Shown one piece after another: positions 1 through 64,000 of a stretch of 64,000 nucleotides of DNA. A program made the translations under genes and the position numbers. This stretch comes from Treponema berlinense. GTDB lineage: Bacteria; Spirochaetota; Spirochaetia; Treponematales; Treponemataceae. The notes under the pieces were generated by a model, which saw only the letters and a list, made by a program, of their open reading frames with translations, did no database searches and was not told where the DNA came from. The DNA is taken from NCBI RefSeq assembly GCF_900167025.1, contig NZ_FUXC01000005.1, positions 98,520 through 162,519 of the forward strand, written 5' to 3'. Numbering within the stretch: the first letter of the stretch is position 1; every line of letters starts with the position of its first letter.

Positions 1-273
1 AAAATCGACAATATCATCAATATTGATTTTTCGGTTTTGGGTTTTGTGGATCCAAATATTTGCGTTAATATAATAAAAGACGAAAAAATAGTCCGCAAAA
101 TTAGAATGGAACTTCCAGACCGTGTAGAAAACGTTATAAAATGCAAAAATCCGCGCTGTATAACAATGACCGAACATTATGTTCCTCAGGTTTTTATTCT
201 TGCTGACAGAAAAAAGGCAACTTACCGCTGCGAATACTGCGACGCTTTCTATACCGCAGGAAAAATCGAATAA
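1..273 (+). CDS. pyrI: Aspartate carbamoyltransferase regulatory chain, C-terminal part (PyrI, or PyrI half of a PyrBI fusion)
   Basis: Partial: the reading frame is open at base 1, so the true start lies outside the window. The visible 90 residues match the zinc domain of PyrI, the allosteric chain that binds the catalytic PyrB chain in pyrimidine synthesis. The zinc ligands are visible as a C-x4-C pair (CKNPRC) and a C-x2-C pair (CEYC) separated by about 24 residues, the spacing of the known family. The gene ends 20 bp before pyrC, with which it probably forms an operon. Some bacteria fuse PyrB and PyrI; which form exists here cannot be told. The internal TTG at 37 is not needed as a start because the frame continues upstream. 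Confidence 0.88.
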   Translation, partial: KIDNIINIDFSVLGFVDPNICVNIIKDEKIVRKIRMELPDRVENVIKCKNPRCITMTEHYVPQVFILADRKKATYRCEYCDAFYTAGKIE

Positions 274-293
274 GTTTTAACAAGGAAAATAAA

Positions 294-1721
294 ATGGACT
301 CCAAAATACTGATTATTTACAATGCAATTTTAGTAGATTCTTCGATAGAAAATCCTGGACTTGTCGTTGTAAAAAACGGCAAAATCTGCGGAGTTTTTCT
401 TGGCGAAGTTAAAAATTCAGAAATGGCTTTTGTTATAGCTAGTTCTGTTTTGCCAGAAATTAAGGGAAGTCCTGTTTTGTTTGACGCAAAAGGACTTGTC
501 TTGATGCCGTCATTTGTTGATATGCACGTGCATTTTCGTTATCCGGGGCAGACTCAAAAAGAAGACCTTGATTCTGGTTTAAGGGCGGCTGTGGCAGGAG
601 GCTTTGGAACAGTTGTTACAATGCCAAATACTGCGCCTGTTGTTTCCAGCGCAAAACTTGCCCGTCAAATAATGAGCGAGGCGTCAGAAAAAAAACTTGC
701 GCGCGTTTTTCAGACTGTAAGCATTACAAAAAATTTTGAAGGCGATGATGTTTCTGAAATTCAAAATCTTTCAGTTGAAGAATTTCCTGTAATCAGCGAA
801 GACGGACGCGAAGTTGCAAATTCTGCTGTTATGCTTGAAGGAATGAAGGCTGCCGGAAAAAAAAGCATAATTGTCAGCTGCCACTGCGAAGATCCTTTCC
901 TGGCTGCTGCTGCAAGACCGTATCGTCAGCGTGCCTTAAAATTTATGGAAAATTACAATATTCCTGCCGGCAAGGTGAATGTAGTAACGCAGAATGTTCC
1001 TGATTCCGTAAATTTTGAAATTGACGGCTGTCTGACGGCGGCAAACCAGCTTTTGGCTCTTGCGGAAGATGCGGCGACAGAGCGGAATATCGAAATTGCA
1101 AAAATTGCCGGCTGCCATATTCACGTTTGCCACTGTTCCACAGCAATCAGCATGGACGCTGTAAGACGCGCAAAAGCCCTCAGAAAAGAAGGAAAAACTT
1201 CAGCAGACTTTGAATGTACTGTCGAAGTAACGCCTCACCATATCGGACTTGTTGGTACTGATTCTCCATATCTTCGTGCGCTCGTAAATCCGCCTCTCAG
1301 AAGCGAAGAAGACCGTTCTGCCCTTATTGCCGCAATAAAAGACGGAACTGTCGATGTAATTTCGACAGACCACGCGCCTCATACTCAGCAGGATAAGGCC
1401 GCCGGAAGTCCGGGGTTTACCGGACTTGAGACTTCGTTCGCTGTATGCAATACGGTTCTTGTAAAACGCGAAGGTTTAAGTTTGTGCCGCCTGAGCCAGC
1501 TTATGTCAGAAAATCCTTCAAAACTTTTAAAGCTCAATTCTGGAAAACTCGCTCCAGGTTACGAAGCAAATCTTGTTCTTGTGGATCCAGATGAGCAGTG
1601 GACGGTTTGTTCAGAAAAATTCCAGAGCAAAGGAAAATCAACGCCGTTTGAAGGTCAAAAACTCACCGGACGCGTTCATACGACTTTTTATTTGGGAAAT
1701 CAGGTTTATTCGCTGGATTAA
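294..1721 (+). CDS. pyrC: Dihydroorotase
   Basis: Cyclises carbamoyl aspartate to dihydroorotate, the third step of pyrimidine synthesis, in the cytoplasm. The 475-residue protein has the amidohydrolase metal motif DMHVHFRYPG near residue 76 (His78 and His80 as metal ligands) and the second signature STDHAPH near residue 357, whose Asp is the expected catalytic residue. Length is slightly over the usual 420-450. The ATG at 294 is preceded by AAGGA at about 8 nt. It follows pyrI closely, so both pyrimidine genes are probably cotranscribed. A strong hairpin with a T run follows at 1730-1782. Confidence 0.93.
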   Translation: MDSKILIIYNAILVDSSIENPGLVVVKNGKICGVFLGEVKNSEMAFVIASSVLPEIKGSPVLFDAKGLVLMPSFVDMHVHFRYPGQTQKEDLDSGLRAAVAGGFGTVVTMPNTAPVVSSAKLARQIMSEASEKKLARVFQTVSITKNFEGDDVSEIQNLSVEEFPVISEDGREVANSAVMLEGMKAAGKKSIIVSCHCEDPFLAAAARPYRQRALKFMENYNIPAGKVNVVTQNVPDSVNFEIDGCLTAANQLLALAEDAATERNIEIAKIAGCHIHVCHCSTAISMDAVRRAKALRKEGKTSADFECTVEVTPHHIGLVGTDSPYLRALVNPPLRSEEDRSALIAAIKDGTVDVISTDHAPHTQQDKAAGSPGFTGLETSFAVCNTVLVKREGLSLCRLSQLMSENPSKLLKLNSGKLAPGYEANLVLVDPDEQWTVCSEKFQSKGKSTPFEGQKLTGRVHTTFYLGNQVYSLD

Positions 1722-1729
1722 AAAATTAG

Positions 1730-1782
1730 AAAAACTGGGGCATGGCTTTTTGTAAAAAATGTTTTTTGCTCCAGTTTTTTTT
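1730..1782. terminator. Bidirectional terminator between pyrC and the SRP RNA
   Basis: A 12-bp stem (arms 1730-1741 and 1768-1779, one G-U pair) is flanked by A and T runs on both sides, so it can terminate pyrC on the plus strand and serve as a second stop for the minus-strand SRP RNA. Confidence 0.7.
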
Positions 1783-1795
1783 AGGCATAAAAAAA

Positions 1796-1893
1796 GCCAG
1801 GATGTCTATACACAAGACTGCAAAAAGTGTGCTGCTGGGTTCCCCCTCTGACACGGTGCTTAAAGCAGACTTTGTTAGATCCTGGCAATACAG
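1796..1893 (-). ncRNA. ffs: Signal recognition particle RNA (bacterial small type, 4.5S)
   Basis: Read on the minus strand, the sequence folds as one long hairpin closed by GCCAGGAT/ATCCTGGC (1796-1803 with 1879-1886). At its tip are the diagnostic SRP features: a GGAA tetraloop (1840-1843 complement) on a GGG/CCC stem, followed by the AGCAGC internal-loop strand and preceded by GTCAG. This is the Ffh-binding domain IV. There is no Alu domain, as in other small bacterial SRP RNAs. The RNA is followed on its own strand by a T run (from 1795 downward). A -10-like TATGAT lies at 1901-1906, placing the 5' end near 1893. The exact ends are inferred. Confidence 0.85.
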
Positions 1894-1900
1894 AGAATCT

Positions 1901-1906
1901 ATCATA
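1901..1906 (-). promoter_or_regulatory. Likely -10 box of the SRP RNA promoter
   Basis: TATGAT on the minus strand, about 8 nt before the predicted RNA 5' end. No good -35 hexamer at 17 bp was found; a TTGATT lies closer than usual. Confidence 0.45.
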
Positions 1907-2012
1907 TCAGAACATAAAAATCAACACGCAGTCTGTTTTATTTTTTATATCAATATAGCAAAAATTTTTCTGTTAAAAACTTAGTTTTAATATTCATATT
2001 TTTTAGAATTTT

Positions 2013-2041
2013 TTTATATTTTCTTAAAAAAGTGATATAAT
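2013..2041 (+). promoter_or_regulatory. Promoter of the TRAP binding-protein gene
   Basis: TATAAT at 2036-2041 preceded by TGA (extended -10). The -35 region is poor (AT-only). The mRNA would start near 2048, leaving a leader of about 28 nt with AAGGAG before the ATG at 2077. Confidence 0.55.
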
Positions 2042-2076
2042 TTAATAATCTTAAGACTTATTTAAGGAGTACACGT

Positions 2077-3063
2077 ATGAAGAAAACAATTCTTGCAGCC
2101 CTCATGGCTGGTTCATTTATTGCAAGTGCTTTTTCCGCAACTGTAATAAAGTTAGGTTACTCGACAGGTTCATCTGATCCTCGCGCTGTAGCTTCAAAGT
2201 TGTTTAAGGAAGAGGTTGAAAAAAATTCTAAAGGGAGCATTACTGTTGAACTTTATGACAGTTCAAGACTTCCAACAATTGGAATGAAGGCTTCGGACAC
2301 AAACCTTATAGAAAGCATTATCAACAGAGGGCCTGTTGATATGACAGTATCAAGCGCAGGAAACTTCGGTATTTATGCTACAAACGTAGGTGTTTCTGCT
2401 TTGCCGTTCCTTTTTACAGATTTTGACAAAGCGTGGAAATTCATGGACAGCGATATTGTAAAAGGCGTTAATAAAGAACTTGAATCATCTAACATTGTAG
2501 TTCTTGCTCATTATGACAACGGTTTCCGCTGTGTTACAACAACAAGCCGCCAAGTAACAAAAGTTGCAGACATGAAAGGCCTTAAAATCAGAACTCCTGC
2601 AAACCAGATTGTAATGGAAACAATGACAGCTTTGGGTGCTCGTCCGGAACCTCTTGATTTTGGAAAATTGCCGGCCGCATTAAAAGCAGGTCAGTTTGAT
2701 TCTCAGGAAAACCCGATTCCTGTAATTTACAACAACAAGCTTTATCAGGTTCAGAAATATCTTGCAATTACAAACCACAGTTACGATGCAATGCCTCTCG
2801 TAATCAAAAAAGATGTCTGGAACAAGCTTTCTGCTGCTGAAAAGAAAGTTGTTCAGGATGCGGCAATCAAAGCACAGAACCTTAACAGAACTCTTGTAAA
2901 AGATCAGACAAACAGCCTTGTTGCAAGCCTTAAAAAAGAAGGAATGGTTGTAACAAGACCAGACCTTGGCGAATTCAAAAAGGCTACACAGAGCGTATTT
3001 GAAATCTTCTCTGAAATTTACGGAAAAGACCTTATGGACAAGGTTATTGCATTTACAAAATAA
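2077..3063 (+). CDS. TRAP transporter solute-binding protein, DctP family
   Basis: Periplasmic receptor of a tripartite ATP-independent (TRAP) importer; ligands of this family are mostly carboxylates or sugar acids. The 328-residue protein begins with a signal peptide (MKKTILAAL, cleavage after AFS-A near residue 20) and has DctP-type features: a mid-protein MKGLKIRTP segment and the following NPIPV/YQVQKYL region near the binding-cleft hinge, close to the usual 330-residue length. RBS AAGGAG lies 7 nt before the ATG. The membrane parts DctQ and DctM are not adjacent; pyrC lies upstream and an insertion-sequence remnant directly downstream, so this is an orphan receptor here. The ligand cannot be told from sequence. 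Confidence 0.88.
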   Translation: MKKTILAALMAGSFIASAFSATVIKLGYSTGSSDPRAVASKLFKEEVEKNSKGSITVELYDSSRLPTIGMKASDTNLIESIINRGPVDMTVSSAGNFGIYATNVGVSALPFLFTDFDKAWKFMDSDIVKGVNKELESSNIVVLAHYDNGFRCVTTTSRQVTKVADMKGLKIRTPANQIVMETMTALGARPEPLDFGKLPAALKAGQFDSQENPIPVIYNNKLYQVQKYLAITNHSYDAMPLVIKKDVWNKLSAAEKKVVQDAAIKAQNLNRTLVKDQTNSLVASLKKEGMVVTRPDLGEFKKATQSVFEIFSEIYGKDLMDKVIAFTK

Positions 3064-3080
3064 AACAAATGCAATAATTT

Positions 3081-4382
3081 AAAAAAAAAGGGGCTGTCCA
3101 AAAAGAAATGGGCAGCCCTAATTATTTTAAATTTACAAGAGAATTCAAATCTGCTAAAATTTAAATATGAGCAGAGGCGTAAGCGATAAAATCACATACA
3201 AACCATATAACCAGGGCGGGCAGTGGCTCCTGCCACCAAGTCTGGACAACTGGTTCCGCAAAATCATTTTGTAAGAATTGTCAGTAAAACAGTAGATGAA
3301 CTCGAAATTGAAGAAGTATTTGCACGAAACACAAAAGGCGGCGGAGCAAGCAGATACAATCCGGTCATGCTGCTTAAGGTTATGTCAGCCTTGAAAAATA
3401 TTTCGTTGACGGAACAAAAATTGAAAGTGCCGCAAATAAATACACATTCGTCTGGAAAAGAGAAATACGAGAAGGCTAACGCCACTTTTAATGACAGAAA
3501 CAGCTACTCAAAAACAGACGAAGACGCAACTTTCATGCGGATGAAGGAAGACCACATGCTCAATGGTCAGCTCAAACCGGGCTATAATATTCAGGTTGGA
3601 ACTGAAAACAATTTTGTAATAGGATATGACGTATTTCCAAATCCTACGGACACAAGGACATTTATTCCTCATCTTGAAAATGTTCAGAAACGTCTTGGAT
3701 GTAAGTTTAAGTTTGCAATTGCGGATGCTGGCTATGGAAGCGAAGAGAATTACGATTATCTGGAAGAAAATGAAATCACAGGAATCGTAAAGTACACAAC
3801 TTATGAAAAAGAAACAAAAAGGAGTTTCAAGAAAAAGACATTCAACACTGAAAACTGGAAATACGATGCTGAACAGAAAGAATATACCTGCCCCTGCGGA
3901 AATCCAGTTCCTTACAGAAAGACGGTGACTAAGAAAAATAAATCCGGATATTTACAGACTTACGAAGTTTACCAGTGTGAAAACTGCGAAGGCTGTCCGT
4001 TCAGAGAGTTATGTACAAAATCTGAATATGGCAGAGTGATTCAAAGAAACGGGCACTGGCTTGAACAGAAAGCAAAAGTAAAAGAACTTCTTTCCAGTGA
4101 AGAATATAAAACTCTCATGAAAAAGCGCTCCACTGAATGTGAGACTGTCTTTGGACAGACAAAAGGCAATTTAAAATTCAGGCGATTTCATCTTCGGGGA
4201 AAAGAAAAAGTTGGAATTGAATGGGGATTATTGATGCTGGGATATGATTTCAAGCAGCTGATTCGATTAATGAACACCTAAGAAAAAAAACAATAAACAA
4301 AAATCTACAAAATTCATTTAACATAAAAAAGGCCGCCCTTTTTGAAGTCTGTTAATAACTTCTAGGACAGCCCCTTTTTTTT
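3081..4382. mobile_element. Degenerate IS1182-like insertion sequence
   Basis: The element is bounded by inverted ends: GGGGCTGTCC at 3090-3099 after an A run, and GGACAGCCCC at 4365-4374 before a T run. An inner copy of the left end (GGGCAGCCC, 3110-3118) makes a hairpin. At about 1.3 kb it is shorter than intact members of the family (about 1.6-2 kb), and its transposase is broken. No target duplication is obvious because both ends run into homopolymers. Confidence 0.75.
3166..4281 (+). pseudogene. IS1182-family transposase, frameshifted and internally deleted
   Basis: The natural start is the ATG at 3166: the frame reads SDKITYKPYNQGGQWLLPPS, the typical IS1182 N terminus, but stops after about 35 codons. 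A lost base near 3248 moves the family sequence (LVPQNHFVRIV) into the next frame, which is open to 4281. After MLLKV near 3383 a block is missing; the first catalytic-Asp segment FVDGTKIESAANKYTF is still present near 3405-3450 but in another frame, and a second block is missing before SYSKTDEDATFMRMKEDHM. The later Asp (FAIADAGYG) and Glu (TECETVFGQTKG) segments are intact, as is a C-x2-C/C-x5-C cluster. The protein cannot be functional. Confidence 0.85.
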
Positions 4383-4398
4383 GCTGTTTATGATTGAC

Positions 4399-6456
4399 TT
4401 AAACCTTGAACTGTCCGAGCTGTCTGCTCATAGTTCCAATGTTTTCTTTTGTGCTTTCTGCAAGGGTAGAAACGTTTTGTGTGGCTTCGCCAATCTGCTG
4501 CATTCCGACTGTCATTTCGTCCATGCTGCCGAGGATTGTCGTTGAGATTTGAGAAACATTGTTCATGTCTCTTAAAACGTTTGCAATTCCGCCCTTCATA
4601 TCGTCTGCTTTTTTGTTTACTTCGCCAGACTGGTCGCGCATTCTTGCCAAAAACTCGAATATCTGTTTTGAAGCAGTCTGCTGTTCTCCCATTGCACCGT
4701 CAATTTCTTGAATTATCGAATCCGTTGAATTCAATTTTGAAACAATCGCTTCAAATGCCGTGCTTGATTCGTGAGAAAGTTCAACAACTTCCTGGATTGA
4801 ATTGGAAATTCCCTTTAATTCGGAAGAAATTGTCTTTGTCTGTGCGCTTGAAGTTTCTGCCAGTTTTCTGATTTCTTCTGCAACAACGCTAAAGCCTTTT
4901 CCTGCTTCTCCTGCGTGCGCTGCTTCGATTGCGGCGTTCATTGCAAGCAAGTTTGTTTCTGAGGCAATTTGAGAAATAATTCTGTTTGCCTGAATCAAAG
5001 TTTTTGATTGCTCTGCAATCTGAGTGACTTTTTTGTCAACGCTTGTAAGTTTTGAACTTCCGTTGCCGACTGTCGTTGAGAGCTCTGCAAAACTGTCTGC
5101 CATTTTTCCTGCGGAAGTTGTTACCGTCGAAATATTTCCGAGCATTTCTTCAATTGCGGCAGATGACTGTGCAATTCCGGCTGCCTGGCTTTCAATCAGT
5201 TCCGAAAGCTTGTCGACTGTTTTCGAAGATGAATCCAAAACCGAAGATGTGTTTATAACAGAATCGGCCTGGTTTTTTGACTGTTTCCGTACGCTTTCAA
5301 TATTTGCAAGAATTTCCGATGCGGCAGAAGCAGAACCCTGGGCGCTTTGTTCAAGGCTTTCGCTTGCCTCGTTAAGCGCGTTTTGAGAAAGATTCAAATC
5401 CTGAATTATTTTCTGGAGCATTTCGACAAATTTGTTTACATCCGAAGCAAGTCCAGAGAATTCATCATTTCCTTTAACAGGAATTCTTACTGTCAAATCG
5501 GCATCTCCGGAAGAAAGATTTCCGACTGCTTTTCTGATTTTTTCGAGAGGATTTATCATTTTTTTGTAAATTGCAAATGAAAGGACTACAAGAAGAAGCG
5601 CTGAGAATAAAACAATTGCGCCGATTAACGAGCGGAAGATTGAGCCTGAAAGACTCTTTGCAATATCCAGAGTTTTTCCGATAAAGAGAGTGGTTAAAAA
5701 GTTTCCGTCATTGTCATAAAACGGAAAGTAATAAGAAATGTAGCGATGGCCGTTAAAAACTGAGTGCAAGGTAACTGTCTGGCCGCTTTTTACGGTTTCA
5801 AACACTTCGGCATCATCAAGTGTTGTTCCTGCCATTTCGCCCAGAGAAGTTACGTACTGGGTATTTCCGTCAAAAATTGTAAAATCGCAGTCGCTGTAAG
5901 AAGCAGCCTCTTTAACGACATCTTCGGTCGAAACCGGAGTTCTTATTTCAACAGCGCCAAAAATCTTATCTTTTGATTTTAAAGGAAGAATAACGGTTGC
6001 ATAAATGTCCGCTCCGTCTTTTTCGAATTTTGTAACTTCTTTTCCATTTAAAACTTCGCGGATAATGGAGGTTTTTGGTACGACACCGTACTTTGGACTG
6101 GAAACCTGCATTCCAAAACTGTTAAAAAATACAATGTTTTTTGCGCCGTAATATTCTCTTGCGCCAATGGCAAAACTGTTCATGATTGTTCTGTCAAAAC
6201 CGTATTCTGGATATATTGTTGCATACGCGAGCTGGATATTTGCAGCTGTTGACTGTGCCTGTTCCAAAGTTTTGTTCATTTCTTTGGTAAGAGTTTTTGA
6301 CTGATTTTCGATTTCGCTGGCAAAATAAGAAACAATTCCGCTCGAAAGCCGGTTGTTTACTACAAAGACTACGATGGTTGCGTAAAGGACAATCCCGATT
6401 GCAAGCAGGACTGTGATAAATTTTGCAGCAGATTTTTGTTTTATTGTGTTTTTCAT
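4399..6456 (-). CDS. Methyl-accepting chemotaxis protein
   Basis: Transmembrane chemoreceptor that controls CheA. From the N terminus: a membrane segment (about residues 12-35), a periplasmic sensor of about 240 residues that looks like a Cache-type domain, a second membrane segment (about 276-297), a HAMP linker ([11 protein letters not shown]), then a long coiled-coil signalling domain with the conserved tip [18 protein letters not shown] and [15 protein letters not shown]. Two ATGs are possible. The ATG at 6471 sits where transcription should begin from the TTGCGA-N17-TATAAT promoter, while the ATG at 6456 has GAGG upstream, so 6456 is preferred (685 residues). No chemotaxis partners lie nearby. 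The ligand is unknown. Confidence 0.93.
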
Positions 6457-6477
6457 AATAGAAAGCCTCATAAGAAT

Positions 6478-6506
6478 ATTATAACTTGTCTAAGCTTTAT
6501 TCGCAA
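6478..6506 (-). promoter_or_regulatory. Promoter of the chemoreceptor gene
   Basis: On the minus strand TTGCGA, 17 bp, TATAAT (6478-6483). Transcription would begin near 6471, which argues for the ATG at 6456 as the translation start. Confidence 0.65.
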
Positions 6507-6612
6507 AGTCAAACTGAGTTCTTTTTTTTATTTGTGAAATTTATCGACTTACAACATTTAATTATTGACTTTTGCTTTTTTTGCAAAAAAAGTAGTTTTT
6601 TTATGCTTCTAT

Positions 6613-6642
6613 TTGCAATTATCCAAGGTGCTGATATATAAT
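6613..6642 (+). promoter_or_regulatory. Promoter giving a leaderless mRNA for the DUF2804 gene
   Basis: TTGCAA (6613-6618), 18 bp, TATAAT (6637-6642). The ATG at 6649 begins 6 nt after the -10 box, where transcription itself should start. No Shine-Dalgarno sequence is visible. Confidence 0.6.
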
Positions 6643-6648
6643 TACAGA

Positions 6649-7719
6649 ATGTATTTTAGGCAAATGCTTGAACCGCCTCCTGCGCTTGTAAAAAATGGAC
6701 ACGCGCTTTTCGGAACTTTTGCGGGGCATGTTTCTCAACTAGACATTCGTGGATTGCACTCGCCGTTCGGTGGAGTTCCTCTTCCTGTATTCATTTCAAA
6801 TTTCCGTATAAAAAGCTCACTTCTTTTTAATTTTAATGCCGGGTCTTATCAGGGACTGATCAGTTTTTTTGACAATAAAATGTTTGGTCTTGTAGAAATT
6901 GACTTATGGAATAAAGAAAACGGCCGCAAATATGTTTACAGAAATTTGATGGGACCAAGACACCGTTTTATTCCTCATAATCTTGAACAGGGATTTTGCG
7001 CAAGTTTTAATCCGCGTCGTTATGTACGGATCAGCTGGGATCACAAACGCGATAGAATTTCGATAATATTCAACCTAAAGGGAACTTCTGGAAGTCCTTC
7101 TGTCCAGGCGGCTTTGACCGGGCATTTTTCTGACCCTGCCTCTAACGAAGTTACTCAGTGCGTTCCTTTAAAATCCAGGCGGCGCTGCTGCGCAACTTAT
7201 GTAACTTCGCAAAAATTGCGTGGAACCCTTACAATCGGCAAGACAAAAAAATCTGCCGGACAGGTTATAAATGTAGAAAACGAAACTTCTGTTTTTTCGA
7301 TAAAACGCGCGTATTACGGTTACAGAACTCAGGAACAAAAAATTTTTGCTTCCGGAGATTTTAAAGGAAGAAGCATTTCTTTTGTGTTGAATAATTCTTT
7401 GGACTCTGTTTCTCTTCAGGAAGCTGTAAATCAGAATGTTTTGATGGTCGATGGAAACTGCACGACTCTTCCGCCTGTAAAAATGACACAGCCTTTTGGT
7501 GTAAACAAAAAGTGGATAATTCAAGACACAGAAAACATGGTTGACTTGACTTTTGTTCCTGTTTCTAGAATTTACCGGGAACTGAGCCTTTTTGCTTTTA
7601 AAATCGTAGTTTTAAACCTTTATGGAAAATTTGAAGGTGTTTTTAAGACAAAAGACGGAGAAGATATAACTGTAAGCGGTTTTGGCGGACTCGCCAGAGA
7701 GCAGTTGTTGAGGGTTTGA
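6649..7719 (+). CDS. DUF2804 family protein
   Basis: A 356-residue soluble protein resembling the DUF2804 family of unknown function (beta-rich, about 330-360 residues). Recognisable family features are an N-terminal substrate-like stretch around PPALVKNG, the FCASFNP segment, paired GTSGSPSVQAAL and FSDPASN loops, and a C-terminal YGKFEGVFKTKDGE and GLAREQ ending. The start at 6649 is chosen because the -10 box lies 6 nt upstream; a longer frame from 6565 would begin before the promoter. Its stop overlaps the spacing of the next gene (ATG 2 nt later), suggesting translational coupling. Function is not known. Confidence 0.72.
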   Translation: MYFRQMLEPPPALVKNGHALFGTFAGHVSQLDIRGLHSPFGGVPLPVFISNFRIKSSLLFNFNAGSYQGLISFFDNKMFGLVEIDLWNKENGRKYVYRNLMGPRHRFIPHNLEQGFCASFNPRRYVRISWDHKRDRISIIFNLKGTSGSPSVQAALTGHFSDPASNEVTQCVPLKSRRRCCATYVTSQKLRGTLTIGKTKKSAGQVINVENETSVFSIKRAYYGYRTQEQKIFASGDFKGRSISFVLNNSLDSVSLQEAVNQNVLMVDGNCTTLPPVKMTQPFGVNKKWIIQDTENMVDLTFVPVSRIYRELSLFAFKIVVLNLYGKFEGVFKTKDGEDITVSGFGGLAREQLLRV

Positions 7720-7721
7720 AA

Positions 7722-9791
7722 ATGAGCGATGAGTTTGGTCGGAAAAAAGTCGAACAGTCTTGGGAACCTGGAACACTCGATGCTACAAGAAGAGCAATCG
7801 GTCCAATCGACAAGGAAGAAGCCGTCAGAATGACAAAACTTCTTGGCGGCGAAATTTTGCAGGAAAAATCGGCACCGATTGATTATTCTGCATTTCCTCA
7901 AAAAGAAAGGCATTATTCGCACAGGGCAAATGGACGTTCGGCGGCGGATGTCGCTTCTTTGTCGGCAAATAATTCCCAGACAAAAAATTCAAATTCATCT
8001 TCAGAACAAAAAAAAGGCGACAAATACGGATATGTTCCAAAAACAGCCCGAAAAAGAGAAGAAAACGGACTGCCGGAAATTGCTTCAAAAGAACGCGGCT
8101 TAATGGACAAACTGATGATGAGCGAAGATTACAAGATCAAGCCGAATTTTGGAATCTTTAACTTTGTCCGCTATCTTAAAAAAAACGGAACGGAACTTCT
8201 GCGTCCAGGCTACATTTCTTACGACTTGCAGAATCATCTTGACCACTACCAAAGTTTTATAACGACAGTAAAATCTTTAATTCAAATATGCCCGGAAACT
8301 TATAAGTCAAAAATTGTCAGCAGTCAGGATGCAAAATTCAAGTTTTTGAGGACTGTCGGCGGCTGGACAATGAAAAATTTAAAGATTTTGGCGCTCGACG
8401 TTCAGGAACATCCGGAAGAAGTTACAGTTGCAATGATGCAGCCGATTGTAAAGACTGTTTACAAGGATTTGCTTAAAATTTATTACATTGGCGAAAACGC
8501 AATTCCGCGCTTTTTTAAGGAAATCTACAGCGATTTGATGAAGTATCCAAATTCGGATCAAAAAAAGCTGATCATGCTTTCTAAGCAGGGAATTACCGAA
8601 TGGCTTTATGTTTACACCCAGATTATAAAAGGAATGTATCCGCTTTTAATGCGTATGTGCAGTCCGAAATTTGAATATTTTCCGGCATTTTTTACAGAAG
8701 AAACGGCAAATATTCTTTCTTTTCTTGGAATTTCTAAATTCGACATAATTCTTCCAGAAAAAAAAGAAGATATAAAGGCGGCTCAGCAAAAGGCGGAGCA
8801 GGAACGCAAGCAAAAGGAAGAAGAACGCAAAAAAAACAATCCGGAACTTCAACGCGGAAAGCATACAGAAATCGTGGACGCCGGAATAAAGCTTCTTGAG
8901 AGACTTTTTCCAGATGCCGGATTTTCAAGGCTTGACTCAATGCCGGACTTGTATCCGTATTTTCAGCCGATTTATGAATTCCGTGACGGTTACAACCTTT
9001 TGAGCCCGCAAAATCCAATGCAGGTTGTCGTTACGCTTTTGAGGATTATCGAAGATTTGCTTCAAGGCTGCCGAAACATTGTTTTTACGGAAGAAGATGA
9101 CGGATCTCAGTTCAAGTCAAATAAAAGGACGGACAAACTTTCGGTTGCCCTCAACGAATGGACAGTTTACCGTGAAGAGCTTTTTGAAAAAAAATACTGC
9201 GAGCAGCTTTGCGATTTTGTAAACCAGCAGTATTCTCAGAGCGATTTTAAAAATTCACTTTTTGGAAAAAAACTTTTAACTTCGATTTTGTGGCAGACGA
9301 AATATAACTTTTTGCCGCATTTTGAATTTGAACAGCTTTTGCTCGAAAAACCTGCAAGCGACGACAAGTATATTCCGCTCTGTCTTCGCACTGATTTTTT
9401 GCGCCAGAATTTGACCTCGCTTTCCAAGGAAATCGACAGACAGGCTGGAACAAAAGGTCTTGTTTTAGGAATTTCAAATCCCTGGGAAAAATACGAATTC
9501 GATATTCCAAATCCGGTTTCAAAAAGGCTCGATGTGCTTTTAGGCAGAAAATCTCAGGGCGAAAGCGCTGCGACAAATGCTAATTTGATAAAATATGCAA
9601 TGTGCCTTGTTAGCGTTCTCGATTGGTGGATTAACAATGTTGAAAGTCCTGCATATTCTGGCGGCTCGGAAAATATTTATAGAATTTCTGAAAAAGACGG
9701 CGGTCCTGCTTTTAGCGTGCCTGTGCGCGATGACCAAAACAGACTTTTTGCAGAAAGCATAAAAAATCTTCAAAAAACAAGCAAAAACTGA
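7722..9791 (+). CDS. Hypothetical protein, probably conserved in treponemes
   Basis: No known domain recognised. The 689-residue product has no signal peptide or membrane segment. An N-terminal, probably disordered Ser/Asn/Gln-rich stretch (about residues 65-100) precedes an alpha-helical-looking body. A highly charged Lys/Glu/Gln stretch (EQERKQKEEERKK) near residues 350-375 probably forms a short coiled coil between two folded halves. GAGGG 7 nt before the ATG and a 2-nt gap from the previous stop indicate coupling to the DUF2804 gene. It is long and well preserved, so it is a real gene. Confidence 0.75.
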   Translation: MSDEFGRKKVEQSWEPGTLDATRRAIGPIDKEEAVRMTKLLGGEILQEKSAPIDYSAFPQKERHYSHRANGRSAADVASLSANNSQTKNSNSSSEQKKGDKYGYVPKTARKREENGLPEIASKERGLMDKLMMSEDYKIKPNFGIFNFVRYLKKNGTELLRPGYISYDLQNHLDHYQSFITTVKSLIQICPETYKSKIVSSQDAKFKFLRTVGGWTMKNLKILALDVQEHPEEVTVAMMQPIVKTVYKDLLKIYYIGENAIPRFFKEIYSDLMKYPNSDQKKLIMLSKQGITEWLYVYTQIIKGMYPLLMRMCSPKFEYFPAFFTEETANILSFLGISKFDIILPEKKEDIKAAQQKAEQERKQKEEERKKNNPELQRGKHTEIVDAGIKLLERLFPDAGFSRLDSMPDLYPYFQPIYEFRDGYNLLSPQNPMQVVVTLLRIIEDLLQGCRNIVFTEEDDGSQFKSNKRTDKLSVALNEWTVYREELFEKKYCEQLCDFVNQQYSQSDFKNSLFGKKLLTSILWQTKYNFLPHFEFEQLLLEKPASDDKYIPLCLRTDFLRQNLTSLSKEIDRQAGTKGLVLGISNPWEKYEFDIPNPVSKRLDVLLGRKSQGESAATNANLIKYAMCLVSVLDWWINNVESPAYSGGSENIYRISEKDGGPAFSVPVRDDQNRLFAESIKNLQKTSKN

Positions 9792-9796
9792 ACCAA

Positions 9797-9825
9797 TTGA
9801 ACCAAAAAAATCAATTCAATATATT
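9797..9825 (+). promoter_or_regulatory. Promoter giving a leaderless mRNA for the EamA gene
   Basis: TTGAAC (9797-9802), exactly 17 bp, TATATT (9820-9825), then 6 nt to the ATG at 9832. The boxes overlap the end of the upstream gene by little and no Shine-Dalgarno sequence is visible. Confidence 0.65.
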
Positions 9826-9831
9826 TTGTAT

Positions 9832-10245
9832 ATGTGGATTTTATTTGCAGTCGGCTCATCTGTTTTTGCAGCCTTAACTTCGATTCTTGCAAAGGTTGGG
9901 ATTGAAGGTGTAAGTTCAAACCTTGCAACTGCCATAAGAACATTTGTTGTGCTTTTGATGGCATGGGGAATGGTCTTTCTGACGCACTCTCAAGACGGCA
10001 TTTTCAATATTGGAAAGCGCAGCTGGATTTTTTTGATTTTATCCGGACTTGCGACCGGAGCGTCCTGGCTTTGTTATTACAAGGCTTTGAAAATTGGGGA
10101 CGCGTCAAAAGTTGTTCCAATTGACAAGATGAGCACTGTTTTGACTTTAATTCTTGCTTTTGTATTTTTACACGAGCAGTTTACCTTAAAATCGCTGGTC
10201 GGCTCGATTCTTCTTGCCGCAGGAACTCTTGTGATGGTTTTGTAG
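9832..10245 (+). CDS. EamA/DMT-superfamily half-size transporter
   Basis: Small inner-membrane protein of 137 residues with about five hydrophobic segments forming a single EamA repeat. Standard DMT exporters have two such repeats in one chain; single-repeat members work as dimers, like small multidrug-resistance proteins. Features seen are an N-terminal FAALTSILAKVGIEGV, a central GLATGASWLCYYKALKIGDASKVVPID (the classic EamA signature region) and C-terminal LHEQFTLKSLVGSILLAAGTL. The substrate is unknown. It is preceded by its own promoter and followed by a hairpin terminator shared with the convergent DUF308 gene. Confidence 0.85.
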   Translation: MWILFAVGSSVFAALTSILAKVGIEGVSSNLATAIRTFVVLLMAWGMVFLTHSQDGIFNIGKRSWIFLILSGLATGASWLCYYKALKIGDASKVVPIDKMSTVLTLILAFVFLHEQFTLKSLVGSILLAAGTLVMVL

Positions 10246-10301
10246 ATTTTTTCTTTTTATTTTTATGAAGAATTTTGAATTGTTAAGATTTTTTGAAACA
10301 A

Positions 10302-10351
10302 AAAAAACAGTCCGGACTGCCATTTTTATGTCAACCTTGGACTGTTTTTTT
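10302..10351. terminator. Bidirectional terminator
   Basis: Stem AAAAAACAGTCC/GGACTGTTTTTT (10302-10313 with 10339-10350) between two convergent genes, with A and T runs on both sides. Confidence 0.7.
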
Positions 10352-10355
10352 ATGG

Positions 10356-10961
10356 TTAGATATTTTCAGTGTTTTCGTCAGAATCAGTTTTTTCTGAATC
10401 GTCAGGGTTTTCGGTTACGACAGAATCTGGAACAACGGTGATTGGACGGTTTCTCCACTGCAAAAATGCGCTGAAAACGCCTGCAAAGATTAAGAGCGCA
10501 CCGCAGATTCCCACGATTATGCCTCCTGCCGTTTTTGAAGGAATGATAAAAAGTGCGATCGCAAGAATTACAAGAACTATGGTTTCGATTAAAGACTGTT
10601 TTATCATAATGCCGTTGCGGTGAAGTTTTAAAATTCCATAAACTTCAAGTCCTGCAGAAACGAGCAGATATCCGCCAAGCACGTATGCCATAATTTTCCA
10701 TATGATTGCCGCTGTTACAATAGGCAGAATAACAGCAACGGTTCCTACAACAATGCTTAAAATTCCGCGGATTGTCATCATAAGGCGATAATCCGGATCC
10801 AAAACAAGGTTTCTGGTTGCAACCATTATAAAAACGCCGTCAATAACAGAAGCAATCCCAAGCATAATTACTGCAAAGGCAATAAAAGTCTGCGGACTTA
10901 GCAGCATTAAAAGTCCGATAACAGCAACTAAAATCGATAATATAAATTTATTTTTATCCAT
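10356..10961 (-). CDS. DUF308/HdeD-like membrane protein
   Basis: A 201-residue inner-membrane protein with about six hydrophobic segments in two related halves (ILVAVIGLLMLLSPQTFIAF..., LVILAIALFIIPSKTAGGI...), the pattern of the DUF308 family that includes E. coli HdeD. The C-terminal tail of about 30 residues is very acidic and Ser/Thr-rich (ENPDDSEKTDSDENTENI) and probably unstructured. The role of the family is unclear; HdeD has been tied to acid resistance. The ATG at 10961 lies 7 nt after a TATATT box, so its mRNA may also lack a leader, although the -35 box is weak. Confidence 0.8.
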   Translation of the reverse strand: MDKNKFILSILVAVIGLLMLLSPQTFIAFAVIMLGIASVIDGVFIMVATRNLVLDPDYRLMMTIRGILSIVVGTVAVILPIVTAAIIWKIMAYVLGGYLLVSAGLEVYGILKLHRNGIMIKQSLIETIVLVILAIALFIIPSKTAGGIIVGICGALLIFAGVFSAFLQWRNRPITVVPDSVVTENPDDSEKTDSDENTENI

Positions 10962-11129
10962 AGTTTAAAATATAATCATACAGTCGGGTTTTAGTCTATA
11001 AAAAATCGGATTAAACTAAAAAATGGCATGCTTATTTTAAAAAACAAGCTTTTGATTACAATTTTCTTTATTTTTAATCAATGCGCCTAAAAATTCCTTA
11101 AAAAATTAGAAAAAAATGCTTTTGTGTGC

Positions 11130-11158
11130 TTGACACAAATATTTAAAAAATATATCTT
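11130..11158 (+). promoter_or_regulatory. Promoter of the tRNA operon
   Basis: Perfect TTGACA (11130-11135), 17 bp, TATCTT (11153-11158), 15 nt before the first tRNA. Confidence 0.75.
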
Positions 11159-11173
11159 AATAGAGCATCAACT

Positions 11174-11258
11174 GGAGCGATGGCCGAGCGGTCGAAGGCG
11201 GCGGTCTTGAAAACCGTTATACAGCAATGTATCGGGGGTTCGAATCCCTCTCGCTCCG
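11174..11258 (+). tRNA. tRNA-Ser (UGA anticodon)
   Basis: Class II tRNA with a long variable arm. Acceptor GGAGCGA pairs with TCGCTCC (11251-11257), G discriminator; anticodon loop CTTGAAA gives TGA, reading UCA-type serine codons. The T loop GGTTCGAATCC is canonical. No CCA is encoded. Confidence 0.95.
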
Positions 11259-11276
11259 TTTCTTTTGATGACGCCT

Positions 11277-11361
11277 GGAGGCGTGGTAGAGCGGTAATAC
11301 AACGGATTGCTAATCCGTCAGTTCCTTACGGGCTGGGCAGGTTCAACTCCTGTCGCCTCCG
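11277..11361 (+). tRNA. tRNA-Ser (GCU anticodon)
   Basis: Class II tRNA with a long variable arm. Acceptor GGAGGCG pairs with CGCCTCC, G discriminator; anticodon loop TTGCTAA gives GCT, reading AGC/AGU serine codons. T loop GGTTCAACTCC. It lies 18 nt after the other serine tRNA. Confidence 0.95.
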
Positions 11362-11400
11362 AGAAACGAACGCTTCCTTCAAAGTGTTGTTAAACTGTTT

Positions 11401-11475
11401 GAGATTGTAGCTCAGTTGGATTAGAGCGCCACCCTGCGGAGGTGGAGGTCGCACGTTCGAATCGTGTCAGTCTCA
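11401..11475 (+). tRNA. tRNA-Arg (GCG anticodon)
   Basis: Acceptor GAGATTG pairs with CAGTCTC with one G-U; D arm GCTCAGTTGGATTAGAGC; anticodon stem CCACC/GGTGG with loop CTGCGGA, giving GCG; T loop TTCGAAT. The arginine CGN box in most bacteria is read by an ACG (inosine) tRNA, so the GCG anticodon is unusual. A strong terminator follows directly. Confidence 0.9.
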
Positions 11476-11485
11476 CGAAAATTGC

Positions 11486-11510
11486 ACCGGTCAAAAGACC
11501 GGTTTTTTTT
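11486..11510 (+). terminator. Terminator of the tRNA operon
   Basis: Stem ACCGGTC/GACCGGT with an AAAA loop, followed by eight or more T. Confidence 0.9.
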
Positions 11511-11622
11511 ATGCCTGTCTTTGTTTTTTTTTCAGTTTTTTATTCAATCAATTCATAAAATTCAATTCAGAAAATTCGCGATAAATAAAATGTTCTTTGC
11601 TTGATATTTTTTTTATTTTTTC

Positions 11623-11651
11623 TTGAAAAACTTTTTTCATTTCGCTAATAT
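11623..11651 (+). promoter_or_regulatory. Promoter of the structured leader and cysteine-cluster gene
   Basis: TTGAAA (11623-11628), 17 bp, TAATAT (11646-11651). Transcription would start near 11658, upstream of the nested hairpin at 11682-11748. Confidence 0.55.
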
Positions 11652-11681
11652 TCCTGCATAAATTTATTTAATTTGGCAAAG

Positions 11682-11748
11682 AAGCCGTAAGAATCTTGTA
11701 AGGAGCAGTTATTCTGCTTGTTACAGCATTTTTACGGCTTTTTTTTTA
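11682..11748 (+). ncRNA. Nested hairpin with T run: candidate attenuator or small RNA
   Basis: An outer 9-bp stem AAGCCGTAA/TTACGGCTT (11682-11690 with 11732-11740) encloses an inner hairpin GTAA..AGCAG/CTGCT..TTAC with a TTATT loop, and the outer arm runs into about ten T. It starts about 24 nt after a predicted transcription start and ends 13 nt before the next start codon. It could be a terminator of a roughly 90-nt RNA or an attenuator for the gene behind it. No known RNA family was recognised. Confidence 0.5.
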
Positions 11749-11760
11749 TGGGTAAAAAAA

Positions 11761-12405
11761 ATGATGGTTGAAAAAATTTTGAATCAACTGAAAGGAACAA
11801 ACGAAGCGGAAATTATTTTGCAGATGGAAAATGCTTACAGTAAGATTGCCATCGAACAGAATAAATGGTACGAAAAATCTTCTTTTACCTGTACGAGCGG
11901 TTGCGGTGAGTGCTGCCGGAATTTTGAGCCGGATTTGCTTGAGTGTGAAGCTCTGTACATGGCGGCCTGGCTTATGGAAAATCAGCCGGAAATTGTAAAT
12001 AAAATTGCAGAGGGAAATTTTCCGTTTGAAAAAAACAAGGGCTGTCCGTTTTGGAATGAACATAATTCATATCATTGTACGATTTACGGTGGCCGTTCCT
12101 GCATTTGCCGTCTGTTTGGCGGTTGTGGAAGCCGCTCTAAAAACGGCAAGATTATGTTTAAACCGTGCAAATTTTACCCGACAGAAAAACTGTCTCAGTT
12201 TAAAACGCCTCTTGCGCATAAAAATTATATGCAGGAAGAAATTTTGAATATTTTTGGAACTGTTCCTCCTGTTATGAGCGATTTAATGGAAGAAGTTGAG
12301 AATTTAAATCCGCAGGATAAACGTACAAAACTGATTCGCGACAGTCTTCCCGAAACCGTCCGCCGCCTAAAATGGATTATTTCGATGAACGGTCAGGCTC
12401 AGTGA
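11761..12405 (+). CDS. YkgJ-type cysteine-cluster protein
   Basis: Cytoplasmic 214-residue protein with the CxxCxxCC-type metal-binding signature CTSGCGECC near residue 44, further cysteines at GCPFW and HCTIYGGRSCICRLFGGCGSR, and KPCKFYP. This is the pattern of the YkgJ family (PF03692), proteins thought to bind zinc or an Fe-S cluster but without a defined reaction. No clear Shine-Dalgarno sequence precedes the tandem ATG ATG at 11761; the second ATG (11764) is equally possible. The gene sits directly behind a hairpin with a T run, so expression may depend on read-through of that structure. Confidence 0.8.
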   Translation: MMVEKILNQLKGTNEAEIILQMENAYSKIAIEQNKWYEKSSFTCTSGCGECCRNFEPDLLECEALYMAAWLMENQPEIVNKIAEGNFPFEKNKGCPFWNEHNSYHCTIYGGRSCICRLFGGCGSRSKNGKIMFKPCKFYPTEKLSQFKTPLAHKNYMQEEILNIFGTVPPVMSDLMEEVENLNPQDKRTKLIRDSLPETVRRLKWIISMNGQAQ

Positions 12406-12562
12406 CGGTTTTTTGTTTTTTTTAATTTGAATTCAATTCATTTTTTTGTTTCTTCTCTTAATTATACGTTTTAAGTTTGAGACCGGTTCTTTTTCTATTT
12501 TCAAAAGCAGTTATTTTTTATATCCTGTATACAGTTGTTTAGAAAAAATATATGGAGTTTTT

Positions 12563-12805
12563 ATGGAAAAAAAGGAAGGAATTCTGGTTTTTAACGAATT
12601 TGACGGAAAATTTGCAATTGCAAAGGACGAACAGAGTTTTCCTTTTACAAACATTGAATTTGGCGACAATTTTGAAGTAAAGATTGGCGATGAATGGGTT
12701 TCGACAAGTTTGCAAATTTCAAACGACGAAAAAGGTAATCTGGTCTTTAAGCTTAAAGGAATAGATTACGAAGGCGACCTGACTGGTTTTGACGCCAGAA
12801 TATAA
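12563..12805 (+). CDS. Small DUF5348-like protein
   Basis: An 80-residue soluble protein starting MEKKEGILVFNEFDGKFAI. The pattern of a short beta-rich fold with G-DEWV-T near the centre and a GFDARI ending resembles the DUF5348 family of small bacterial proteins with no known role. GGAG at 12554-12557 lies 5 nt before the ATG at 12563, which is therefore chosen over a longer frame beginning at 12446. The MATE transporter gene follows after 35 nt and may be cotranscribed. Confidence 0.65.
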   Translation: MEKKEGILVFNEFDGKFAIAKDEQSFPFTNIEFGDNFEVKIGDEWVSTSLQISNDEKGNLVFKLKGIDYEGDLTGFDARI

Positions 12806-12840
12806 CATCACATTTTTTAGGTTTATAAAATTTTTTAACT

Positions 12841-14223
12841 ATGACACTTTTAAATTCTTCTAATTCTCTCAAAAAAAATCACCTTAAGGGTTTTTATAAA
12901 ATTCTCTTTTCAATCGCAATTCCGATTATTTTGCAGAACCTTTTGCAGACTTTCGTCAATATGATGGATACTGTAATGGTCGGACGGCTTGGTTCTGTCG
13001 AAATTGCTGCTGTTGGACTTGGAAACCAGATTTTCTTTATTTTGAATATGGTTGTTTTTGGCGTTTCTTCCGGCTGCTCAATCTTTATTTCGCAGTTTTG
13101 GGGACAGGAAGATTTTAAAGGAATCCGCAAGACTTTTGGAATTATGCTGATTGTCTGCGTTTTCGTTTCGCTGGCTTTTACCGTTGCTGGAATTTTTAAG
13201 CCTGAATTTTTAATCGGGCTTTACACAAGAGATTCTGTTGTTATTCAAAAAGCTTCTGAATATCTTAGAATTGTTGCCCTGAGTTATCCGCTTATGGCTG
13301 TCTCGTTTGCCTGCCAAATGGCGTACCGCAGCACGGAGCATGTAATCTTGCCAATGACGACAACCGCGATTTCTTTTGTTTTGAATGTTGCCGGAAACGC
13401 GATTTTTATTTTTGGTGTTGAAAGCCTTGGTATTCCTCAGATGGGAGTTGCCGGCGCTGCTCTTGCAACTTTGCTTTCCAGAACTGTTGAATTTTTTATT
13501 ACGGTTTTTTATGGCCGCATAAAGAAATTTGAGGCGATTGGTTCTTTTAAGGAAATGACTTCGTTTACAAAAGGTTTTCTGCTTAAACTTTTAAAAGTCG
13601 GCTTGCCTGTAATTTTTAGCGAGACTTTGTGGGGACTTGGAATTTCCACTCAGAATTCAATTTTTGCTCATACTGGAACTGATTCTTTTGCGGCGTTCAG
13701 CATTACAAACACGATTAGCCAGTTAACCTGGGTTGTTTTTATTGGAATGGGAAATGCCGCGGCGATTATTCTCGGTAAAAAAATCGGTGCCGGCGAAAAA
13801 GAAAGCGTGATCGCCTTTACGCACAGATTTTGCTGGTTCTTCCCGATTTTGGGATTTGTAATCGGACTTTTTTTAATTCCGCTGAGCTATTTAATTCCAT
13901 TTATCTTTAACGTTGATGCGCATATTGTAAAAATTGCACAATCCATGCTCTTTGCCCTCGTATTTTTGTATCCGTGGCGGGCTTTTAATATGCTTTTAAT
14001 TGTCGGAATCTGCCGTTCTGGCGGAGATACGATTTTTGGAACCTTGATTGATAATGGCTGGATGTGGGCTTTTGCTATTCCTCTCGGTTATATTGCTTCG
14101 TTTAAGCTTGGACTGCAACCTTACCAGATTTTGCTTTGTCTGGAAACCGAACAGATTTTAAAAACTGTCTGCGGAATCTGGAGAATAAAATCCGGTAAAT
14201 GGCTGCATAAAATTACCGGGTAG
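12841..14223 (+). CDS. MATE family efflux transporter
   Basis: Inner-membrane multidrug/toxin exporter driven by Na+ or H+. The 460-residue protein has the twelve hydrophobic segments and length of the MATE family. The N-terminal half has the family signature PIILQNLLQTFVNMMDTVMV with GRLGSVEIAAVGLGNQIFF, and the second half repeats the fold from about residue 250 (KVGLPVIFSETLWGLG). A TATAAA at 12824-12829 lies close to the start and no strong Shine-Dalgarno sequence is seen, so the start rests on the family alignment. The substrate is unknown. Confidence 0.92.
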   Translation: MTLLNSSNSLKKNHLKGFYKILFSIAIPIILQNLLQTFVNMMDTVMVGRLGSVEIAAVGLGNQIFFILNMVVFGVSSGCSIFISQFWGQEDFKGIRKTFGIMLIVCVFVSLAFTVAGIFKPEFLIGLYTRDSVVIQKASEYLRIVALSYPLMAVSFACQMAYRSTEHVILPMTTTAISFVLNVAGNAIFIFGVESLGIPQMGVAGAALATLLSRTVEFFITVFYGRIKKFEAIGSFKEMTSFTKGFLLKLLKVGLPVIFSETLWGLGISTQNSIFAHTGTDSFAAFSITNTISQLTWVVFIGMGNAAAIILGKKIGAGEKESVIAFTHRFCWFFPILGFVIGLFLIPLSYLIPFIFNVDAHIVKIAQSMLFALVFLYPWRAFNMLLIVGICRSGGDTIFGTLIDNGWMWAFAIPLGYIASFKLGLQPYQILLCLETEQILKTVCGIWRIKSGKWLHKITG

Positions 14224-14224
14224 T

Positions 14225-14566
14225 TTAGAAATTTCCGCCGTTCCAGCCCCAGTTTTTGTAGCCGCTGTAGGTGATGTAGATTTTGTCGCCGGGAATTCCG
14301 AGTTCTTTTTCAAAAATTTCGCAAAGTTTGCCACTCATTTTTGAACTTGACTGCGAATCTATATCGCCCAAAACTTCGACAGAAATAAAAGCGCCTTTTT
14401 CGAGTTTTTTTCCGCCAAAATAAAGGTCATAATTGTCTTCAAAACCGAGCATAAGGTAGCTTTCTGGTTTTCCGAGAATTGCAACGGCTTTTCCGAGCTC
14501 TGCTTTTAAAATGTCGCGTTTTTCCTGTGGAAGAGAAACTGTCACTTTTGAATTTATCATTGGCAT
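14225..14566 (-). CDS. MIF/tautomerase-superfamily protein
   Basis: Macrophage migration inhibitory factor-like tautomerase of 113 residues, the usual MIF size. It begins MPMINSKVTV: after Met removal the second-residue proline becomes the catalytic base. Typical internal features are KAVAILGKPESYLMLGFED, with the conserved lysine and a PESY-like loop, and a C-terminal YSGYKNWGWNGGNF resembling the family's NWGWNG ending. GGAGGT lies 7 nt before the ATG at 14566, so the longer frame to 14629 is rejected. A divergent promoter shared with udp lies at 14600-14645. Bacterial members act on phenylpyruvate-like keto acids; the natural substrate here is unknown. Confidence 0.9.
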   Translation of the reverse strand: MPMINSKVTVSLPQEKRDILKAELGKAVAILGKPESYLMLGFEDNYDLYFGGKKLEKGAFISVEVLGDIDSQSSSKMSGKLCEIFEKELGIPGDKIYITYSGYKNWGWNGGNF

Positions 14567-14639
14567 AAAATGCACCTCCAGTTTTTTGTTAGTACGCACA
14601 TTGTATTTTAATTTTTGGCGAAAAATCAACTGAATATGT

Positions 14640-14645
14640 TATAAT
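14640..14645 (+). promoter_or_regulatory. -10 box of the udp promoter
   Basis: TATAAT preceded by TGT (extended -10), about 55 nt before the udp ATG at 14700. On the other strand TTGATT, 18 bp, TACAAT drives the MIF-like gene, so the two promoters are divergent and overlapping. Confidence 0.55.
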
Positions 14646-14699
14646 GTGAATGCTTATGCGGATTTTGCATGGCGATTTTTATTTTTAAGAGGAAAATTT

Positions 14700-15488
14700 A
14701 TGGTTGATTATGCTGAAGGTTCTGGAAAACAGTACCATACAGGCGTCGGACCTGAAGATATTGGAAAATATGTAATTTTGCCGGGCGATCCTAAGCGGTG
14801 TGCAAAGATTGCCTCTCATTTTGACAATCCTCGTCTTGTTGCGGATGTGCGCGAATACACGACTTATACAGGAACACTCGAAGGCGTAAAGGTAAGCGTT
14901 ACTTCGACAGGAATTGGCGGCCCTTCTGCGGCTATTGCAATTGAAGAACTTTCAAAATGCGGAGCGCATACTTTTTTAAGAACTGGCACTTGCGGTGGAA
15001 TGCAGGAAAATGTTTTGAGCGGCGACATTGTGATTGCAACTGGAGCAATAAGAATGGAAGGCACAAGCCGTGAATTTGCTCCGATTGAGTATCCGGCAGT
15101 TCCGGACATTGAATGTGTAAATGCTCTGATTAAGGCTGCAAAGGACAAAAATATTTCTTATCACGCAGGTGTTGTTCAGTGCAAGGATTCGTTTTTTGGG
15201 CAGCATGAGCCGGAAGTTATGCCTGTAAGCTATGAACTTGAAAATAAATGGCAAGCCTGGCTTAGAATGGGCTGTCTTGCAAGCGAAATGGAAAGCGCCG
15301 CTCTTTTTATTGCAGGAAGTTTTTTGCGGGTAAGGGTTGGTTCGTGCTTTTTGGTTGTTGCAAATCAGGAAAGGGCAAAAAAAGGACTTCCAAATCCGCA
15401 GGTTCACGATACAGAGCTTTCTGTAAGAGTTGCTGTTGAGGGTTTACGGAATCTTATAAAAGAAGATTTGAAAAAAAACGGAAAATAA
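14700..15488 (+). CDS. udp: Uridine phosphorylase-type nucleoside phosphorylase
   Basis: Pyrimidine salvage: splits uridine with phosphate to uracil and ribose-1-phosphate. The 262-residue protein shows the PNP/UDP family order: LPGDPKRC near residue 23 (phosphate binding), [16 protein letters not shown] near residue 68, RTGTCGG near residue 95, and the late MESAALF ribose-binding segment. The GDP and TGTCGG pattern fits uridine phosphorylase better than purine forms, but substrate range should be treated as inferred. AGAGGA precedes the ATG at 14700; the frame from 14646 lacks such a site. The next gene starts at the base after its stop, so they form an operon. Confidence 0.88.
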
Positions 15489-16280
15489 ATGGCAGAACGG
15501 CTGGATAAACTTCATTTGGACGGATATTCAATTCTTCAGGATAAAAAAAAGTTCTGTTATGGAATTGATGCCGTTCTTTTGGCGGATTTTGCCTTAAAAA
15601 ATACAAAAAGCAGGATTAAAGATTTTGAGACGAACAAGGATTTTTTGTTTATTGACCTTGGAACTGGAAACGGAATAATTCCAATTCTTCTTGCCGCAAA
15701 AACCGGGCCGCGTGTAAAAATTAAGGGAATTGAAATTCAGACGGAAATTGCAGAAATGGCTTGCCGTTCTGTAAAAATAAATTCGCTTGAAGAACGGATT
15801 GAAATTCTGGAAGGTGATATAAAAAAAATTCCCCAAAATTTAAAAGGCGGATTTGCGCAGGCAGTTGTTTCTAATCCGCCGTATATGGTCGTTTCTCAGG
15901 GGCGTCAGAGCGATAATTTTGCAAAAATGGTTGCCCGCCAGGAAATTTTGTGTTGTCTTGAAGATGTTGTTCGTGCCGCGGATTTTTTGCTTGAAGACGG
16001 TGGAAACTTTTTTATGATTCATCGTGCCGGAAGACTGAACGACATTTTTTTTGCGCTTGAAAAGTCCGGCTTTAAAAATTTTTTTTGGCAGAACGTAAAA
16101 CCTTTTAAGGAAAAGGACGCGACAATGGTTTTGATTATGGCGAAAAAAAATCTGGCGCAAAAAAACAAAACTGAAATTTCTGAAGGTGATGAAAAAGTTC
16201 AGCTTGAAGATTTGATAATTTATGACGAGGAAGGAAAATATACTCAAAAAATTCTAGAAATTTACGGCCGAAGCTCTTAA
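15489..16280 (+). CDS. TrmN6-like class I methyltransferase
   Basis: A 263-residue SAM-dependent methyltransferase resembling YfiC/TrmN6, which makes N6-methyladenosine at position 37 of tRNA-Val. It begins with LDGYSILQDKKKFCYGIDAVLLADFA, a typical start of this family, then the SAM motif FIDLGTGNGIIPILLA (about residue 54), the acidic motif GIEIQ and the catalytic NPPY (SNPPYMV near 129), which marks amino-group methylation of adenine. The ATG follows the udp stop with no gap, so translation is probably coupled. The target in this organism is inferred by family only. Confidence 0.85.
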   Translation: MAERLDKLHLDGYSILQDKKKFCYGIDAVLLADFALKNTKSRIKDFETNKDFLFIDLGTGNGIIPILLAAKTGPRVKIKGIEIQTEIAEMACRSVKINSLEERIEILEGDIKKIPQNLKGGFAQAVVSNPPYMVVSQGRQSDNFAKMVARQEILCCLEDVVRAADFLLEDGGNFFMIHRAGRLNDIFFALEKSGFKNFFWQNVKPFKEKDATMVLIMAKKNLAQKNKTEISEGDEKVQLEDLIIYDEEGKYTQKILEIYGRSS

Positions 16281-16402
16281 AAACGCAATTAAAAAATGAT
16301 ATTTTGTTGATCTTGGAGTTTTCCGTAAAAACTTTATAAAATTCTGTCAAAAAAAAATGAAAAAATAAACGCAAAATTAGCGAAAAAAAATAAATTATGA
16401 TT

Positions 16403-16408
16403 TATAAT
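16403..16408 (+). promoter_or_regulatory. -10 box of the EAL/GGDEF gene
   Basis: TATAAT 26 nt before the ATG at 16434, with GGAG at 16426-16429. No convincing -35 hexamer. Confidence 0.4.
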
Positions 16409-16433
16409 AAATTTGTTATTTTTTTGGAGTTTT

Positions 16434-18158
16434 ATGTTGGTTAAGAATTTTAAAGACATTTCATTCAGTTCTTTTGAAGCTCTTGTTGATATTTTGAGCG
16501 ACTGTACAGATTCATTTTTGGTTTTGCTTGATGTAGAAAATAATTCGGTCTTTATTTCTGAGCAGGCCGGTGCAATATTTGACCTTCCCGGCAAAAAATT
16601 TCATCATGCAACCGACATTTTGCTGAGGCTTGTTGCAAAAGAAGACCAAAGTCTTTTTTCTAATGAGCTGGACGATGTTATTTCCGGAAAAAAAGACAAT
16701 TTTAATTTAAATTATCGCGCTTTGACAAAAAGCCATAATTCAACCTGGGTAAATTTGCGCGGAAAAATAGTCTGCTTTGGCGAAGAAAAAAAATCAATTT
16801 TGGTCGGAAGAATTGAAATTATCGACGATATTATTCAGCTTGACGATGTTTCAAAACTGCCTACAGAAGTTCAGCTCAGAAAAGATTTTGATAAAGTTTA
16901 CAAACAGAAAGAAAAACTCAGCGGATTTATTATGAAAATCGACGTTGACAAAATGGGCGAAATAAATGAGCGGCATGGAACTCGTGTCGGAGATTTTATT
17001 CTTTCTATGATTTCTGATTCTGTTAAACGCAGCATAAAAAACTTTGGAGTTGCGTACAAAATAAACAGCGATGAATTTATCTGCATGAACCTGAAAGGAG
17101 CGACCGCCGTTGATGCGAGTTTGTTCTATCAAAATTTAAAACGCTCCCTTGCCGAAGCTGAGCAGCGGATTGATTATGAAGAAGTTTTTACGGTTTCTGC
17201 CGGTGCAGTTGCGTTTTTTAAGGACAGCGTGCAGCTTGACGATTTGTTAAAAAAGGCAAATTTTACGGTTTCTGTGGCAAAAGAAAAGGGCGGAAACAAC
17301 CTTTCCATGTTCAATGCTACGGATTATTCAAAACATCAGCGCGACTTAAAACTTCAGGAAAAATTGCGCCTTGCAATAAAGAATAATTACGAAGGATTTC
17401 AGATTTTTTATCAGCCGGTTGTGGACGCAAAAAATATTTATCTGGACAGCGACAAGACAATTACAAACGTGATTGGAGCCGAAGGACTGATGCGCTATTC
17501 CTGTCCTGAATTCGGTGTTGTTTCGCCAGAAGAATTTATTCCGATTCTTGAAAAAACCGGACTTATAATTCCTGTGAGCCGCTGGCTTTTTAAAACTGGT
17601 TTTAAGCAATGCTGGGAATGGAATAAGGTTCAAAAAGATTTTCATTTGAGCCTGAATCTTTCGTATATTCAGGTAAAAAAAAGCGACATTTTGACAGATG
17701 TTCAAATGGCTTTGATGAATTCTGGCGTAAAACCGGAAAATATTACGCTTGAACTGACAGAAAGCGGTTATATGGACGATATTCATGAACTGGAAACTTT
17801 GGTTCACAGTTTTAATAAACTCGGATTAAAGGTTGACATTGATGACTTTGGAACCGGATATTCAAATTTGCGCTATTTGCAGTATCTTAACGCTTATACC
17901 TTAAAACTCGACTATTCATTTGTTCATAAGGCGACTGGCGGAGATCAGGGCGACAGTTACGTTATAAAGCACATTACGCAGATGGCGCATGAATTGAACT
18001 TGAAAGTTTGTATGGAAGGAATTGAAGTTGCCGAAGATATTGATAAACTAAAAGTTTATGATCCGGATAAATTCCAGGGATTTTATTTTGGACGGCCTTG
18101 CACGGCTGATCAGTTCCGGGAAAAATATATTCGCTCGGATGTTCGTTTTGACAGATAA
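16434..18158 (+). CDS. PAS-like, degenerate GGDEF and EAL domain protein: probable c-di-GMP phosphodiesterase
   Basis: Cytoplasmic, 574 residues. An N-terminal sensor of about 130 residues has a PAS-like pattern. The GGDEF domain reads INSDEF where GGDEF is expected, so cyclase activity is unlikely. The EAL domain begins EGLMRY in place of EALVR but retains the expected metal and catalytic residues: Asn in LNLSYIQ, Glu in LELTES, the Asp pair in DIDDFGTGYSNLRYL, Lys in LKLDYSF, Glu in MEGIE and the QGF-FGRP ending. It therefore probably hydrolyses c-di-GMP. GGAG precedes the ATG. It ends at a hairpin shared with the convergent symporter gene. Confidence 0.88.
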   Translation: MLVKNFKDISFSSFEALVDILSDCTDSFLVLLDVENNSVFISEQAGAIFDLPGKKFHHATDILLRLVAKEDQSLFSNELDDVISGKKDNFNLNYRALTKSHNSTWVNLRGKIVCFGEEKKSILVGRIEIIDDIIQLDDVSKLPTEVQLRKDFDKVYKQKEKLSGFIMKIDVDKMGEINERHGTRVGDFILSMISDSVKRSIKNFGVAYKINSDEFICMNLKGATAVDASLFYQNLKRSLAEAEQRIDYEEVFTVSAGAVAFFKDSVQLDDLLKKANFTVSVAKEKGGNNLSMFNATDYSKHQRDLKLQEKLRLAIKNNYEGFQIFYQPVVDAKNIYLDSDKTITNVIGAEGLMRYSCPEFGVVSPEEFIPILEKTGLIIPVSRWLFKTGFKQCWEWNKVQKDFHLSLNLSYIQVKKSDILTDVQMALMNSGVKPENITLELTESGYMDDIHELETLVHSFNKLGLKVDIDDFGTGYSNLRYLQYLNAYTLKLDYSFVHKATGGDQGDSYVIKHITQMAHELNLKVCMEGIEVAEDIDKLKVYDPDKFQGFYFGRPCTADQFREKYIRSDVRFDR

Positions 18159-18182
18159 ATAAAAACCGGCGGAAAAATAATG

Positions 18183-18217
18183 GTTTGCGGACTAAAGATA
18201 AAAATCTGTCCGCAAAC
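18183..18217. terminator. Terminator-like hairpin between convergent genes
   Basis: Ten-bp perfect stem GTTTGCGGAC/GTCCGCAAAC with a 15-nt loop, between the EAL protein and the symporter. The T run is weak on the plus strand. Confidence 0.6.
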
Positions 18218-18229
18218 TCTGCATGTTTT

Positions 18230-19459
18230 TTAGATAAAGTGCTTTAATTCAACGTGTTCAAACTGCCTTGTTTTTACAGCTACAACATAGCTTCCGAAAA
18301 CAGCGGAAACTGCATCGAAGGCTGCTGCAAAACTGCAAAAAACAGGAGCGGCTGGACGCAAAAGAAGATAACCGGATTCAAAACCGCGGCTGTATATTGT
18401 GCAGAGAATTGTAAGCGCTACAAAAGTTCCTCCGGTTGGAAGAGAAGAAAGGACAAAACTTATTACAAGCGACGCGCAAAAAATCCACAGAATATCAAAA
18501 AAAGCGAATCCCAAGCTTGAATAAGAACGCAAGATCATAACAAAACAGATTGTTGTTACTAAGGCCGAACCTCCGCGTGCAAAAATCGAAAACAGCGGAA
18601 TTGTAACGTCAGAAGACGGCTGGTGAACTCCAAGACTTTCGCGGGCATGGCGGAGATTTACCTGAAGAGAAAGGTTTGAGTCGCCAGAAAAAAACGCTGT
18701 GATTATCGGGGTAATGCAGGCGTAAATTGCGTGATACGGATGCTGGTCTTTGCACAAAAAATAAAGAATAAGCGGATAAATCAATCCAAGCACGAGAACA
18801 AAATCGACCAAAAGCATTATAAAAAGCGGAGTATATGTTCCTGAAGCAAAAACCGGGCGTGCAGAAAACATCCACCAGGCAGAAATTGCAATCATGCCGA
18901 CAGAAAGCCATTCGATAAAAAATGACATAATTGAATAGCAGAGTTTTGCCGCAGAATCCAAAAAGGAGATTACAGGTTTTGAGACGCTTTGGTCTGTTGT
19001 ACAGCCGGCTCCTGCAAATCCTGCAAAAATAAAGCAAGGCAGGAGATATGCTCCGTGCAGCAGGGCTTCAAAGCCGGAATACGGAAAAAGCTGCATTGTG
19101 AGCGACTTAATGTCGATTGCCGGAAGAGAAGACATTTTTTCGCCAGTAATCGGAATTCTAGGAAGTTTTACAATTAAAATGGAAAGAAGACCGAGAAGTG
19201 CGAGAATCAGCGTTGTTCCGAAAACTGCGATTATTGTCCATAGCGCTGTTTTTCCGAGGAGTTTTGTGCTCCTTAACTGGAATACGGCGGTTGAAACTCC
19301 AAAAAAAAGAAGCGGAAGAAGTGTGTATCTTCCAAATCTGACAGAAAATTCACTCAAAGAAGCAACAACAGACGCTATTGCAGTGTTGTTTGCCGGAAGA
19401 ATAAAAGCCGCTCCAAGTCCAAGAGCTATTGCAATCAAATATTTAATCCAAAGTTTCAT
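18230..19459 (-). CDS. Dicarboxylate/amino acid:cation symporter (DAACS/SLC1 family)
   Basis: A 409-residue inner-membrane transporter with about eight hydrophobic segments, the usual length for this family of Na+ or H+ driven uptake of glutamate, aspartate or C4-dicarboxylates. The start MKLWIKYLIAIALGLGAAF and the FGRYTLLPLLFFGVSTAVF segment are typical. The serine-rich signature and the substrate-binding loop are diverged (FFSGDSNLSLQVN; LPTGGTFVAL), so the substrate cannot be assigned. The ATG at 19459 is 10 nt after a TATAAT on the same strand; a longer frame to 19822 runs across the neighbouring gene and is rejected. Confidence 0.82.
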   Translation of the reverse strand: MKLWIKYLIAIALGLGAAFILPANNTAIASVVASLSEFSVRFGRYTLLPLLFFGVSTAVFQLRSTKLLGKTALWTIIAVFGTTLILALLGLLSILIVKLPRIPITGEKMSSLPAIDIKSLTMQLFPYSGFEALLHGAYLLPCFIFAGFAGAGCTTDQSVSKPVISFLDSAAKLCYSIMSFFIEWLSVGMIAISAWWMFSARPVFASGTYTPLFIMLLVDFVLVLGLIYPLILYFLCKDQHPYHAIYACITPIITAFFSGDSNLSLQVNLRHARESLGVHQPSSDVTIPLFSIFARGGSALVTTICFVMILRSYSSLGFAFFDILWIFCASLVISFVLSSLPTGGTFVALTILCTIYSRGFESGYLLLRPAAPVFCSFAAAFDAVSAVFGSYVVAVKTRQFEHVELKHFI

Positions 19460-19492
19460 AATGAATAAAATTATATTAAAAAAATCCGCCCT

Positions 19493-19521
19493 TTGCCATA
19501 TATAACCGGTAATGATATAAT
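19493..19521 (+). promoter_or_regulatory. Promoter with start codon 8 nt behind the -10 box
   Basis: TTGCCA (19493-19498), 17 bp, TATAAT (19516-19521) preceded by TGA; the ATG follows at 19530. It predicts a leaderless mRNA. The symporter gene promoter points away on the other strand. Confidence 0.7.
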
Positions 19522-19529
19522 TACTTTCT

Positions 19530-20285
19530 ATGGACAAGACAATTCTTATTGCTGGAAAAGAAGTTCCGGCCGGAAAAGATTTAGCTTCTTCTGCTGTTTT
19601 ACATGGAAGAACTGTTTTTATTACTGCCGAAAGCGATGCGACGGATACAGGTTTGGCGGACGGTTCAAATCCTGTTGCCTGGAACAAAGGCTCTGCTCTT
19701 TCTTCGCGTTCCCTTTTAATTTCTGCATCGAACAAAAACGGCCACCTTGATGAAGCTGTCTTGATTTTTGATGAAGAATATTTTGCTCCAAAATTTGGAG
19801 TTCCCGGTCCTGCCGAAAGCACACGTGCCTGCGACGAATTGATTTTGGGCTATCAGTATCTGACTGCGGAACTTTTGTTGCGCTTTAACCAACGAAAAAT
19901 TGCCGGCTTAGAAAAAAATCCCGGAAAAATTGTTTTTGTCTATAAACCAAATGTGAACGAGGCGGATGCCGTAAAAAATCCAAATCTCCGTCTTGAAAAC
20001 CGGATTCTTTCTAAAACCCTTGTTGCTTCGGCCTCGGTCGCATTTAAGGTCTTTGCTGAAAATTTTGCGGCTTCAGTTTGCGAAGCGGACGACGTTATTC
20101 CAGTTTTGGTTGAATGTGATTCTTCTAACGAGCTTTCAAAAAACGACATTGCTTTTATGGCCTGGCTTTGCGAATATCTTTCTAAACTTGACGACTTAAA
20201 AAAAGAGCTTTCTGCAAAACAGAAGGTGAGCTGGATAAAGGCAGGAGCAAAAGTTCCTGGGGGATTTGGAATTTTTAAAAAATAG
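19530..20285 (+). CDS. Hypothetical protein with NAD-binding-like N terminus
   Basis: Not recognised with confidence. The 251-residue soluble protein starts MDKTILIAGKEVPAGKDLA and continues with alternating beta and alpha stretches (HGRTVFITAES, LIFDEEYFAPKFG, DDVIPVLVECDSS), a pattern suggestive of a Rossmann-type, short-chain-dehydrogenase-like fold, but without a clear GxxxGxG motif or YxxxK. Its strong promoter and coding quality show that it is a real gene. A MgtC-like gene follows after 41 nt. Confidence 0.7.
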   Translation: MDKTILIAGKEVPAGKDLASSAVLHGRTVFITAESDATDTGLADGSNPVAWNKGSALSSRSLLISASNKNGHLDEAVLIFDEEYFAPKFGVPGPAESTRACDELILGYQYLTAELLLRFNQRKIAGLEKNPGKIVFVYKPNVNEADAVKNPNLRLENRILSKTLVASASVAFKVFAENFAASVCEADDVIPVLVECDSSNELSKNDIAFMAWLCEYLSKLDDLKKELSAKQKVSWIKAGAKVPGGFGIFKK

Positions 20286-20326
20286 GGAAGTTCAAAAAGC
20301 AACTGCCTGAATTGTCTGGATTTTTT

Positions 20327-20989
20327 ATGAGTGATTTTTTTATTTCTTGCGTGTTTAAAATTATTTTGTCGTTTATAGCAGGCTTTGTTTTTGGTCTGGA
20401 ACGAAAATTTCGCCAGCAGGTTGTTGGAATGCGCACTTTGATTTTAATCTGCTGTTCTTCGGCCATGCTTTCGATTTTGTCCGAATGGATTGCAATTCAA
20501 AGTGGAGCGGCTGACACTGCGCGTATTGCTGCCGGCGTAATCAGCGGAATTGGTTTTTTAGGTGCTGGCGTAATTATGAAAACCGGACTCAACGTAAAAG
20601 GTTTGACTTCGGCGGCGGTTATTTGGGCAGATTCGACTATCGGGCTTTGCATTGGAGAAGGGCTTTATATTCCTTCGTTTTTTCTTTTGACAGTTTTTAT
20701 TCTGTCTCTGGTTTTGCTCGAAAAAATTGAAAAAAGATGGTTTCCTGCAGGACGCTCAAAATCGCTTCATCTTACTTTTAATGTCGGAAAAATGGACATG
20801 ACGCATTTGCGTAAAGTTGTTATTGAAACAGGTTTTGTGATTAACGATGTGAATATTACGCAGTTGCTCGAAACAGAGCAGACGATTGTCCATTATTCTG
20901 TGAGCGCTCCAAAAATCAACGATTATTCAAAATTTATTGACGAGTTGAATAAGGTTGCGCCTCTTTTAGAAGTTTCGATTACAGGTTAA
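20327..20989 (+). CDS. MgtC/SapB family membrane protein
   Basis: A 220-residue membrane protein. The N-terminal half has four or five hydrophobic segments and the MgtC family signatures FIAGFVFGLERKFRQQVVGMRT, RIAAGVISGIGFLGAGVIM and LTSAAVIWADSTIGLCIGEG. The C-terminal soluble part (about 80 residues) is an ACT-like tail. MgtC proteins help growth at low magnesium and in hosts, and in some species inhibit ATP synthase; its exact role here is unknown. The ATG at 20327 is chosen, although an in-frame TTG five codons upstream is possible. Confidence 0.88.
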   Translation: MSDFFISCVFKIILSFIAGFVFGLERKFRQQVVGMRTLILICCSSAMLSILSEWIAIQSGAADTARIAAGVISGIGFLGAGVIMKTGLNVKGLTSAAVIWADSTIGLCIGEGLYIPSFFLLTVFILSLVLLEKIEKRWFPAGRSKSLHLTFNVGKMDMTHLRKVVIETGFVINDVNITQLLETEQTIVHYSVSAPKINDYSKFIDELNKVAPLLEVSITG

Positions 20990-21018
20990 TAATTGCGGAT
21001 TAAGTCAATTGCGAATGA

Positions 21019-21047
21019 TTGAATAAACTTTTTTAATCGCCTAGAAT
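21019..21047 (+). promoter_or_regulatory. Promoter of the XPB-type helicase, leaderless layout
   Basis: TTGAAT (21019-21024), exactly 17 bp, TAGAAT (21042-21047), then 8 nt to the ATG at 21056. No Shine-Dalgarno sequence is visible. Confidence 0.65.
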
Positions 21048-21055
21048 AATCTGTT

Positions 21056-22873
21056 ATGCAATTTGATAATCCGTTAATTGTTCAAAGTGACAGAACTCTG
21101 CTTCTTGATGTACATGCTCCGCGTGCAGCCGAATGCCGCAATGCGCTGATTCCCTTTGCCGAGCTTGAACGGTCTCCCGAACATTTGCATACTTACCGTT
21201 TAACTGCGCTTTCTTTGTGGAATGCTTCCGGCGCAGGTTTTAAACCTGAACAGGCGATTGGCGTTCTTAAGGAATTTGCGCGTTACGATGTGCCACAGTC
21301 TGTCGAGCAGTGGATTTTGGAAACTGCCGGCCGTTTTGGAAAACTGCGTCTTGTGCAGGGACCGAAAATTGAAGTTCCTTTGACTGCGGCTAACTCTGAA
21401 GGCGAAAAAGGCTCTAAACAGGTTACGGAAGAATATTTGTATTTGGTGACAGAAAGTTCTCTCGTTTACCGCGAAATTGCCGCCTGTAGCGTTGGAAAAA
21501 AAATGCTGACCGAGTGTCAGTATGAAGAGCCTGCCGGAATAAGCGAAGATAAAAAAGTAAAGGTTTCCGAAAACGAAAAACGCAACTGCTTTATGCTGCA
21601 TTTGACCGACCGTGGAACTGTAAAGCAGGACTTGCTGAGACTTGGCTGGCCTGTAAAAGACGACGTCCCTCTGGCAGAAGGCGAGCCTTTGGAAGTAAAC
21701 CTTCGGAAAGTGACTAATTCTGGACGTCCTTTTGAACTTCGCAATTATCAAAAAGAAGCGGCCGCAGCTCTTGTCGGCGATAAAGGTCCTGGAACCGGAT
21801 TTGGCACCATTGTCCTTCCATGTGGAGCAGGAAAAACAGTTGTTGGTATGACGGTAATGGATTTATTAAAGACCAGCACTCTGATTATTACGACAAATAT
21901 TTCTGCTGTGCATCAGTGGATTGATGAGCTTGTCGACAAAACCGACCTTCCGCGCGATATGATTGCAGAATATACCGGAGAAAACAAAGTTGTAAAGCCT
22001 GTTACAGTTGCAACCTATCAGATTTTAACATGGCGTCCGGAAAAAGACGGACCTTATCCGCATTTTGCGCTTTTTAGGCAGCGCAATTGGGGACTTATAA
22101 TTTACGACGAAGTGCACATGCTTCCGGCTCCTGTTTTTCGCGTGACGGCAGAAATTCAGGCGATTCGCCGTGTCGGACTTACTGCGACTTTGGTGCGCGA
22201 AGACGGATGCGAGGGAAACGTTTTTAGCCTTGTTGGTCCAAAACGCTACGATGTTCCGTGGAAAGACCTTGAAGTTACGGGCTGGATTGCTTCCGCCGAA
22301 TGTATTGAATTGCGGTTGGATTTGAGCAGCGACAAAGAGCTTGAATATGCAGTTGCTCCTCTGAGAAAAAAACACCGGATTGCAAGTGAAAATCCTGAAA
22401 AATATAAAATCGTCGAAAAACTCGTAAAAGAAAATCCCGAAGACAAAATTCTGGTTATCGGACAGTATCTGGAGCAGCTCGGCGAAATTGCAAAAATGCT
22501 GAAAGTGCCTGTCATAACCGGAAAAACTCCGAATGAAGAGCGCGATCAGATTTATGCAAAATTCAGGTCGGGCGAAATTCGGGTTCTGGTTGTTTCAAAA
22601 GTTGCAAATTTTGCAATTGATTTGCCGGATGCAAGCATGGCGATTCAGGTGAGCGGAACTTTTGGAAGCCGTCAGGAAGAAGCCCAGCGTCTTGGCAGAA
22701 TTCTGCGCCCGAAAGAGCGAAAAAGCCGTTTCTTTACGCTGATTACGCGAAACACGGTCGAAGAAGATTTTGGTTCTAATCGTCAGAAATTTCTGGCGGA
22801 ACAAGGATATGCTTACCGCGTCGTGAGAGTTTCCAATTCAACAGAACTGGTGCTTTCAGATTGCTGTAATTAA
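21056..22873 (+). CDS. XPB/ERCC3-type DNA repair helicase (SF2)
   Basis: ATP-dependent 3'-5' DNA helicase, 605 residues, resembling archaeal and actinobacterial XPB. Seen in order: an N-terminal XPB-type domain (residues 1-225) with a damage-recognition-like region; motif I LPCGAGKTVVG near residue 258; motif II as DEVHMLP; motif III LTATLVREDG, whose Arg-Glu-Asp (RED) triplet is the XPB hallmark; and a C-terminal helicase half with ITGKTPNEERDQIYAKF, VVSKVANFAIDLPDA and EEAQRLGRILRPK (motif VI). Such XPB proteins occur in a few bacterial groups including spirochaetes. The next gene encodes the usual partner. Confidence 0.93.
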   Translation: MQFDNPLIVQSDRTLLLDVHAPRAAECRNALIPFAELERSPEHLHTYRLTALSLWNASGAGFKPEQAIGVLKEFARYDVPQSVEQWILETAGRFGKLRLVQGPKIEVPLTAANSEGEKGSKQVTEEYLYLVTESSLVYREIAACSVGKKMLTECQYEEPAGISEDKKVKVSENEKRNCFMLHLTDRGTVKQDLLRLGWPVKDDVPLAEGEPLEVNLRKVTNSGRPFELRNYQKEAAAALVGDKGPGTGFGTIVLPCGAGKTVVGMTVMDLLKTSTLIITTNISAVHQWIDELVDKTDLPRDMIAEYTGENKVVKPVTVATYQILTWRPEKDGPYPHFALFRQRNWGLIIYDEVHMLPAPVFRVTAEIQAIRRVGLTATLVREDGCEGNVFSLVGPKRYDVPWKDLEVTGWIASAECIELRLDLSSDKELEYAVAPLRKKHRIASENPEKYKIVEKLVKENPEDKILVIGQYLEQLGEIAKMLKVPVITGKTPNEERDQIYAKFRSGEIRVLVVSKVANFAIDLPDASMAIQVSGTFGSRQEEAQRLGRILRPKERKSRFFTLITRNTVEEDFGSNRQKFLAEQGYAYRVVRVSNSTELVLSDCCN

Positions 22874-22953
22874 AAAATGCGGTTGTTGAGCTGAACGGAT
22901 TTATGCCGTCAGAAAAAATCAAAAAAAAGCCGTAGTTTTTGAGGGGGAATAAA

Positions 22954-25158
22954 ATGATAAAAGTTGATCCTAAGGTGCAGAGAATAATTGACTGGAGAGA
23001 AAGTTTTATAACTTTGCCGGATAATCATTTTTTTGAGCTTATTAGAATGTATCTGGGCGAAATTCATTCCCCGTTCAACAAGCAAAAACTCATTGAACAG
23101 CTCGGCGCTTTTTTGAGAAAAGAAGAAAACCGCCGCACAATAATCAATCTTCTGTCCGAAAGCGACATTTTAATTCTTGCCGCCGTTTATTATATTCCAA
23201 ATGCGACAACCGAAAAACTTTCCAATTTTTTTGACAAAACAATCAATTTTGCAAAACTTTACGAGAGACTTTTAAATCTTGAAGAAAGACTCTTGATTTA
23301 CCGCCACGGCGACAAAAATACGCGCAAAACCCTGATTTCGTTGAATCCTATGCTCGAAGATGAAATTCTTCCGCTTCTCAGCAAAAAAATTCTCTTGCCA
23401 TTGCCGGTTCTCGAAACCCGGAACGAAGAAGTCCCTTTGTCGCTTACGCCGGAAAAACTTGCCGCCTTTATAAATTTTGTCTGCACAAATCCCGGACTTT
23501 GCAAGGCGGACGGAACTATAAAAAAACGCGATTGCGAAAAACTCGAAGAAATATTCGGTTCTGGAACAGCGCCTGTTTTTCAGCATATTTTTACCGCTTT
23601 TATAAATCTTTCGCTCGTAAAAGAAAATTTGAACGGTTATGAAATCGACGGTTCAAGACTGAATTCTTTTGCCGGGCTTGACGAAAAACTTCAGTATGCT
23701 TATCTGTGTGTCGCGGGAATCGGACGCTTTAGCCGCACTGCTCTTATGAGCCAGGCAAAGCTCCTTCTCGAAACAGCAAATTCCTTGCCGGCAACTGGTT
23801 TTGCGCGCACCTGCGTTTTGAGAACTGCATTTTTGCTTTTTGAAAAAGATCCTTCTTCATTTTCTTCGTCGGAGCGCGCTTTTGGTGGCGGACGTTTTAA
23901 TTCGATTTTGGCCCGCGCTCAGGGAGAAGATGAAAATTCTTCGGCAAATTCGATTTTGGAAAATCCTTCTGCGGTTATGGACAGACTCTGCGACAGCGCC
24001 GCAATGTTTGGAATTTTGCAGGAATACGGAAAGGACGAAAACGGCGAAACTGTTTTTGTAAAAGGCGGCGTTCTTTTTAAGAAGACTGTTTCTAGAACAG
24101 GAATTGGAGCCGAACCTGAGCTTCCTAAGGTTTTAAATATCGATCCGGCCTTTAATGTTACGGTTTTTCCGGGGCTTCCTCTGAAAGAGCTTTTACCGCT
24201 TATGAGAATTATGGACTTAAAGCAGTTTGATACTGCGGCGGTTTTTGAGATTACCAGAAAATCCATAATGCGCGCTTTGGACAGCGGTTTGGCCGAAAAA
24301 GAAATTTTGGAAATTATAAAAAAATTCTGCGCTTATGAACTTCCGGAAAATCTTCTTGTGAGCATTGAGGACTGGAGCAATTCTTATTCTTCTGCAAGCT
24401 TGTACAAAGGCTATGTTCTAAAAGTTGATGAAAAAAGCACAGTCCTGGTTCAGAACAACCCTTCGATTTCTCCGAAAATTTCTAAAATCATTGCACCCGG
24501 CGCATTTTTGCTGAACGTTGCCTCTGACGAAGAAGCTCAGAACCTGATAAAAGAGAGCGGACTGGACTTTATCGGAAGCATTCAGACGCCAAAGAGCGAA
24601 TTTTCCGGACCGGCTTTTCCAGTTTTTGAGATAAACAGAACTGCAGGAAGTGCGCTTTTGGGCGGTGGAACAGCACAGCTTAGGAGCGGAGCAATTTCTG
24701 AAAGCGAAGGAAGCGACAGTTACGGAGTTATAACTACGGACGAAGAAAGAAAAGAGCATTTTGATATGCTCCGCGGACTTTTGGACAAAATGGCGATTAC
24801 TCCGGAGCAGAGGGAAGGACTTTTGCTCAGAATAAACAGAAAAATTATTTTGACTCCACAGCAGCTCAATGCGGACAGCGTAAAACTCGAACAAATTGAA
24901 GCGAATGGAATGGATTATCAGGGAAAAGTTCATGTTGCGGAAAGCGCAATTACTCAAAATATGATGCTTGAACTTGAATACGACGACAAAAAAATGCCGG
25001 ACGGACTTGCAATAATTGTTGGAACTCCAGTTTCTGTAGAAAAAAATCCGGTGGACAGCGTTGTTCATCTTGTCGTTGAGCCTGAACACGAAGAGAGAGC
25101 TTTTTCTCTTGGACAGGCACGCAACGTAAAGCGGATACGCGGTTCGGTTTTAAGATAA
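22954..25158 (+). CDS. XPB-associated protein with helicase-associated (Helicase_C_3-like) region
   Basis: A 734-residue soluble protein directly after the XPB helicase, in the arrangement also known in mycobacteria, where a helicase-associated-domain protein of about 750 residues neighbours XPB (ercc3). It lacks Walker motifs, so it is not itself a helicase. Visible parts: an N-terminal all-helical part (DWRESFITLPDNHFFELIRMYLG and winged-helix-like repeats to about residue 300), an acidic Ser/Asn-rich linker near 310-330, a helicase_C_3-like middle part (LPKVLNIDPAFNVTVFPGLP), and a WYL-like beta-rich C terminus (about 660-735). Gene product and XPB probably act together. GAGGGGG 6 nt before the ATG at 22954. 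Confidence 0.82.
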   Translation: MIKVDPKVQRIIDWRESFITLPDNHFFELIRMYLGEIHSPFNKQKLIEQLGAFLRKEENRRTIINLLSESDILILAAVYYIPNATTEKLSNFFDKTINFAKLYERLLNLEERLLIYRHGDKNTRKTLISLNPMLEDEILPLLSKKILLPLPVLETRNEEVPLSLTPEKLAAFINFVCTNPGLCKADGTIKKRDCEKLEEIFGSGTAPVFQHIFTAFINLSLVKENLNGYEIDGSRLNSFAGLDEKLQYAYLCVAGIGRFSRTALMSQAKLLLETANSLPATGFARTCVLRTAFLLFEKDPSSFSSSERAFGGGRFNSILARAQGEDENSSANSILENPSAVMDRLCDSAAMFGILQEYGKDENGETVFVKGGVLFKKTVSRTGIGAEPELPKVLNIDPAFNVTVFPGLPLKELLPLMRIMDLKQFDTAAVFEITRKSIMRALDSGLAEKEILEIIKKFCAYELPENLLVSIEDWSNSYSSASLYKGYVLKVDEKSTVLVQNNPSISPKISKIIAPGAFLLNVASDEEAQNLIKESGLDFIGSIQTPKSEFSGPAFPVFEINRTAGSALLGGGTAQLRSGAISESEGSDSYGVITTDEERKEHFDMLRGLLDKMAITPEQREGLLLRINRKIILTPQQLNADSVKLEQIEANGMDYQGKVHVAESAITQNMMLELEYDDKKMPDGLAIIVGTPVSVEKNPVDSVVHLVVEPEHEERAFSLGQARNVKRIRGSVLR

Positions 25159-25236
25159 ATTGAAAAATTGTCCGTACGGCAAAGTAAACAAAATGCTTTT
25201 TCGTGCGGAGTTTTTTTTGTTTGACCGGAAAACTTA

Positions 25237-25311
25237 GCCCGGATCGCCACGGAAAGACCGGACGAGCGGAGCGAAGGAGGACTTGCAGTAAGAGCCGGAT
25301 AAGACGGAAAA
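25237..25311. repeat. GC-rich dispersed repeat (REP-like)
   Basis: Region starts GCCCGGATCG, contains GAGCGGAGCGAAGG and ends AGAGCCGGATAAG. The same framework of GCCCGGAT, GCGGAGCG and AGCCGG recurs at 49986-50092 and, in more diverged form, at 29561-29667, 50846-50930 (arm only) and 55112-55196. It differs in GC content from the AT-rich intergenic DNA around it. Such repeats are common between genes in treponemes. Confidence 0.6.
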
Positions 25312-25330
25312 TTGCGCTCCAAAATAAAAA

Positions 25331-25359
25331 CTGACAAAATTTCAAAAATCTGTTACTCT
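25331..25359 (+). promoter_or_regulatory. Promoter of the trpY-like gene
   Basis: CTGACA (25331-25336), 17 bp, TACTCT (25354-25359) with upstream TG. The only good match in the stretch before 25401, with the mRNA start near 25366. Confidence 0.45.
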
Positions 25360-25400
25360 ATATAAGAACAAAATATTACTGAAAACGGACACAAAAAAAA

Positions 25401-26306
25401 ATGATTTCTGGAATTTTAATTGAAGGTTTTATTTACGGCATTATGGTTTTGGGCGTTTTTATGACATTTCGCGTCCTTAACTTTTGCGACATGACGGTTG
25501 ACGGCTCTTTTCCGATGGGCGCGTGTATTCTTGCTGCCTGCCTTACGCACGGAATTTCGCCTTCCTGCGCGCTTTTGATTGCCTTTTGCGGCGGCGCGGT
25601 TGCCGGTCTTTTTACCACTTTGATTTATTCAAAACTGCGGATTCCTGACCTTTTAGCCGGAATTCTGGTTATGACAATGCTTTATTCCGTGAACCTGCGG
25701 ATTATGTCGAACCACGCAAATGTTTCTTTTTTGCGGCTCAATACGATTTTTAAAAGTCTTTCCGGGGCTTTTCCTGCTGCCGGCGACTGGGCAATCGTGA
25801 TTTTTATTGCGGTTTTTGTTGCAATCCTTACTTTTTTGCTCAACACTTTTTTTTCGACGGATTTTGGTTTGACGATGGGCGCTTTAGGTTCTAATCCGCA
25901 GATGGTGATTAGCCAGGGTGTTGACCCGCGTTTTGTGCGTGCGGTTGGAATTTGCCTTGGAGACGCAATGGCCGCACTTTCTGGAGCTATGTTTGCAATG
26001 TATCAGGGGTTTGCCGATGTTGGAAGCGGAACTGGAGTTGTGGTATCGGGACTTGCTTCTCTTATGCTTGGTGAATTTTTGATTCGTTCAAACAAAATCG
26101 GCTGGCAGACTTTCCGTGTAATTCTCGGTTCGATTTTGTACCGCGCTCTTATGTACGTTGCCCGGCGTTATGGAAGCGTTGTTGGGCTTGGGCCGAACGA
26201 CTTAAAACTTATTACCGGACTTTTAATCATCGTCTGCCTGATAATTTCAAAAACGAATATTAGCGCATATTTTAAGGAACACTTAAAAAGGCCTTCTGTA
26301 AGTTGA
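25401..26306 (+). CDS. trpY: ABC transporter permease, TrpY-like (tryptophan-type importer)
   Basis: A 301-residue inner-membrane permease with about eight hydrophobic segments, of the branched-chain-amino-acid-permease-like family (PF02653). Family features: FRVLNFCDMTVDGSFPMGAC near residue 25, GLTMGALGSNPQMV, and GDAMAALSGAMFAMYQGFADVGSGTGVVV. In the TrpXYZ systems of Gram-positives and treponemes the permease, ATPase and PF04392-type binding protein sit together and were assigned to tryptophan uptake from T-box/Trp regulation. All three parts are present here. The ligand is inferred. Confidence 0.82.
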   Translation: MISGILIEGFIYGIMVLGVFMTFRVLNFCDMTVDGSFPMGACILAACLTHGISPSCALLIAFCGGAVAGLFTTLIYSKLRIPDLLAGILVMTMLYSVNLRIMSNHANVSFLRLNTIFKSLSGAFPAAGDWAIVIFIAVFVAILTFLLNTFFSTDFGLTMGALGSNPQMVISQGVDPRFVRAVGICLGDAMAALSGAMFAMYQGFADVGSGTGVVVSGLASLMLGEFLIRSNKIGWQTFRVILGSILYRALMYVARRYGSVVGLGPNDLKLITGLLIIVCLIISKTNISAYFKEHLKRPSVS

Positions 26307-26370
26307 AAATTGGGAAAAACAATAAAGACCAATAGAGAACTTTGTCTAAACTTCATTATGGGAGAAAACG

Positions 26371-27165
26371 ATGCTTGAATTAAAAGATATTGGAATTACA
26401 TTTAATGCGCATACGCCTGACGAAAACAAGGCTTTGTCAGGAATAAATTTAAAAATTAACCGCGGAGATTTTATAACTGTAATTGGTTCAAACGGAGCCG
26501 GAAAATCAACTCTCTACAACATAATTGCAGGAACCTTAAAGCCAACTGCCGGAAAAATTTTTCTTGAACAGAACGGTTCTGTCCGCGATATAACAGGTGA
26601 TCCTGAGTACAAGCGCGCACGCTACATTGGACGCATTTTTCAAAATCCTCTTTTGGGAACAGCCGGAAAAATGAAGCTAGAAGACAATATGGTGATTTCC
26701 AGCAAAAAAGGAAACAAAGGCTTAAAAATTTCGCTGAACAACCGTCTTCGCGAGCAGTTCCGCGAACAGCTTAAAGAGCTCAATATGGGACTCGAAAACC
26801 GCCTAAACGACAATGTTGACCAGTTTTCTGGCGGCCAAAGGCAGGCTCTTACGCTTTTGATGGCGGTTATGAGCAAGCCGGATTTGCTTTTGCTTGATGA
26901 ACACACTGCCGCCCTTGACCCGGCAAATGCAGACCTTGTAATGCAGCTTACCCTCAAATTTACACGCGAAATGGGACTTACAACGATGATGGTTACTCAT
27001 AATATGCAGCATGCGCTCGATTACGGAAACCGCCTCATCATGATGCACAAAGGTCAGATAATTCTGGACATAAACGGCGAGCAGAAAAAAAATCTTACAA
27101 TGGAAGACTTAATCGCCCAGTTTAAAAAAATACAGGTTTCAAACGACGCATTGATGCTTCAGTAA
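26371..27165 (+). CDS. trpZ: ABC transporter ATPase, TrpZ-like
   Basis: A 264-residue ATPase for the TrpY-like permease. Walker A GSNGAGKST (near residue 41), Q loop GRIFQNPLLGTAGKM, signature FSGGQRQALTLLMAV, Walker B LLLLDEHTAALDP and the H-loop VTHNMQHALDYGNRL are all intact. The unusually long insertion between Walker A and the signature (GNKGLKISLNNRLREQFREQLKEL) fits this family. GGGAG precedes the ATG; the gene starts 64 nt after trpY. Confidence 0.85.
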   Translation: MLELKDIGITFNAHTPDENKALSGINLKINRGDFITVIGSNGAGKSTLYNIIAGTLKPTAGKIFLEQNGSVRDITGDPEYKRARYIGRIFQNPLLGTAGKMKLEDNMVISSKKGNKGLKISLNNRLREQFREQLKELNMGLENRLNDNVDQFSGGQRQALTLLMAVMSKPDLLLLDEHTAALDPANADLVMQLTLKFTREMGLTTMMVTHNMQHALDYGNRLIMMHKGQIILDINGEQKKNLTMEDLIAQFKKIQVSNDALMLQ

Positions 27166-27196
27166 AATAAAAAAAACAGCAAAAAGAAAATTCTTC

Positions 27197-27226
27197 TTGA
27201 CATAATGTTTCTATTTATAGTAACAT
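27197..27226 (+). promoter_or_regulatory. Promoter of trpX
   Basis: TTGACA (27197-27202), 18 bp, TAACAT (27221-27226). trpX thus has its own promoter in addition to any read-through from trpYZ. Confidence 0.6.
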
Positions 27227-27230
27227 TATG
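27201..27230. promoter_or_regulatory. Operator-like palindrome overlapping the trpX promoter
   Basis: Perfect inverted repeat CATAATGTT (27201-27209) with AACATTATG (27222-27230), spaced by 12 bp. It overlaps the end of the -35 box and the whole -10 box, the position expected for a repressor-binding site. The bound protein is not known. Confidence 0.6.
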
Positions 27231-27258
27231 AAGTAATCACTTGTTTTGGAGGAACTTT

Positions 27259-28263
27259 ATGAAACTCGTAAATAAAATTGTTTTTTCTGCAATTGCCGCG
27301 GCCTTGCTTTTTGGAACTCTTTCCTGCTCAAAAAAATCAGCAAATTCTGAAAAAAAAGTAAAGATTGGAATTGCAAAAATCGTTCAGCACGTTGCTTTGG
27401 ATTCTGTTGAACAGGGCATTGTCGATTATTTAAAAGATAACGGAATTGATGCGGAATACGACTTGCAGAATGCAAACGGCGACGTAAATACAGCCGCACA
27501 GATTGCGCTCAAATACAAGGACGAAAACGTGGATGTTGCCGTAGGAATTGCAACTCCTGTAGCACTTGCCCTTGCAAATTCAATAAAAGATATTCCTGTT
27601 GTATTTGGAACAATTACAGACCCTCTCGGCGCTGGACTTGTAACAACTCTTGACCACGGCGAAGGAAACGTTACCGGCATGAGCGACGCGATTCCGACAG
27701 AACAGCACATTGCGCTTTTTAAGGAAATTGCCGGAATCAAGACACTCGGCTACATCTACACATCGAGCGAGGCAAATTCTGTTTCTTCTCTCGAGCTCGT
27801 AAAAAATGCCTGCCAGAAACTCGGACTTAACCTTGTAACTCAGTCAATTGCAAATTCAAGCGAAGTAAAACAGGCGGCAGAAACAATCGTAAACCGCGTT
27901 GACGGAATTTACCTTACAACCGACAATACCGTTTTTAGCGCTCTTTCAAGCCTTATTCAGGTTTTTGAAAAGGCAAAAAAGCCGATTTTCTCCGGCGACG
28001 TTACTGGCGCAATGAACGGCGGATGTGTAATTGCTTCTGGATTTAACTATTACAAGGCTGGCCGCGCAACCGGCGAAATGGTTCTTCAGATTTTGAACGG
28101 CAAAAAACCGTCAGAACTCCCAGTCCGCTTTATGACAGAACCAGAAGACTTTGACCTTTTGTTTGACCTGGATTCGGCAAAAAACTGCGGAATCGAAATT
28201 CCAAAAAAATATCTCGACACCGCAAGCATGATTTTTGAAAACGGAAAACTTATCCAAAAATAA
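27259..28263 (+). CDS. trpX: ABC transporter substrate-binding lipoprotein, TrpX-like
   Basis: A 334-residue lipoprotein of the PF04392 type. The signal peptide ends in the lipobox LFGTLSC near residue 22, giving a lipidated cysteine at the cell envelope. Typical segments are VKIGIAKIVQHVALDSVEQGI, KYKDENVDVAVGIATPVALAL, VFGTITDPLGAGLV and TTDNTVFSALSSLI. GGAGG lies 6 nt before the ATG at 27259. It is the binding partner of the TrpY/TrpZ transporter just upstream. Tryptophan as ligand is by family analogy. Confidence 0.85.
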   Translation: MKLVNKIVFSAIAAALLFGTLSCSKKSANSEKKVKIGIAKIVQHVALDSVEQGIVDYLKDNGIDAEYDLQNANGDVNTAAQIALKYKDENVDVAVGIATPVALALANSIKDIPVVFGTITDPLGAGLVTTLDHGEGNVTGMSDAIPTEQHIALFKEIAGIKTLGYIYTSSEANSVSSLELVKNACQKLGLNLVTQSIANSSEVKQAAETIVNRVDGIYLTTDNTVFSALSSLIQVFEKAKKPIFSGDVTGAMNGGCVIASGFNYYKAGRATGEMVLQILNGKKPSELPVRFMTEPEDFDLLFDLDSAKNCGIEIPKKYLDTASMIFENGKLIQK

Positions 28264-28277
28264 AAATCTGCATAAAA

Positions 28278-29552
28278 CTAATTAAGAAGATTTTCTAAAG
28301 TCTGGCTTACACCAAGTTCCTGTAAAATTTTGCAGGAACTTTTTTTTGCGACAGTTTCTTTTTCAAAACCTGTTTTTTTTATTGCGCGGATCATAAGGTT
28401 TTTTGGAGTGCCTTCGTCGTCAATAAATTCAATCATCTGCACCTTGTATCCAAAATTTTCCAAAAGTTCGCCACGGACAGCGTCCGTAACAAGTGCGGAA
28501 AACCTCTCTTTTATAAGTCCATATTTTAAAAGCGGTTCAAAAACCGGATTTTCGCCGGCCTTATTTTTTTTAAGCTGCAAATTTATTTCGTGCTGGCAGC
28601 AAGGCACAGAAAGAATCGCGGACGCGCCTTTTTTTATTGCATAGTTTAAGGCGTAGTCTGTCGCAGTGTCGCAGGCGTGCAGGGTGATTATAATGTCTGG
28701 TTTTTTGTCTTCGCCAAATTCTGCAATGTCGCCGACCGCAAAGCTCAAATTTTTAAGGCAAAGCTCGTCCGAAAGTCTTGAGCAGTATTCAATCACGTCT
28801 TTTTTTTAATCCAGCCCGAAAATTCTGCACGGAACTTTTAAAATTTCCGTCAAAAAATACTGAACAGCAAACGTCAGATAACTTTTTCCAGAGCCAAAAT
28901 CAACAACGCTCAGTTCTCCGCCGCCTTTTTTTGCCAAAACCTCGAGAGCCGCGTCCTTAAAAATTTCCAAAAAACGGTTGATTTGCCGGAATTTGTCGTA
29001 TTTTGCCGCAATAACCCTGCCTTCCGCCGTCATAATTCCGAGCCGCACCAAAAACGGAACACTTTTTCCTTCCGGCAGAATGTAATTTTTCTTTTTATTA
29101 AAGGATTTTCCGGTTAAAAGATTTTTGTACGGAATCGGGCGTTCCCCTGCCGGGTCGGGTGTTCCACCGTTGTCATTGCCTTCGGCAACGCCTTTCGGCG
29201 CGGTTCCACCCCCTAACGCGTTCTCTTTTTTTAGTTTTTTTACAAGACGGGTAACTTCGCCTTTTTTGTTTGCAAGAACCGTAATTTCTTCTGTTTCTGT
29301 GCGTTCAACGCAGTTTTTAAAATTTGCAGGAATGTTTTTTTGGATAAATTCTGCAACTTCCACGGCGCTCATTTTTTTATGAAAAACCTGGGTTTTTGTG
29401 TAAAACTCGGCAAGATAGAGGTTTTGTTCCAGGTTTGAAGAGACAGAAAGTTTGATTTTTACCCGGATATAAGAGCTTTCCGGGTTGTCATTTGTTTTTT
29501 TTGCAGGTTTAGAAAGTGTTGCGGATAAAAGCATAGCTTGTATTTTATCCAA
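28278..29552 (-). pseudogene. Methyltransf_32-like SAM methyltransferase split by an in-frame stop
   Basis: Both halves lie in one frame and only a TAA at 28806-28808 separates them. The upper half has the SAM motif VVDFGSGKSYLTFAVQYFL (about residues 216-234) and ends IFGLD; the lower half resumes with KKDVIEYCSRL and has the DIIITLHACDTATDYAL segment typical of PF13679. Where TTA or another leucine codon is expected (GLDLKKDV), the gene has TAA in a run of eight A. A T to A change, or a sequencing error, would explain it. The first half also carries a GC-rich insert near residues 110-140. Alternatively the two parts could be translated separately, but the second half lacks an independent RBS. 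Confidence 0.7.
29136..29222. repeat. GC-rich palindromic insert inside the methyltransferase gene
   Basis: An abruptly GC-rich stretch in an AT-rich gene (GGGCGTTCCCC...GTCGGG...CCCCTAACGCG on the plus strand) that adds about 28 codons with low-complexity Gly/Pro residues. The layout of inverted short palindromes and the in-frame length resemble protein-coding palindromic elements known from other bacteria. Confidence 0.6.
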
Positions 29553-29560
29553 AATGCGTC

Positions 29561-29667
29561 AGCGATGATAGCAGCGCGAAGCGTTCCTGAGCGCGCGGCA
29601 CTCAGGAATGGAGGCTAAAGCCGGAACTGCGGCCGTAGCGACCCGCAAAGCGGGGGACGCCCGGATT
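29561..29667. repeat. GC-rich dispersed repeat upstream of parA
   Basis: Palindrome-rich region with GTTCCTGAGCGC...CACTCAGGAATGG (a hairpin), AAAGCCGG and ACGCCCGGAT. It shares the GCCCGGAT and GCCGG framework with the repeats at 25237 and 49986. It ends about 60 bp before the parA promoter. Confidence 0.55.
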
Positions 29668-29734
29668 TTTGAGAAACAAAAAATGTTTCTCAAAGGACTG
29701 TATTTTTAATGTTGTTTTGCGGTATAGTATTTAT

Positions 29735-30490
29735 ATGGGAAAAATTATTGTTTTTGTTAATCAGAAGGGTGGTGTTGGCAAAACGACTTCTGCCATAAAC
29801 ATTGGAGCGTATATTGCAAAGGCAGGAAAAAAAGTTCTGCTTGTTGATTTTGACTCTCAGGGAAATATGTCCAGTGGCGTTGGCGCAAAAAAAGACAAAC
29901 CTACGATTTACGAACTTCTTGCCGGCCAGTGCTCTTGCGAGCAGGCTGTAAAAAATACTCCGGTTGAAAATCTTGACGCAATCACCGCAGATACCGACCT
30001 TTCTGGTGCTGCAATCGAACTTGTTGATGAAGAAAACCGTGAATTTTTCTTAAAAAAGGCGCTTGAGCCGCTTAGAGAAAAATACGACTTTATTCTTATT
30101 GACTGTCCTCCATCTCTCGGAATTTTAACTCTTAATGGACTTGCTGCCGCAGATTCTGTAATTGTTCCTATGCAGTGCGAATATTTTGCTCTCGAAGGAA
30201 TTACTCTTTTGCTTCAGACTGTAAAAAAAGTTCAAAAATCAATAAATCCAAAACTTATAATCGGCGGAATTTTCTTTACTATGTACGACAGCCGTACCCG
30301 TCTTGCCCAGGATGTTGTGCGTCAGGTTCAGGCTTATTTTAAGGATGTTGTTTTTAATACAATTATTCCCCGAAATATCCGTCTTTCGGAAGCTCCTTCT
30401 CACGGAGTGCCAATCTGCCTTTACGACCCGAGTTGTGTCGGTGCAAAAAGTTATGAAAAACTTGCTGGGGAGGTAATCCGCCGTGGCTAA
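29735..30490 (+). CDS. parA: Chromosome-partitioning ATPase ParA/Soj
   Basis: A 251-residue ParA/Soj ATPase that moves or regulates ParB-parS complexes during chromosome segregation. Deviant Walker A KGGVGKTT near residue 10, the second lysine-containing start IIVFVNQKGGV, Walker A' LVDFDSQGN and Walker B LIDCPPSLG are intact. The ATG at 29735 is preferred over an upstream TTG: a TATAGT box (29723-29728) ends 6 nt before it, giving a leaderless mRNA. It overlaps the parB gene by 8 bp. Length and motifs fit chromosomal Soj. Confidence 0.93.
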   Translation: MGKIIVFVNQKGGVGKTTSAINIGAYIAKAGKKVLLVDFDSQGNMSSGVGAKKDKPTIYELLAGQCSCEQAVKNTPVENLDAITADTDLSGAAIELVDEENREFFLKKALEPLREKYDFILIDCPPSLGILTLNGLAAADSVIVPMQCEYFALEGITLLLQTVKKVQKSINPKLIIGGIFFTMYDSRTRLAQDVVRQVQAYFKDVVFNTIIPRNIRLSEAPSHGVPICLYDPSCVGAKSYEKLAGEVIRRG

Positions 30491-31412
30491 AAAATTTGGG
30501 CTTGGAAACGGTCTTGATTCTCTTCTAGGCTCTTCTGCAAAAGAGGACGAACCGGCAAAAACAGAGAATTCTTTTCAATCTGTAAAGACAAATCTGCCTG
30601 CCGGAATTGAACAGGACGAATTTGGAAAACTTTGGATTAACCCGGAACTTTTGCGCCCAAATCCTTACCAGCCGCGTCAGGAATTTGATCCTGAGCAGTT
30701 AAAAGAACTTTCGGATTCGATTAAAGAAAACGGTGTAATTCAGCCAGTCACGATTGAAGATGCAAAGGACGGCACTTTTTATATTATTGCCGGTGAGCGC
30801 CGTACCCGCGCTTCCCGCCTTGCAGGACTTGAAAAAATCCCTGTCCAGCTTTCTGCATTTAGCGACCAGAAAAAACTCGAAGTCGCGCTTATCGAAAATA
30901 TCCAGCGCGCGGATTTAAATCCTGTCGAAGAAGCCCGGGCTTATTACAAGCTTATGGAACTCGGCGGACTCAAGCAGGAAGAGGTTGCCCAGAAAGTCGG
31001 CAAAAATCGCGCCACTGTTGCAAACGCAATCCGCCTCCTAAAACTTCCGGAAGACATTCAGAATGCGCTTGTGAGCGGACAGATTACCGCAGGACACGCG
31101 CGCGCTCTTTTAATGGTAAAGGACAAAATGAATATGCACATTTTGTTCGGAAAAATCGTAGGCCAGGGACTTTCTGTTCATCAGACGGAAGTTATGGCAT
31201 CGGAAATCAATAATCCTCAGCCAAAGATTAAGAAAAACGATGGTGCAAAAAGTTTGACGCGCGATCCGGATCTAATCGACGTCGAAACTCAGCTTATCCA
31301 GAAACTTGGAACTAAAGTTCAGATTAAGGGTTCGTACGAAAAAGGCTCAATTGAGATTTCGTATTTTAGCAAGGACGATTTTAACCGCTTGTTTGACTTT
31401 ATAAACCACTAG
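30483..31412 (+). CDS. parB: Chromosome-partitioning protein ParB/Spo0J
   Basis: A 309-residue centromere-binding protein. The N terminus starts AKKFGLGNGLDSLLG, the ParA-interacting region. Next come the ParB/Srx fold with RPNPYQPRQEF and the CTP-binding GERRTRASRLAGLEKIPV, then the helix-turn-helix EEVAQKVGKNRATVANAIRLLKLP (about residues 165-190), and a C-terminal dimerisation region. It starts with GTG within the end of parA, so translation is coupled. I saw no parS-like 16-bp palindrome near it, but the search by eye was not complete. Confidence 0.93.
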   Translation: MAKKFGLGNGLDSLLGSSAKEDEPAKTENSFQSVKTNLPAGIEQDEFGKLWINPELLRPNPYQPRQEFDPEQLKELSDSIKENGVIQPVTIEDAKDGTFYIIAGERRTRASRLAGLEKIPVQLSAFSDQKKLEVALIENIQRADLNPVEEARAYYKLMELGGLKQEEVAQKVGKNRATVANAIRLLKLPEDIQNALVSGQITAGHARALLMVKDKMNMHILFGKIVGQGLSVHQTEVMASEINNPQPKIKKNDGAKSLTRDPDLIDVETQLIQKLGTKVQIKGSYEKGSIEISYFSKDDFNRLFDFINH

Positions 31413-31427
31413 ATTCGGGCTTTTTTT

Positions 31428-32162
31428 CTATTTTATTTGTTCAAAAACGCTTCCCAGACCTTGATGAATGACTAAATTTGCCATTTCGTCGGCTTGAGTT
31501 TGGGTTTTGTTTATCATTGCAAGATTTTTTCCGGTAAAATAGCGGATAAAGCCTGCTGCCGGATAAACGACGAGTGAAGTTCCTCCGATTATGAGCATAT
31601 CCGCATTTTTTATTGCCTGAATTGCTCCTTCAACAACATTGTCGTCCAGGCCTTCTTCGTAAAGAACAACGTCCGGTTTTACAAGACCGTTGCATTCTGT
31701 GCAGTGCGGAAGGCTGTCCGGAGAATTTTGGCTTTCGAGAATAAAATTTTCGTCGTAAAATTTGCCGCATTTCATGCAAAAATTGCGCAAAGTGCTTCCG
31801 TGCAGTTCAAAAACTTTTTTGCTTCCTGCTTTTTGGTGCAAACCGTCAATGTTTTGCGTAACGATTGCGGAAAGTTTTTCTTTTTGTTCAAGTTCTGCAA
31901 GCTTAAAATGCGTAATATTTGGTTTTGCGTTTTTTATAATCAGTTTTTCGCGATAAAATCTGTAAAATTCTTTTGGATTGGTGTCAAAAAAACTTCTTGA
32001 AATTATTGTTTCCGGCGGATACTTCCATTTTTGCTGGTAAAGACCGTCCTGGCTCCTAAAATCCGGAATTCCGCTCTCTGTGCTTACGCCAGCGCCTCCA
32101 AAAAATACAATCCGTGAACTTTCATCAATCATTTTTTGAAGTTGTTCAATTTTTTCGTCCAT
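31428..32162 (-). CDS. cobB: NAD-dependent protein deacetylase, sirtuin (CobB)
   Basis: Removes acyl groups from lysine using NAD. The 244-residue protein has GAGVSTESGIPDFRS near residue 23 (NAD-binding), QNIDGLHQKAG and the catalytic His in ELHGST near residue 115, then the zinc site CMKCGKFY with CTEC, and VKPDVVLYEE. This is the bacterial SIR2 order and length. It converges with parB, separated by 15 bp. No operon partner is visible. Confidence 0.93.
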   Translation of the reverse strand: MDEKIEQLQKMIDESSRIVFFGGAGVSTESGIPDFRSQDGLYQQKWKYPPETIISRSFFDTNPKEFYRFYREKLIIKNAKPNITHFKLAELEQKEKLSAIVTQNIDGLHQKAGSKKVFELHGSTLRNFCMKCGKFYDENFILESQNSPDSLPHCTECNGLVKPDVVLYEEGLDDNVVEGAIQAIKNADMLIIGGTSLVVYPAAGFIRYFTGKNLAMINKTQTQADEMANLVIHQGLGSVFEQIK

Positions 32163-32485
32163 GTCTTCCGCCTCTTTTTGTTTTATTTTTTTTGACTGCC
32201 GGTTTTAATCAGCCGGATGTGAATAGAATTTTTTATCAATTATATATTTATATATTCAATTTTGCATAAAAAAATAAACTGTTTCTAAATTTTACAAGTT
32301 TTATAATTTGTAAAGTTATAAAGTCAATGTTTTTGGTAAAAATTAACAAAAAACTTAGAAAAAATATTTGAGAATTGAACAAAATGTCGAATTTCTCCAT
32401 AATTGTTATAATATTTTATAATATGCCGATAAATATAATCGAGAAATTATTTATTTCCGGAAATTTGCGCTTATAAGTTTTTTGT

Positions 32486-32491
32486 TATAGT
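32486..32491 (+). promoter_or_regulatory. -10 box of the giant Ig-repeat gene
   Basis: TATAGT preceded by TGT (extended -10), giving a start near 32498 and a leader of about 34 nt with AAGGGG before the ATG at 32532. The 369-bp gap 32163-32531 is very AT-rich and also holds TATAAT sequences at 32407 and 32417 without matching -35 boxes; otherwise nothing is seen in it. Confidence 0.5.
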
Positions 32492-32531
32492 ATTAGGAAG
32501 TAATAAAAAAGTGTTATATAAGGGGACGAGC

Positions 32532-35500
32532 ATGAAAAAAAGTGCGTTTTTCTTTTCTGTTTTAATTGTCTGTGGATTATCTGTTTTTGCACGTGGCAAG
32601 CGCGATATTGATGAGCGCGACGTTGCCCAGATGGACAGCTGGCAGGAAGAATTTGATATTAGCGGCAAAAAAGAAGGCAAGTACAATGCCATGGTTACCG
32701 TAAAGGATAAAGGCGGTAACGAAATTGTCGGCGGACCTTATAATATTTTTATTGATCCTGATTCGGATTATCCTGTTTCTGGTATAACAAACCCGATTAA
32801 AAATATGCGTGTTCCGGGCAACTTGAATATTGTCGGAACCTGTATTGATGATGACGGAGTTGACGAAGTTTGGATTAGCCTTGACGGAGCAGAACCTGTC
32901 AAAGCAAAAGGAAAAGAATTCTGGTCTTATTATCTTGATACTACGGAACTTTCGGAAGGCCCTCATACAATCGAAGTTTATGGAATTGATATAAACGGAC
33001 TTTCTTCTGCGGCAAAACCTTCAAAGAACGCAAAGGTAACCTGGAACCTTGACCGCAGGCTTCCTGTTACAGAAGTTACAAATCTTGCGCTCGGAACTCT
33101 TGTTTCTGGCAAAATCAATCTCAAAGGAACAGTTTCTGACGGAAACGGCATAAAAGCTCTTTCATATTCACTTGACGGAAGAAAAACCTTTAGCGAAGTA
33201 AAAATCAATGAAGACAAAAAAACTGGAATTTGCACCTTTGAGCTTCCAATCAACACAAAAGAATCTCCGGACGGAGCGGCAGTCTGCTGGTTTAAGGCAA
33301 CGGACAAAATGGGTTCTGTCGGATACAATTCGTTCCTTTATTTTATCGACAACACAAAACCAGACGTAAAAATTGTTTCTCCTGCTGACGGCGAAGTTAT
33401 GAACGGCCGTTTTGGAGTTGCAGGTTATGCAAAAGACACAATCGGCGTTCAGAAACTTACATGGGCTTGCGGCGAAAAATCCGGCGAATTTGAACTTACT
33501 CCAGGAAACCCATACTGGTATCACGAAATAGACACAATCGGTCTTAATACAAAAAAAATTGAATTTTCGGTGACGGCTTTGGATACTGCCGGAAACGAAG
33601 TGACCGTTAAAAAGGCAATTCCAATCGACCAGGAACTTGATAAGCCTGTCGTAACGATTGAATATCCTGCAAAGGACGGAATTGTCGAAGGAGAGGCCGG
33701 AACTTTGTTCTTGCGCGGAATTGCGGCGGACGATGACGGAGTTGTTTCTGTCGAATACAAACTCGACGACGGAGAAACAAAAACTCTCGAAACTCATGGT
33801 GTTTTCTATGTTCCTCTCAGCGAAGAAAATGACCTTTCGGCAGGAAAACACAGCGTAACGGTAATTGCAACCGACATTCACGGTGTGCGCGGAAATCCTG
33901 TAACTTCAACCTTTGTTTCTATGGGAAAAGTTCCAGCGATTGAAGAGGGAAAAATCAATTCAAGCCTCGGAAGCGAACCTGTGTTCACAGGAGTGGCAGT
34001 TCATCCTGAGTCTAATCCAAAATACGAAACTACAGTTTTGAGCGACTGCGGAATTTCTTCGGTTGCATGGCAGTTAAACTGGGGCGACAACGGAAGCAAG
34101 ACCGGAGAAGTTGCCCTCAAAGGCGGAGAAAAATCAGTTCCTGTAAGCATTGCGCTTGGCGGTGATGATGTTGCTTATGGAGCGGTAAATCTTAAAATTA
34201 CGGCGATTGATATTTATAATCGCGTATCTCAGAAAATTGAACTTGTAAAACTTTTGGATCTTACTCAGATAAATGTCGAAAAACCGGCGGTTGTTTTTGA
34301 GGACAGCCGCATAAGCGAAAATGGCGACATTACAAACGACATTGAACATCCTGTTTCCGGATATTTTGCCGGCGGAAAAATAAAAAGCGCTTCTATTGTT
34401 CCTGCAACTCCTTTTGCAAAAATTGAGTACGATGAATTTACGATAAAATTGACTGCAACTGACGCTCTCGGAACTTCATCTCCTGTAAAAGTACGTGTAA
34501 TTTCTCAGGACAATGTTGCTTACGAAAGCCGCGAATTGATCTTCCATTCGGATTCTCCGGCGCCAAAAGTTGCCGTTGACAAAACTGAAGAAAATCTTGA
34601 ACAGCAGTTTGACGAAGACGGAAACCCGATAGAAGAACGTTCAAAAATAAAAATTTCTGGAGCGGTTTCTTCAGAAACACCTCTTACTTCTCTAAAATAC
34701 CGGATTATAACAGTTCCTGCTGTTTTTGACTTAAAAACTCCTTCGCTGGTGACAGGAGCAGGTTCTCCTTCGTTCGGACAATTTGCAGAACTTCCTGCAA
34801 AAACAGGCGGATTTGAGTTCGAAATTGATGCTGCTGAGCTCAGAAAGGGAATTTCTGTAGTCGAAATTGTAGCAAACAACGGAAAAACGGCGGCAGATTC
34901 TGTAAAAATCAGAAATCTTCCGGAATTGCCTTCAAAAACAGCCGACGGCAAAAAAATCACTCCGGCAAAACCTGTTTATTCGTGGATTGATGCGGAAGAC
35001 GTTTACTATGTAATTATTTCTCAGACTACTTCTTCAAATTTTAGCGGAACATTCTTCCGTTCAGAAATGGCTGCCGGTTCTTCAGAACTTTCGGTAAAAG
35101 CAAGCGACGGAAAAGTTATTTCAAAATACACTGCAAAAAAACCAGGTTCTGCAAAAGTGTTTATTTCAGAAATTGACGGAAAAACTTACGCAAGCGGAAT
35201 GAGAATTGCACTTCCCCGCGGAAATTCTAATTCTCCAAAAAACGCATGTGTGAGCATTGTTTCCGACTTCCCTGTAACTTCCGTAAACTGGGCTATTTCT
35301 GGAGAAAAGCTTCCTGGCGGTGACGAAAAACAAAGCGGGAAAGTTGATGCAAAACAAATCCGCCAAATTGATTCAACTCATTACGAAGCAAATATTCCTT
35401 TGAATAATCTTCCTTCAAGACTTACTTCTCTTGAAATAACGGCAGAAACTGCTGGCGGAAATGCTTTTTATAAGGGAACTGTCGGAATTGTGCGCGAAAG

Positions 35501-38500
35501 GGATTCTGCTCTTGTGGACAACGAAAATAGAATTTACTGGGCGCCGACAGAAAAAACTCCGTTCGACACTGCAAATTCCCGCTATGTATTAAAAACCGGC
35601 GAAAAATTTGGAGCATTTGTAAACGTTTTTGGCCCTGTATCGGCGACTCTTTCAACTTATCAAAACGGACTTACTGTTCAAGCGGACGGAAATTTTGCAT
35701 ACATTATTGCAGAAAAAGAAGGAATTTATAAAAATGTCGGCCTTAAAGTGACTGACAGTCAGGGCGTAACATATAATTCAACTGTGATAGAACTTTTAGT
35801 TGATGATTCTGCTCCAACCGTAGAAATTGTTGCTCCTGAGCTGCAAAAGTGGATTCAAAAAAACACAATGCTTACTGTAAAAGCCGGCGATTTAAATGGA
35901 ATTGAAAGCGTTGAATATTCGGTAGACGGCGGTCGAAACTGGAATCCCTGCAAAGGAAACGGAAGCGGAACTTATGTTGCCGCGCTCAATCTTGAATCAT
36001 TTGAAGACGGAATCATTCCTGTTGACGTGTTTGTAAAAGACATTGCAGGAAAAATTTCTTATGCTCAGACAGTAATTCAAAAAGATACTCAGACTCCGCA
36101 GGTTCAGGTTGTTGTTCCTTGCGCAGATGATGTTGTAAACGGCGAAAATCTTATCGCATTTATTGTAAAGGACAGCGGACACTTTAGCCGTGCAGAATAT
36201 GTTGCGCCTAAAAACGGAAATGCCGCTTCTGCGCCAGTTGAACTTCCTCTTGGACCTATGGTTGTTACTCATATTGGAACAGCGGACAAGCAGATTAGCG
36301 ATTTGATGTCATTCAATTTTTATGATGAGACAGGAAATGTCGAAACGCTCCGCCGCTGGGACTTTATAATTGACCAGAAATCGGATCTTCCAATTGCAGA
36401 AGTTCATATGCCGGAAGAAGATGCCGTAATAACGACAGACTTTGTTGTTTCGGGCGTTGTAGTTGATGACGATGGACCTTCAAAAGTTTATTACAAAATC
36501 GACAACGGTGAATACAAGCTTGTTTCTGAAGAATATGGCACAAGTTTTTCAATCGATGTTCCTCTTTCAACGATGAAAGACAACGAACACTCGGTTACTG
36601 TTTATGCAGAAGACTTGAATGGTGTAAAAGGACCGGAATTTGTCCGCAACTTTAAAATTTCTCTTGAAGAACCAAAGGGCGCGGTTATAACTCCTCCGAT
36701 TGACAATACAGTCCGCGGCTGGGTAAAGCTTACAGGAAAAGCAACTGATAAAAACGGCATAAGCAAGGTTTATATTTCTGTAGACAACGGAAATACTTAT
36801 AACGAGGCGACTGGAAATTTTGCCCACGAAAATGAAGTTTCTGACTGGTCTTACGAATTCGACACAAGAGTCGTAGAAGACGGAACTCATGTTGTATTTA
36901 TGAAAGTTGTTGACTGGTTTGGAATCGAAGGCCTTTATTCATCTTTGATAAACATTGACAACACCGCTCCGAGCATTGACCTTGAATTGCCGCTTGACGA
37001 TTCAAAAACAACAAAAATGCTGTTCTTCTCTGGTCAGACAACGGATAATATTGGGCTTAAAAAACTTTATATTACGATTCGTTCTCTTGAAGGCAAAACT
37101 GTAAGTCAAAAACTTGCAAACATCAACTTGACCCCTGGAGAAATCATTACAGAATCAATAGATTTGTCTTCTCTCGACAACGGTTTTTACAATGTTGAAT
37201 TGACAGGAATGGACGCGGCAGACAACATTACCCGCGTTTCAAGAAACGTTCAGCTGGACAAACGCGCCGCAATGGCAAAGGTTGATCTTTTGTATCCGCT
37301 CAATGGAGAATTTGTAAAAGGCGTATTCAATATTTATGGAACGGCAGTAAGCGAAATCAACATTGAAAGCCTTGAACTTTTGGTTGACGGAGAAAAAACG
37401 GCAGAAACAACACTGAGCGAAAGCGGATATTACAAATTTAATCTTTCGCCGGAAATGCTTACTGACGGACAGCACAAAATTCAGGTTAAGGCAAATCTTG
37501 CAAATGTAAGCACAATTATGTCTAACGAACAGTTTATAAATTACACTTCTGTTGGTCCTTGGGTTACAATCGACAATTTTACTTACGGAGATTTTGCAAT
37601 CGAAAGACCGTACATTGTTGGCGATGCCGGATATGCAATTTCTGAAACGGAACTTGTTGCTGCAAAGGCAAAGGGCGCTCAAAAAGAAATGAAAGACGCC
37701 ACCTTGGCAAAAACTGTAGAAAAAGTTGAAATTTCTTTCAACAATGGAAAATCATTTGAAGAAATTTCAAAAACTGGAAAATGGCGCTACCGCATTGAAA
37801 ATGAAGACATTACCGAAGGCTATCACTTTATGCTCGTGCGTGCGACAATGAAAAACGGCGAGACAGCGGTTACAAGAACTATTGTTCAGGTTGATAAGAC
37901 TAAGCCGACTGTTAAGCTCATAAGCCCGGGCGAAGGCGGACGCTTTAACCAGAGCATTGAATTTAACGGTCTTGCACACGACGATGTTGCGCTTAAGAGC
38001 GTTTCTCTTGCTTTGCGAAAAGGTGACAAGTCAAGTTACGAAGTTCCAGCTTTTATTCAGGGATTGTATTTTGACTGGCATTTCTGGGGCGCAACTCTGT
38101 TTGATATTGGTGCCGGACTTTCGTTCTTTGACGACAACGTTCGTATTCAGGTGCAGTGGGGACAGTTTACGCAGACACAGCGCGAAATGTTTACAAAAAC
38201 AAACCAGCGTTATGGCGGCGACAGCGTATTGGGAGCAAAAATTCTTGCAAACGTTGCATATATTCCATTTATGTACTTCCTTGGACGCGATTACGAATGG
38301 CTTTCTGCAAACGTGACTGTCGGTGCAAACTTTACGAGATTTAATCAAGGTCAGTCTGGTAAGCCGCAGGTTCTTTCTGCCTTGCTTGCCCAGATTGAAT
38401 TCCCGAGGGTGACTTTTGCAAAGCAGAAGATGTTCAGGACGTTCTCAATTTATACAGAAGGTCAGTTGTGGTTTATTCCAACAGATGTAAGTTCGGACGT

Positions 38501-38558
38501 TGATATTGACAACCTGGTTCCGCAAATCTCTGTAGGTTTGCGTGTAAATGTATTCTAG
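32532..38558 (+). CDS. Giant secreted Ig-like repeat protein with probable C-terminal outer-membrane barrel
   Basis: 2,008 residues. A signal peptide ends near VFA (residue 20). At least ten beta-sandwich repeats of about 95 residues follow, each starting with a pattern like D-x-x-x-P-x-V-x-I-x-x-P (for example IDNTKPDVKIVSP, IDNTAPSIDLELP, VDKTKPTVKLISP) and containing G-x-A-x-D-x-x-G-I. The repeats are regular in residues 80-460 and 1090-1800; the middle (about 470-1085) is less regular. The last 180 residues lack the Ig pattern and consist of amphipathic, aromatic strands (FIQGLYFDWHFWG, NVRIQVQWGQF) ending in VGLRVNVF, whose final Phe is typical of outer-membrane barrels. Probably a surface adhesin. 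The next gene, 59 bp downstream, is a giant lipoprotein of similar build. Confidence 0.85.
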   Translation: MKKSAFFFSVLIVCGLSVFARGKRDIDERDVAQMDSWQEEFDISGKKEGKYNAMVTVKDKGGNEIVGGPYNIFIDPDSDYPVSGITNPIKNMRVPGNLNIVGTCIDDDGVDEVWISLDGAEPVKAKGKEFWSYYLDTTELSEGPHTIEVYGIDINGLSSAAKPSKNAKVTWNLDRRLPVTEVTNLALGTLVSGKINLKGTVSDGNGIKALSYSLDGRKTFSEVKINEDKKTGICTFELPINTKESPDGAAVCWFKATDKMGSVGYNSFLYFIDNTKPDVKIVSPADGEVMNGRFGVAGYAKDTIGVQKLTWACGEKSGEFELTPGNPYWYHEIDTIGLNTKKIEFSVTALDTAGNEVTVKKAIPIDQELDKPVVTIEYPAKDGIVEGEAGTLFLRGIAADDDGVVSVEYKLDDGETKTLETHGVFYVPLSEENDLSAGKHSVTVIATDIHGVRGNPVTSTFVSMGKVPAIEEGKINSSLGSEPVFTGVAVHPESNPKYETTVLSDCGISSVAWQLNWGDNGSKTGEVALKGGEKSVPVSIALGGDDVAYGAVNLKITAIDIYNRVSQKIELVKLLDLTQINVEKPAVVFEDSRISENGDITNDIEHPVSGYFAGGKIKSASIVPATPFAKIEYDEFTIKLTATDALGTSSPVKVRVISQDNVAYESRELIFHSDSPAPKVAVDKTEENLEQQFDEDGNPIEERSKIKISGAVSSETPLTSLKYRIITVPAVFDLKTPSLVTGAGSPSFGQFAELPAKTGGFEFEIDAAELRKGISVVEIVANNGKTAADSVKIRNLPELPSKTADGKKITPAKPVYSWIDAEDVYYVIISQTTSSNFSGTFFRSEMAAGSSELSVKASDGKVISKYTAKKPGSAKVFISEIDGKTYASGMRIALPRGNSNSPKNACVSIVSDFPVTSVNWAISGEKLPGGDEKQSGKVDAKQIRQIDSTHYEANIPLNNLPSRLTSLEITAETAGGNAFYKGTVGIVRERDSALVDNENRIYWAPTEKTPFDTANSRYVLKTGEKFGAFVNVFGPVSATLSTYQNGLTVQADGNFAYIIAEKEGIYKNVGLKVTDSQGVTYNSTVIELLVDDSAPTVEIVAPELQKWIQKNTMLTVKAGDLNGIESVEYSVDGGRNWNPCKGNGSGTYVAALNLESFEDGIIPVDVFVKDIAGKISYAQTVIQKDTQTPQVQVVVPCADDVVNGENLIAFIVKDSGHFSRAEYVAPKNGNAASAPVELPLGPMVVTHIGTADKQISDLMSFNFYDETGNVETLRRWDFIIDQKSDLPIAEVHMPEEDAVITTDFVVSGVVVDDDGPSKVYYKIDNGEYKLVSEEYGTSFSIDVPLSTMKDNEHSVTVYAEDLNGVKGPEFVRNFKISLEEPKGAVITPPIDNTVRGWVKLTGKATDKNGISKVYISVDNGNTYNEATGNFAHENEVSDWSYEFDTRVVEDGTHVVFMKVVDWFGIEGLYSSLINIDNTAPSIDLELPLDDSKTTKMLFFSGQTTDNIGLKKLYITIRSLEGKTVSQKLANINLTPGEIITESIDLSSLDNGFYNVELTGMDAADNITRVSRNVQLDKRAAMAKVDLLYPLNGEFVKGVFNIYGTAVSEINIESLELLVDGEKTAETTLSESGYYKFNLSPEMLTDGQHKIQVKANLANVSTIMSNEQFINYTSVGPWVTIDNFTYGDFAIERPYIVGDAGYAISETELVAAKAKGAQKEMKDATLAKTVEKVEISFNNGKSFEEISKTGKWRYRIENEDITEGYHFMLVRATMKNGETAVTRTIVQVDKTKPTVKLISPGEGGRFNQSIEFNGLAHDDVALKSVSLALRKGDKSSYEVPAFIQGLYFDWHFWGATLFDIGAGLSFFDDNVRIQVQWGQFTQTQREMFTKTNQRYGGDSVLGAKILANVAYIPFMYFLGRDYEWLSANVTVGANFTRFNQGQSGKPQVLSALLAQIEFPRVTFAKQKMFRTFSIYTEGQLWFIPTDVSSDVDIDNLVPQISVGLRVNVF
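32770..37950 (+). repeat. Tandem Ig-like domain repeats in the 2,008-residue protein
   Basis: Starts of recognisable units lie near 32770, 33064, 33345, 33630, 35800, 36085, 36385, 36670, 36955, 37260 and 37885. The regular spacing is about 285-305 bp. DNA between units is diverged, so this is domain repetition rather than a recent duplication. Confidence 0.75.
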
Positions 38559-38617
38559 AAATTTTTTTCTAGGATTAGCACATGTAGATTGATTTTGTTT
38601 TAGGAAGGTGATTTTTC

Positions 38618-41600
38618 ATGGAAAAAAGTGTTTTTAATCTAGGAAAAGGGAAAGAACCTCTCAAAGTAATACGGGGGGGGGTATTTGCAATTATGCTGTG
38701 CGCCCTCGTCTGCGCGGCGGGCTCCTGCAAGGTAGGACTTGGGGACTCTGTAGACACCGAGGCGCCATCTGTAAAAATCGTATATCCTGATCCGAACACA
38801 AACGCCATAATCCGCGACACCTTCATACTCTACGGCGACTGCGACGACGACAAGCAGATCACGGCGGTAAAAATTACTCTTGTGAATATCGACACCGGGA
38901 CTACTGTGCTTTCTGATGTGCCGGCTACGGTGGATTCTGACCAGAAACACTGGAGAATCAAACTGAATTCCCACTCTGAGGAAAACAAATACAACGGCTG
39001 GCAGTTTGCGGACGGAAAATATACCGTTACTGTCCGGGCTTATGACGGTTCCCACGACAGCAGTTCTGACGAAAAAAGCAGCACTTCTTCTTCTTTTGAA
39101 ATTGACAACACCGCTCCTGTCTTTGTGATTAAAAATCCGGGAGTTTTGAAAACCGAAACCAGTTCTCCTTCGGCTTACGGTTCTATCTTTACGGTTGAAG
39201 GAACAATCTCGGAACTCCATTCTGTAAGTTCTATGGAAGTAACTGTCTACGACGAAGCCGGTAACTGTGTTTCTGAAGAATTCTACGACGGGGAAACTTT
39301 ACAGGCATTTGTGGAAGAGGACATTGAAATTGCCGGTGGTACCAGCGTAATTATTGCCCAGTCCGGCTCTACTGACGGAAGGTACAACAAGATTTACGGT
39401 GAGGGTTCGGGCACTCAAAAATTCACCTGTTCTATAAAACTTACCGACAACGCAAAAAAATACGTGAATCCTCCTGAACTCAGCGATTCCAGGTCGGCGG
39501 AGGAAGCTGCTCTGGACGAAAAGGGAAATTCAACCTGCAGCATCTATCTTTACGACGATGTTTATAACGCCCTTTTGAGCCAGAAAAATCCTGAAAGCAA
39601 AAAACTCAGTGCCGGGGATTTGAAAAACTTAATCAACTGTACCTTGGATAACAAAGAAGCCAGAAATTTTCTTCTGGAGAAAGAAAAAAACACTGACTCG
39701 GCTGGAGATGCTTCAAAAAGGCTTTATTTTTCTTTAAATCCAGAGGCAAACCCTACCTATAACGTAAACGGTTTTGAGTACAGTTTTGTGGAAGACGATT
39801 ATTTGCAGCAGGCTTCTGCCGGAAATGCTGTTTCTGTGACTGTTCTTCAGGGACTTGACCAGACTATGATTGATTTGGACGGTGATCCGGACGGAAACGA
39901 AAAGTCTAATTCAACGGTAAAGGTTTGGATGAAGGAATTTCTTGACAGACCTTTGGACGAAGCGGCGGTAAAAGAGGAGATTACGGAGACTCTGGCTCCG
40001 AAGGTAAAGGCCCAGGAAGACGAGGGAAATGAAGGTTTTGTGGAATATGTAAAGGGAACGAAAGAAGTTCCTGTAACTGAAATTGAAGGCTGGAAGCTGA
40101 TTTTTGACTACGGTCAGAACAATTCCGGGGAAAGCTCTGTTTCTACAAAGACTTTCTCTGTAACTTTGCCGGCGGGTTCTATCGCCCTGAACAAGTATTA
40201 TCTTCTGGTGGTAACCGGACGGGACATTGACAATGTTGAATTTTCTCAGAGCAAGATTTACGGTTTTGAAGGAAACGAAGCGGGAATTCCACCGACTTTG
40301 ACCATCGACGACATTTATGGGGACAAGGCAAAAACTGTAAAAAATCTTGTGCCGTCTTCTAATTTTGACTTTACCGGTAAAGCAACTTTGAAAGGCTCTT
40401 CTCTCTATACTTCGGAATTTTCTGTAACTCTTACGGTAGAGGATCAGGACTCTGATAAGATAATTGGCACTGTAACGGAAACACTGACCCGCTCTGCCTT
40501 AGACAAGCCCTGGTCAGAAACCGCTGCCCTTAAATTTACTGATAAGGAAAACTGGATTTTTACCCCAGACAAGCTGGGTAACGATAATTTTAAGGTTGTG
40601 AAGGGAGTTGGAAAATCTTACCTTTATACTCTGGAAGTTTGGGGAAAGGCTTCTTCTGGCCACGAAAGCTCTTCAACTTTAAACCTTCAGATTGACTCGA
40701 AAAATCCGGCGGTGGAAATTACTTCGATTACGCCGACGGTTGATGAATACGATGAGGAGAAAGGCCCTTTTGTAAACGGGACAATCTGGGTAAAAGGCAA
40801 TGTGGAAGAAACAAACCTGGAAAACGTTGCCGTTGAAGTTTATGCTGGTGACACTCTTGTAGAGAAGGCTTCAAATGCCAGCCTGGGTAAAAAATATTCA
40901 ATCAATTACGAAATTGACACTACCACACTGAAAGATGACTCTGCCCTGGAAATAAGACTTAAAGCCGTAGACAAGGTAGGAAACGAAACCTGTGTTTCTT
41001 CGACTGCGCTGGAGGATTATAAGGAACTTAAGATTGCTCAGAAGACGGATATGCCGGTTGTTACGCTGAATAATGCAAGCCCAGCGATAAAGAGCGCTGA
41101 CGGCATAAGTGTGGATGAGAATCTGTTTGGAACGGTTTCTAATAACAAGATTTCAGTATCTGTTTCTGACGATGACCTTATAAAAAGCGTTACGATGAAG
41201 GTTTCCAGCGAAGCAGGAGAGGTAATCGACTCGACAACAAAAGACGAAATTGGAAAATCAACCTACAGTGCTTCCTTTGCGCTTCCAACAGCCGAAGGAG
41301 TGTACAAGGTTGAAGTTATTGCGAAAGACGACATCTTATCGACAGAACTTTCTGGGGAAAGAGAAGCGAAGACGACTGTCATCGGTCCTTTCTTTGTTGC
41401 TGTTTCTGCGGGAGCTCCAACCATAAGCCTTGACTCTGTAAAAACCTACTTGACGGCTACACCTAGCTTTACAGGAACAGTTTCCAGCGACCAGGCAACT
41501 GTCAGCGCCAAATTTACAAAGGCAAACATTGGTGGCAAAGATGCCGACGAAACAGAGCTTTCAAAATATACCGCTCTGCTCAGCAAATCAGAAGTAAATG

Positions 41601-44600
41601 CGAAAAAATGGACAGTTTCTCTCAATTCAGGGGCATCTCTTGACAACGGAAACTACACGATTCGCTTTACTGCTGAAAATAAATATGGCGAATCAAACTC
41701 TTCGGAAGCAGAATTCACTGTAGACAACGTAGCACCAACTGTAAAAATAACAGAATACAACTCGATTAAAAACGAAAACGGATTTACAGAACCACTGAAT
41801 TTCTATCTCAACCCAGAGAACATAAAGACGATAAAAGGAACCTGCGCCGACAACGAAAGCGGAAGCGGAATAGACAGCGTCTACTATTACATTGGCGACA
41901 TCACAGGAAAAGAGATTCCATCGACAGAAAACGGCTGGATTCTTGCAAATCTCACAAAAACCGAAAGCGAAACAGGCTGGACTATTTCTCTTACAGACTT
42001 AAATGTTGAGGAAGGAAAAAATTATCCAGTTCATATAAAAGCTAAAGATAATGCTGGAAACAGAAGCGAAGACTATAATTATATCAGTCTTTACATCGAT
42101 AAAACTGGACCTAATTTGAAGGCTTCTGTGCCTGATTCAGGCTTGACTTATACAAAAAATGAAAAATTTTACCGAGTTTACGGCTCAAATTCATTCAACG
42201 TTTCTGTAACTGCGACAGATGTTGCTGGAGTTGCAAGCGTTTCGGCTAACTCAACATCTCTTGTAAAAGGCGATGACGGAATTTACACTGGAACAGTTTC
42301 TGTAACTCCAGATTCGAATGGCTTTGCTTCAATCAGCGTTATTGCAATGGACAGCGTTGGAAATTCTTCAGAAACAACAATCGATGACGTAATGATTGAC
42401 TCGACCGCGCCAACCGTTGCGATCTCGTCATATCCTGAAAATGCGACAAAAGACGAATTTACGCTGAGTGGAACTGTTTCAGACAATATCGGTGTAAAAT
42501 CTGTCGTTATAACAGATTCTCTTGATTCTGCAAAATCATACGAGGCGACTGTTAGCGGTGGAAAATGGTCTGTAACTTTGAAGCCTTCTTCAATCGCGGC
42601 AGGCGCAGACGAGACAAATGACGGCTCACACACTTACACCGTAACCGCAAAAGACAAAGTCGGAAACACTTCAACTAAAACCTGCCGCGTTACGACCGAC
42701 ACCACAGCTCCTTACTGGTACACAGACAACACAGAAAATAAGGAGCCTTATATAAGCACAAAGGCAAGCTCAGAAAAAATCACGGTTTCCGGTGTTGAAT
42801 ACAGCCTGTACAATTCAACTTCTGTAACGGTTGCGGCAAAGGCAAAAGATGCGACAACAAACGTCGGACACCTGCTTTACAACTTGAACGACGAGAAAGA
42901 CAGTTTATCTGCATTGGTTTGGAAAACCGTGGACAACGGAAACATCACCGTGGAAAACCTTGCGCAGGGCTTAAACACGCTCAAGATAAAGGCCGCCGAC
43001 GAGGCTGGAAACGAGACTTCACCGTTTGCGATTTCATTCTTCGTGGATTCCCTTGCTCCGGCTGAGCCTGCTTTGAAATCTGTTGACAGCGACTCTGACG
43101 AAGGCTCAATGAAGATTTTTGCCGCCCAGAACAAGCAGAAACTTGTGAACGGAAATTCTGATGTCGTATTCAAAGTGGAGGTGGCAGACAAAGCCGCGGA
43201 CGACACTTCAGACGGAAAAGACTCTTACAGCGGAATCGCCTCTGTTGAGCTTGCAAAAATCGGAAACAAGACCCTTTCCAAGGCAATTTCCGGAACTTTT
43301 GTCTCAGAAGAAAACGGAAAACAAGTCTATTCAATCACAGTTCCGGCTGGCGAGCTTGCAAGCGGATCTGCAAACGTGACTGTAAAAGACAAGGCAGGGA
43401 ACTCGACAACGCTTGGAATGTTCAACTTCCTTTTGGACAACAAGGCTCCTGCTGTTTCCATGTCTTCTCCTGCAGGCGATGTAAACAAGACAATCTCCCT
43501 GAGCGCAAGCGCGACCGACAACCAGGAAATCGACGGGGCCACGCTTAAACTTGAATACAGTACCGACAAAACAAACTGGACAAAACTTTCGAGAGATAAT
43601 GCCGGCCCAGAATACAAGGCTGTAATCTCGGATTCTGTAATAAGCGTTACAGGCTTTGACACTACAAAATTTGCGGACAAATCCACAGTCTACGTAAGGG
43701 CAGTTATAAGCGACAAGGCGAAGAATGAAGGAAAGTCAGAAGAGGTAGCCCTCAGAATAAACCAGGACTCTGACCGTCCGGTTGTAAAGATAGACAATCT
43801 TGCAAGGCTTGGAGACGGAACTTTCATCCTCAAGTACGGAACAAACGCCCAGATTACGGGAACTCTTTCCGACGACGACTCAACTTCAGGCGCAGTTGTA
43901 GAAGAATTTGTTATTTCTGAGACCCCTTATACAGGAAGTGAAAGTGTAAAAAATCTTGCAAAAAAATTCGATTCTGCCACAGGCGACTTTACGTTCGAGC
44001 CGGAAAACACAGAAGACGGGACAAAGACACTTTACTTCTATATAAAAGACAACGGCGGAAGCGAATTCTACACAACGGCTCCGACAGGCGCGGATTCCAG
44101 CGGAAGCACAGCATATCTTAAAAACCCGAAGCTGTACCTAAAGACAGAACCACTCGATGACTCTCTTGCGGCAAAAGTTTTTTCTTATAAATCGGATTCG
44201 AACAGCCCGACAGTAACAGCAGGAAAAGGTGTCCTTTATTCGGACAATGCAGGAGAAAATGCCGCAAAAGACGCGAATGGCGAAACTTTCGATTTTGCCA
44301 GCTCAAATTCAACTCTTAACACAAGTTTTGTTGCCGGCGGCTCAGAAAGAAGATTCGTAAAATTCCAGTTTGAAGCAAATGACGCAAGCGGAATTGAGGG
44401 AATGACGCTTGAACTGTTTGATGAGGCAAATAATTCCGTTTTAAAACTAAAGACTCCTGATTCAATAACAGGTGCCAGCGGATTTACAACAAGCGGAACA
44501 ATAGAACAAAAACAAATAAAACCAAATGAGACAGACCCGACAACATCAATCTGGACAACGGAAATTATAGATTTAGAAGGTAAGACCACCGCCCAGTACA

Positions 44601-47600
44601 CCGCAAAAATAGTTCCTTACGACAAGGCAGGTCTTGCAGGAAACGGCTCATACTCATTCTTCATAGACAATTCCGCTCCAGAAATCGTGATTCGCTCCCC
44701 AATAAGCGGAAAAGAAGTTACAGGAACCGTAAGCATTGCAGGAACCGCAACCGACACAGGAAGCTCAGGAACCGCAAATATTCAATGGCTTATTCCAAAA
44801 AAAGAATTTGTGACTGTCGCAAATACAAAAACAGGCACAGAAAAACTTGAATATCTGAAAAGTTTGAATTGGAATGGAGGCGAAGACGCGCTTGCGGCAA
44901 CAGCGACACTTACTTCATGGCAGTTCGACTTTGACGGCAAAAACGACGATGCAGCTTCCGACCCGGCAAACTTTATTTTCAAAGGCGGAAACCCGGCTCT
45001 CGACGTTTATGATTCTGACGTTTTTGCAACAAATGTAACAGACGGAATCTATGCACTGCCAGTTTATTTTATGGCAACAGACGCAATCGGAAATTACTCG
45101 ATTTATGAAAAATATGCTCTGCGCCATAACCCTGACGGCGACAAGCCAAAACTCGACTTCCTCTACCCTACCGTTTCCGATTATGGAAAAGACCTTGAAT
45201 ATGTTGTTCTTGGAGGCACAATCCGTGCAACGGGAAGCGCGGTAATTCCAAGCGGAACAACTACCGTAAGATCCGTTTATTACCAGATTGCAGGCGAAAA
45301 CGGCTCTTTCTCAGAATCTGACAAAACTGCTGCCTCAACTAACTATGGATACGCTGTTTTAACAGCTTATGACGTTGTAAAAGAAATAACAGGAACAGAT
45401 TATTCTTCAACTTCAAGAACTATTGATGATTCTATGCTTAAAAAGTTTGGATTCTCAACAAAGGCCGAAATGGACGCCTGGTGGGGAATTAAGGCAAACG
45501 GAACTGCCGCATGGAACATAATTCTTAACGAAAGAGGAGAACTCAATCCAGAAACAGATGGTTCTACAACGAATATAAAAATCCGCACCTGTGGCATAAA
45601 TGCTGAAGGAAAATTCGGCGCATGGACAAGCGGCGACAACGTAATTTCAATTCATATTGATGACAAAGCGCCAGTAATCAACAGCATTGTAAAACAGTAC
45701 AAAGAAGACGAAATCACTTCAAATCCAACGAAACTTCCAGAGTGTAAAGCAAGTCAGAATTACGTTTCTGATATGTTCTTGAGAGAACAGTGGTATCTTG
45801 AAGTTACTCTCTTAGACGAAACTGCAGTTACAAGCTACTCAGTTCAAAAGGACACAACCTCGCTTACAGAAGGAAGCGGATATTTTGTTCAAAGCAACGT
45901 TGAAGACAAGTCTAAAAACGGTTACAGGCTCTACATTCCTATTGATAAGGATTCTGATTCTGTTTCGTACACAATCACGGCAAACGATAAAGAACACACT
46001 GCAACCCAAACATTCTCTTTTAGACTCGACAACACAGCGCCAACACTCGAAAGCCTTACAGGAAACGGTCAAGATTTGGCACCAAACGGAATTATCGAAG
46101 ATTCAAACTATGTCTACACAGTAGGCGGAAAATCCGAAGATTCAGGTTCCGGAGTAGAAAGAGTTTTGTTCTACTTTATGAGAAAGTCAGGCATAACAAA
46201 AACTACGATTACTGACGAAGTTCTTCTCGACCCGATGATTACAACAGGCACGGACAAAAGCAAAATCGAACTTTCAACTTTGACCGCATTGCCAGTTACG
46301 CAGGAAAATAAAACATTCTATCTGTATGCAAAAGCACAGACTTCAAGCGCCACGAAGGACACGTTTACACTTCTTACATCGGCAGATTCTCATATTAGAA
46401 CTGGCGGGCTAATCTACATTGACGGTCTGTACAGAAAAATTACAAAACTTGACGGAACAACAGTCACATTTGAACCTGCAATGTCCGAGGCAAAAGCTTC
46501 TGTAACCGCATACTTCCCTATTGCCCAGGTTATCGACAACACAGCCACCGAAAAAGTAAAGAGCAATTCGGCAAATCCATTCACTTTTGAAAGCGGAGAT
46601 GACGGCGACGGAATGCCGGAAACATTCTCAAAGACAGGAACTACATGGACTTGGGACGCGACAATTCACTCTTACAATATGCCGGACGGCCCTGTAACTT
46701 TGGTCATAATGGCCTTTGACGAAGCAGGAAACGTAAGCAGAAAGAGTTACAACCTGATGATTGTCAACAACGCACCAAGGCTTGCAAAAGTATGGCTGGG
46801 TACGGATTTGAACAACGATGGAAAATTCACCTCCAGCTCTGACATTAAAGAGATTGTGGAATACAACATTCTGGCAGCAGAAGGCAACGAACAGAAGGAA
46901 TATGAACTGGACTTTACGGCAAAAAAATCCGACGGAACACCGAAATATGAGTCTGGAATCTTCAAGATAAAAAAAGATCTTGCGGTTATCCCGGAATTTA
47001 CCGGCGGAAACGGCTCCATAGGAATGATTTCCAACCTGACGGCAACGGACACCACAAAAACCACAGGCACCGTAACAGAAGCTTCTGCCAGGGACGTTAC
47101 AGTTACAGGAACAGAAAAGACCCTTATGGACAGTTCCGATTCTCCAAAATTTACCAGTCAAAAATTTACAACAAATGCAAAAGCAAATTCCATATATGCC
47201 TTTGTAATATCTGAAAATGAACTGGGAGATGACGGAGAAAACAGGGGAATGAGCTTTACTTTCTGGGACAAAACCGAAGAAACAGAACAGGGAACAAACA
47301 GCCAGTACTCGGTTCTTTTTGTGAAGAATTTTTCCATTGCCCAGAAAGACAATACCCCTCCAAATGCGGTAATAGACCCGTTCCAGTGGAACAGTCTTAC
47401 AGACAACTCCATCTACGGCTCAGAAACATCAGAAAGTTTTTCTGACCTTAAAGGCCACATTGAACTTGAAGCCGACTGGAAAAAAGCCACCGGCTACAAA
47501 GACAGCGAAACAAACGGGCAGTTCGACGGCGACCCTAAAGTTTCTGGAAAAATCACAATCCGGGGGTCTGCTTACGACAACACCAACCTGACCGCCCTTT

Positions 47601-49963
47601 ACGCTGTAATCGACGATTTTACTTTCGCAAACTCCACGGCTTCCACAGGTTTGGAAACAACCGGCATTACAACCACAGAAAGCAGTGGCTCAAAAACCCG
47701 CACCATGGTTAAGCTGGCAACTTACGAAAATGGAAGCTGGACAGTAACAAAAGGCGGAATGGATGACTACGGCTGGAACTTTTCGGTAACAGACGGTGGA
47801 ATTTCCCAGACAGGGCACCGGGTAACCTGGCAGCTGGACTGGGACACAAGCAAAGTCAGCGGAATTGTCGGAGCAGACAAGGTAATAGGCATAGCCGCCC
47901 AAGACCACAAAGGAAACTACAGCTGGCAGACCGCCTCCGCCCAAACAGAAGACGAAACCATCTTCAACAGACCGGAATATCGGGTGGACGTTGTGCCGTA
48001 TGTCGTAAAAGTTGAAACAAAACTTTCAAAACAGAAAAAATCCAACTGGTCTGTCTACAACCGCTCTGCCCTCGGACACTATCCGGTACAGTCCGTTGTA
48101 AGCAATGTTGCCAGCGGAATACTCAACACCAAAACTTCGGAAGACGTAACTTTGCACGGCTTTAACCTGAACGGAACTTCGGTAACAATAACAGGAAGGA
48201 AAAATGCTGTTATAACCGGAAATGTTTCTGAACAGACAGCCACTGACCTGTCAAAAATCACATTCAACGTTGCAGACCTGGCTTCTGGTACGCTTAAACT
48301 GAGTGTAAATAACGTAGAAGTTATCAACAACTACAACGACAACGATGCCATGGGAACTGCAGAAACAGAGGGAACTGCCAGCAAAAATATGTACAACAGG
48401 CAGGCAAACGGCGACACAAACAACATACTTACAGACGACCTTGTGTTTGACGTGTGGGAATTTAACGACAGGGCAGCAAAGCCGATTAACGGTCTTGCCA
48501 CAGGAGTGCAGATGCAGGTAAACCAGAGTTCAAAAATGCTGAACTTTGCCTTTGCAAACGGTGGTCTGTTCTTTAGCATGGGCGGAAAAGTGGGGGATAC
48601 AGACTACTCAAGCTATTACTGGGCAGGGGACTGGGATACCTTTGCAGGCCCTAGCGTAGGCTTCCACGTAGACGCCAGTGGCAACACCTACTCCGTAGCC
48701 AGCGGTGGAGATACAAATGCTCAAGGTCATGTTGATAAATACGCATTCTACACAAGCCGCTGGGGATTAGGTACAAGAAACACAGGTGGAACATACGGCG
48801 GTTCAAATGCCCTAAGGCTTGAAGAAATAGCCATAAAAACAGGCCCAGAAACATTTGACTATTCCCTTATGAAGTACCGGTATCTTTCTTCGGAATTTGC
48901 TTCTTCTTCCACAAACCTGTATCTGGTAAACTACGATGCCCTTACGGACGAAATACGCTTTAGGGCAGGAACTTTTGACAGTACAACAAACCAATTTACC
49001 GGAGGCTTTACAGATACTTATAAAGGTCAAACCCCATCCTACTACAGCACGGCTAACTGTCAGGTAATAGCAAACAACTCTGTAAGCGGAGGACGTTTCC
49101 TTACAGATGACAGCGGTAGCACTACCAAAGTTGCCCCAATCTCAGGGCGGGGTGCCGGACAGTACGTGGACATTGCAGTTGCAACAAACGGCACAAATAA
49201 CAAAGACGCCGTCTGTGTTGTATGGTTCGATGCCTACGAAAACTGCCTTAAATACAGTTATTACGTAGACCCCATCAGCAATTGGGAAAACCTTAAAGGC
49301 GACAGTAAGGCAACAGGCTGGTCTACACCAAAAACGATTTTTGAAGAAGGTGGCGAATACTGCCAGATTGTTGTGGACGCAGAAAACCACATCCACATTG
49401 CAGCCTACGCTGGTAACGGTGACGTAAAATACGCTTATCTTGAAAGATATAATTCGCCATACAGCGAAGGAACAAATTCCTGCACGGTGGACTCTTCCGG
49501 TGCCGTAGGAGAACACCTGACTCTGGACGTGGCCCTGGACGAAAAAGGAAACAGTATTCCGTACATCGGCTACTTTACGGCAGCCATAAAGGCTCCAAAG
49601 TATGCCTGGCTTTCAGACACGACAAAAGGCAAAGTGCCAGCCGGTGTTGATGATTACGAGCGGTTTACGGGAGCCTGGGAAGTAACGGTATTACCGACCC
49701 CAAGCCGTCCCACCACAAACAGGGAAGACAAGATTAACATAGGAGTGTTCAAGGATGAAGACGGAAAACTAAACTGGTCTACAACAGACGGCAATGCACC
49801 GGCAGATTCAAACATTGGCACAAGCACCTGCAGCATTTCCGTAAACGGCTACTCTTCTACAGAAACAAGCCAGTGCTACGGCAATGGTTCAAAAAATGCA
49901 GTCTTTGCTTACCAGATTTCTGGCAGCACAGGCTCTTGCATCGAAACCGCGCAAATGCGCTAG
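38618..49963 (+). CDS. Giant Ig-like repeat lipoprotein with IPT-like and propeller-like C terminus
   Basis: 3,781 residues, about 400 kDa. The N terminus has a basic part (LGKGKEPLKVIRGG) and a hydrophobic core, followed by a lipobox-like VCAAGSC with Cys37 as probable lipid site. Most of the chain is repeated beta-sandwich units marked by D-x-x-x-P (VDNTAPTVKI, IDSTAPTVAISS, FIDNSAPEIVI, LLDNKAP). Calcium-loop-like D-x-N-x-D-G segments occur (TDLNNDGKFTS near residue 2729). An IPT/TIG-like segment lies near residues 3130-3230 (VTLHGFNLNGTSVTITG), and the last ~300 residues have propeller-like blades (DAENHIHIAAYAGNGDVKYAYL). AGGAAGGTGA precedes the ATG. Codons 19-22 are a nine-G tract. Likely surface-exposed. 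Confidence 0.85.
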   Translation: MEKSVFNLGKGKEPLKVIRGGVFAIMLCALVCAAGSCKVGLGDSVDTEAPSVKIVYPDPNTNAIIRDTFILYGDCDDDKQITAVKITLVNIDTGTTVLSDVPATVDSDQKHWRIKLNSHSEENKYNGWQFADGKYTVTVRAYDGSHDSSSDEKSSTSSSFEIDNTAPVFVIKNPGVLKTETSSPSAYGSIFTVEGTISELHSVSSMEVTVYDEAGNCVSEEFYDGETLQAFVEEDIEIAGGTSVIIAQSGSTDGRYNKIYGEGSGTQKFTCSIKLTDNAKKYVNPPELSDSRSAEEAALDEKGNSTCSIYLYDDVYNALLSQKNPESKKLSAGDLKNLINCTLDNKEARNFLLEKEKNTDSAGDASKRLYFSLNPEANPTYNVNGFEYSFVEDDYLQQASAGNAVSVTVLQGLDQTMIDLDGDPDGNEKSNSTVKVWMKEFLDRPLDEAAVKEEITETLAPKVKAQEDEGNEGFVEYVKGTKEVPVTEIEGWKLIFDYGQNNSGESSVSTKTFSVTLPAGSIALNKYYLLVVTGRDIDNVEFSQSKIYGFEGNEAGIPPTLTIDDIYGDKAKTVKNLVPSSNFDFTGKATLKGSSLYTSEFSVTLTVEDQDSDKIIGTVTETLTRSALDKPWSETAALKFTDKENWIFTPDKLGNDNFKVVKGVGKSYLYTLEVWGKASSGHESSSTLNLQIDSKNPAVEITSITPTVDEYDEEKGPFVNGTIWVKGNVEETNLENVAVEVYAGDTLVEKASNASLGKKYSINYEIDTTTLKDDSALEIRLKAVDKVGNETCVSSTALEDYKELKIAQKTDMPVVTLNNASPAIKSADGISVDENLFGTVSNNKISVSVSDDDLIKSVTMKVSSEAGEVIDSTTKDEIGKSTYSASFALPTAEGVYKVEVIAKDDILSTELSGEREAKTTVIGPFFVAVSAGAPTISLDSVKTYLTATPSFTGTVSSDQATVSAKFTKANIGGKDADETELSKYTALLSKSEVNAKKWTVSLNSGASLDNGNYTIRFTAENKYGESNSSEAEFTVDNVAPTVKITEYNSIKNENGFTEPLNFYLNPENIKTIKGTCADNESGSGIDSVYYYIGDITGKEIPSTENGWILANLTKTESETGWTISLTDLNVEEGKNYPVHIKAKDNAGNRSEDYNYISLYIDKTGPNLKASVPDSGLTYTKNEKFYRVYGSNSFNVSVTATDVAGVASVSANSTSLVKGDDGIYTGTVSVTPDSNGFASISVIAMDSVGNSSETTIDDVMIDSTAPTVAISSYPENATKDEFTLSGTVSDNIGVKSVVITDSLDSAKSYEATVSGGKWSVTLKPSSIAAGADETNDGSHTYTVTAKDKVGNTSTKTCRVTTDTTAPYWYTDNTENKEPYISTKASSEKITVSGVEYSLYNSTSVTVAAKAKDATTNVGHLLYNLNDEKDSLSALVWKTVDNGNITVENLAQGLNTLKIKAADEAGNETSPFAISFFVDSLAPAEPALKSVDSDSDEGSMKIFAAQNKQKLVNGNSDVVFKVEVADKAADDTSDGKDSYSGIASVELAKIGNKTLSKAISGTFVSEENGKQVYSITVPAGELASGSANVTVKDKAGNSTTLGMFNFLLDNKAPAVSMSSPAGDVNKTISLSASATDNQEIDGATLKLEYSTDKTNWTKLSRDNAGPEYKAVISDSVISVTGFDTTKFADKSTVYVRAVISDKAKNEGKSEEVALRINQDSDRPVVKIDNLARLGDGTFILKYGTNAQITGTLSDDDSTSGAVVEEFVISETPYTGSESVKNLAKKFDSATGDFTFEPENTEDGTKTLYFYIKDNGGSEFYTTAPTGADSSGSTAYLKNPKLYLKTEPLDDSLAAKVFSYKSDSNSPTVTAGKGVLYSDNAGENAAKDANGETFDFASSNSTLNTSFVAGGSERRFVKFQFEANDASGIEGMTLELFDEANNSVLKLKTPDSITGASGFTTSGTIEQKQIKPNETDPTTSIWTTEIIDLEGKTTAQYTAKIVPYDKAGLAGNGSYSFFIDNSAPEIVIRSPISGKEVTGTVSIAGTATDTGSSGTANIQWLIPKKEFVTVANTKTGTEKLEYLKSLNWNGGEDALAATATLTSWQFDFDGKNDDAASDPANFIFKGGNPALDVYDSDVFATNVTDGIYALPVYFMATDAIGNYSIYEKYALRHNPDGDKPKLDFLYPTVSDYGKDLEYVVLGGTIRATGSAVIPSGTTTVRSVYYQIAGENGSFSESDKTAASTNYGYAVLTAYDVVKEITGTDYSSTSRTIDDSMLKKFGFSTKAEMDAWWGIKANGTAAWNIILNERGELNPETDGSTTNIKIRTCGINAEGKFGAWTSGDNVISIHIDDKAPVINSIVKQYKEDEITSNPTKLPECKASQNYVSDMFLREQWYLEVTLLDETAVTSYSVQKDTTSLTEGSGYFVQSNVEDKSKNGYRLYIPIDKDSDSVSYTITANDKEHTATQTFSFRLDNTAPTLESLTGNGQDLAPNGIIEDSNYVYTVGGKSEDSGSGVERVLFYFMRKSGITKTTITDEVLLDPMITTGTDKSKIELSTLTALPVTQENKTFYLYAKAQTSSATKDTFTLLTSADSHIRTGGLIYIDGLYRKITKLDGTTVTFEPAMSEAKASVTAYFPIAQVIDNTATEKVKSNSANPFTFESGDDGDGMPETFSKTGTTWTWDATIHSYNMPDGPVTLVIMAFDEAGNVSRKSYNLMIVNNAPRLAKVWLGTDLNNDGKFTSSSDIKEIVEYNILAAEGNEQKEYELDFTAKKSDGTPKYESGIFKIKKDLAVIPEFTGGNGSIGMISNLTATDTTKTTGTVTEASARDVTVTGTEKTLMDSSDSPKFTSQKFTTNAKANSIYAFVISENELGDDGENRGMSFTFWDKTEETEQGTNSQYSVLFVKNFSIAQKDNTPPNAVIDPFQWNSLTDNSIYGSETSESFSDLKGHIELEADWKKATGYKDSETNGQFDGDPKVSGKITIRGSAYDNTNLTALYAVIDDFTFANSTASTGLETTGITTTESSGSKTRTMVKLATYENGSWTVTKGGMDDYGWNFSVTDGGISQTGHRVTWQLDWDTSKVSGIVGADKVIGIAAQDHKGNYSWQTASAQTEDETIFNRPEYRVDVVPYVVKVETKLSKQKKSNWSVYNRSALGHYPVQSVVSNVASGILNTKTSEDVTLHGFNLNGTSVTITGRKNAVITGNVSEQTATDLSKITFNVADLASGTLKLSVNNVEVINNYNDNDAMGTAETEGTASKNMYNRQANGDTNNILTDDLVFDVWEFNDRAAKPINGLATGVQMQVNQSSKMLNFAFANGGLFFSMGGKVGDTDYSSYYWAGDWDTFAGPSVGFHVDASGNTYSVASGGDTNAQGHVDKYAFYTSRWGLGTRNTGGTYGGSNALRLEEIAIKTGPETFDYSLMKYRYLSSEFASSSTNLYLVNYDALTDEIRFRAGTFDSTTNQFTGGFTDTYKGQTPSYYSTANCQVIANNSVSGGRFLTDDSGSTTKVAPISGRGAGQYVDIAVATNGTNNKDAVCVVWFDAYENCLKYSYYVDPISNWENLKGDSKATGWSTPKTIFEEGGEYCQIVVDAENHIHIAAYAGNGDVKYAYLERYNSPYSEGTNSCTVDSSGAVGEHLTLDVALDEKGNSIPYIGYFTAAIKAPKYAWLSDTTKGKVPAGVDDYERFTGAWEVTVLPTPSRPTTNREDKINIGVFKDEDGKLNWSTTDGNAPADSNIGTSTCSISVNGYSSTETSQCYGNGSKNAVFAYQISGSTGSCIETAQMR
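38673..38681 (+). repeat. G9 homopolymer in the signal-peptide codons
   Basis: Nine consecutive G encode Arg-Gly-Gly-Val of the signal peptide, about 55 bp after the start codon. A gain or loss of one G would shift the frame before the lipobox and end translation early. Poly-G tracts are known phase-variation sites in Treponema pallidum. Confidence 0.85.
42729..43440 (+). repeat. Left copy of an inverted repeat shared by the two giant genes
   Basis: About 710 bp nearly identical to 63290-64000 on the opposite strand; both encode the VKTVDNGNITVENLAQGLNT and SIASVEL region. Further matching blocks lie at 43760-44200 and about 62510-62960. Confidence 0.85.
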
Positions 49964-49969
49964 CGCATT
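49954..49969. repeat. 16-bp perfect palindrome over a stop codon
   Basis: AATGCGCTAGCGCATT, centred on the TAG stop of the giant lipoprotein gene. It has no T run, so it is not an ordinary terminator; it may be a hairpin that protects the mRNA 3' end or part of the adjacent GC-rich repeat. Confidence 0.6.
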
Positions 49970-49985
49970 AAAAAGCCGAGTTTTA

Positions 49986-50092
49986 GCCCGGATCGGAACG
50001 GCGCGGAGCGTTCAAAAGGCGGAAAAAATTTCCGTCTTTTGAATGTAGCGTCAGCGGAACCGTGCAGAGCCGGTTTGTGATTGCGGTGCGCT
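49986..50092. repeat. GC-rich repeat with hairpin, copy 1
   Basis: Starts GCCCGGATCGGAACGGCGCGG; includes a hairpin TTCAAAAGGCGGAA/TTCCGTCTTTTGAA and ends GAGCCGG...GCGCTCC. The hairpin part recurs almost exactly at 50846-50930 as part of a duplicated segment. Confidence 0.7.
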
Positions 50093-50103
50093 CCTAAAAA
50101 AAC

Positions 50104-50448
50104 TTAGAGAACGTGGAGTTTTGAATTTTCCAGGTTCAAATAGGCTTTGTCGCCGGCTTTGTAAATTTTGTGGGCGCGCGGATTGTAATCGTTTATTTTT
50201 ATTATGGTGTTTTCCGCGGAAAGGCTCATGGCTTCGCTCTGGTCGTGAGTTACGTAAATTGCTGTAATTCCGAGTTTTTGCTGGATTTTTCGGATTTCTG
50301 TGCGCATTGTTACACGGAGTTTTGCGTCAAGATTGGAAAGCGGCTCATCAAAAAGCAGAACTCCCGGCTGCATTACAAGAGCTCTTGCAAGAGCTACACG
50401 CTGCTGCTGACCTCCAGAAAGCTGGTTTGTCATTCTTTCTTCCATCGA
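50104..50448 (-). pseudogene. Internally deleted copy of the ABC ATPase 3' part
   Basis: Encodes [15 protein letters not shown]..., through Walker [12 protein letters not shown] and the H loop, then jumps from SEAMSLS straight to [11 protein letters not shown] and the shared C terminus. Relative to the intact gene at 50935-52017 a 333-bp piece (51049-51381) is missing exactly in frame, and the N-terminal half including Walker A is absent. It therefore cannot be a working ATPase. The copy together with its flanking GC-rich repeat is a partial tandem duplication; its start at the break (after TTCTTCCAT) is not a natural gene start. Confidence 0.85.
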
Positions 50449-50607
50449 ACAGGTAATACCACAGTTTTTTTCAAAACATCACGATTTATCAATAAAAAAG
50501 TGGCGTTGCCGTAGCCGTTGCAAAAATGCCCCCTGATAAATGAAATCTGTCCACATTTGATGGACATAAAAAGACGAATGCAGCGTGAAAAACATAAATT
50601 TTTTCTG

Positions 50608-50783
50608 ACAATAAATCTGAATCTTTCGGACAGTACATCTGAATAATTCAGACAGTACATCTGAATCTTTCGGACAGTACATCTGAATCTTTCTGACAGT
50701 ACATCTGAATCTTTCGGACAGTACATCTGAATCTTTCGGACAGTACATCTGAATAATTCGGACAGTACATTTGAATGTTCGCG
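50608..50783. repeat. 22-bp tandem repeat array, about eight units
   Basis: Unit ACAGTACATCTGAATCTTTCGG, repeated head to tail without spacers, with single-base variants (CTTTCTG, AATAATTCAG) and diverged first and last copies. It fills most of the gap between the two ATPase copies. Since 22 is not divisible by three it shifts frame from unit to unit, so the minus-strand frame read across it (50430-50945) is not a gene. Unit number is likely variable between strains. Confidence 0.9.
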
Positions 50784-50845
50784 CCTGCTTTTTGTCTTTA
50801 TAAACATAGCCAAAATTAACTGGCGGAGCTTTTGGGGGGTCAGTT

Positions 50846-50930
50846 CAAAAGGCGGAAAAAAATTCCGTCTTTTGAATGTAGCGTCAGCGGAACCGTGCAG
50901 AGCCGGTTTGTGATTGTGGTGCGCTCCTAA
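50846..50930. repeat. GC-rich repeat with hairpin, copy 2
   Basis: Nearly identical to part of 50012-50098 (hairpin TTCAAAAGGCGGAA/TTCCGTCTTTTGAA, then GTAGCGTCAGCGGAACCG and GAGCCGG), sited just downstream of the intact ATPase gene. It may serve as its transcription end. Confidence 0.65.
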
Positions 50931-50934
50931 AAAC

Positions 50935-52017
50935 TTAGAGAACATGGAGTTTTGAATTTTCCAGGTTCAGATAGGCTTTGTCGCCGGCTTTGTAAATCTT
51001 GTGGGCGCGCGGATTGTAATCGTTTATTTTTATTATGGTGTTTTCCGCTTTGACCTGATAATACTGGTAGGCGCCCATAAAAGTTGAAAAAACGACCTCG
51101 CAAGGAATGGCGTTTCCTGTATCCGTAAGCTGGACATTTTCCGGGCGCAGGACTATTTTGCACAAATCCCCTGCAACAAGGTTTCCGTAACTTTCGGCTT
51201 TTACATCAATGCCGTTTACATCTACGACAACGTTTTGGCCGGAAACTGATTTTACTTTTCCAGAAAGAAAACTTACTTCGCCAATAAAATCCGCGACAAA
51301 TTCGCTTTTTGGGCTGTAATAAATTTCTTGCGGTGTGCCTTTTTGCGCGATTCTGCCATTTTTCATAAGGATAATTTCGTCGGAAAGGCTCATGGCTTCG
51401 CTCTGGTCGTGAGTTACGTAAATTGCTGTAATTCCGAGTTTTTGCTGGATTTTTCTGATTTCTGTGCGCATTGTTACGCGGAGTTTTGCGTCAAGATTGG
51501 AAAGAGGCTCATCAAAAAGCAGAACTCCCGGCTGCATTACAAGAGCCCTCGCAAGAGCTACACGCTGCTGCTGACCTCCAGAAAGCTGGTTTGTCATTCT
51601 TTCTTCCATTCCAGTCAGTTCTACAAGGTCGAGCATGTCAAAAACCTGTTTTTTTATTTCTTCTTTTGGAAGTTTTCTGAGTTTTAGACCGTAGGCAATA
51701 TTGTCAAAAACGTTGTAATGCGGCAAAAGCGCATAGCTTTGAAAAACCATTGCCGTATCGCGTTTGTTTGGCATAAGTTCGTTTATTGCCTTTGAGCCAA
51801 GATAAATTTCGCCATGGTCTGGACTTTCAAAACCGGCAATCATGCGCAGAGTTGTAGTTTTTCCGCAGCCAGAAGGTCCTAAAAGCGTTACAAAGCTTCC
51901 CGGTTTTATGTCAAGGGAAACATTGTCAACAGCGGCAAAATCCTTTTTTGTTTTTGGATCCTGATAGATTTTTGTAATATTTTCGAGTTTAACGCCCTGT
52001 GGCTCTTTTCTTTCCAT
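50935..52017 (-). CDS. ABC transporter ATPase, Fe(III)/spermidine type (FbpC/AfuC/PotA-like)
   Basis: A 360-residue ATPase. Walker A GPSGCGKTT near residue 42, Q loop VFQSYALLPHYNVFDNIAYGL, signature [15 protein letters not shown], Walker [12 protein letters not shown] and the H loop VTHDQSEAM are intact. The C-terminal third has a TOBE-like regulatory fold (KIVLRPENVQLTD). It belongs with the permease upstream (3-bp gap) and the binding protein (operon on the minus strand). This subgroup includes iron, polyamine, phosphonate and thiamine systems, so iron is the most likely but not the only possible ligand. Its 3' part has been copied downstream as a pseudogene. Confidence 0.88.
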   Translation of the reverse strand: MERKEPQGVKLENITKIYQDPKTKKDFAAVDNVSLDIKPGSFVTLLGPSGCGKTTTLRMIAGFESPDHGEIYLGSKAINELMPNKRDTAMVFQSYALLPHYNVFDNIAYGLKLRKLPKEEIKKQVFDMLDLVELTGMEERMTNQLSGGQQQRVALARALVMQPGVLLFDEPLSNLDAKLRVTMRTEIRKIQQKLGITAIYVTHDQSEAMSLSDEIILMKNGRIAQKGTPQEIYYSPKSEFVADFIGEVSFLSGKVKSVSGQNVVVDVNGIDVKAESYGNLVAGDLCKIVLRPENVQLTDTGNAIPCEVVFSTFMGAYQYYQVKAENTIIKINDYNPRAHKIYKAGDKAYLNLENSKLHVL

Positions 52018-52020
52018 AAT

Positions 52021-53751
52021 TTACACCTCTTTTGTCGGTTTGCTTGTTCCCAATTTTCCAAGAACAAAATTCATTATCGTGATTGCAACATAAGTGATTA
52101 CGATTAAGATTGTTGCGTAAGCACAGGCAATTCCGTAGTTGCCTTTTTCTGCATGCTCATTTATTCGTACTGTAATCAAAAGATATTTTGGAGTTACAAG
52201 AAGAATAATTGCCGAAATTGCAGTAATTGAGCGCACAAAAGTTGTTACAAGTCCGCTGATAAAAGATTCCTTGATTAGAGGCAACGTAACCGTCTGAAAA
52301 ACCTTTGCGCTGTCTGCACCCATATCGTAGGCCGCTTCTTCAATTGACCGGTCAATCTGCCTTAAAGCCGCAATTCCCGAACGAGTTCCGATTGGAAGCG
52401 AACGGACAATAAAAACAATTACGAGGATTGCTCCTGTACCGTAAAGGCCCGACAAAATTCCAGAATGAAAAAGTCCAGAATTGTAACCGCGGATAAAACC
52501 AACGCCAAGAACAGTTCCCGGAACAGCCATTGCAAGCATTGCGACAAATTCCATAAACCCTTTGGCAAAGAATTTTCGCTTAACGACAAGATATGCAATA
52601 ATCATAGAAAGAAAGGCCGTAATCGGAGAGGCAATTGCAGAAAGAAGCATTGAATCCGTAAAAACACGATACCCCTTATTTTTAAAAATATATTCGTACC
52701 ATTTTAGAGAAAGATGATAGTCTCGTCCCCAAATTTTAAAGAGAGAACCAAAAGGAACAAGAATATACATGGAAATTACAAAAACCGTCAAAAGCGTACA
52801 TATTGTTACCAAAGGAATTCTTACGCTTGAATCGGTGATTGCAGCCCTTCCTCTCGTTGCCTTTCCGGTCAAAGTAGCAACAGACTTCCTTTCCAGCCAG
52901 TATTTTTCCAGAATAAAAAGTCCCATCGAAATTACAAGAAGAACAACAGCCATAGCAGTTGCTCCAGATTTATCATAAGCGCCAGTCAATTGAAGATAAA
53001 TCGAAGTCGCCAGAGTGTCAAAGTTGCCGCCAATAATCATTGGATTTGCAAAATCCGCTACAGATTCAATAAACGAAACCAAAAAAGCGTTTCCGATTCC
53101 CGGAAGCAAAAGCGGAAAAGTAACCGTCTGAAAAACCTTGAACCTGCCGGCGCCCATATTCCGGGCAGCTTCTTCAAGAGACGGATCAATGTTTTTTAAA
53201 AGCCCTTTAAGCATCATGTAGCAGACAGGAAAAAAAGTCAGAATCTGAACAAGAGCAATTCCGCGCCAGCCGTAAAGCTGGGTATTATTCATATTAAAAA
53301 GTCCGCGGGTAATAACGCCAGTCCGCCCAAAAAGCAGAATTGCGGAAAGCGAAAGAACAAAAGGCGGAGAAACAACAGGAAGAATAGACACAACGCCAAA
53401 AAGTTTTTTTACGATTTTAGAGCCAACATCAACGTACGAATCAACATAGGCAAACAAAAAACCTATTACAGTAGAACCAATTCCAGAGATAAGACCAAGC
53501 CAAAGCGTATTCGAAATGGCATGGCGAAAATTCGTCATCTTAAAAATTTTTATAAAATTGGCAAAACCGATAGTCTTTAAAGTCGTTCCGTTTATATTTT
53601 TTTCAACAACAACACTGTCCGTCAAAAGAATAGCCAGCGGATACAAAATAAATAGGAATAAAAAAAGAAAAATTCCGATAATTGCAGCAACAAGAATAGG
53701 ATCTGCAAGCAGTTTTTTTCTGTCTAAAGCTCGTCCTTGTGATTTTGGCAT
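52021..53751 (-). CDS. ABC transporter permease, double-domain (FbpB/AfuB-like)
   Basis: A 576-residue inner-membrane permease with two fused permease domains, each of about six hydrophobic segments, the layout of iron(III) FbpB-type permeases. Each half carries the ATPase-contact EAA loop: EEAARNMGAGRFKVFQTVTFPLL near residue 195 and EEAAYDMGADSAKVFQTVTLPL near residue 485. Starts at the ATG at 53751 (MPKSQGR...). The neighbours are the ATPase (3 bp) and the binding protein (135 bp). Confidence 0.88.
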   Translation of the reverse strand: MPKSQGRALDRKKLLADPILVAAIIGIFLFLFLFILYPLAILLTDSVVVEKNINGTTLKTIGFANFIKIFKMTNFRHAISNTLWLGLISGIGSTVIGFLFAYVDSYVDVGSKIVKKLFGVVSILPVVSPPFVLSLSAILLFGRTGVITRGLFNMNNTQLYGWRGIALVQILTFFPVCYMMLKGLLKNIDPSLEEAARNMGAGRFKVFQTVTFPLLLPGIGNAFLVSFIESVADFANPMIIGGNFDTLATSIYLQLTGAYDKSGATAMAVVLLVISMGLFILEKYWLERKSVATLTGKATRGRAAITDSSVRIPLVTICTLLTVFVISMYILVPFGSLFKIWGRDYHLSLKWYEYIFKNKGYRVFTDSMLLSAIASPITAFLSMIIAYLVVKRKFFAKGFMEFVAMLAMAVPGTVLGVGFIRGYNSGLFHSGILSGLYGTGAILVIVFIVRSLPIGTRSGIAALRQIDRSIEEAAYDMGADSAKVFQTVTLPLIKESFISGLVTTFVRSITAISAIILLVTPKYLLITVRINEHAEKGNYGIACAYATILIVITYVAITIMNFVLGKLGTSKPTKEV

Positions 53752-53806
53752 TTATTTTCCTTTGTATATAACTAAAAAAAATCAAAAATAAAAAGCAGGA
53801 ATTTAA

Positions 53807-53866
53807 GTCTGGCCGCCAAAAAACGCATTTTGTTTATAACTTTTATGCGCCTTCCGACAGCCAGAC
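53807..53866 (-). promoter_or_regulatory. Stem-loop between binding-protein and permease genes
   Basis: A stem GTCTGGC/GCCAGAC (53807-53813 with 53860-53866) encloses an inner CGCAT/ATGCG hairpin (53824-53828 with 53845-53849). In operons of this kind such structures often stabilise the first gene's mRNA or cause partial termination, giving more binding protein than permease. Confidence 0.5.
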
Positions 53867-53886
53867 CTTTCAAAAATACAAATAAA

Positions 53887-54936
53887 TTACTTAGTCTTTA
53901 CGCGGTCATCTTTTGAAATTACTTCAAAGAATTCAGCATAGTATTTTGGACCGTTAGTTTTTGCATCATCAAAGTTGTAGACCATAGTTTCAATCTTGTC
54001 CAAACCGTTCTTAATGGCAACTTCAACCGGTTTTGCGTTGTCGATAACCAGGAACTGATAAGAACCATTGTCCTGGGCAAGGTTTACACAATCTGGAGAA
54101 AGCGCAAATTCGATGAATTTTTTTGCATTGTCAAGGTTTTTAGCACCCTTAAAGATTGCAGTTGCACCGATTTCGTAAGAAGTTCCCGAAGAAGGAGAAG
54201 TCATTCCAATGTTTGTGTAACCGTTATTTACAATCTGATAGACAACGTCGTGCAAAAATCCAATGCCGATTACAATTTCGCCAGTTGGAACAAGCTTTGA
54301 AGGACCAGAACCAGATTTAGTGTACTGACAGATATTTTTGTCGAGCTTAGCAAAATAATCCATAGCAGCCTTTTCGCCCTTCAGCTGAACCATCGTATTT
54401 ACAATAAGTTTACCAGTACCGGCAGTATTAGGGTTTGCAAAAGAAACAAGACCTTTATATTCAGGTTTTAAGAGGTCGTCCCAATCTTTCGGAGGCTCAA
54501 GCTTTAAGCGCTGAAGTTCTTCCGTATTCCAGAAAAAGCCCAGAATTCCGCGGTAAATACCAAACCAGTTGTTATTAGCATCTTTAAACTGCTTGCCAAC
54601 AAGATGACTTGCATTTTTCGGCTCAACAGGCAACAAAAGTCCTTTAGCCGCAGCTTCGTTGTAAGGGTCAGTAGTACCGCCAAACCAAACGTCAGCCGAA
54701 GGATTTCCTTTTTCTTCTTCGATTTTTGTAAGAACTTCGCCAGTCGAAAGTCTCTGGAAAGTAGTCCGTACGCCAGTCAAAGATTCAAATTTTGCACAGG
54801 CAGCAGCAAGATATTCTTCTTCGCAAGAACCGTAAACAACCAGTTCGCCGGCATTTTTAGCATTTTTCTTGTCACCACACGACATAAGCGAAAAAGCCAT
54901 GGCCGAAATACAAAGCAGACCTAAAATTTTTTTCAT
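53887..54936 (-). CDS. ABC transporter substrate-binding lipoprotein (FbpA/AfuA-like)
   Basis: A 349-residue lipoprotein: signal peptide with lipobox SLMSC near residue 19 and then a periplasmic-binding-protein type 2 fold with ELVVYGSCEEEYLAAACAKFE, ADVWFGGTTDPYNEAAAKGLL, WFGIYRGILGFFWNTEEL, GLVSFANPNTAGTGKLIV and IEFALSPDC. These match the iron(III)/AfuA class of extracellular receptors; the characteristic tyrosine pair of true iron binders is not obvious, so the ligand is uncertain. GGAGG lies 4 nt before the ATG at 54936; the longer frame to 55110 is rejected. Confidence 0.86.
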   Translation of the reverse strand: MKKILGLLCISAMAFSLMSCGDKKNAKNAGELVVYGSCEEEYLAAACAKFESLTGVRTTFQRLSTGEVLTKIEEEKGNPSADVWFGGTTDPYNEAAAKGLLLPVEPKNASHLVGKQFKDANNNWFGIYRGILGFFWNTEELQRLKLEPPKDWDDLLKPEYKGLVSFANPNTAGTGKLIVNTMVQLKGEKAAMDYFAKLDKNICQYTKSGSGPSKLVPTGEIVIGIGFLHDVVYQIVNNGYTNIGMTSPSSGTSYEIGATAIFKGAKNLDNAKKFIEFALSPDCVNLAQDNGSYQFLVIDNAKPVEVAIKNGLDKIETMVYNFDDAKTNGPKYYAEFFEVISKDDRVKTK

Positions 54937-54952
54937 AAATCCTCCAAAATTC

Positions 54953-54974
54953 GCCGGAAAACACAATTCCCGGC
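54953..54974 (-). promoter_or_regulatory. Leader hairpin before the binding-protein RBS
   Basis: GCCGG/CCGGC stem (54953-54957 with 54970-54974) in the 5' leader, 8 nt upstream of the ribosome-binding GGAGG. It may affect translation; no riboswitch class was recognised. Confidence 0.4.
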
Positions 54975-55045
54975 AAACAAAAACAGTTTCGCAAAAGCAA
55001 AACCAGCAAATTTCAAAAATCGCCCGCAAGCAACTTTCTGATTTA

Positions 55046-55074
55046 ATTATACGACCGAAATTTTTAATTAGCAA
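55046..55074 (-). promoter_or_regulatory. Promoter of the Fbp-like transporter operon
   Basis: On the minus strand TTGCTA (55069-55074), 17 bp, TATAAT (55046-55051). The mRNA would begin near 55039, giving a leader of about 100 nt before the ATG at 54936. The stretch 55112-55196 behind it is a GC-rich repeat; the rest of 54937-55368 shows nothing else. Confidence 0.7.
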
Positions 55075-55111
55075 ACAAAAGAATAAAAAGGAGGCGCACA
55101 AATTACGCACA

Positions 55112-55196
55112 AACGGCTATCCGAGGCTCCGGCGTCACAGCGCCTTCGGTGCTCCGCACCCGCAAAGCGGCCTCTACTATCCGGCGCCAGTTTCCG
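55112..55196. repeat. GC-rich dispersed repeat (REP-like), reverse orientation
   Basis: GGCTATCCGAGGCTCCGGCG...GCACCCGCAAAGCGGCC...TATCCGGCGCC, palindrome-rich, in the gap between the transporter promoter and the nuclease gene. Its GCCGGAT and GCGGAG-type parts resemble the other repeats in this window on the opposite strand. Confidence 0.5.
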
Positions 55197-55368
55197 GAGA
55201 AAAACCAGCAAAAAAAGTTAAAATTTTCAATTTTTCCCCACGAAAATGTGCAAAATTTGAATTTCAGAAACAATTAAATAGTAGATGCAAGAAAGCTCGC
55301 ATAAAGCGACGTAAAACACAAAATCAGAAACTGATGTTTCCTCGTTAACTTTTTACGGAGAGAGATTT

Positions 55369-56406
55369 ATGAACAGAGACGAAAAAACAAATCCGGCAGG
55401 AGCACAAATGCAGACACAAAATCCCACAGGCACAAAAAGACTGGCAGAACCAGCGGTGCCGCAAAAACAGGAGACATCAAAAATGCCAAAAAGTCTCGCA
55501 AGACAGGAGATGCTGCAAAAGACAGAAAACTTGAGAAGCCCACAAACGCATAAAGGTCTGACAGAACCAGAGATGCTCACTACCGAAGAAAAATGGGAGC
55601 GGGCAGGTCTTACAGACACCTTTATCTTCTACAAGGTGATGACCGAAAACCCCGACACCTGCCGCCGCCTTCTGGAACTGCTCCTGCACGTTAAAATCGA
55701 AAAAATTGAAATCCTGGGGGAAAAATCCTTAGGAATCGACACAGAATCCAAGGGCATACGGCTGGATGTGTACGTCAAAGACGAGGAGAGGGTTTTTGAC
55801 GTGGAGATGCAGGTTAAGGACACGGGGGAATTGCCGGAGAGGTCAAGATATTACCAGGGGGTTATGGATGTGGACATGCTCAAATCCGGAGAGCCCTACA
55901 GAGCATTAAAAGAAAGCCACGTGATATTCATCTGCCTGAAAGACATCTTTAAACAGGGGCTGGCCCATTACACCTTCGAAAACCTCTGCCTCCAAAACCC
56001 CAGAATAAGGCTCGGCGACAGAAGTCTTAAACACTTTTTCGTAGCAGAAAACTATGATAGGATAGAAAGCGACAAAGAACTAAAAGCGTTCTTAAAAATG
56101 CTTATAACCGGCAGAACAGAAGACAGCTACACCCAGGAACTGGAACTGTGCACCGCCAAAGCAAAACAGAACGCACTTACAAGGAGGCAGTACATGGACT
56201 GGGCAAGAGAACTAAACTACGAAAAAGAACGGGGTTACAGCATAGGTTACGACAATGGCTATGACAGTGGACTGCACCAAAAGGCAGTTGAAGATGCCAC
56301 AAACCTTTTAAGAGAGAATATTTCTCCTGAGGTGATTGCCCGATGTACCGGACTTTCCCTTGCCGAGGTAGAGGAGATAAAAAACAGTCTGCTCTGCACA
56401 AAATAA
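55369..56406 (+). CDS. Rpn/PD-(D/E)XK nuclease family protein (putative transposase-like)
   Basis: A 345-residue protein with the PDDEXK_2-type domain (PF12784) of recombination-promoting Rpn nucleases: FIFYKVMTENPDTCRRLLELLL near residue 84, then IRLDVYVKDEERVFDVEMQ whose Asp and E-x-Q match the metal/catalytic pattern, and the common KESHVIFICLKDIF and YTFENLCL. The first ~75 residues form three imperfect repeats (roughly L-x-E/R-x-E-M-L-x-K-T/Q-E) not part of the domain. The C terminus has GYSIGYDNGYDSGLHQKAVEDATNLL, then a short helical ISPEVIARCTGLSLAEVEEIK resembling a DNA-binding tail. It has an RBS-like GGAGAG upstream. Family members are linked to DNA cleavage and recombination, but not shown to transpose themselves. 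Confidence 0.85.
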   Translation: MNRDEKTNPAGAQMQTQNPTGTKRLAEPAVPQKQETSKMPKSLARQEMLQKTENLRSPQTHKGLTEPEMLTTEEKWERAGLTDTFIFYKVMTENPDTCRRLLELLLHVKIEKIEILGEKSLGIDTESKGIRLDVYVKDEERVFDVEMQVKDTGELPERSRYYQGVMDVDMLKSGEPYRALKESHVIFICLKDIFKQGLAHYTFENLCLQNPRIRLGDRSLKHFFVAENYDRIESDKELKAFLKMLITGRTEDSYTQELELCTAKAKQNALTRRQYMDWARELNYEKERGYSIGYDNGYDSGLHQKAVEDATNLLRENISPEVIARCTGLSLAEVEEIKNSLLCTK

Positions 56407-56441
56407 GCCTCAACAGGTGTTTCTCCCCGAAAAAAAGACAA

Positions 56442-56478
56442 AAAAAGCCCGAAAGCCTTTCGAACTTTCGGGCTTTTT
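56442..56478. terminator. Bidirectional terminator between nuclease and giant gene
   Basis: Stem AAAAAGCCCGAAAG/CTTTCGGGCTTTTT with A and T runs on both sides, between two convergent genes. Confidence 0.9.
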
Positions 56479-56499
56479 GTTCTAGTATGCCTCTAAAAA

Positions 56500-59400
56500 C
56501 TATTTTTCACTCTTTAAGAACACAACGTCCATGCGACCAGTGTTAAAGCCCACTACAGAATCGCAGTCAGCCATAGAAACTCCGTCTTCTTTTACACTCC
56601 ATGAGCCAGACTTTCCTTCAACGTAGACAAGCTCGCCGCCACTTACATAATGGTTTCCGCCATCAACAACAGCAGGAACAATCTGAACGTCCCAAAGGCT
56701 CTCTGTTTTTCCATTGCCAGTGTCAACATCGCGGAGAAGCGCGTATTTTACGCCGTTTGCAGTGCCTTCGCTGTTGAGCCAAGATACACAAGGAACGTAA
56801 CCCGAATCAGTTTTCATAACAGAAAGAGTTCCATAAGTTCCGCTTGAGTCAATTGTCATAGGACTGCCGAATTTGTAACCGTTTTTTTCAGGATTATTGT
56901 CAGGATTATAGGTTGACTTCAAGTAACAGAGCTCGCCGAGTGAGTTGCGGTACATTATGTGCAGACAATCGTCGCCGTCAATCTTTGCCTGAACGTAAGT
57001 TCCACCGCGAACGTCAGGGATTGCCTGACGAGTCCAATTTGAAGCCGTTGCACCATTTGAAGACGCAGAACAATAAGCAATTTTTAACTGTTCATGTTCA
57101 GCATCATAATAAACAATCACAGGTTTTCCGTTAGAAGTAAGTGCAAGACTTTGATATTTACCAGCAGAAGATGAAGAACTTCCTGATGAAACAATATTTT
57201 TTGCACCAAAATATATAGCAACTGTATATCTGCTGCAACCAGTTGGGGTTTCTCCGGAAACAGATGTATCCCATGTAAATGTATAAGCCCCATCACTATA
57301 AGTCGGTTTTGAACTTAAATCATGCAAATCATACTTAAAGTTACCAGAACCATCTGTATACATCAAAGCTATAGAAATACCATTTGTTGAATAAGCATTT
57401 TCCATATCGGAATATTGTGCCATTTTGACATTTGCAGTCTGATAAGATTTGTTAGAAACTTTAACAGTTGCAACAAGATTAGAAAAATCACTAGTGTAGT
57501 CATAAGCTGTTTTCTTCCCATCTTTCTCCTCCTTATACTGAGAAGTAGAATCTATTGCCGTAGAATAAATTCCGAAAATATCAGTATTTGTTTTTACAAC
57601 CTCTCTACTAACACCACTGGTAATTTTAGTTCCAGTCGGAGACACAACCTTTTCATGCAATCTGTCGATTCCTGTAGACGTTCCATCAATAAGAACCCAG
57701 CCATCAACATTATATCTGTAAGCATTTGATGTTGTATCTAGACTATAATCATCCATGTCTATATACGAATATCTAAGAGCCTTATTCACAGAATCATAAT
57801 ATGTATAATGCAATTTATTTCCGTATCTTGCAGTTCTTGGTGCATCAAATACGCTTACTTCACGTCCCATTGCGTAACTTGCAATTTGGAAGCCAGCAAC
57901 ATTTGTCGTACCGTCAATAGCATGTGTTGGGTTACCTGTAATTTTAACAGTTTTATTCTGTCCCATTGAAACAGAAATATTACCTAAACTATTGCTGATT
58001 CCCTGCCCCCATGCACCGCCAATATTTTTTCCATTAGCATAACCTATATTAGTTACCTTTCCTCCATTTCCTACATTTGCAGGCAAGAAGAGCACACTCA
58101 AGTCCCCATTATCTTTTGAATTATCTACAGCAAATGCAGTTATTTTGTCAGGCTGGTCATATCCCGCATAAGACGGTTTTTGAGAATAACCAGTTGTTCC
58201 ACTTGAAAGATTTCGTTGAAGCTGGACAGTTCCAGATCCCATCATCGTCCAAGAAGAGAAAAGATTTCCTTTTTTATCTGCTATCAAAGTAGGAATATTT
58301 CCACTTGAACTCTGAGAGAAATAATGTCCCACGTCCCAAACTCGGATATATCTGTTGTCAAACTTGCCGTCTGAGTCGAGGTTTGATTTTGAGGCATTGT
58401 TATTCTTGTCGTTCAGAGAAACCATTTTATTTACTGTTACTGTAAGTTCACCGGAATTTGTTACTGTAAGTTCACCGGAATTTGTTAGTGCGCCACTAGA
58501 TTTTTCAGGCGCGTCAATCTTAATCGTAAATGAAGTTCCGTCTGCCCCTGAAGCCGTGGCTGGTTTTGTTCCAACATTTACAGTCGGTGAAGTTCCAAAG
58601 TTCCAGCCAGAAACTTTCAATGTATCGCCAACTGCAACTGGATATTCGCCGTAAGTAGAGCGGTTCATTGTCGTGGTGCTCTTTGTTGTCGAGCTTCTCT
58701 CAATTCCCGTAATATACGGCACGATGTCTGCCTGATATTCAGCAGGCTTAACTTTTGAACCGGAAGCGTTTTTATTTGTTCCGTCGTATGCGGCAACTAT
58801 GAATTTTACGTCACTGGCAGCAACACCTTCAACTTTACTTGTATCAACGGTCAAACTCCAGCCAACGGTATGTCCGTTTTTTGTACTGAATTCGTTGCTT
58901 GTTATTGCAAAAGTAAGTCCAGTAAGTCCTGCTGGAAGTTCTTTCTCAGTGAGTTTTCCAGATTCGTATGTTGCAACCTCCATATCAACAGCTTCCGAAC
59001 TAAAACTTTTGCTCGTAAGATAAATGCTTTCAACGCGCTTTTCGTCAGTTACTGTTCCTGTAAAGACTACAGTTCCAGAAATCTTTGTATCCGTGTCAAA
59101 TTCTTTCGGGTCAAATTCTTCGCTTGTTCCAGTAAAATTTGCGGCTGGCAAAGTGCTGCCTAAATCAACGTGTCCGATTGGAGAGTGCGCTGTCGGGTCA
59201 GTAATTGAAGGAACTAGGACCGCTGTCGGGGCAGCGATTTTAGGAACTGGGAACTGGTCATCAACAAGGTCGATATACAAAGGAATATTTACAACAGTCC
59301 ACTGAGAGCCAAACTCTGTAATATTTCCTTGCTTATCAATTGTGTCGCCTATTCCTGGTGTTGTGCCCTTTGTTGAATCCCACAATGTTACGCCAATATA

Positions 59401-62400
59401 ATTTATCTTGTTATTGTCTCCCCATTCATTGTACTTAAATCCGCTTGTTTCTGAGTCGTTGTTAAATTTGCTTGTCGGAATTTTGAATCCTGTAAGTTCA
59501 CTGCTTATAATGCCAGCTGTTGTTGAGTTTTTAGTGTTGTCATAAGTATCGGCAGTTGCCACAACAAGTTCGCCATCAATTCCACTGGTTGCCTCAGTAA
59601 ACTTGTAATCATCAGTAACAGTTCCCTCGGTTGCTGTAGGCTTGGCAACGTCAAGTTTGTAGAAAAGCTGTCCGTTTCCACTTCCGTAGCCTTCAAATCC
59701 ACTTCCTACAAATTCAAATGAAAGTCCAAGGTCGTTTCTCATTGTAATTCCAGTATTTCCAGAACCTTGAGAGCTTTCAATTGTAAGAACTTCTTGAGAA
59801 CGACCGCTAATTCCGTTTGTAAGCGCACTGTAGAACTTTTGAATTACGTTTGTGTCAGACATTTTACTTGTACCAAGTTCATTGTCTGAGAATTTTCCGT
59901 CGCCATTCAAGTCTGTCGCAAGATAGACTTTTGCAAGACGAGGTGTATTATTTGCAATCATCACAGGTGTTTCGAGAGTACGTACGTTTCCTGCTTTATC
60001 GAATGCCATAGTTACAAGGGTAACAGGTCCGTCTTTAAGTTCGTCAAGATAAACCGATGCGTTCCATGTCCAGGTTGAACCGCTCTTCTTTACAGACTCA
60101 ATGATTCCGTCTCCGTCATCACCGTTGATTACAAAACCACTAGACCAAGTTCCGATTGATTCGGCAGAAGTATTGTCCACAATTAAGGCTGCAGGAACAA
60201 AAGCCGTTGTTGGTGTTGTCGAAATTGCGCCATCAACCGTAATTGCTTTTTCATCTACGTTTACGCTTGAAATCGTATAGTAAATGCCTGAGAGCTTTAT
60301 AATTCCGCCCTTACGGATAAATTTGTAATTAGAAATACCAGAATCGGCTGTGAAAGTTGTTGTGTTTGCAGAAGAATTAACAGTTGAATTTCCTGAAAGC
60401 GTTACACCGTAAAGAGCATTGTCGCTGTAGTTTGTGTCATCTGAAGCTGTCAAATCTTTGTCTGTCTGCAAGCCGACAGACCCAGACGAAGCAATTTCTC
60501 CAACATAAGCCGCAGAAGAAGAATTTTCCCAGGCAGAACCATTATTTAAAGGTATTGGAAGTTCAACGGTCTTTTGTTCGCCAACTGTGCGCACAAATGT
60601 GCGCACAAAATAGAACGCTATTCTTTCAAATCCAGAGCCTGTATCTGTCGCAGTCGAGCCGAATGTTACAACGTGGTCAGAATTCTTAAGCTTTGTCATT
60701 GAAATTTCAGAATCGTTGCCGTCTGTAACCACAGGCTTTCCGCTAGAGTTAAGCGAGAATACAGGCGCAACGTTGTCCGCATTCACCTCAAATGTCGCAG
60801 TTGAAATGTTGTTTTTTCCGCTGTCTTCAGAATCTTCCGCAGTTATTGTGTAGCTTTGTGTTGATGTCTTGTCAGTGTCAATTTTTATGTAGACATAAGC
60901 GATGTTTCTTCCAGAAGAATCCTTTTGCTCAGAACCGTTCGCATTTCCGCTGCTGTTGTTTGCAGTTTCAGGCCAAACAAAATAATCTTTTCCGCAAGAA
61001 AGGGAAGTTGAGCCAATGGAAACGCTGTTGACTTTTACATTTGTCTCGTCTGTTACACTTGTGCAGAGATACCACTGTCCTTTCAAGTAAATTCCAGAAG
61101 AATATGCTTGTGAGGAAGTCGGATTAGCATTATGGAATTTGTCTCCAGTTGAAAGTTCGCTTGAATTTGAATATTGATACAAGAGCGGAGAATCCGAGTA
61201 TTGCGGAACCTGACTATCAATGTGGATTGAGTAAGCGTCTGACCAAAGTCCAACTTTTCCGTTTTCGCCAACGCCACAAACCCGTATTTTTACGTTATTT
61301 GTGTCATCTTTTACGTCCATCTCTCCATCTTCGTTGATTTTTATATACCAGGAAGTTTTTGAGCTGTAGAGCGTTGCAGGAATTCCCCACCAGTCAGTGC
61401 GCTTTGTACTGTCAGCAAAATTGAGGCTCGCTGTGCTTCCCTGTGATGACTGCCATTCTTTCTCAAGTCCATCAGCATCAAGAACCTTAAATCCATAAGT
61501 TACAGCAGTGTTTTTATCATCAAAATTACCCTTATCATTAGAAACCTGAAGATAGACTTGATAAGCAACACTGTCGCCAGAAGGAATTTCTACAGTTCCT
61601 GTAACACGAATTGTTCCGCCAAGAACCGCATATCCTTCTGACGTCAATATTGAAGAATCTGGATAAGTAATTTGTGTAACAGGCCGGTCTGCATCTGGAT
61701 TGTATCTGATTGAATAATCTTTGCAGATTGTGTAGTTTCCAAGCGCGTCTGTCGCCTTGAAATAAATCGGAAGCGTATAAACACCATCACCGTCAGGAGG
61801 TGCATATGTAGAGTCTTTTGTATATTCGCTTAAAAGAGCATTGTCAGTTCCGTTAAACACAAATGTCCACGCGCTTGCTGTTGAAACTTTGCTAAGCTCG
61901 CCTTTCCATTCAAGCGAATTAAGATTTTCATTCTGTTCATTAGTAGGAATCAGCCACTGAATTGAGTCAACCGAGCTTGAGCCGATTTCCGTTGCTGTTC
62001 CAGAAACACTGATTGAAGAGCCTGAAACAATCGTTGAAGAGCTTGGGCTTGTCATCTTTACAGCAGGACCGGAATTATCGACCATGAATGTATAAGAGCC
62101 GTTTCCGAAAAGTCCAGAGTTGTCGTAAGGCTTTACGGTTATTGTGAGCGAGCCTGTCGGAACGCTTCCCAAGTCAAGAGCAGAAGCAAGCTCCCAAACG
62201 TAAGATGTTCCGTCAGAAGATTCGGTTATTGAATCAGAAGAATTCACATAATATTTTAAGTTTCCGTCGCTTTCATTTGTTGAAGAATCAATCGCGTTTT
62301 CCGCAATTACAGAAGCCGTTGCGCGTTTGAAAAGCGTGTTTCCGCTTGAATCTGTAACATCAAGCAAAATTCCGTCAATTCCGTTTGCGTCGTTTGCTGT

Positions 62401-64000
62401 AACTCTAAGATTTAGATGACTGTCGTCGCCTCCTGCAACAAAGCTTACAGAAATTCCGCTGTACGATGTTTTTTCAGCAGAAGATGAAATTTTTCCCTCG
62501 ACATTTCCAACCTGAGGAGAAGCCGAATCCGACTTGTACGTGAATGAAGAAGCCGCAAGTGAATCTTCAAGAGCATCAGTTTTTAGATAAATCCGCGGGT
62601 TTTTAAGATATGTTGTTTTTCCGCTGGAATCTGTGCCGGTTGAAGCCGTTGTGTAGAATTCGCTTCCGCCGTTGTCTTTTATGTAGATGTAGAATGTCTT
62701 TTCTCCGTCTTCCTTGCTGCTCGGAGTGAATGTGAAATCGCCTGTCTTCTTGTCAAAAGTTGTTGTTCCCTTTACACTTTCGCTTCCTGTATAAGAAGTT
62801 TCTGAAATAACAAATTCCTCTACAACTGCGCTTGAAGTTGAGTCGTCGTCGGAAAGAGTTCCTGTAATCTGGGCGTTTGTTCCGTACTTGAGGATGAAAG
62901 TTCCGTCTCCAAGCCTTGCAAGATTGTCTATCTTTACAATCGGACGGTCAGAGTCCTGGTTTACATAAAGCGCAACAGGGTCAGAATATCCAGTGTTTCC
63001 AGCCTCGTCTTTCGCCGCCGCGCGGATATGAACAGTTGACTTGTCAGCGAATTTTGAAGTGTCGATTCCGCTTGCTAAAATTCCTGAATTCCATTCGGCT
63101 TTGTAATTCTCGCCCGCGTTTTCTGTTGTGAGAATTTCCCAGTTTGCATTGTCCGTGCTGTATTCAAGATAAACTGAGCTTTCGTCCAAAGTCTGGTTGT
63201 CGCTCGCGCTTGCGCTCAGAGAGATTGTCTTGTTCACATCGAGCTCAGAAGTTGAGCTGTCTGCGTCCGCTGGTGCCGTCAAAGTTACAGTTGGCTCATT
63301 CTTGTCGAGAAGAAGATTGAACATTCCAAGCGTTGTCGCGTTTCCTGCCTTGTCCTTTACAGTCACGTTTGCAGATCCGCTTGCAAGCTCGCCAGCCGGA
63401 ATTGTGATTGAATAGACTTTTTTTCCGGTTCCTTCCGAAACAAAAGTTCCGGAAATTGCCTTGGCAAGGGTCTTGTTTCCGATTTTTGTAAGCTCAACAG
63501 AGGCGATTCCGCTGTAAGAGTTTTCTCCGCCTGAAGTGTCGTCCGTGGCTTCAAGGGTGAACGTAACATCTTCTTTTCCGTTTACGAGCTTCTGCTTGTT
63601 CTGGGCGGCAAAATCCGCCATTGAGCCTTCGTCAGAGTCGCTGTCAACAGATTTCAAAGCCGGTTCTGCCGGAGCAAGGGAATCCACGAAGAATGAAATC
63701 GCAAACGGTGAAGTCTCGTTTCCAGCCTCGTCGGCGGCCTTTATCTTGAGCGTGTTTAAGCCCTGCGCAAGGTTTTCCACGGTGATGTTTCCGTTGTCCA
63801 CGGTTTTCCAGACTAATGAAGATGAACTGTCTTTCTCGTCGTTCAAATTATATAGAAGATTTGAGACGTTTGTTGTCGCATCTTTTGCCTTTGCCGCAAC
63901 CGTTACAGAAGTTGAGTTGTACAGGCTGTATTCAACACCGGAAACCGTGATTTTTTCCGAGCTTGCCTTTGTGCTTATATAAGGCTCTTTATTTTCTGTG
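56500..64000 (-). CDS. Second giant Ig-like repeat protein (paralogue), 5' part outside window
   Basis: Partial: the minus-strand frame is open to the right edge, so signal peptide and start lie beyond it. The 2,500 visible residues repeat the build of the 3,781-residue lipoprotein: many D-x-x-x-P beta-sandwich units (VDSLAPAEPALK, MVDNSGPAVKM, IDSQVPQYSDS), EF-hand-like ATDLNGDGKFSDNE, an IPT/TIG-like segment (LKVSGWNFGTSPTVNVG) and a propeller-like C terminus (KPVIVYYDAEHEQLKIAY; DGDDCLHIMYRNSLGELCYL). The 700 bp at the window edge are nearly identical to 42729-43440. It contains a 24-bp tandem duplication near 58436-58483. It converges with the Rpn nuclease gene. Surface location is inferred from the paralogue. 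Confidence 0.85.
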   Translation of the reverse strand, partial: TENKEPYISTKASSEKITVSGVEYSLYNSTSVTVAAKAKDATTNVSNLLYNLNDEKDSSSSLVWKTVDNGNITVENLAQGLNTLKIKAADEAGNETSPFAISFFVDSLAPAEPALKSVDSDSDEGSMADFAAQNKQKLVNGKEDVTFTLEATDDTSGGENSYSGIASVELTKIGNKTLAKAISGTFVSEGTGKKVYSITIPAGELASGSANVTVKDKAGNATTLGMFNLLLDKNEPTVTLTAPADADSSTSELDVNKTISLSASASDNQTLDESSVYLEYSTDNANWEILTTENAGENYKAEWNSGILASGIDTSKFADKSTVHIRAAAKDEAGNTGYSDPVALYVNQDSDRPIVKIDNLARLGDGTFILKYGTNAQITGTLSDDDSTSSAVVEEFVISETSYTGSESVKGTTTFDKKTGDFTFTPSSKEDGEKTFYIYIKDNGGSEFYTTASTGTDSSGKTTYLKNPRIYLKTDALEDSLAASSFTYKSDSASPQVGNVEGKISSSAEKTSYSGISVSFVAGGDDSHLNLRVTANDANGIDGILLDVTDSSGNTLFKRATASVIAENAIDSSTNESDGNLKYYVNSSDSITESSDGTSYVWELASALDLGSVPTGSLTITVKPYDNSGLFGNGSYTFMVDNSGPAVKMTSPSSSTIVSGSSISVSGTATEIGSSSVDSIQWLIPTNEQNENLNSLEWKGELSKVSTASAWTFVFNGTDNALLSEYTKDSTYAPPDGDGVYTLPIYFKATDALGNYTICKDYSIRYNPDADRPVTQITYPDSSILTSEGYAVLGGTIRVTGTVEIPSGDSVAYQVYLQVSNDKGNFDDKNTAVTYGFKVLDADGLEKEWQSSQGSTASLNFADSTKRTDWWGIPATLYSSKTSWYIKINEDGEMDVKDDTNNVKIRVCGVGENGKVGLWSDAYSIHIDSQVPQYSDSPLLYQYSNSSELSTGDKFHNANPTSSQAYSSGIYLKGQWYLCTSVTDETNVKVNSVSIGSTSLSCGKDYFVWPETANNSSGNANGSEQKDSSGRNIAYVYIKIDTDKTSTQSYTITAEDSEDSGKNNISTATFEVNADNVAPVFSLNSSGKPVVTDGNDSEISMTKLKNSDHVVTFGSTATDTGSGFERIAFYFVRTFVRTVGEQKTVELPIPLNNGSAWENSSSAAYVGEIASSGSVGLQTDKDLTASDDTNYSDNALYGVTLSGNSTVNSSANTTTFTADSGISNYKFIRKGGIIKLSGIYYTISSVNVDEKAITVDGAISTTPTTAFVPAALIVDNTSAESIGTWSSGFVINGDDGDGIIESVKKSGSTWTWNASVYLDELKDGPVTLVTMAFDKAGNVRTLETPVMIANNTPRLAKVYLATDLNGDGKFSDNELGTSKMSDTNVIQKFYSALTNGISGRSQEVLTIESSQGSGNTGITMRNDLGLSFEFVGSGFEGYGSGNGQLFYKLDVAKPTATEGTVTDDYKFTEATSGIDGELVVATADTYDNTKNSTTAGIISSELTGFKIPTSKFNNDSETSGFKYNEWGDNNKINYIGVTLWDSTKGTTPGIGDTIDKQGNITEFGSQWTVVNIPLYIDLVDDQFPVPKIAAPTAVLVPSITDPTAHSPIGHVDLGSTLPAANFTGTSEEFDPKEFDTDTKISGTVVFTGTVTDEKRVESIYLTSKSFSSEAVDMEVATYESGKLTEKELPAGLTGLTFAITSNEFSTKNGHTVGWSLTVDTSKVEGVAASDVKFIVAAYDGTNKNASGSKVKPAEYQADIVPYITGIERSSTTKSTTTMNRSTYGEYPVAVGDTLKVSGWNFGTSPTVNVGTKPATASGADGTSFTIKIDAPEKSSGALTNSGELTVTNSGELTVTVNKMVSLNDKNNNASKSNLDSDGKFDNRYIRVWDVGHYFSQSSSGNIPTLIADKKGNLFSSWTMMGSGTVQLQRNLSSGTTGYSQKPSYAGYDQPDKITAFAVDNSKDNGDLSVLFLPANVGNGGKVTNIGYANGKNIGGAWGQGISNSLGNISVSMGQNKTVKITGNPTHAIDGTTNVAGFQIASYAMGREVSVFDAPRTARYGNKLHYTYYDSVNKALRYSYIDMDDYSLDTTSNAYRYNVDGWVLIDGTSTGIDRLHEKVVSPTGTKITSGVSREVVKTNTDIFGIYSTAIDSTSQYKEEKDGKKTAYDYTSDFSNLVATVKVSNKSYQTANVKMAQYSDMENAYSTNGISIALMYTDGSGNFKYDLHDLSSKPTYSDGAYTFTWDTSVSGETPTGCSRYTVAIYFGAKNIVSSGSSSSSAGKYQSLALTSNGKPVIVYYDAEHEQLKIAYCSASSNGATASNWTRQAIPDVRGGTYVQAKIDGDDCLHIMYRNSLGELCYLKSTYNPDNNPEKNGYKFGSPMTIDSSGTYGTLSVMKTDSGYVPCVSWLNSEGTANGVKYALLRDVDTGNGKTESLWDVQIVPAVVDGGNHYVSGGELVYVEGKSGSWSVKEDGVSMADCDSVVGFNTGRMDVVFLKSEK
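58436..58483. repeat. 24-bp tandem duplication inside the giant gene
   Basis: GTTACTGTAAGTTCACCGGAATTT repeated twice head to tail, which duplicates eight residues (ELTVTNSG) next to the IPT-like segment. It is in frame. Confidence 0.9.
63290..64000 (-). repeat. Right copy of the inverted repeat shared by the two giant genes
   Basis: Nearly identical to 42729-43440 read on the other strand and extends past the window edge. Confidence 0.85.

Follow-up and report, generated by a model that had tools for sequence, protein, structure and literature searches.

The window, a stretch of 64,000 nucleotides of Treponema berlinense DNA, contains nine consecutive G residues (G9) close to the 5' end of a very long open reading frame, designated gene A. 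The question raised by this locus is whether the tract is a mutable repeat that turns gene A on and off, or whether it has some other origin or role. Codons 1-37 of gene A are predicted to specify a lipoprotein-type signal peptide consisting of a charged part, a hydrophobic stretch and the sequence AAGSC, and the G9 tract lies where the charged part ends, 5' of the predicted lipobox cysteine at codon 37 (Table 1). This cysteine was invariant in 15 of 15 aligned family members. The position given in an earlier, sequence-only reading, in signal peptide codons 19-22 upstream of the lipobox of a 3,781-residue protein, was confirmed. The only domains identified by Pfam in the gene A product were Ig-like, and the protein is presumably located on the cell surface. 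The closest named proteins to the start of gene A, among the best 120 of 365 matches, were those of T. berlinense (76%).

Table 1. Features of the gene A locus and G or C tracts at other loci. Numerical positions refer to the window; other loci are given by contig or genome and locus handle.
Feature	Position or locus	Strand	Remarks
G9 tract	38673..38681	+	codons 19-22, cGG GGG GGG Gta = R19 G20 G21 V22; read from the sequence
Gene A, 3,781 aa, predicted lipoprotein with Ig-like repeats	38618..49963	+	ORF; Pfam Big_13, 1.4e-12
Shine-Dalgarno-like AGGAAGGTG	38602..38610	+	ends 7 bases 5' of gene A ATG
Codons 1-18, charged start of predicted signal peptide	38618..38671	+	K3, K10, K12, K16; then R19
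In-frame ATG (Met26)	38693..38695	+	11 bases 3' of G9; P0003 and P0050 begin at the matching Met
Predicted lipobox AAGSC with Cys37	38714..38728	+	read from the translation
98 bases including G9	38610..38707	+	exact repeat at the end of contig C31 (L008:1-98), with different upstream sequence
Upstream 2,015-aa gene, Ig-like domains	32511..38558	+	59 bases 5' of gene A
Gene B, convergent paralogue of gene A, without 5' third	56500..64000	-	cut by the end of contig C10, which is the window end
Tracts in lipoprotein 5' coding part	gene A tract; C11 L001		by eye
Tracts upstream of lipoproteins	C13 L002; C15 L003; C16 L004		by eye
Tract between divergent genes	C24 L005		G10; by eye
Tract in other ORF	C29 L006		YidC-like; by eye
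Tract in other ORF	C29 L007	C strand	AMP-ligase-like; by eye
Tract in other ORF	C29 L007		near ORF end, 5' of glycosyltransferase-like gene; by eye
Two G8 runs of the same genome	L045; L092		
Promoter-like G8-G9 runs, same genome	L002, L004		
Promoter-like G8-G9 runs, G015	L093, L096, L097, L100		
Promoter-like G8-G9 runs, G043	L113, L115, L116, L118		
Family 5' end, G9	L016		SFVRGGVCAF; in frame, signal peptide codons
Family 5' end, G10	L141		KKVGGGVLV; in frame, signal peptide codons
Family 5' end, C9	L020		FHTPPLNF; in frame, signal peptide codons
Family 5' end, G8	L139		out of frame: start frame stops just 3' of GGGII, lipobox in another frame; signal peptide codons

When tract lengths from 6 to 13 were tried, the frame of gene A was kept only by 6, 9 and 12 G, and the tract is placed such that a change in its length alters the product, as at a contingency locus. 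A tract of nine G would put the body of 3,781 residues in the frame of the predicted signal peptide and the lipobox cysteine, while one G fewer (G8) or one more (G10) would end translation after 38 or 57 residues in total. That a one-base change truncates the protein had been claimed before and stands; that it does so after a few residues does not agree with these lengths. Judged from the sequence, the G9 tract is very probably a reversible ON/OFF switch, operated by slipped-strand mispairing during replication. Slippage of this kind would be fast and reversible within one clone, the OFF state would remove the gene A protein from the surface, and the population would benefit by being mixed when it meets host immunity, phages or attachment sites that change. 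A point against this reading is that the single assembly provides a single tract length for gene A. Several observations fit the ON/OFF reading, which had been put forward previously and is now well supported, 1) the frame logic just described, 2) an excess of G9 runs in the genome, 3) a public protein record, P0123, that leaves the frame at the tract, 4) the two frame states among the 120 listed relatives of a second G-tract lipoprotein, L001 (98 in frame, 22 not) and 5) the presence of tracts in the signal peptide codons of family members from other genomes (four of the 127 distinct 5' ends, one of the four being out of frame).

The methionine codon just 3' of the tract suggested a different account, in which slippage during RNA synthesis, or initiation at Met26 from a ribosome site provided by the G run, tunes the amount of protein instead of turning it on and off, so that some protein is made in every tract state. 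There might indeed be some translation from Met26 in the OFF state, and gene callers picked the matching methionine in two public records, P0003 and P0050. However, a product initiated at Met26 would lack any positive charge in the n-region, so that its export would probably fail, and no comparable in-frame methionine is present in the 22 out-of-frame L001 relatives (best 120 of 284 matches). A leaky switch of this kind is considered unlikely.

G runs were counted on both strands of the assembly from which the window was taken (2.52 Mb, 33 contigs). There were 31 runs of at least six G, 12 of at least eight and 10 of at least nine; by size, 19 were G6 or G7, two were G8, nine were G9 and one was G10. 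The probability that a G is followed by another G, measured in the window, was 0.21, a value that, together with the 31 runs of at least six, leads to an expectation of about 0.3 runs of at least nine, compared to the 10 observed, an excess of approximately 30-fold. One G9, at the terminus of contig C31, belongs to a repeat of the gene A 5' end, leaving nine distinct loci with at least G9; the probability of nine or more for an expectation of 0.29 is 3e-11. Runs of this length are commoner than chance in this genome, again as at contingency loci. Five of the nine distinct loci, sorted by eye, touch lipoprotein genes. Runs of at least eight G were found in all 98 of the 98 genus genomes searched, this one included, with 1 to 82 per genome. 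Fifty tracts of at least eight from five genomes were inspected. They comprised every tract listed for the present genome (minus the C31 repeat), G048, G043 and G015, and two of five for G001, and 31 of the 50 were exactly G9. TA was located directly 3' of 32 of these 50 tracts, coding tracts included, and TAT directly 3' of 16. The YidC-like ORFs of two genomes (L006:6120-8897 in this genome and L108 in G043) have a long C-terminal extension that appears sulfatase-like by eye, with a G9 inside each; a common tract position in the two genes was considered and rejected, as the positions in L006 and L108 differ.

A search with residues 1-400 of gene A retrieved 365 proteins, the best 120 of which were listed. 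The motif [RQ]GGV was present at the place of the tract in 57 of these 120; two others start 3' of the tract, 60 are without [RQ]GGV and one has CGGI. The 57 are known as peptides, not as DNA tract lengths. The two that start at the methionine just 3' of the tract are P0003, which has 95% identity to gene A in residues 1-400 and is encoded on a 28,080-base contig, and P0050, on a 102,503-base contig. P0096, one of the 60 without the motif, begins 3' of the lipobox, even though P0082, which is identical there, has RGGV. The starts of P0003, P0050 and P0096 may be gene-caller choices.

The OFF state was sought with a mechanical G10 reading of the gene A 5' end, 57 residues long, as the query. 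Two candidates were found in all, P0123 and P0124; the latter was rejected as a normal in-frame fragment, and no G10-type peptide was found with this query. P0123 is a 44-residue protein in which residues 1-21 are identical to gene A and are followed by YLQLCCAPSSARRAPARWDLETL, the other frame of the window. The sequence RGG followed by Y fits a tract of eight G. There are two differences between P0123 and the off-frame reading of the window, one of them at the off-frame stop of the window. Each can be reached by a single base change that is silent in the frame of the gene A body, which suggests that the body is under selection. P0123 is one record on a 2,556-base contig, known as a peptide, and could be a sequencing error. 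The possible frame variants of the gene A tract on record are this one out-of-frame protein and the two starts 3' of the tract.

A second G9 lipoprotein gene, L001:4958-6688, is located on contig C11 of the same assembly, and its relatives are annotated as InlB B-repeat-containing. Its signal peptide, MKKSFFKTAIFAMATAALIFAGCNSDSGGG, is not in the frame of the body sequence, DDYPEITN, so L001 is OFF in this assembly. A search with the open body of L001 found 284 proteins at E <= 1e-5. Among the best 120, the lipobox was in frame in 98 and out of frame in 22. The latter begin with MQAVIRI, which is the lipobox DNA in another frame, and are on record without a signal peptide. They form separate 90% clusters and their open bodies range from 477 to 609 residues. 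Two of the in-frame relatives, P0151 and P0154, are annotated as Treponema berlinense; the nearest named proteins among the best 120 of 284, from T. berlinense, match L001 at 91% and 90%. Both states of a poly-G lipoprotein from this species group are thus present in public records, and as far as can be read from these proteins, the L001 relatives are the strongest population evidence for the predicted switching. If switching occurs in gut treponemes, a single reference genome would wrongly present OFF genes as truncated or as having a misplaced start.

The out-of-frame records could alternatively be sequencing errors or dying genes, the tract itself being stable in life. Homopolymers are error-prone, and the public records are proteins predicted from assemblies. 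Nevertheless, P0123 differs by changes that are silent in the frame of a body that appears to be under selection, and 22 separate clusters of L001 relatives with open bodies are difficult to attribute to error or decay, making this interpretation most improbable.

Gene A has many relatives. Its first 394 residues had matches in 59 of 97 genomes and its first 160 residues in 83 of 200 genus genomes (E <= 1e-15), the present genome being included in both counts. A scan of named genomes with the full gene A protein gave nine pattern matches and no confirmed ones, while a scan with an alignment gave 131 confirmed matches, of which 80 loci were kept, all from Treponema or Spirochaetes. In all, 176 loci in other genomes were examined, representing 127 distinct 5' ends. 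A tract was defined as a G or C run of at least six, between 120 bases 5' and 30 bases 3' of the GLG motif that follows the lipobox. Such a run was found in five of the 127 distinct 5' ends and was within the signal peptide codons in four (Table 1). At 122 of the 127 no run was present in the searched stretch around GLG, suggesting that the putative switch comes and goes in the gene A family; the signal peptide codons of 123 were without a tract, a point against the switch. L132, which has the fifth run, was considered as an out-of-frame copy and rejected; when all frames were read, its C9 turned out to precede the start codon and the reading frame was open. Even in the genome richest in tracts, with 82 in 2.7 Mb, the density is such that about 0.3 signal peptide tracts would be expected by chance in 127 x 80 bases, and the probability of four is 3e-4.

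These family members also bear on the possibility that the tract is a by-product, an RGGV peptide that is favoured where the charged region ends and is encoded by nine G fortuitously, with no switching role. The retention of [RQ]GGV in 57 of the best 120 homologues (of 365) could be explained in this way, but most of these are close relatives of gene A. Moreover, the 123 distinct 5' ends mentioned above manage without a tract, L020 and L141 have C9 (encoding PP) and G10 (encoding GGG) instead, and the out-of-frame records, P0123 and 22 of the 120 listed L001 relatives, run counter to a conserved peptide. This explanation is very unlikely, and the ON/OFF switch is preferred.

Some of the tracts were found between promoter elements. 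A tract was called promoter-like if it was located between a -35-like TTGAC and a -10-like TAnnnT, an arrangement found for 10 of the 50 tracts examined (two of 11 in the present genome, four of eight in G015, four of 18 in G043, none of 11 in G048 and none of two in G001) and at 90 of 60,918 sampled positions (0.15%). The box-to-box gap was 15-19 bases in nine of the ten; at L004 the script used the nearer TTGAC, giving a gap of 8, while by eye a more distant TTGACA puts it at 18. A lipoprotein-type start follows nine of the ten tracts, and a secreted-type start follows L113. The lipoprotein-type start after L115 stops after 33 residues. The same elements could be invoked for gene A if its G9 and the TAT that follows were part of an internal promoter or the binding site of a regulator, in keeping with the TA and TAT found after many tracts, with the ten promoter-like cases and with the occurrence of GTATTTGCA at the end of both the gene A tract and the L003 tract. 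The gene A tract is not among the ten of 50, however, and is 54 bases inside the ORF; an internal promoter was dropped, and a role of this type is extremely improbable.

The sequence-only reading had placed gene A next to a paralogue. The clear paralogue is gene B, on the minus strand; the upstream 2,015-residue gene, which is perhaps co-transcribed with gene A, has a single, weak match to it (32% over about 104 residues, E 5.9e-6). The identity of gene B to gene A is 97% over the last 71 bases and 81% over 1,470 bases; beyond these it is 23-48% at the residue level. Comparison of window positions 42730-44200 with 62500-64000 (minus strand) showed blocks of exact identity longer than 100 bases amid diverged blocks, as after gene conversion. 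A copy of gene A about 30% identical is located on contig C14; apart from this copy, gene B and the weak match in the 2,015-residue gene, no other copy of the gene A body was found in the assembly. There was no match in the 38 contig-end pieces searched, about 22 contig ends lying outside this search. One idea considered was that the 5' third of gene B is identical to that of gene A and was collapsed during assembly. As the contig end differs from gene A at three of the last 100 bases, loss of the gene B 5' piece is as possible as collapse.

The leader at the end of contig C31 belongs to a second gene with the leader of gene A, the body of which is outside the contig. As gene B has no 5' end and C31 has no body, the two may be one gene, and joining them may be the simplest guess. 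The median identity of 43 homologues to gene A was 92% for residues 1-37, 97% for residues 38-75 and 69% for residues 151-400, a common leader with different bodies that fits recombination among copies. It is conceivable, although this broader view is put forward tentatively, that gut treponemes have a genome-wide G9 switchboard that works both by frame and by promoter spacing, with recombination transferring the leader from one giant paralogue to another. G runs kept at a length of about nine would flip surface lipoproteins by a frame shift in or next to the signal peptide and by changes in the -35/-10 spacing of their promoters, and different bodies would come under one switch, as with the 98-base C31 leader.

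The closest precedent for the gene A tract is gonococcal pilC, where, as described in PMC5354566, a G run in the signal peptide codons turns the gene ON and OFF by frameshift and there are two gene copies, pilC1 and pilC2. The gene A run is likewise in predicted signal peptide codons, 19-22, 5' of the predicted cleavage site at Cys37. The phylum and the protein are different, PilC being a pilus tip adhesin, and slippage is experimental there, whereas for gene A it is deduced from DNA sequence. The gene A tract would be a new instance of signal peptide G-run switching, which was already known from pilC. In the opa genes of Neisseria (PMC4534519) a repeat within the signal peptide codons also gives ON and OFF frames, but the unit is CTCTT instead of G.

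Poly-G switching in treponemes has been described for the syphilis agent; according to PMC7864442, the poly-G of T. pallidum tprL, 8-10 in length, is in the promoter and varies within an isolate. The parallel with T. pallidum that was originally drawn is partial, being valid for the genus and for the presence of a G tract but not for its placement, since the tprL tract is in a promoter and the gene A tract is in coding sequence, outside any promoter-like arrangement. The promoter-like loci L002 and L004 are closer in placement to tprL. Poly-G tracts are also found in surface genes of Campylobacter. Phase-variable simple repeats have been catalogued throughout that genus, which belongs to another phylum than Treponema (PMC6321876). 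Homopolymers of at least seven were counted in a survey of treponemes in culture, in which T. ruminis, a species from the rumen, was described as the poorest (PMC8049484, section 6); the main text of that paper has no occurrence of "phase varia". Among the matches listed from the open-licence literature, which included papers on the syphilis group, on other genera and on a Brachyspira genome, there was no report of a signal peptide poly-G switch in gut treponemes. Some gut treponemes are in culture, and if this group employs poly-G for giant lipoproteins and promoter spacers, the diversification of the spirochaete surface becomes testable in harmless cultured species.

A further observation concerns genome G048, where two G15 tracts (among L081, L082 and L088) have similar left flanks and a G10 has the right flank of the L082 G15. 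The three loci represent copies of one element that differ in tract length within a single genome.
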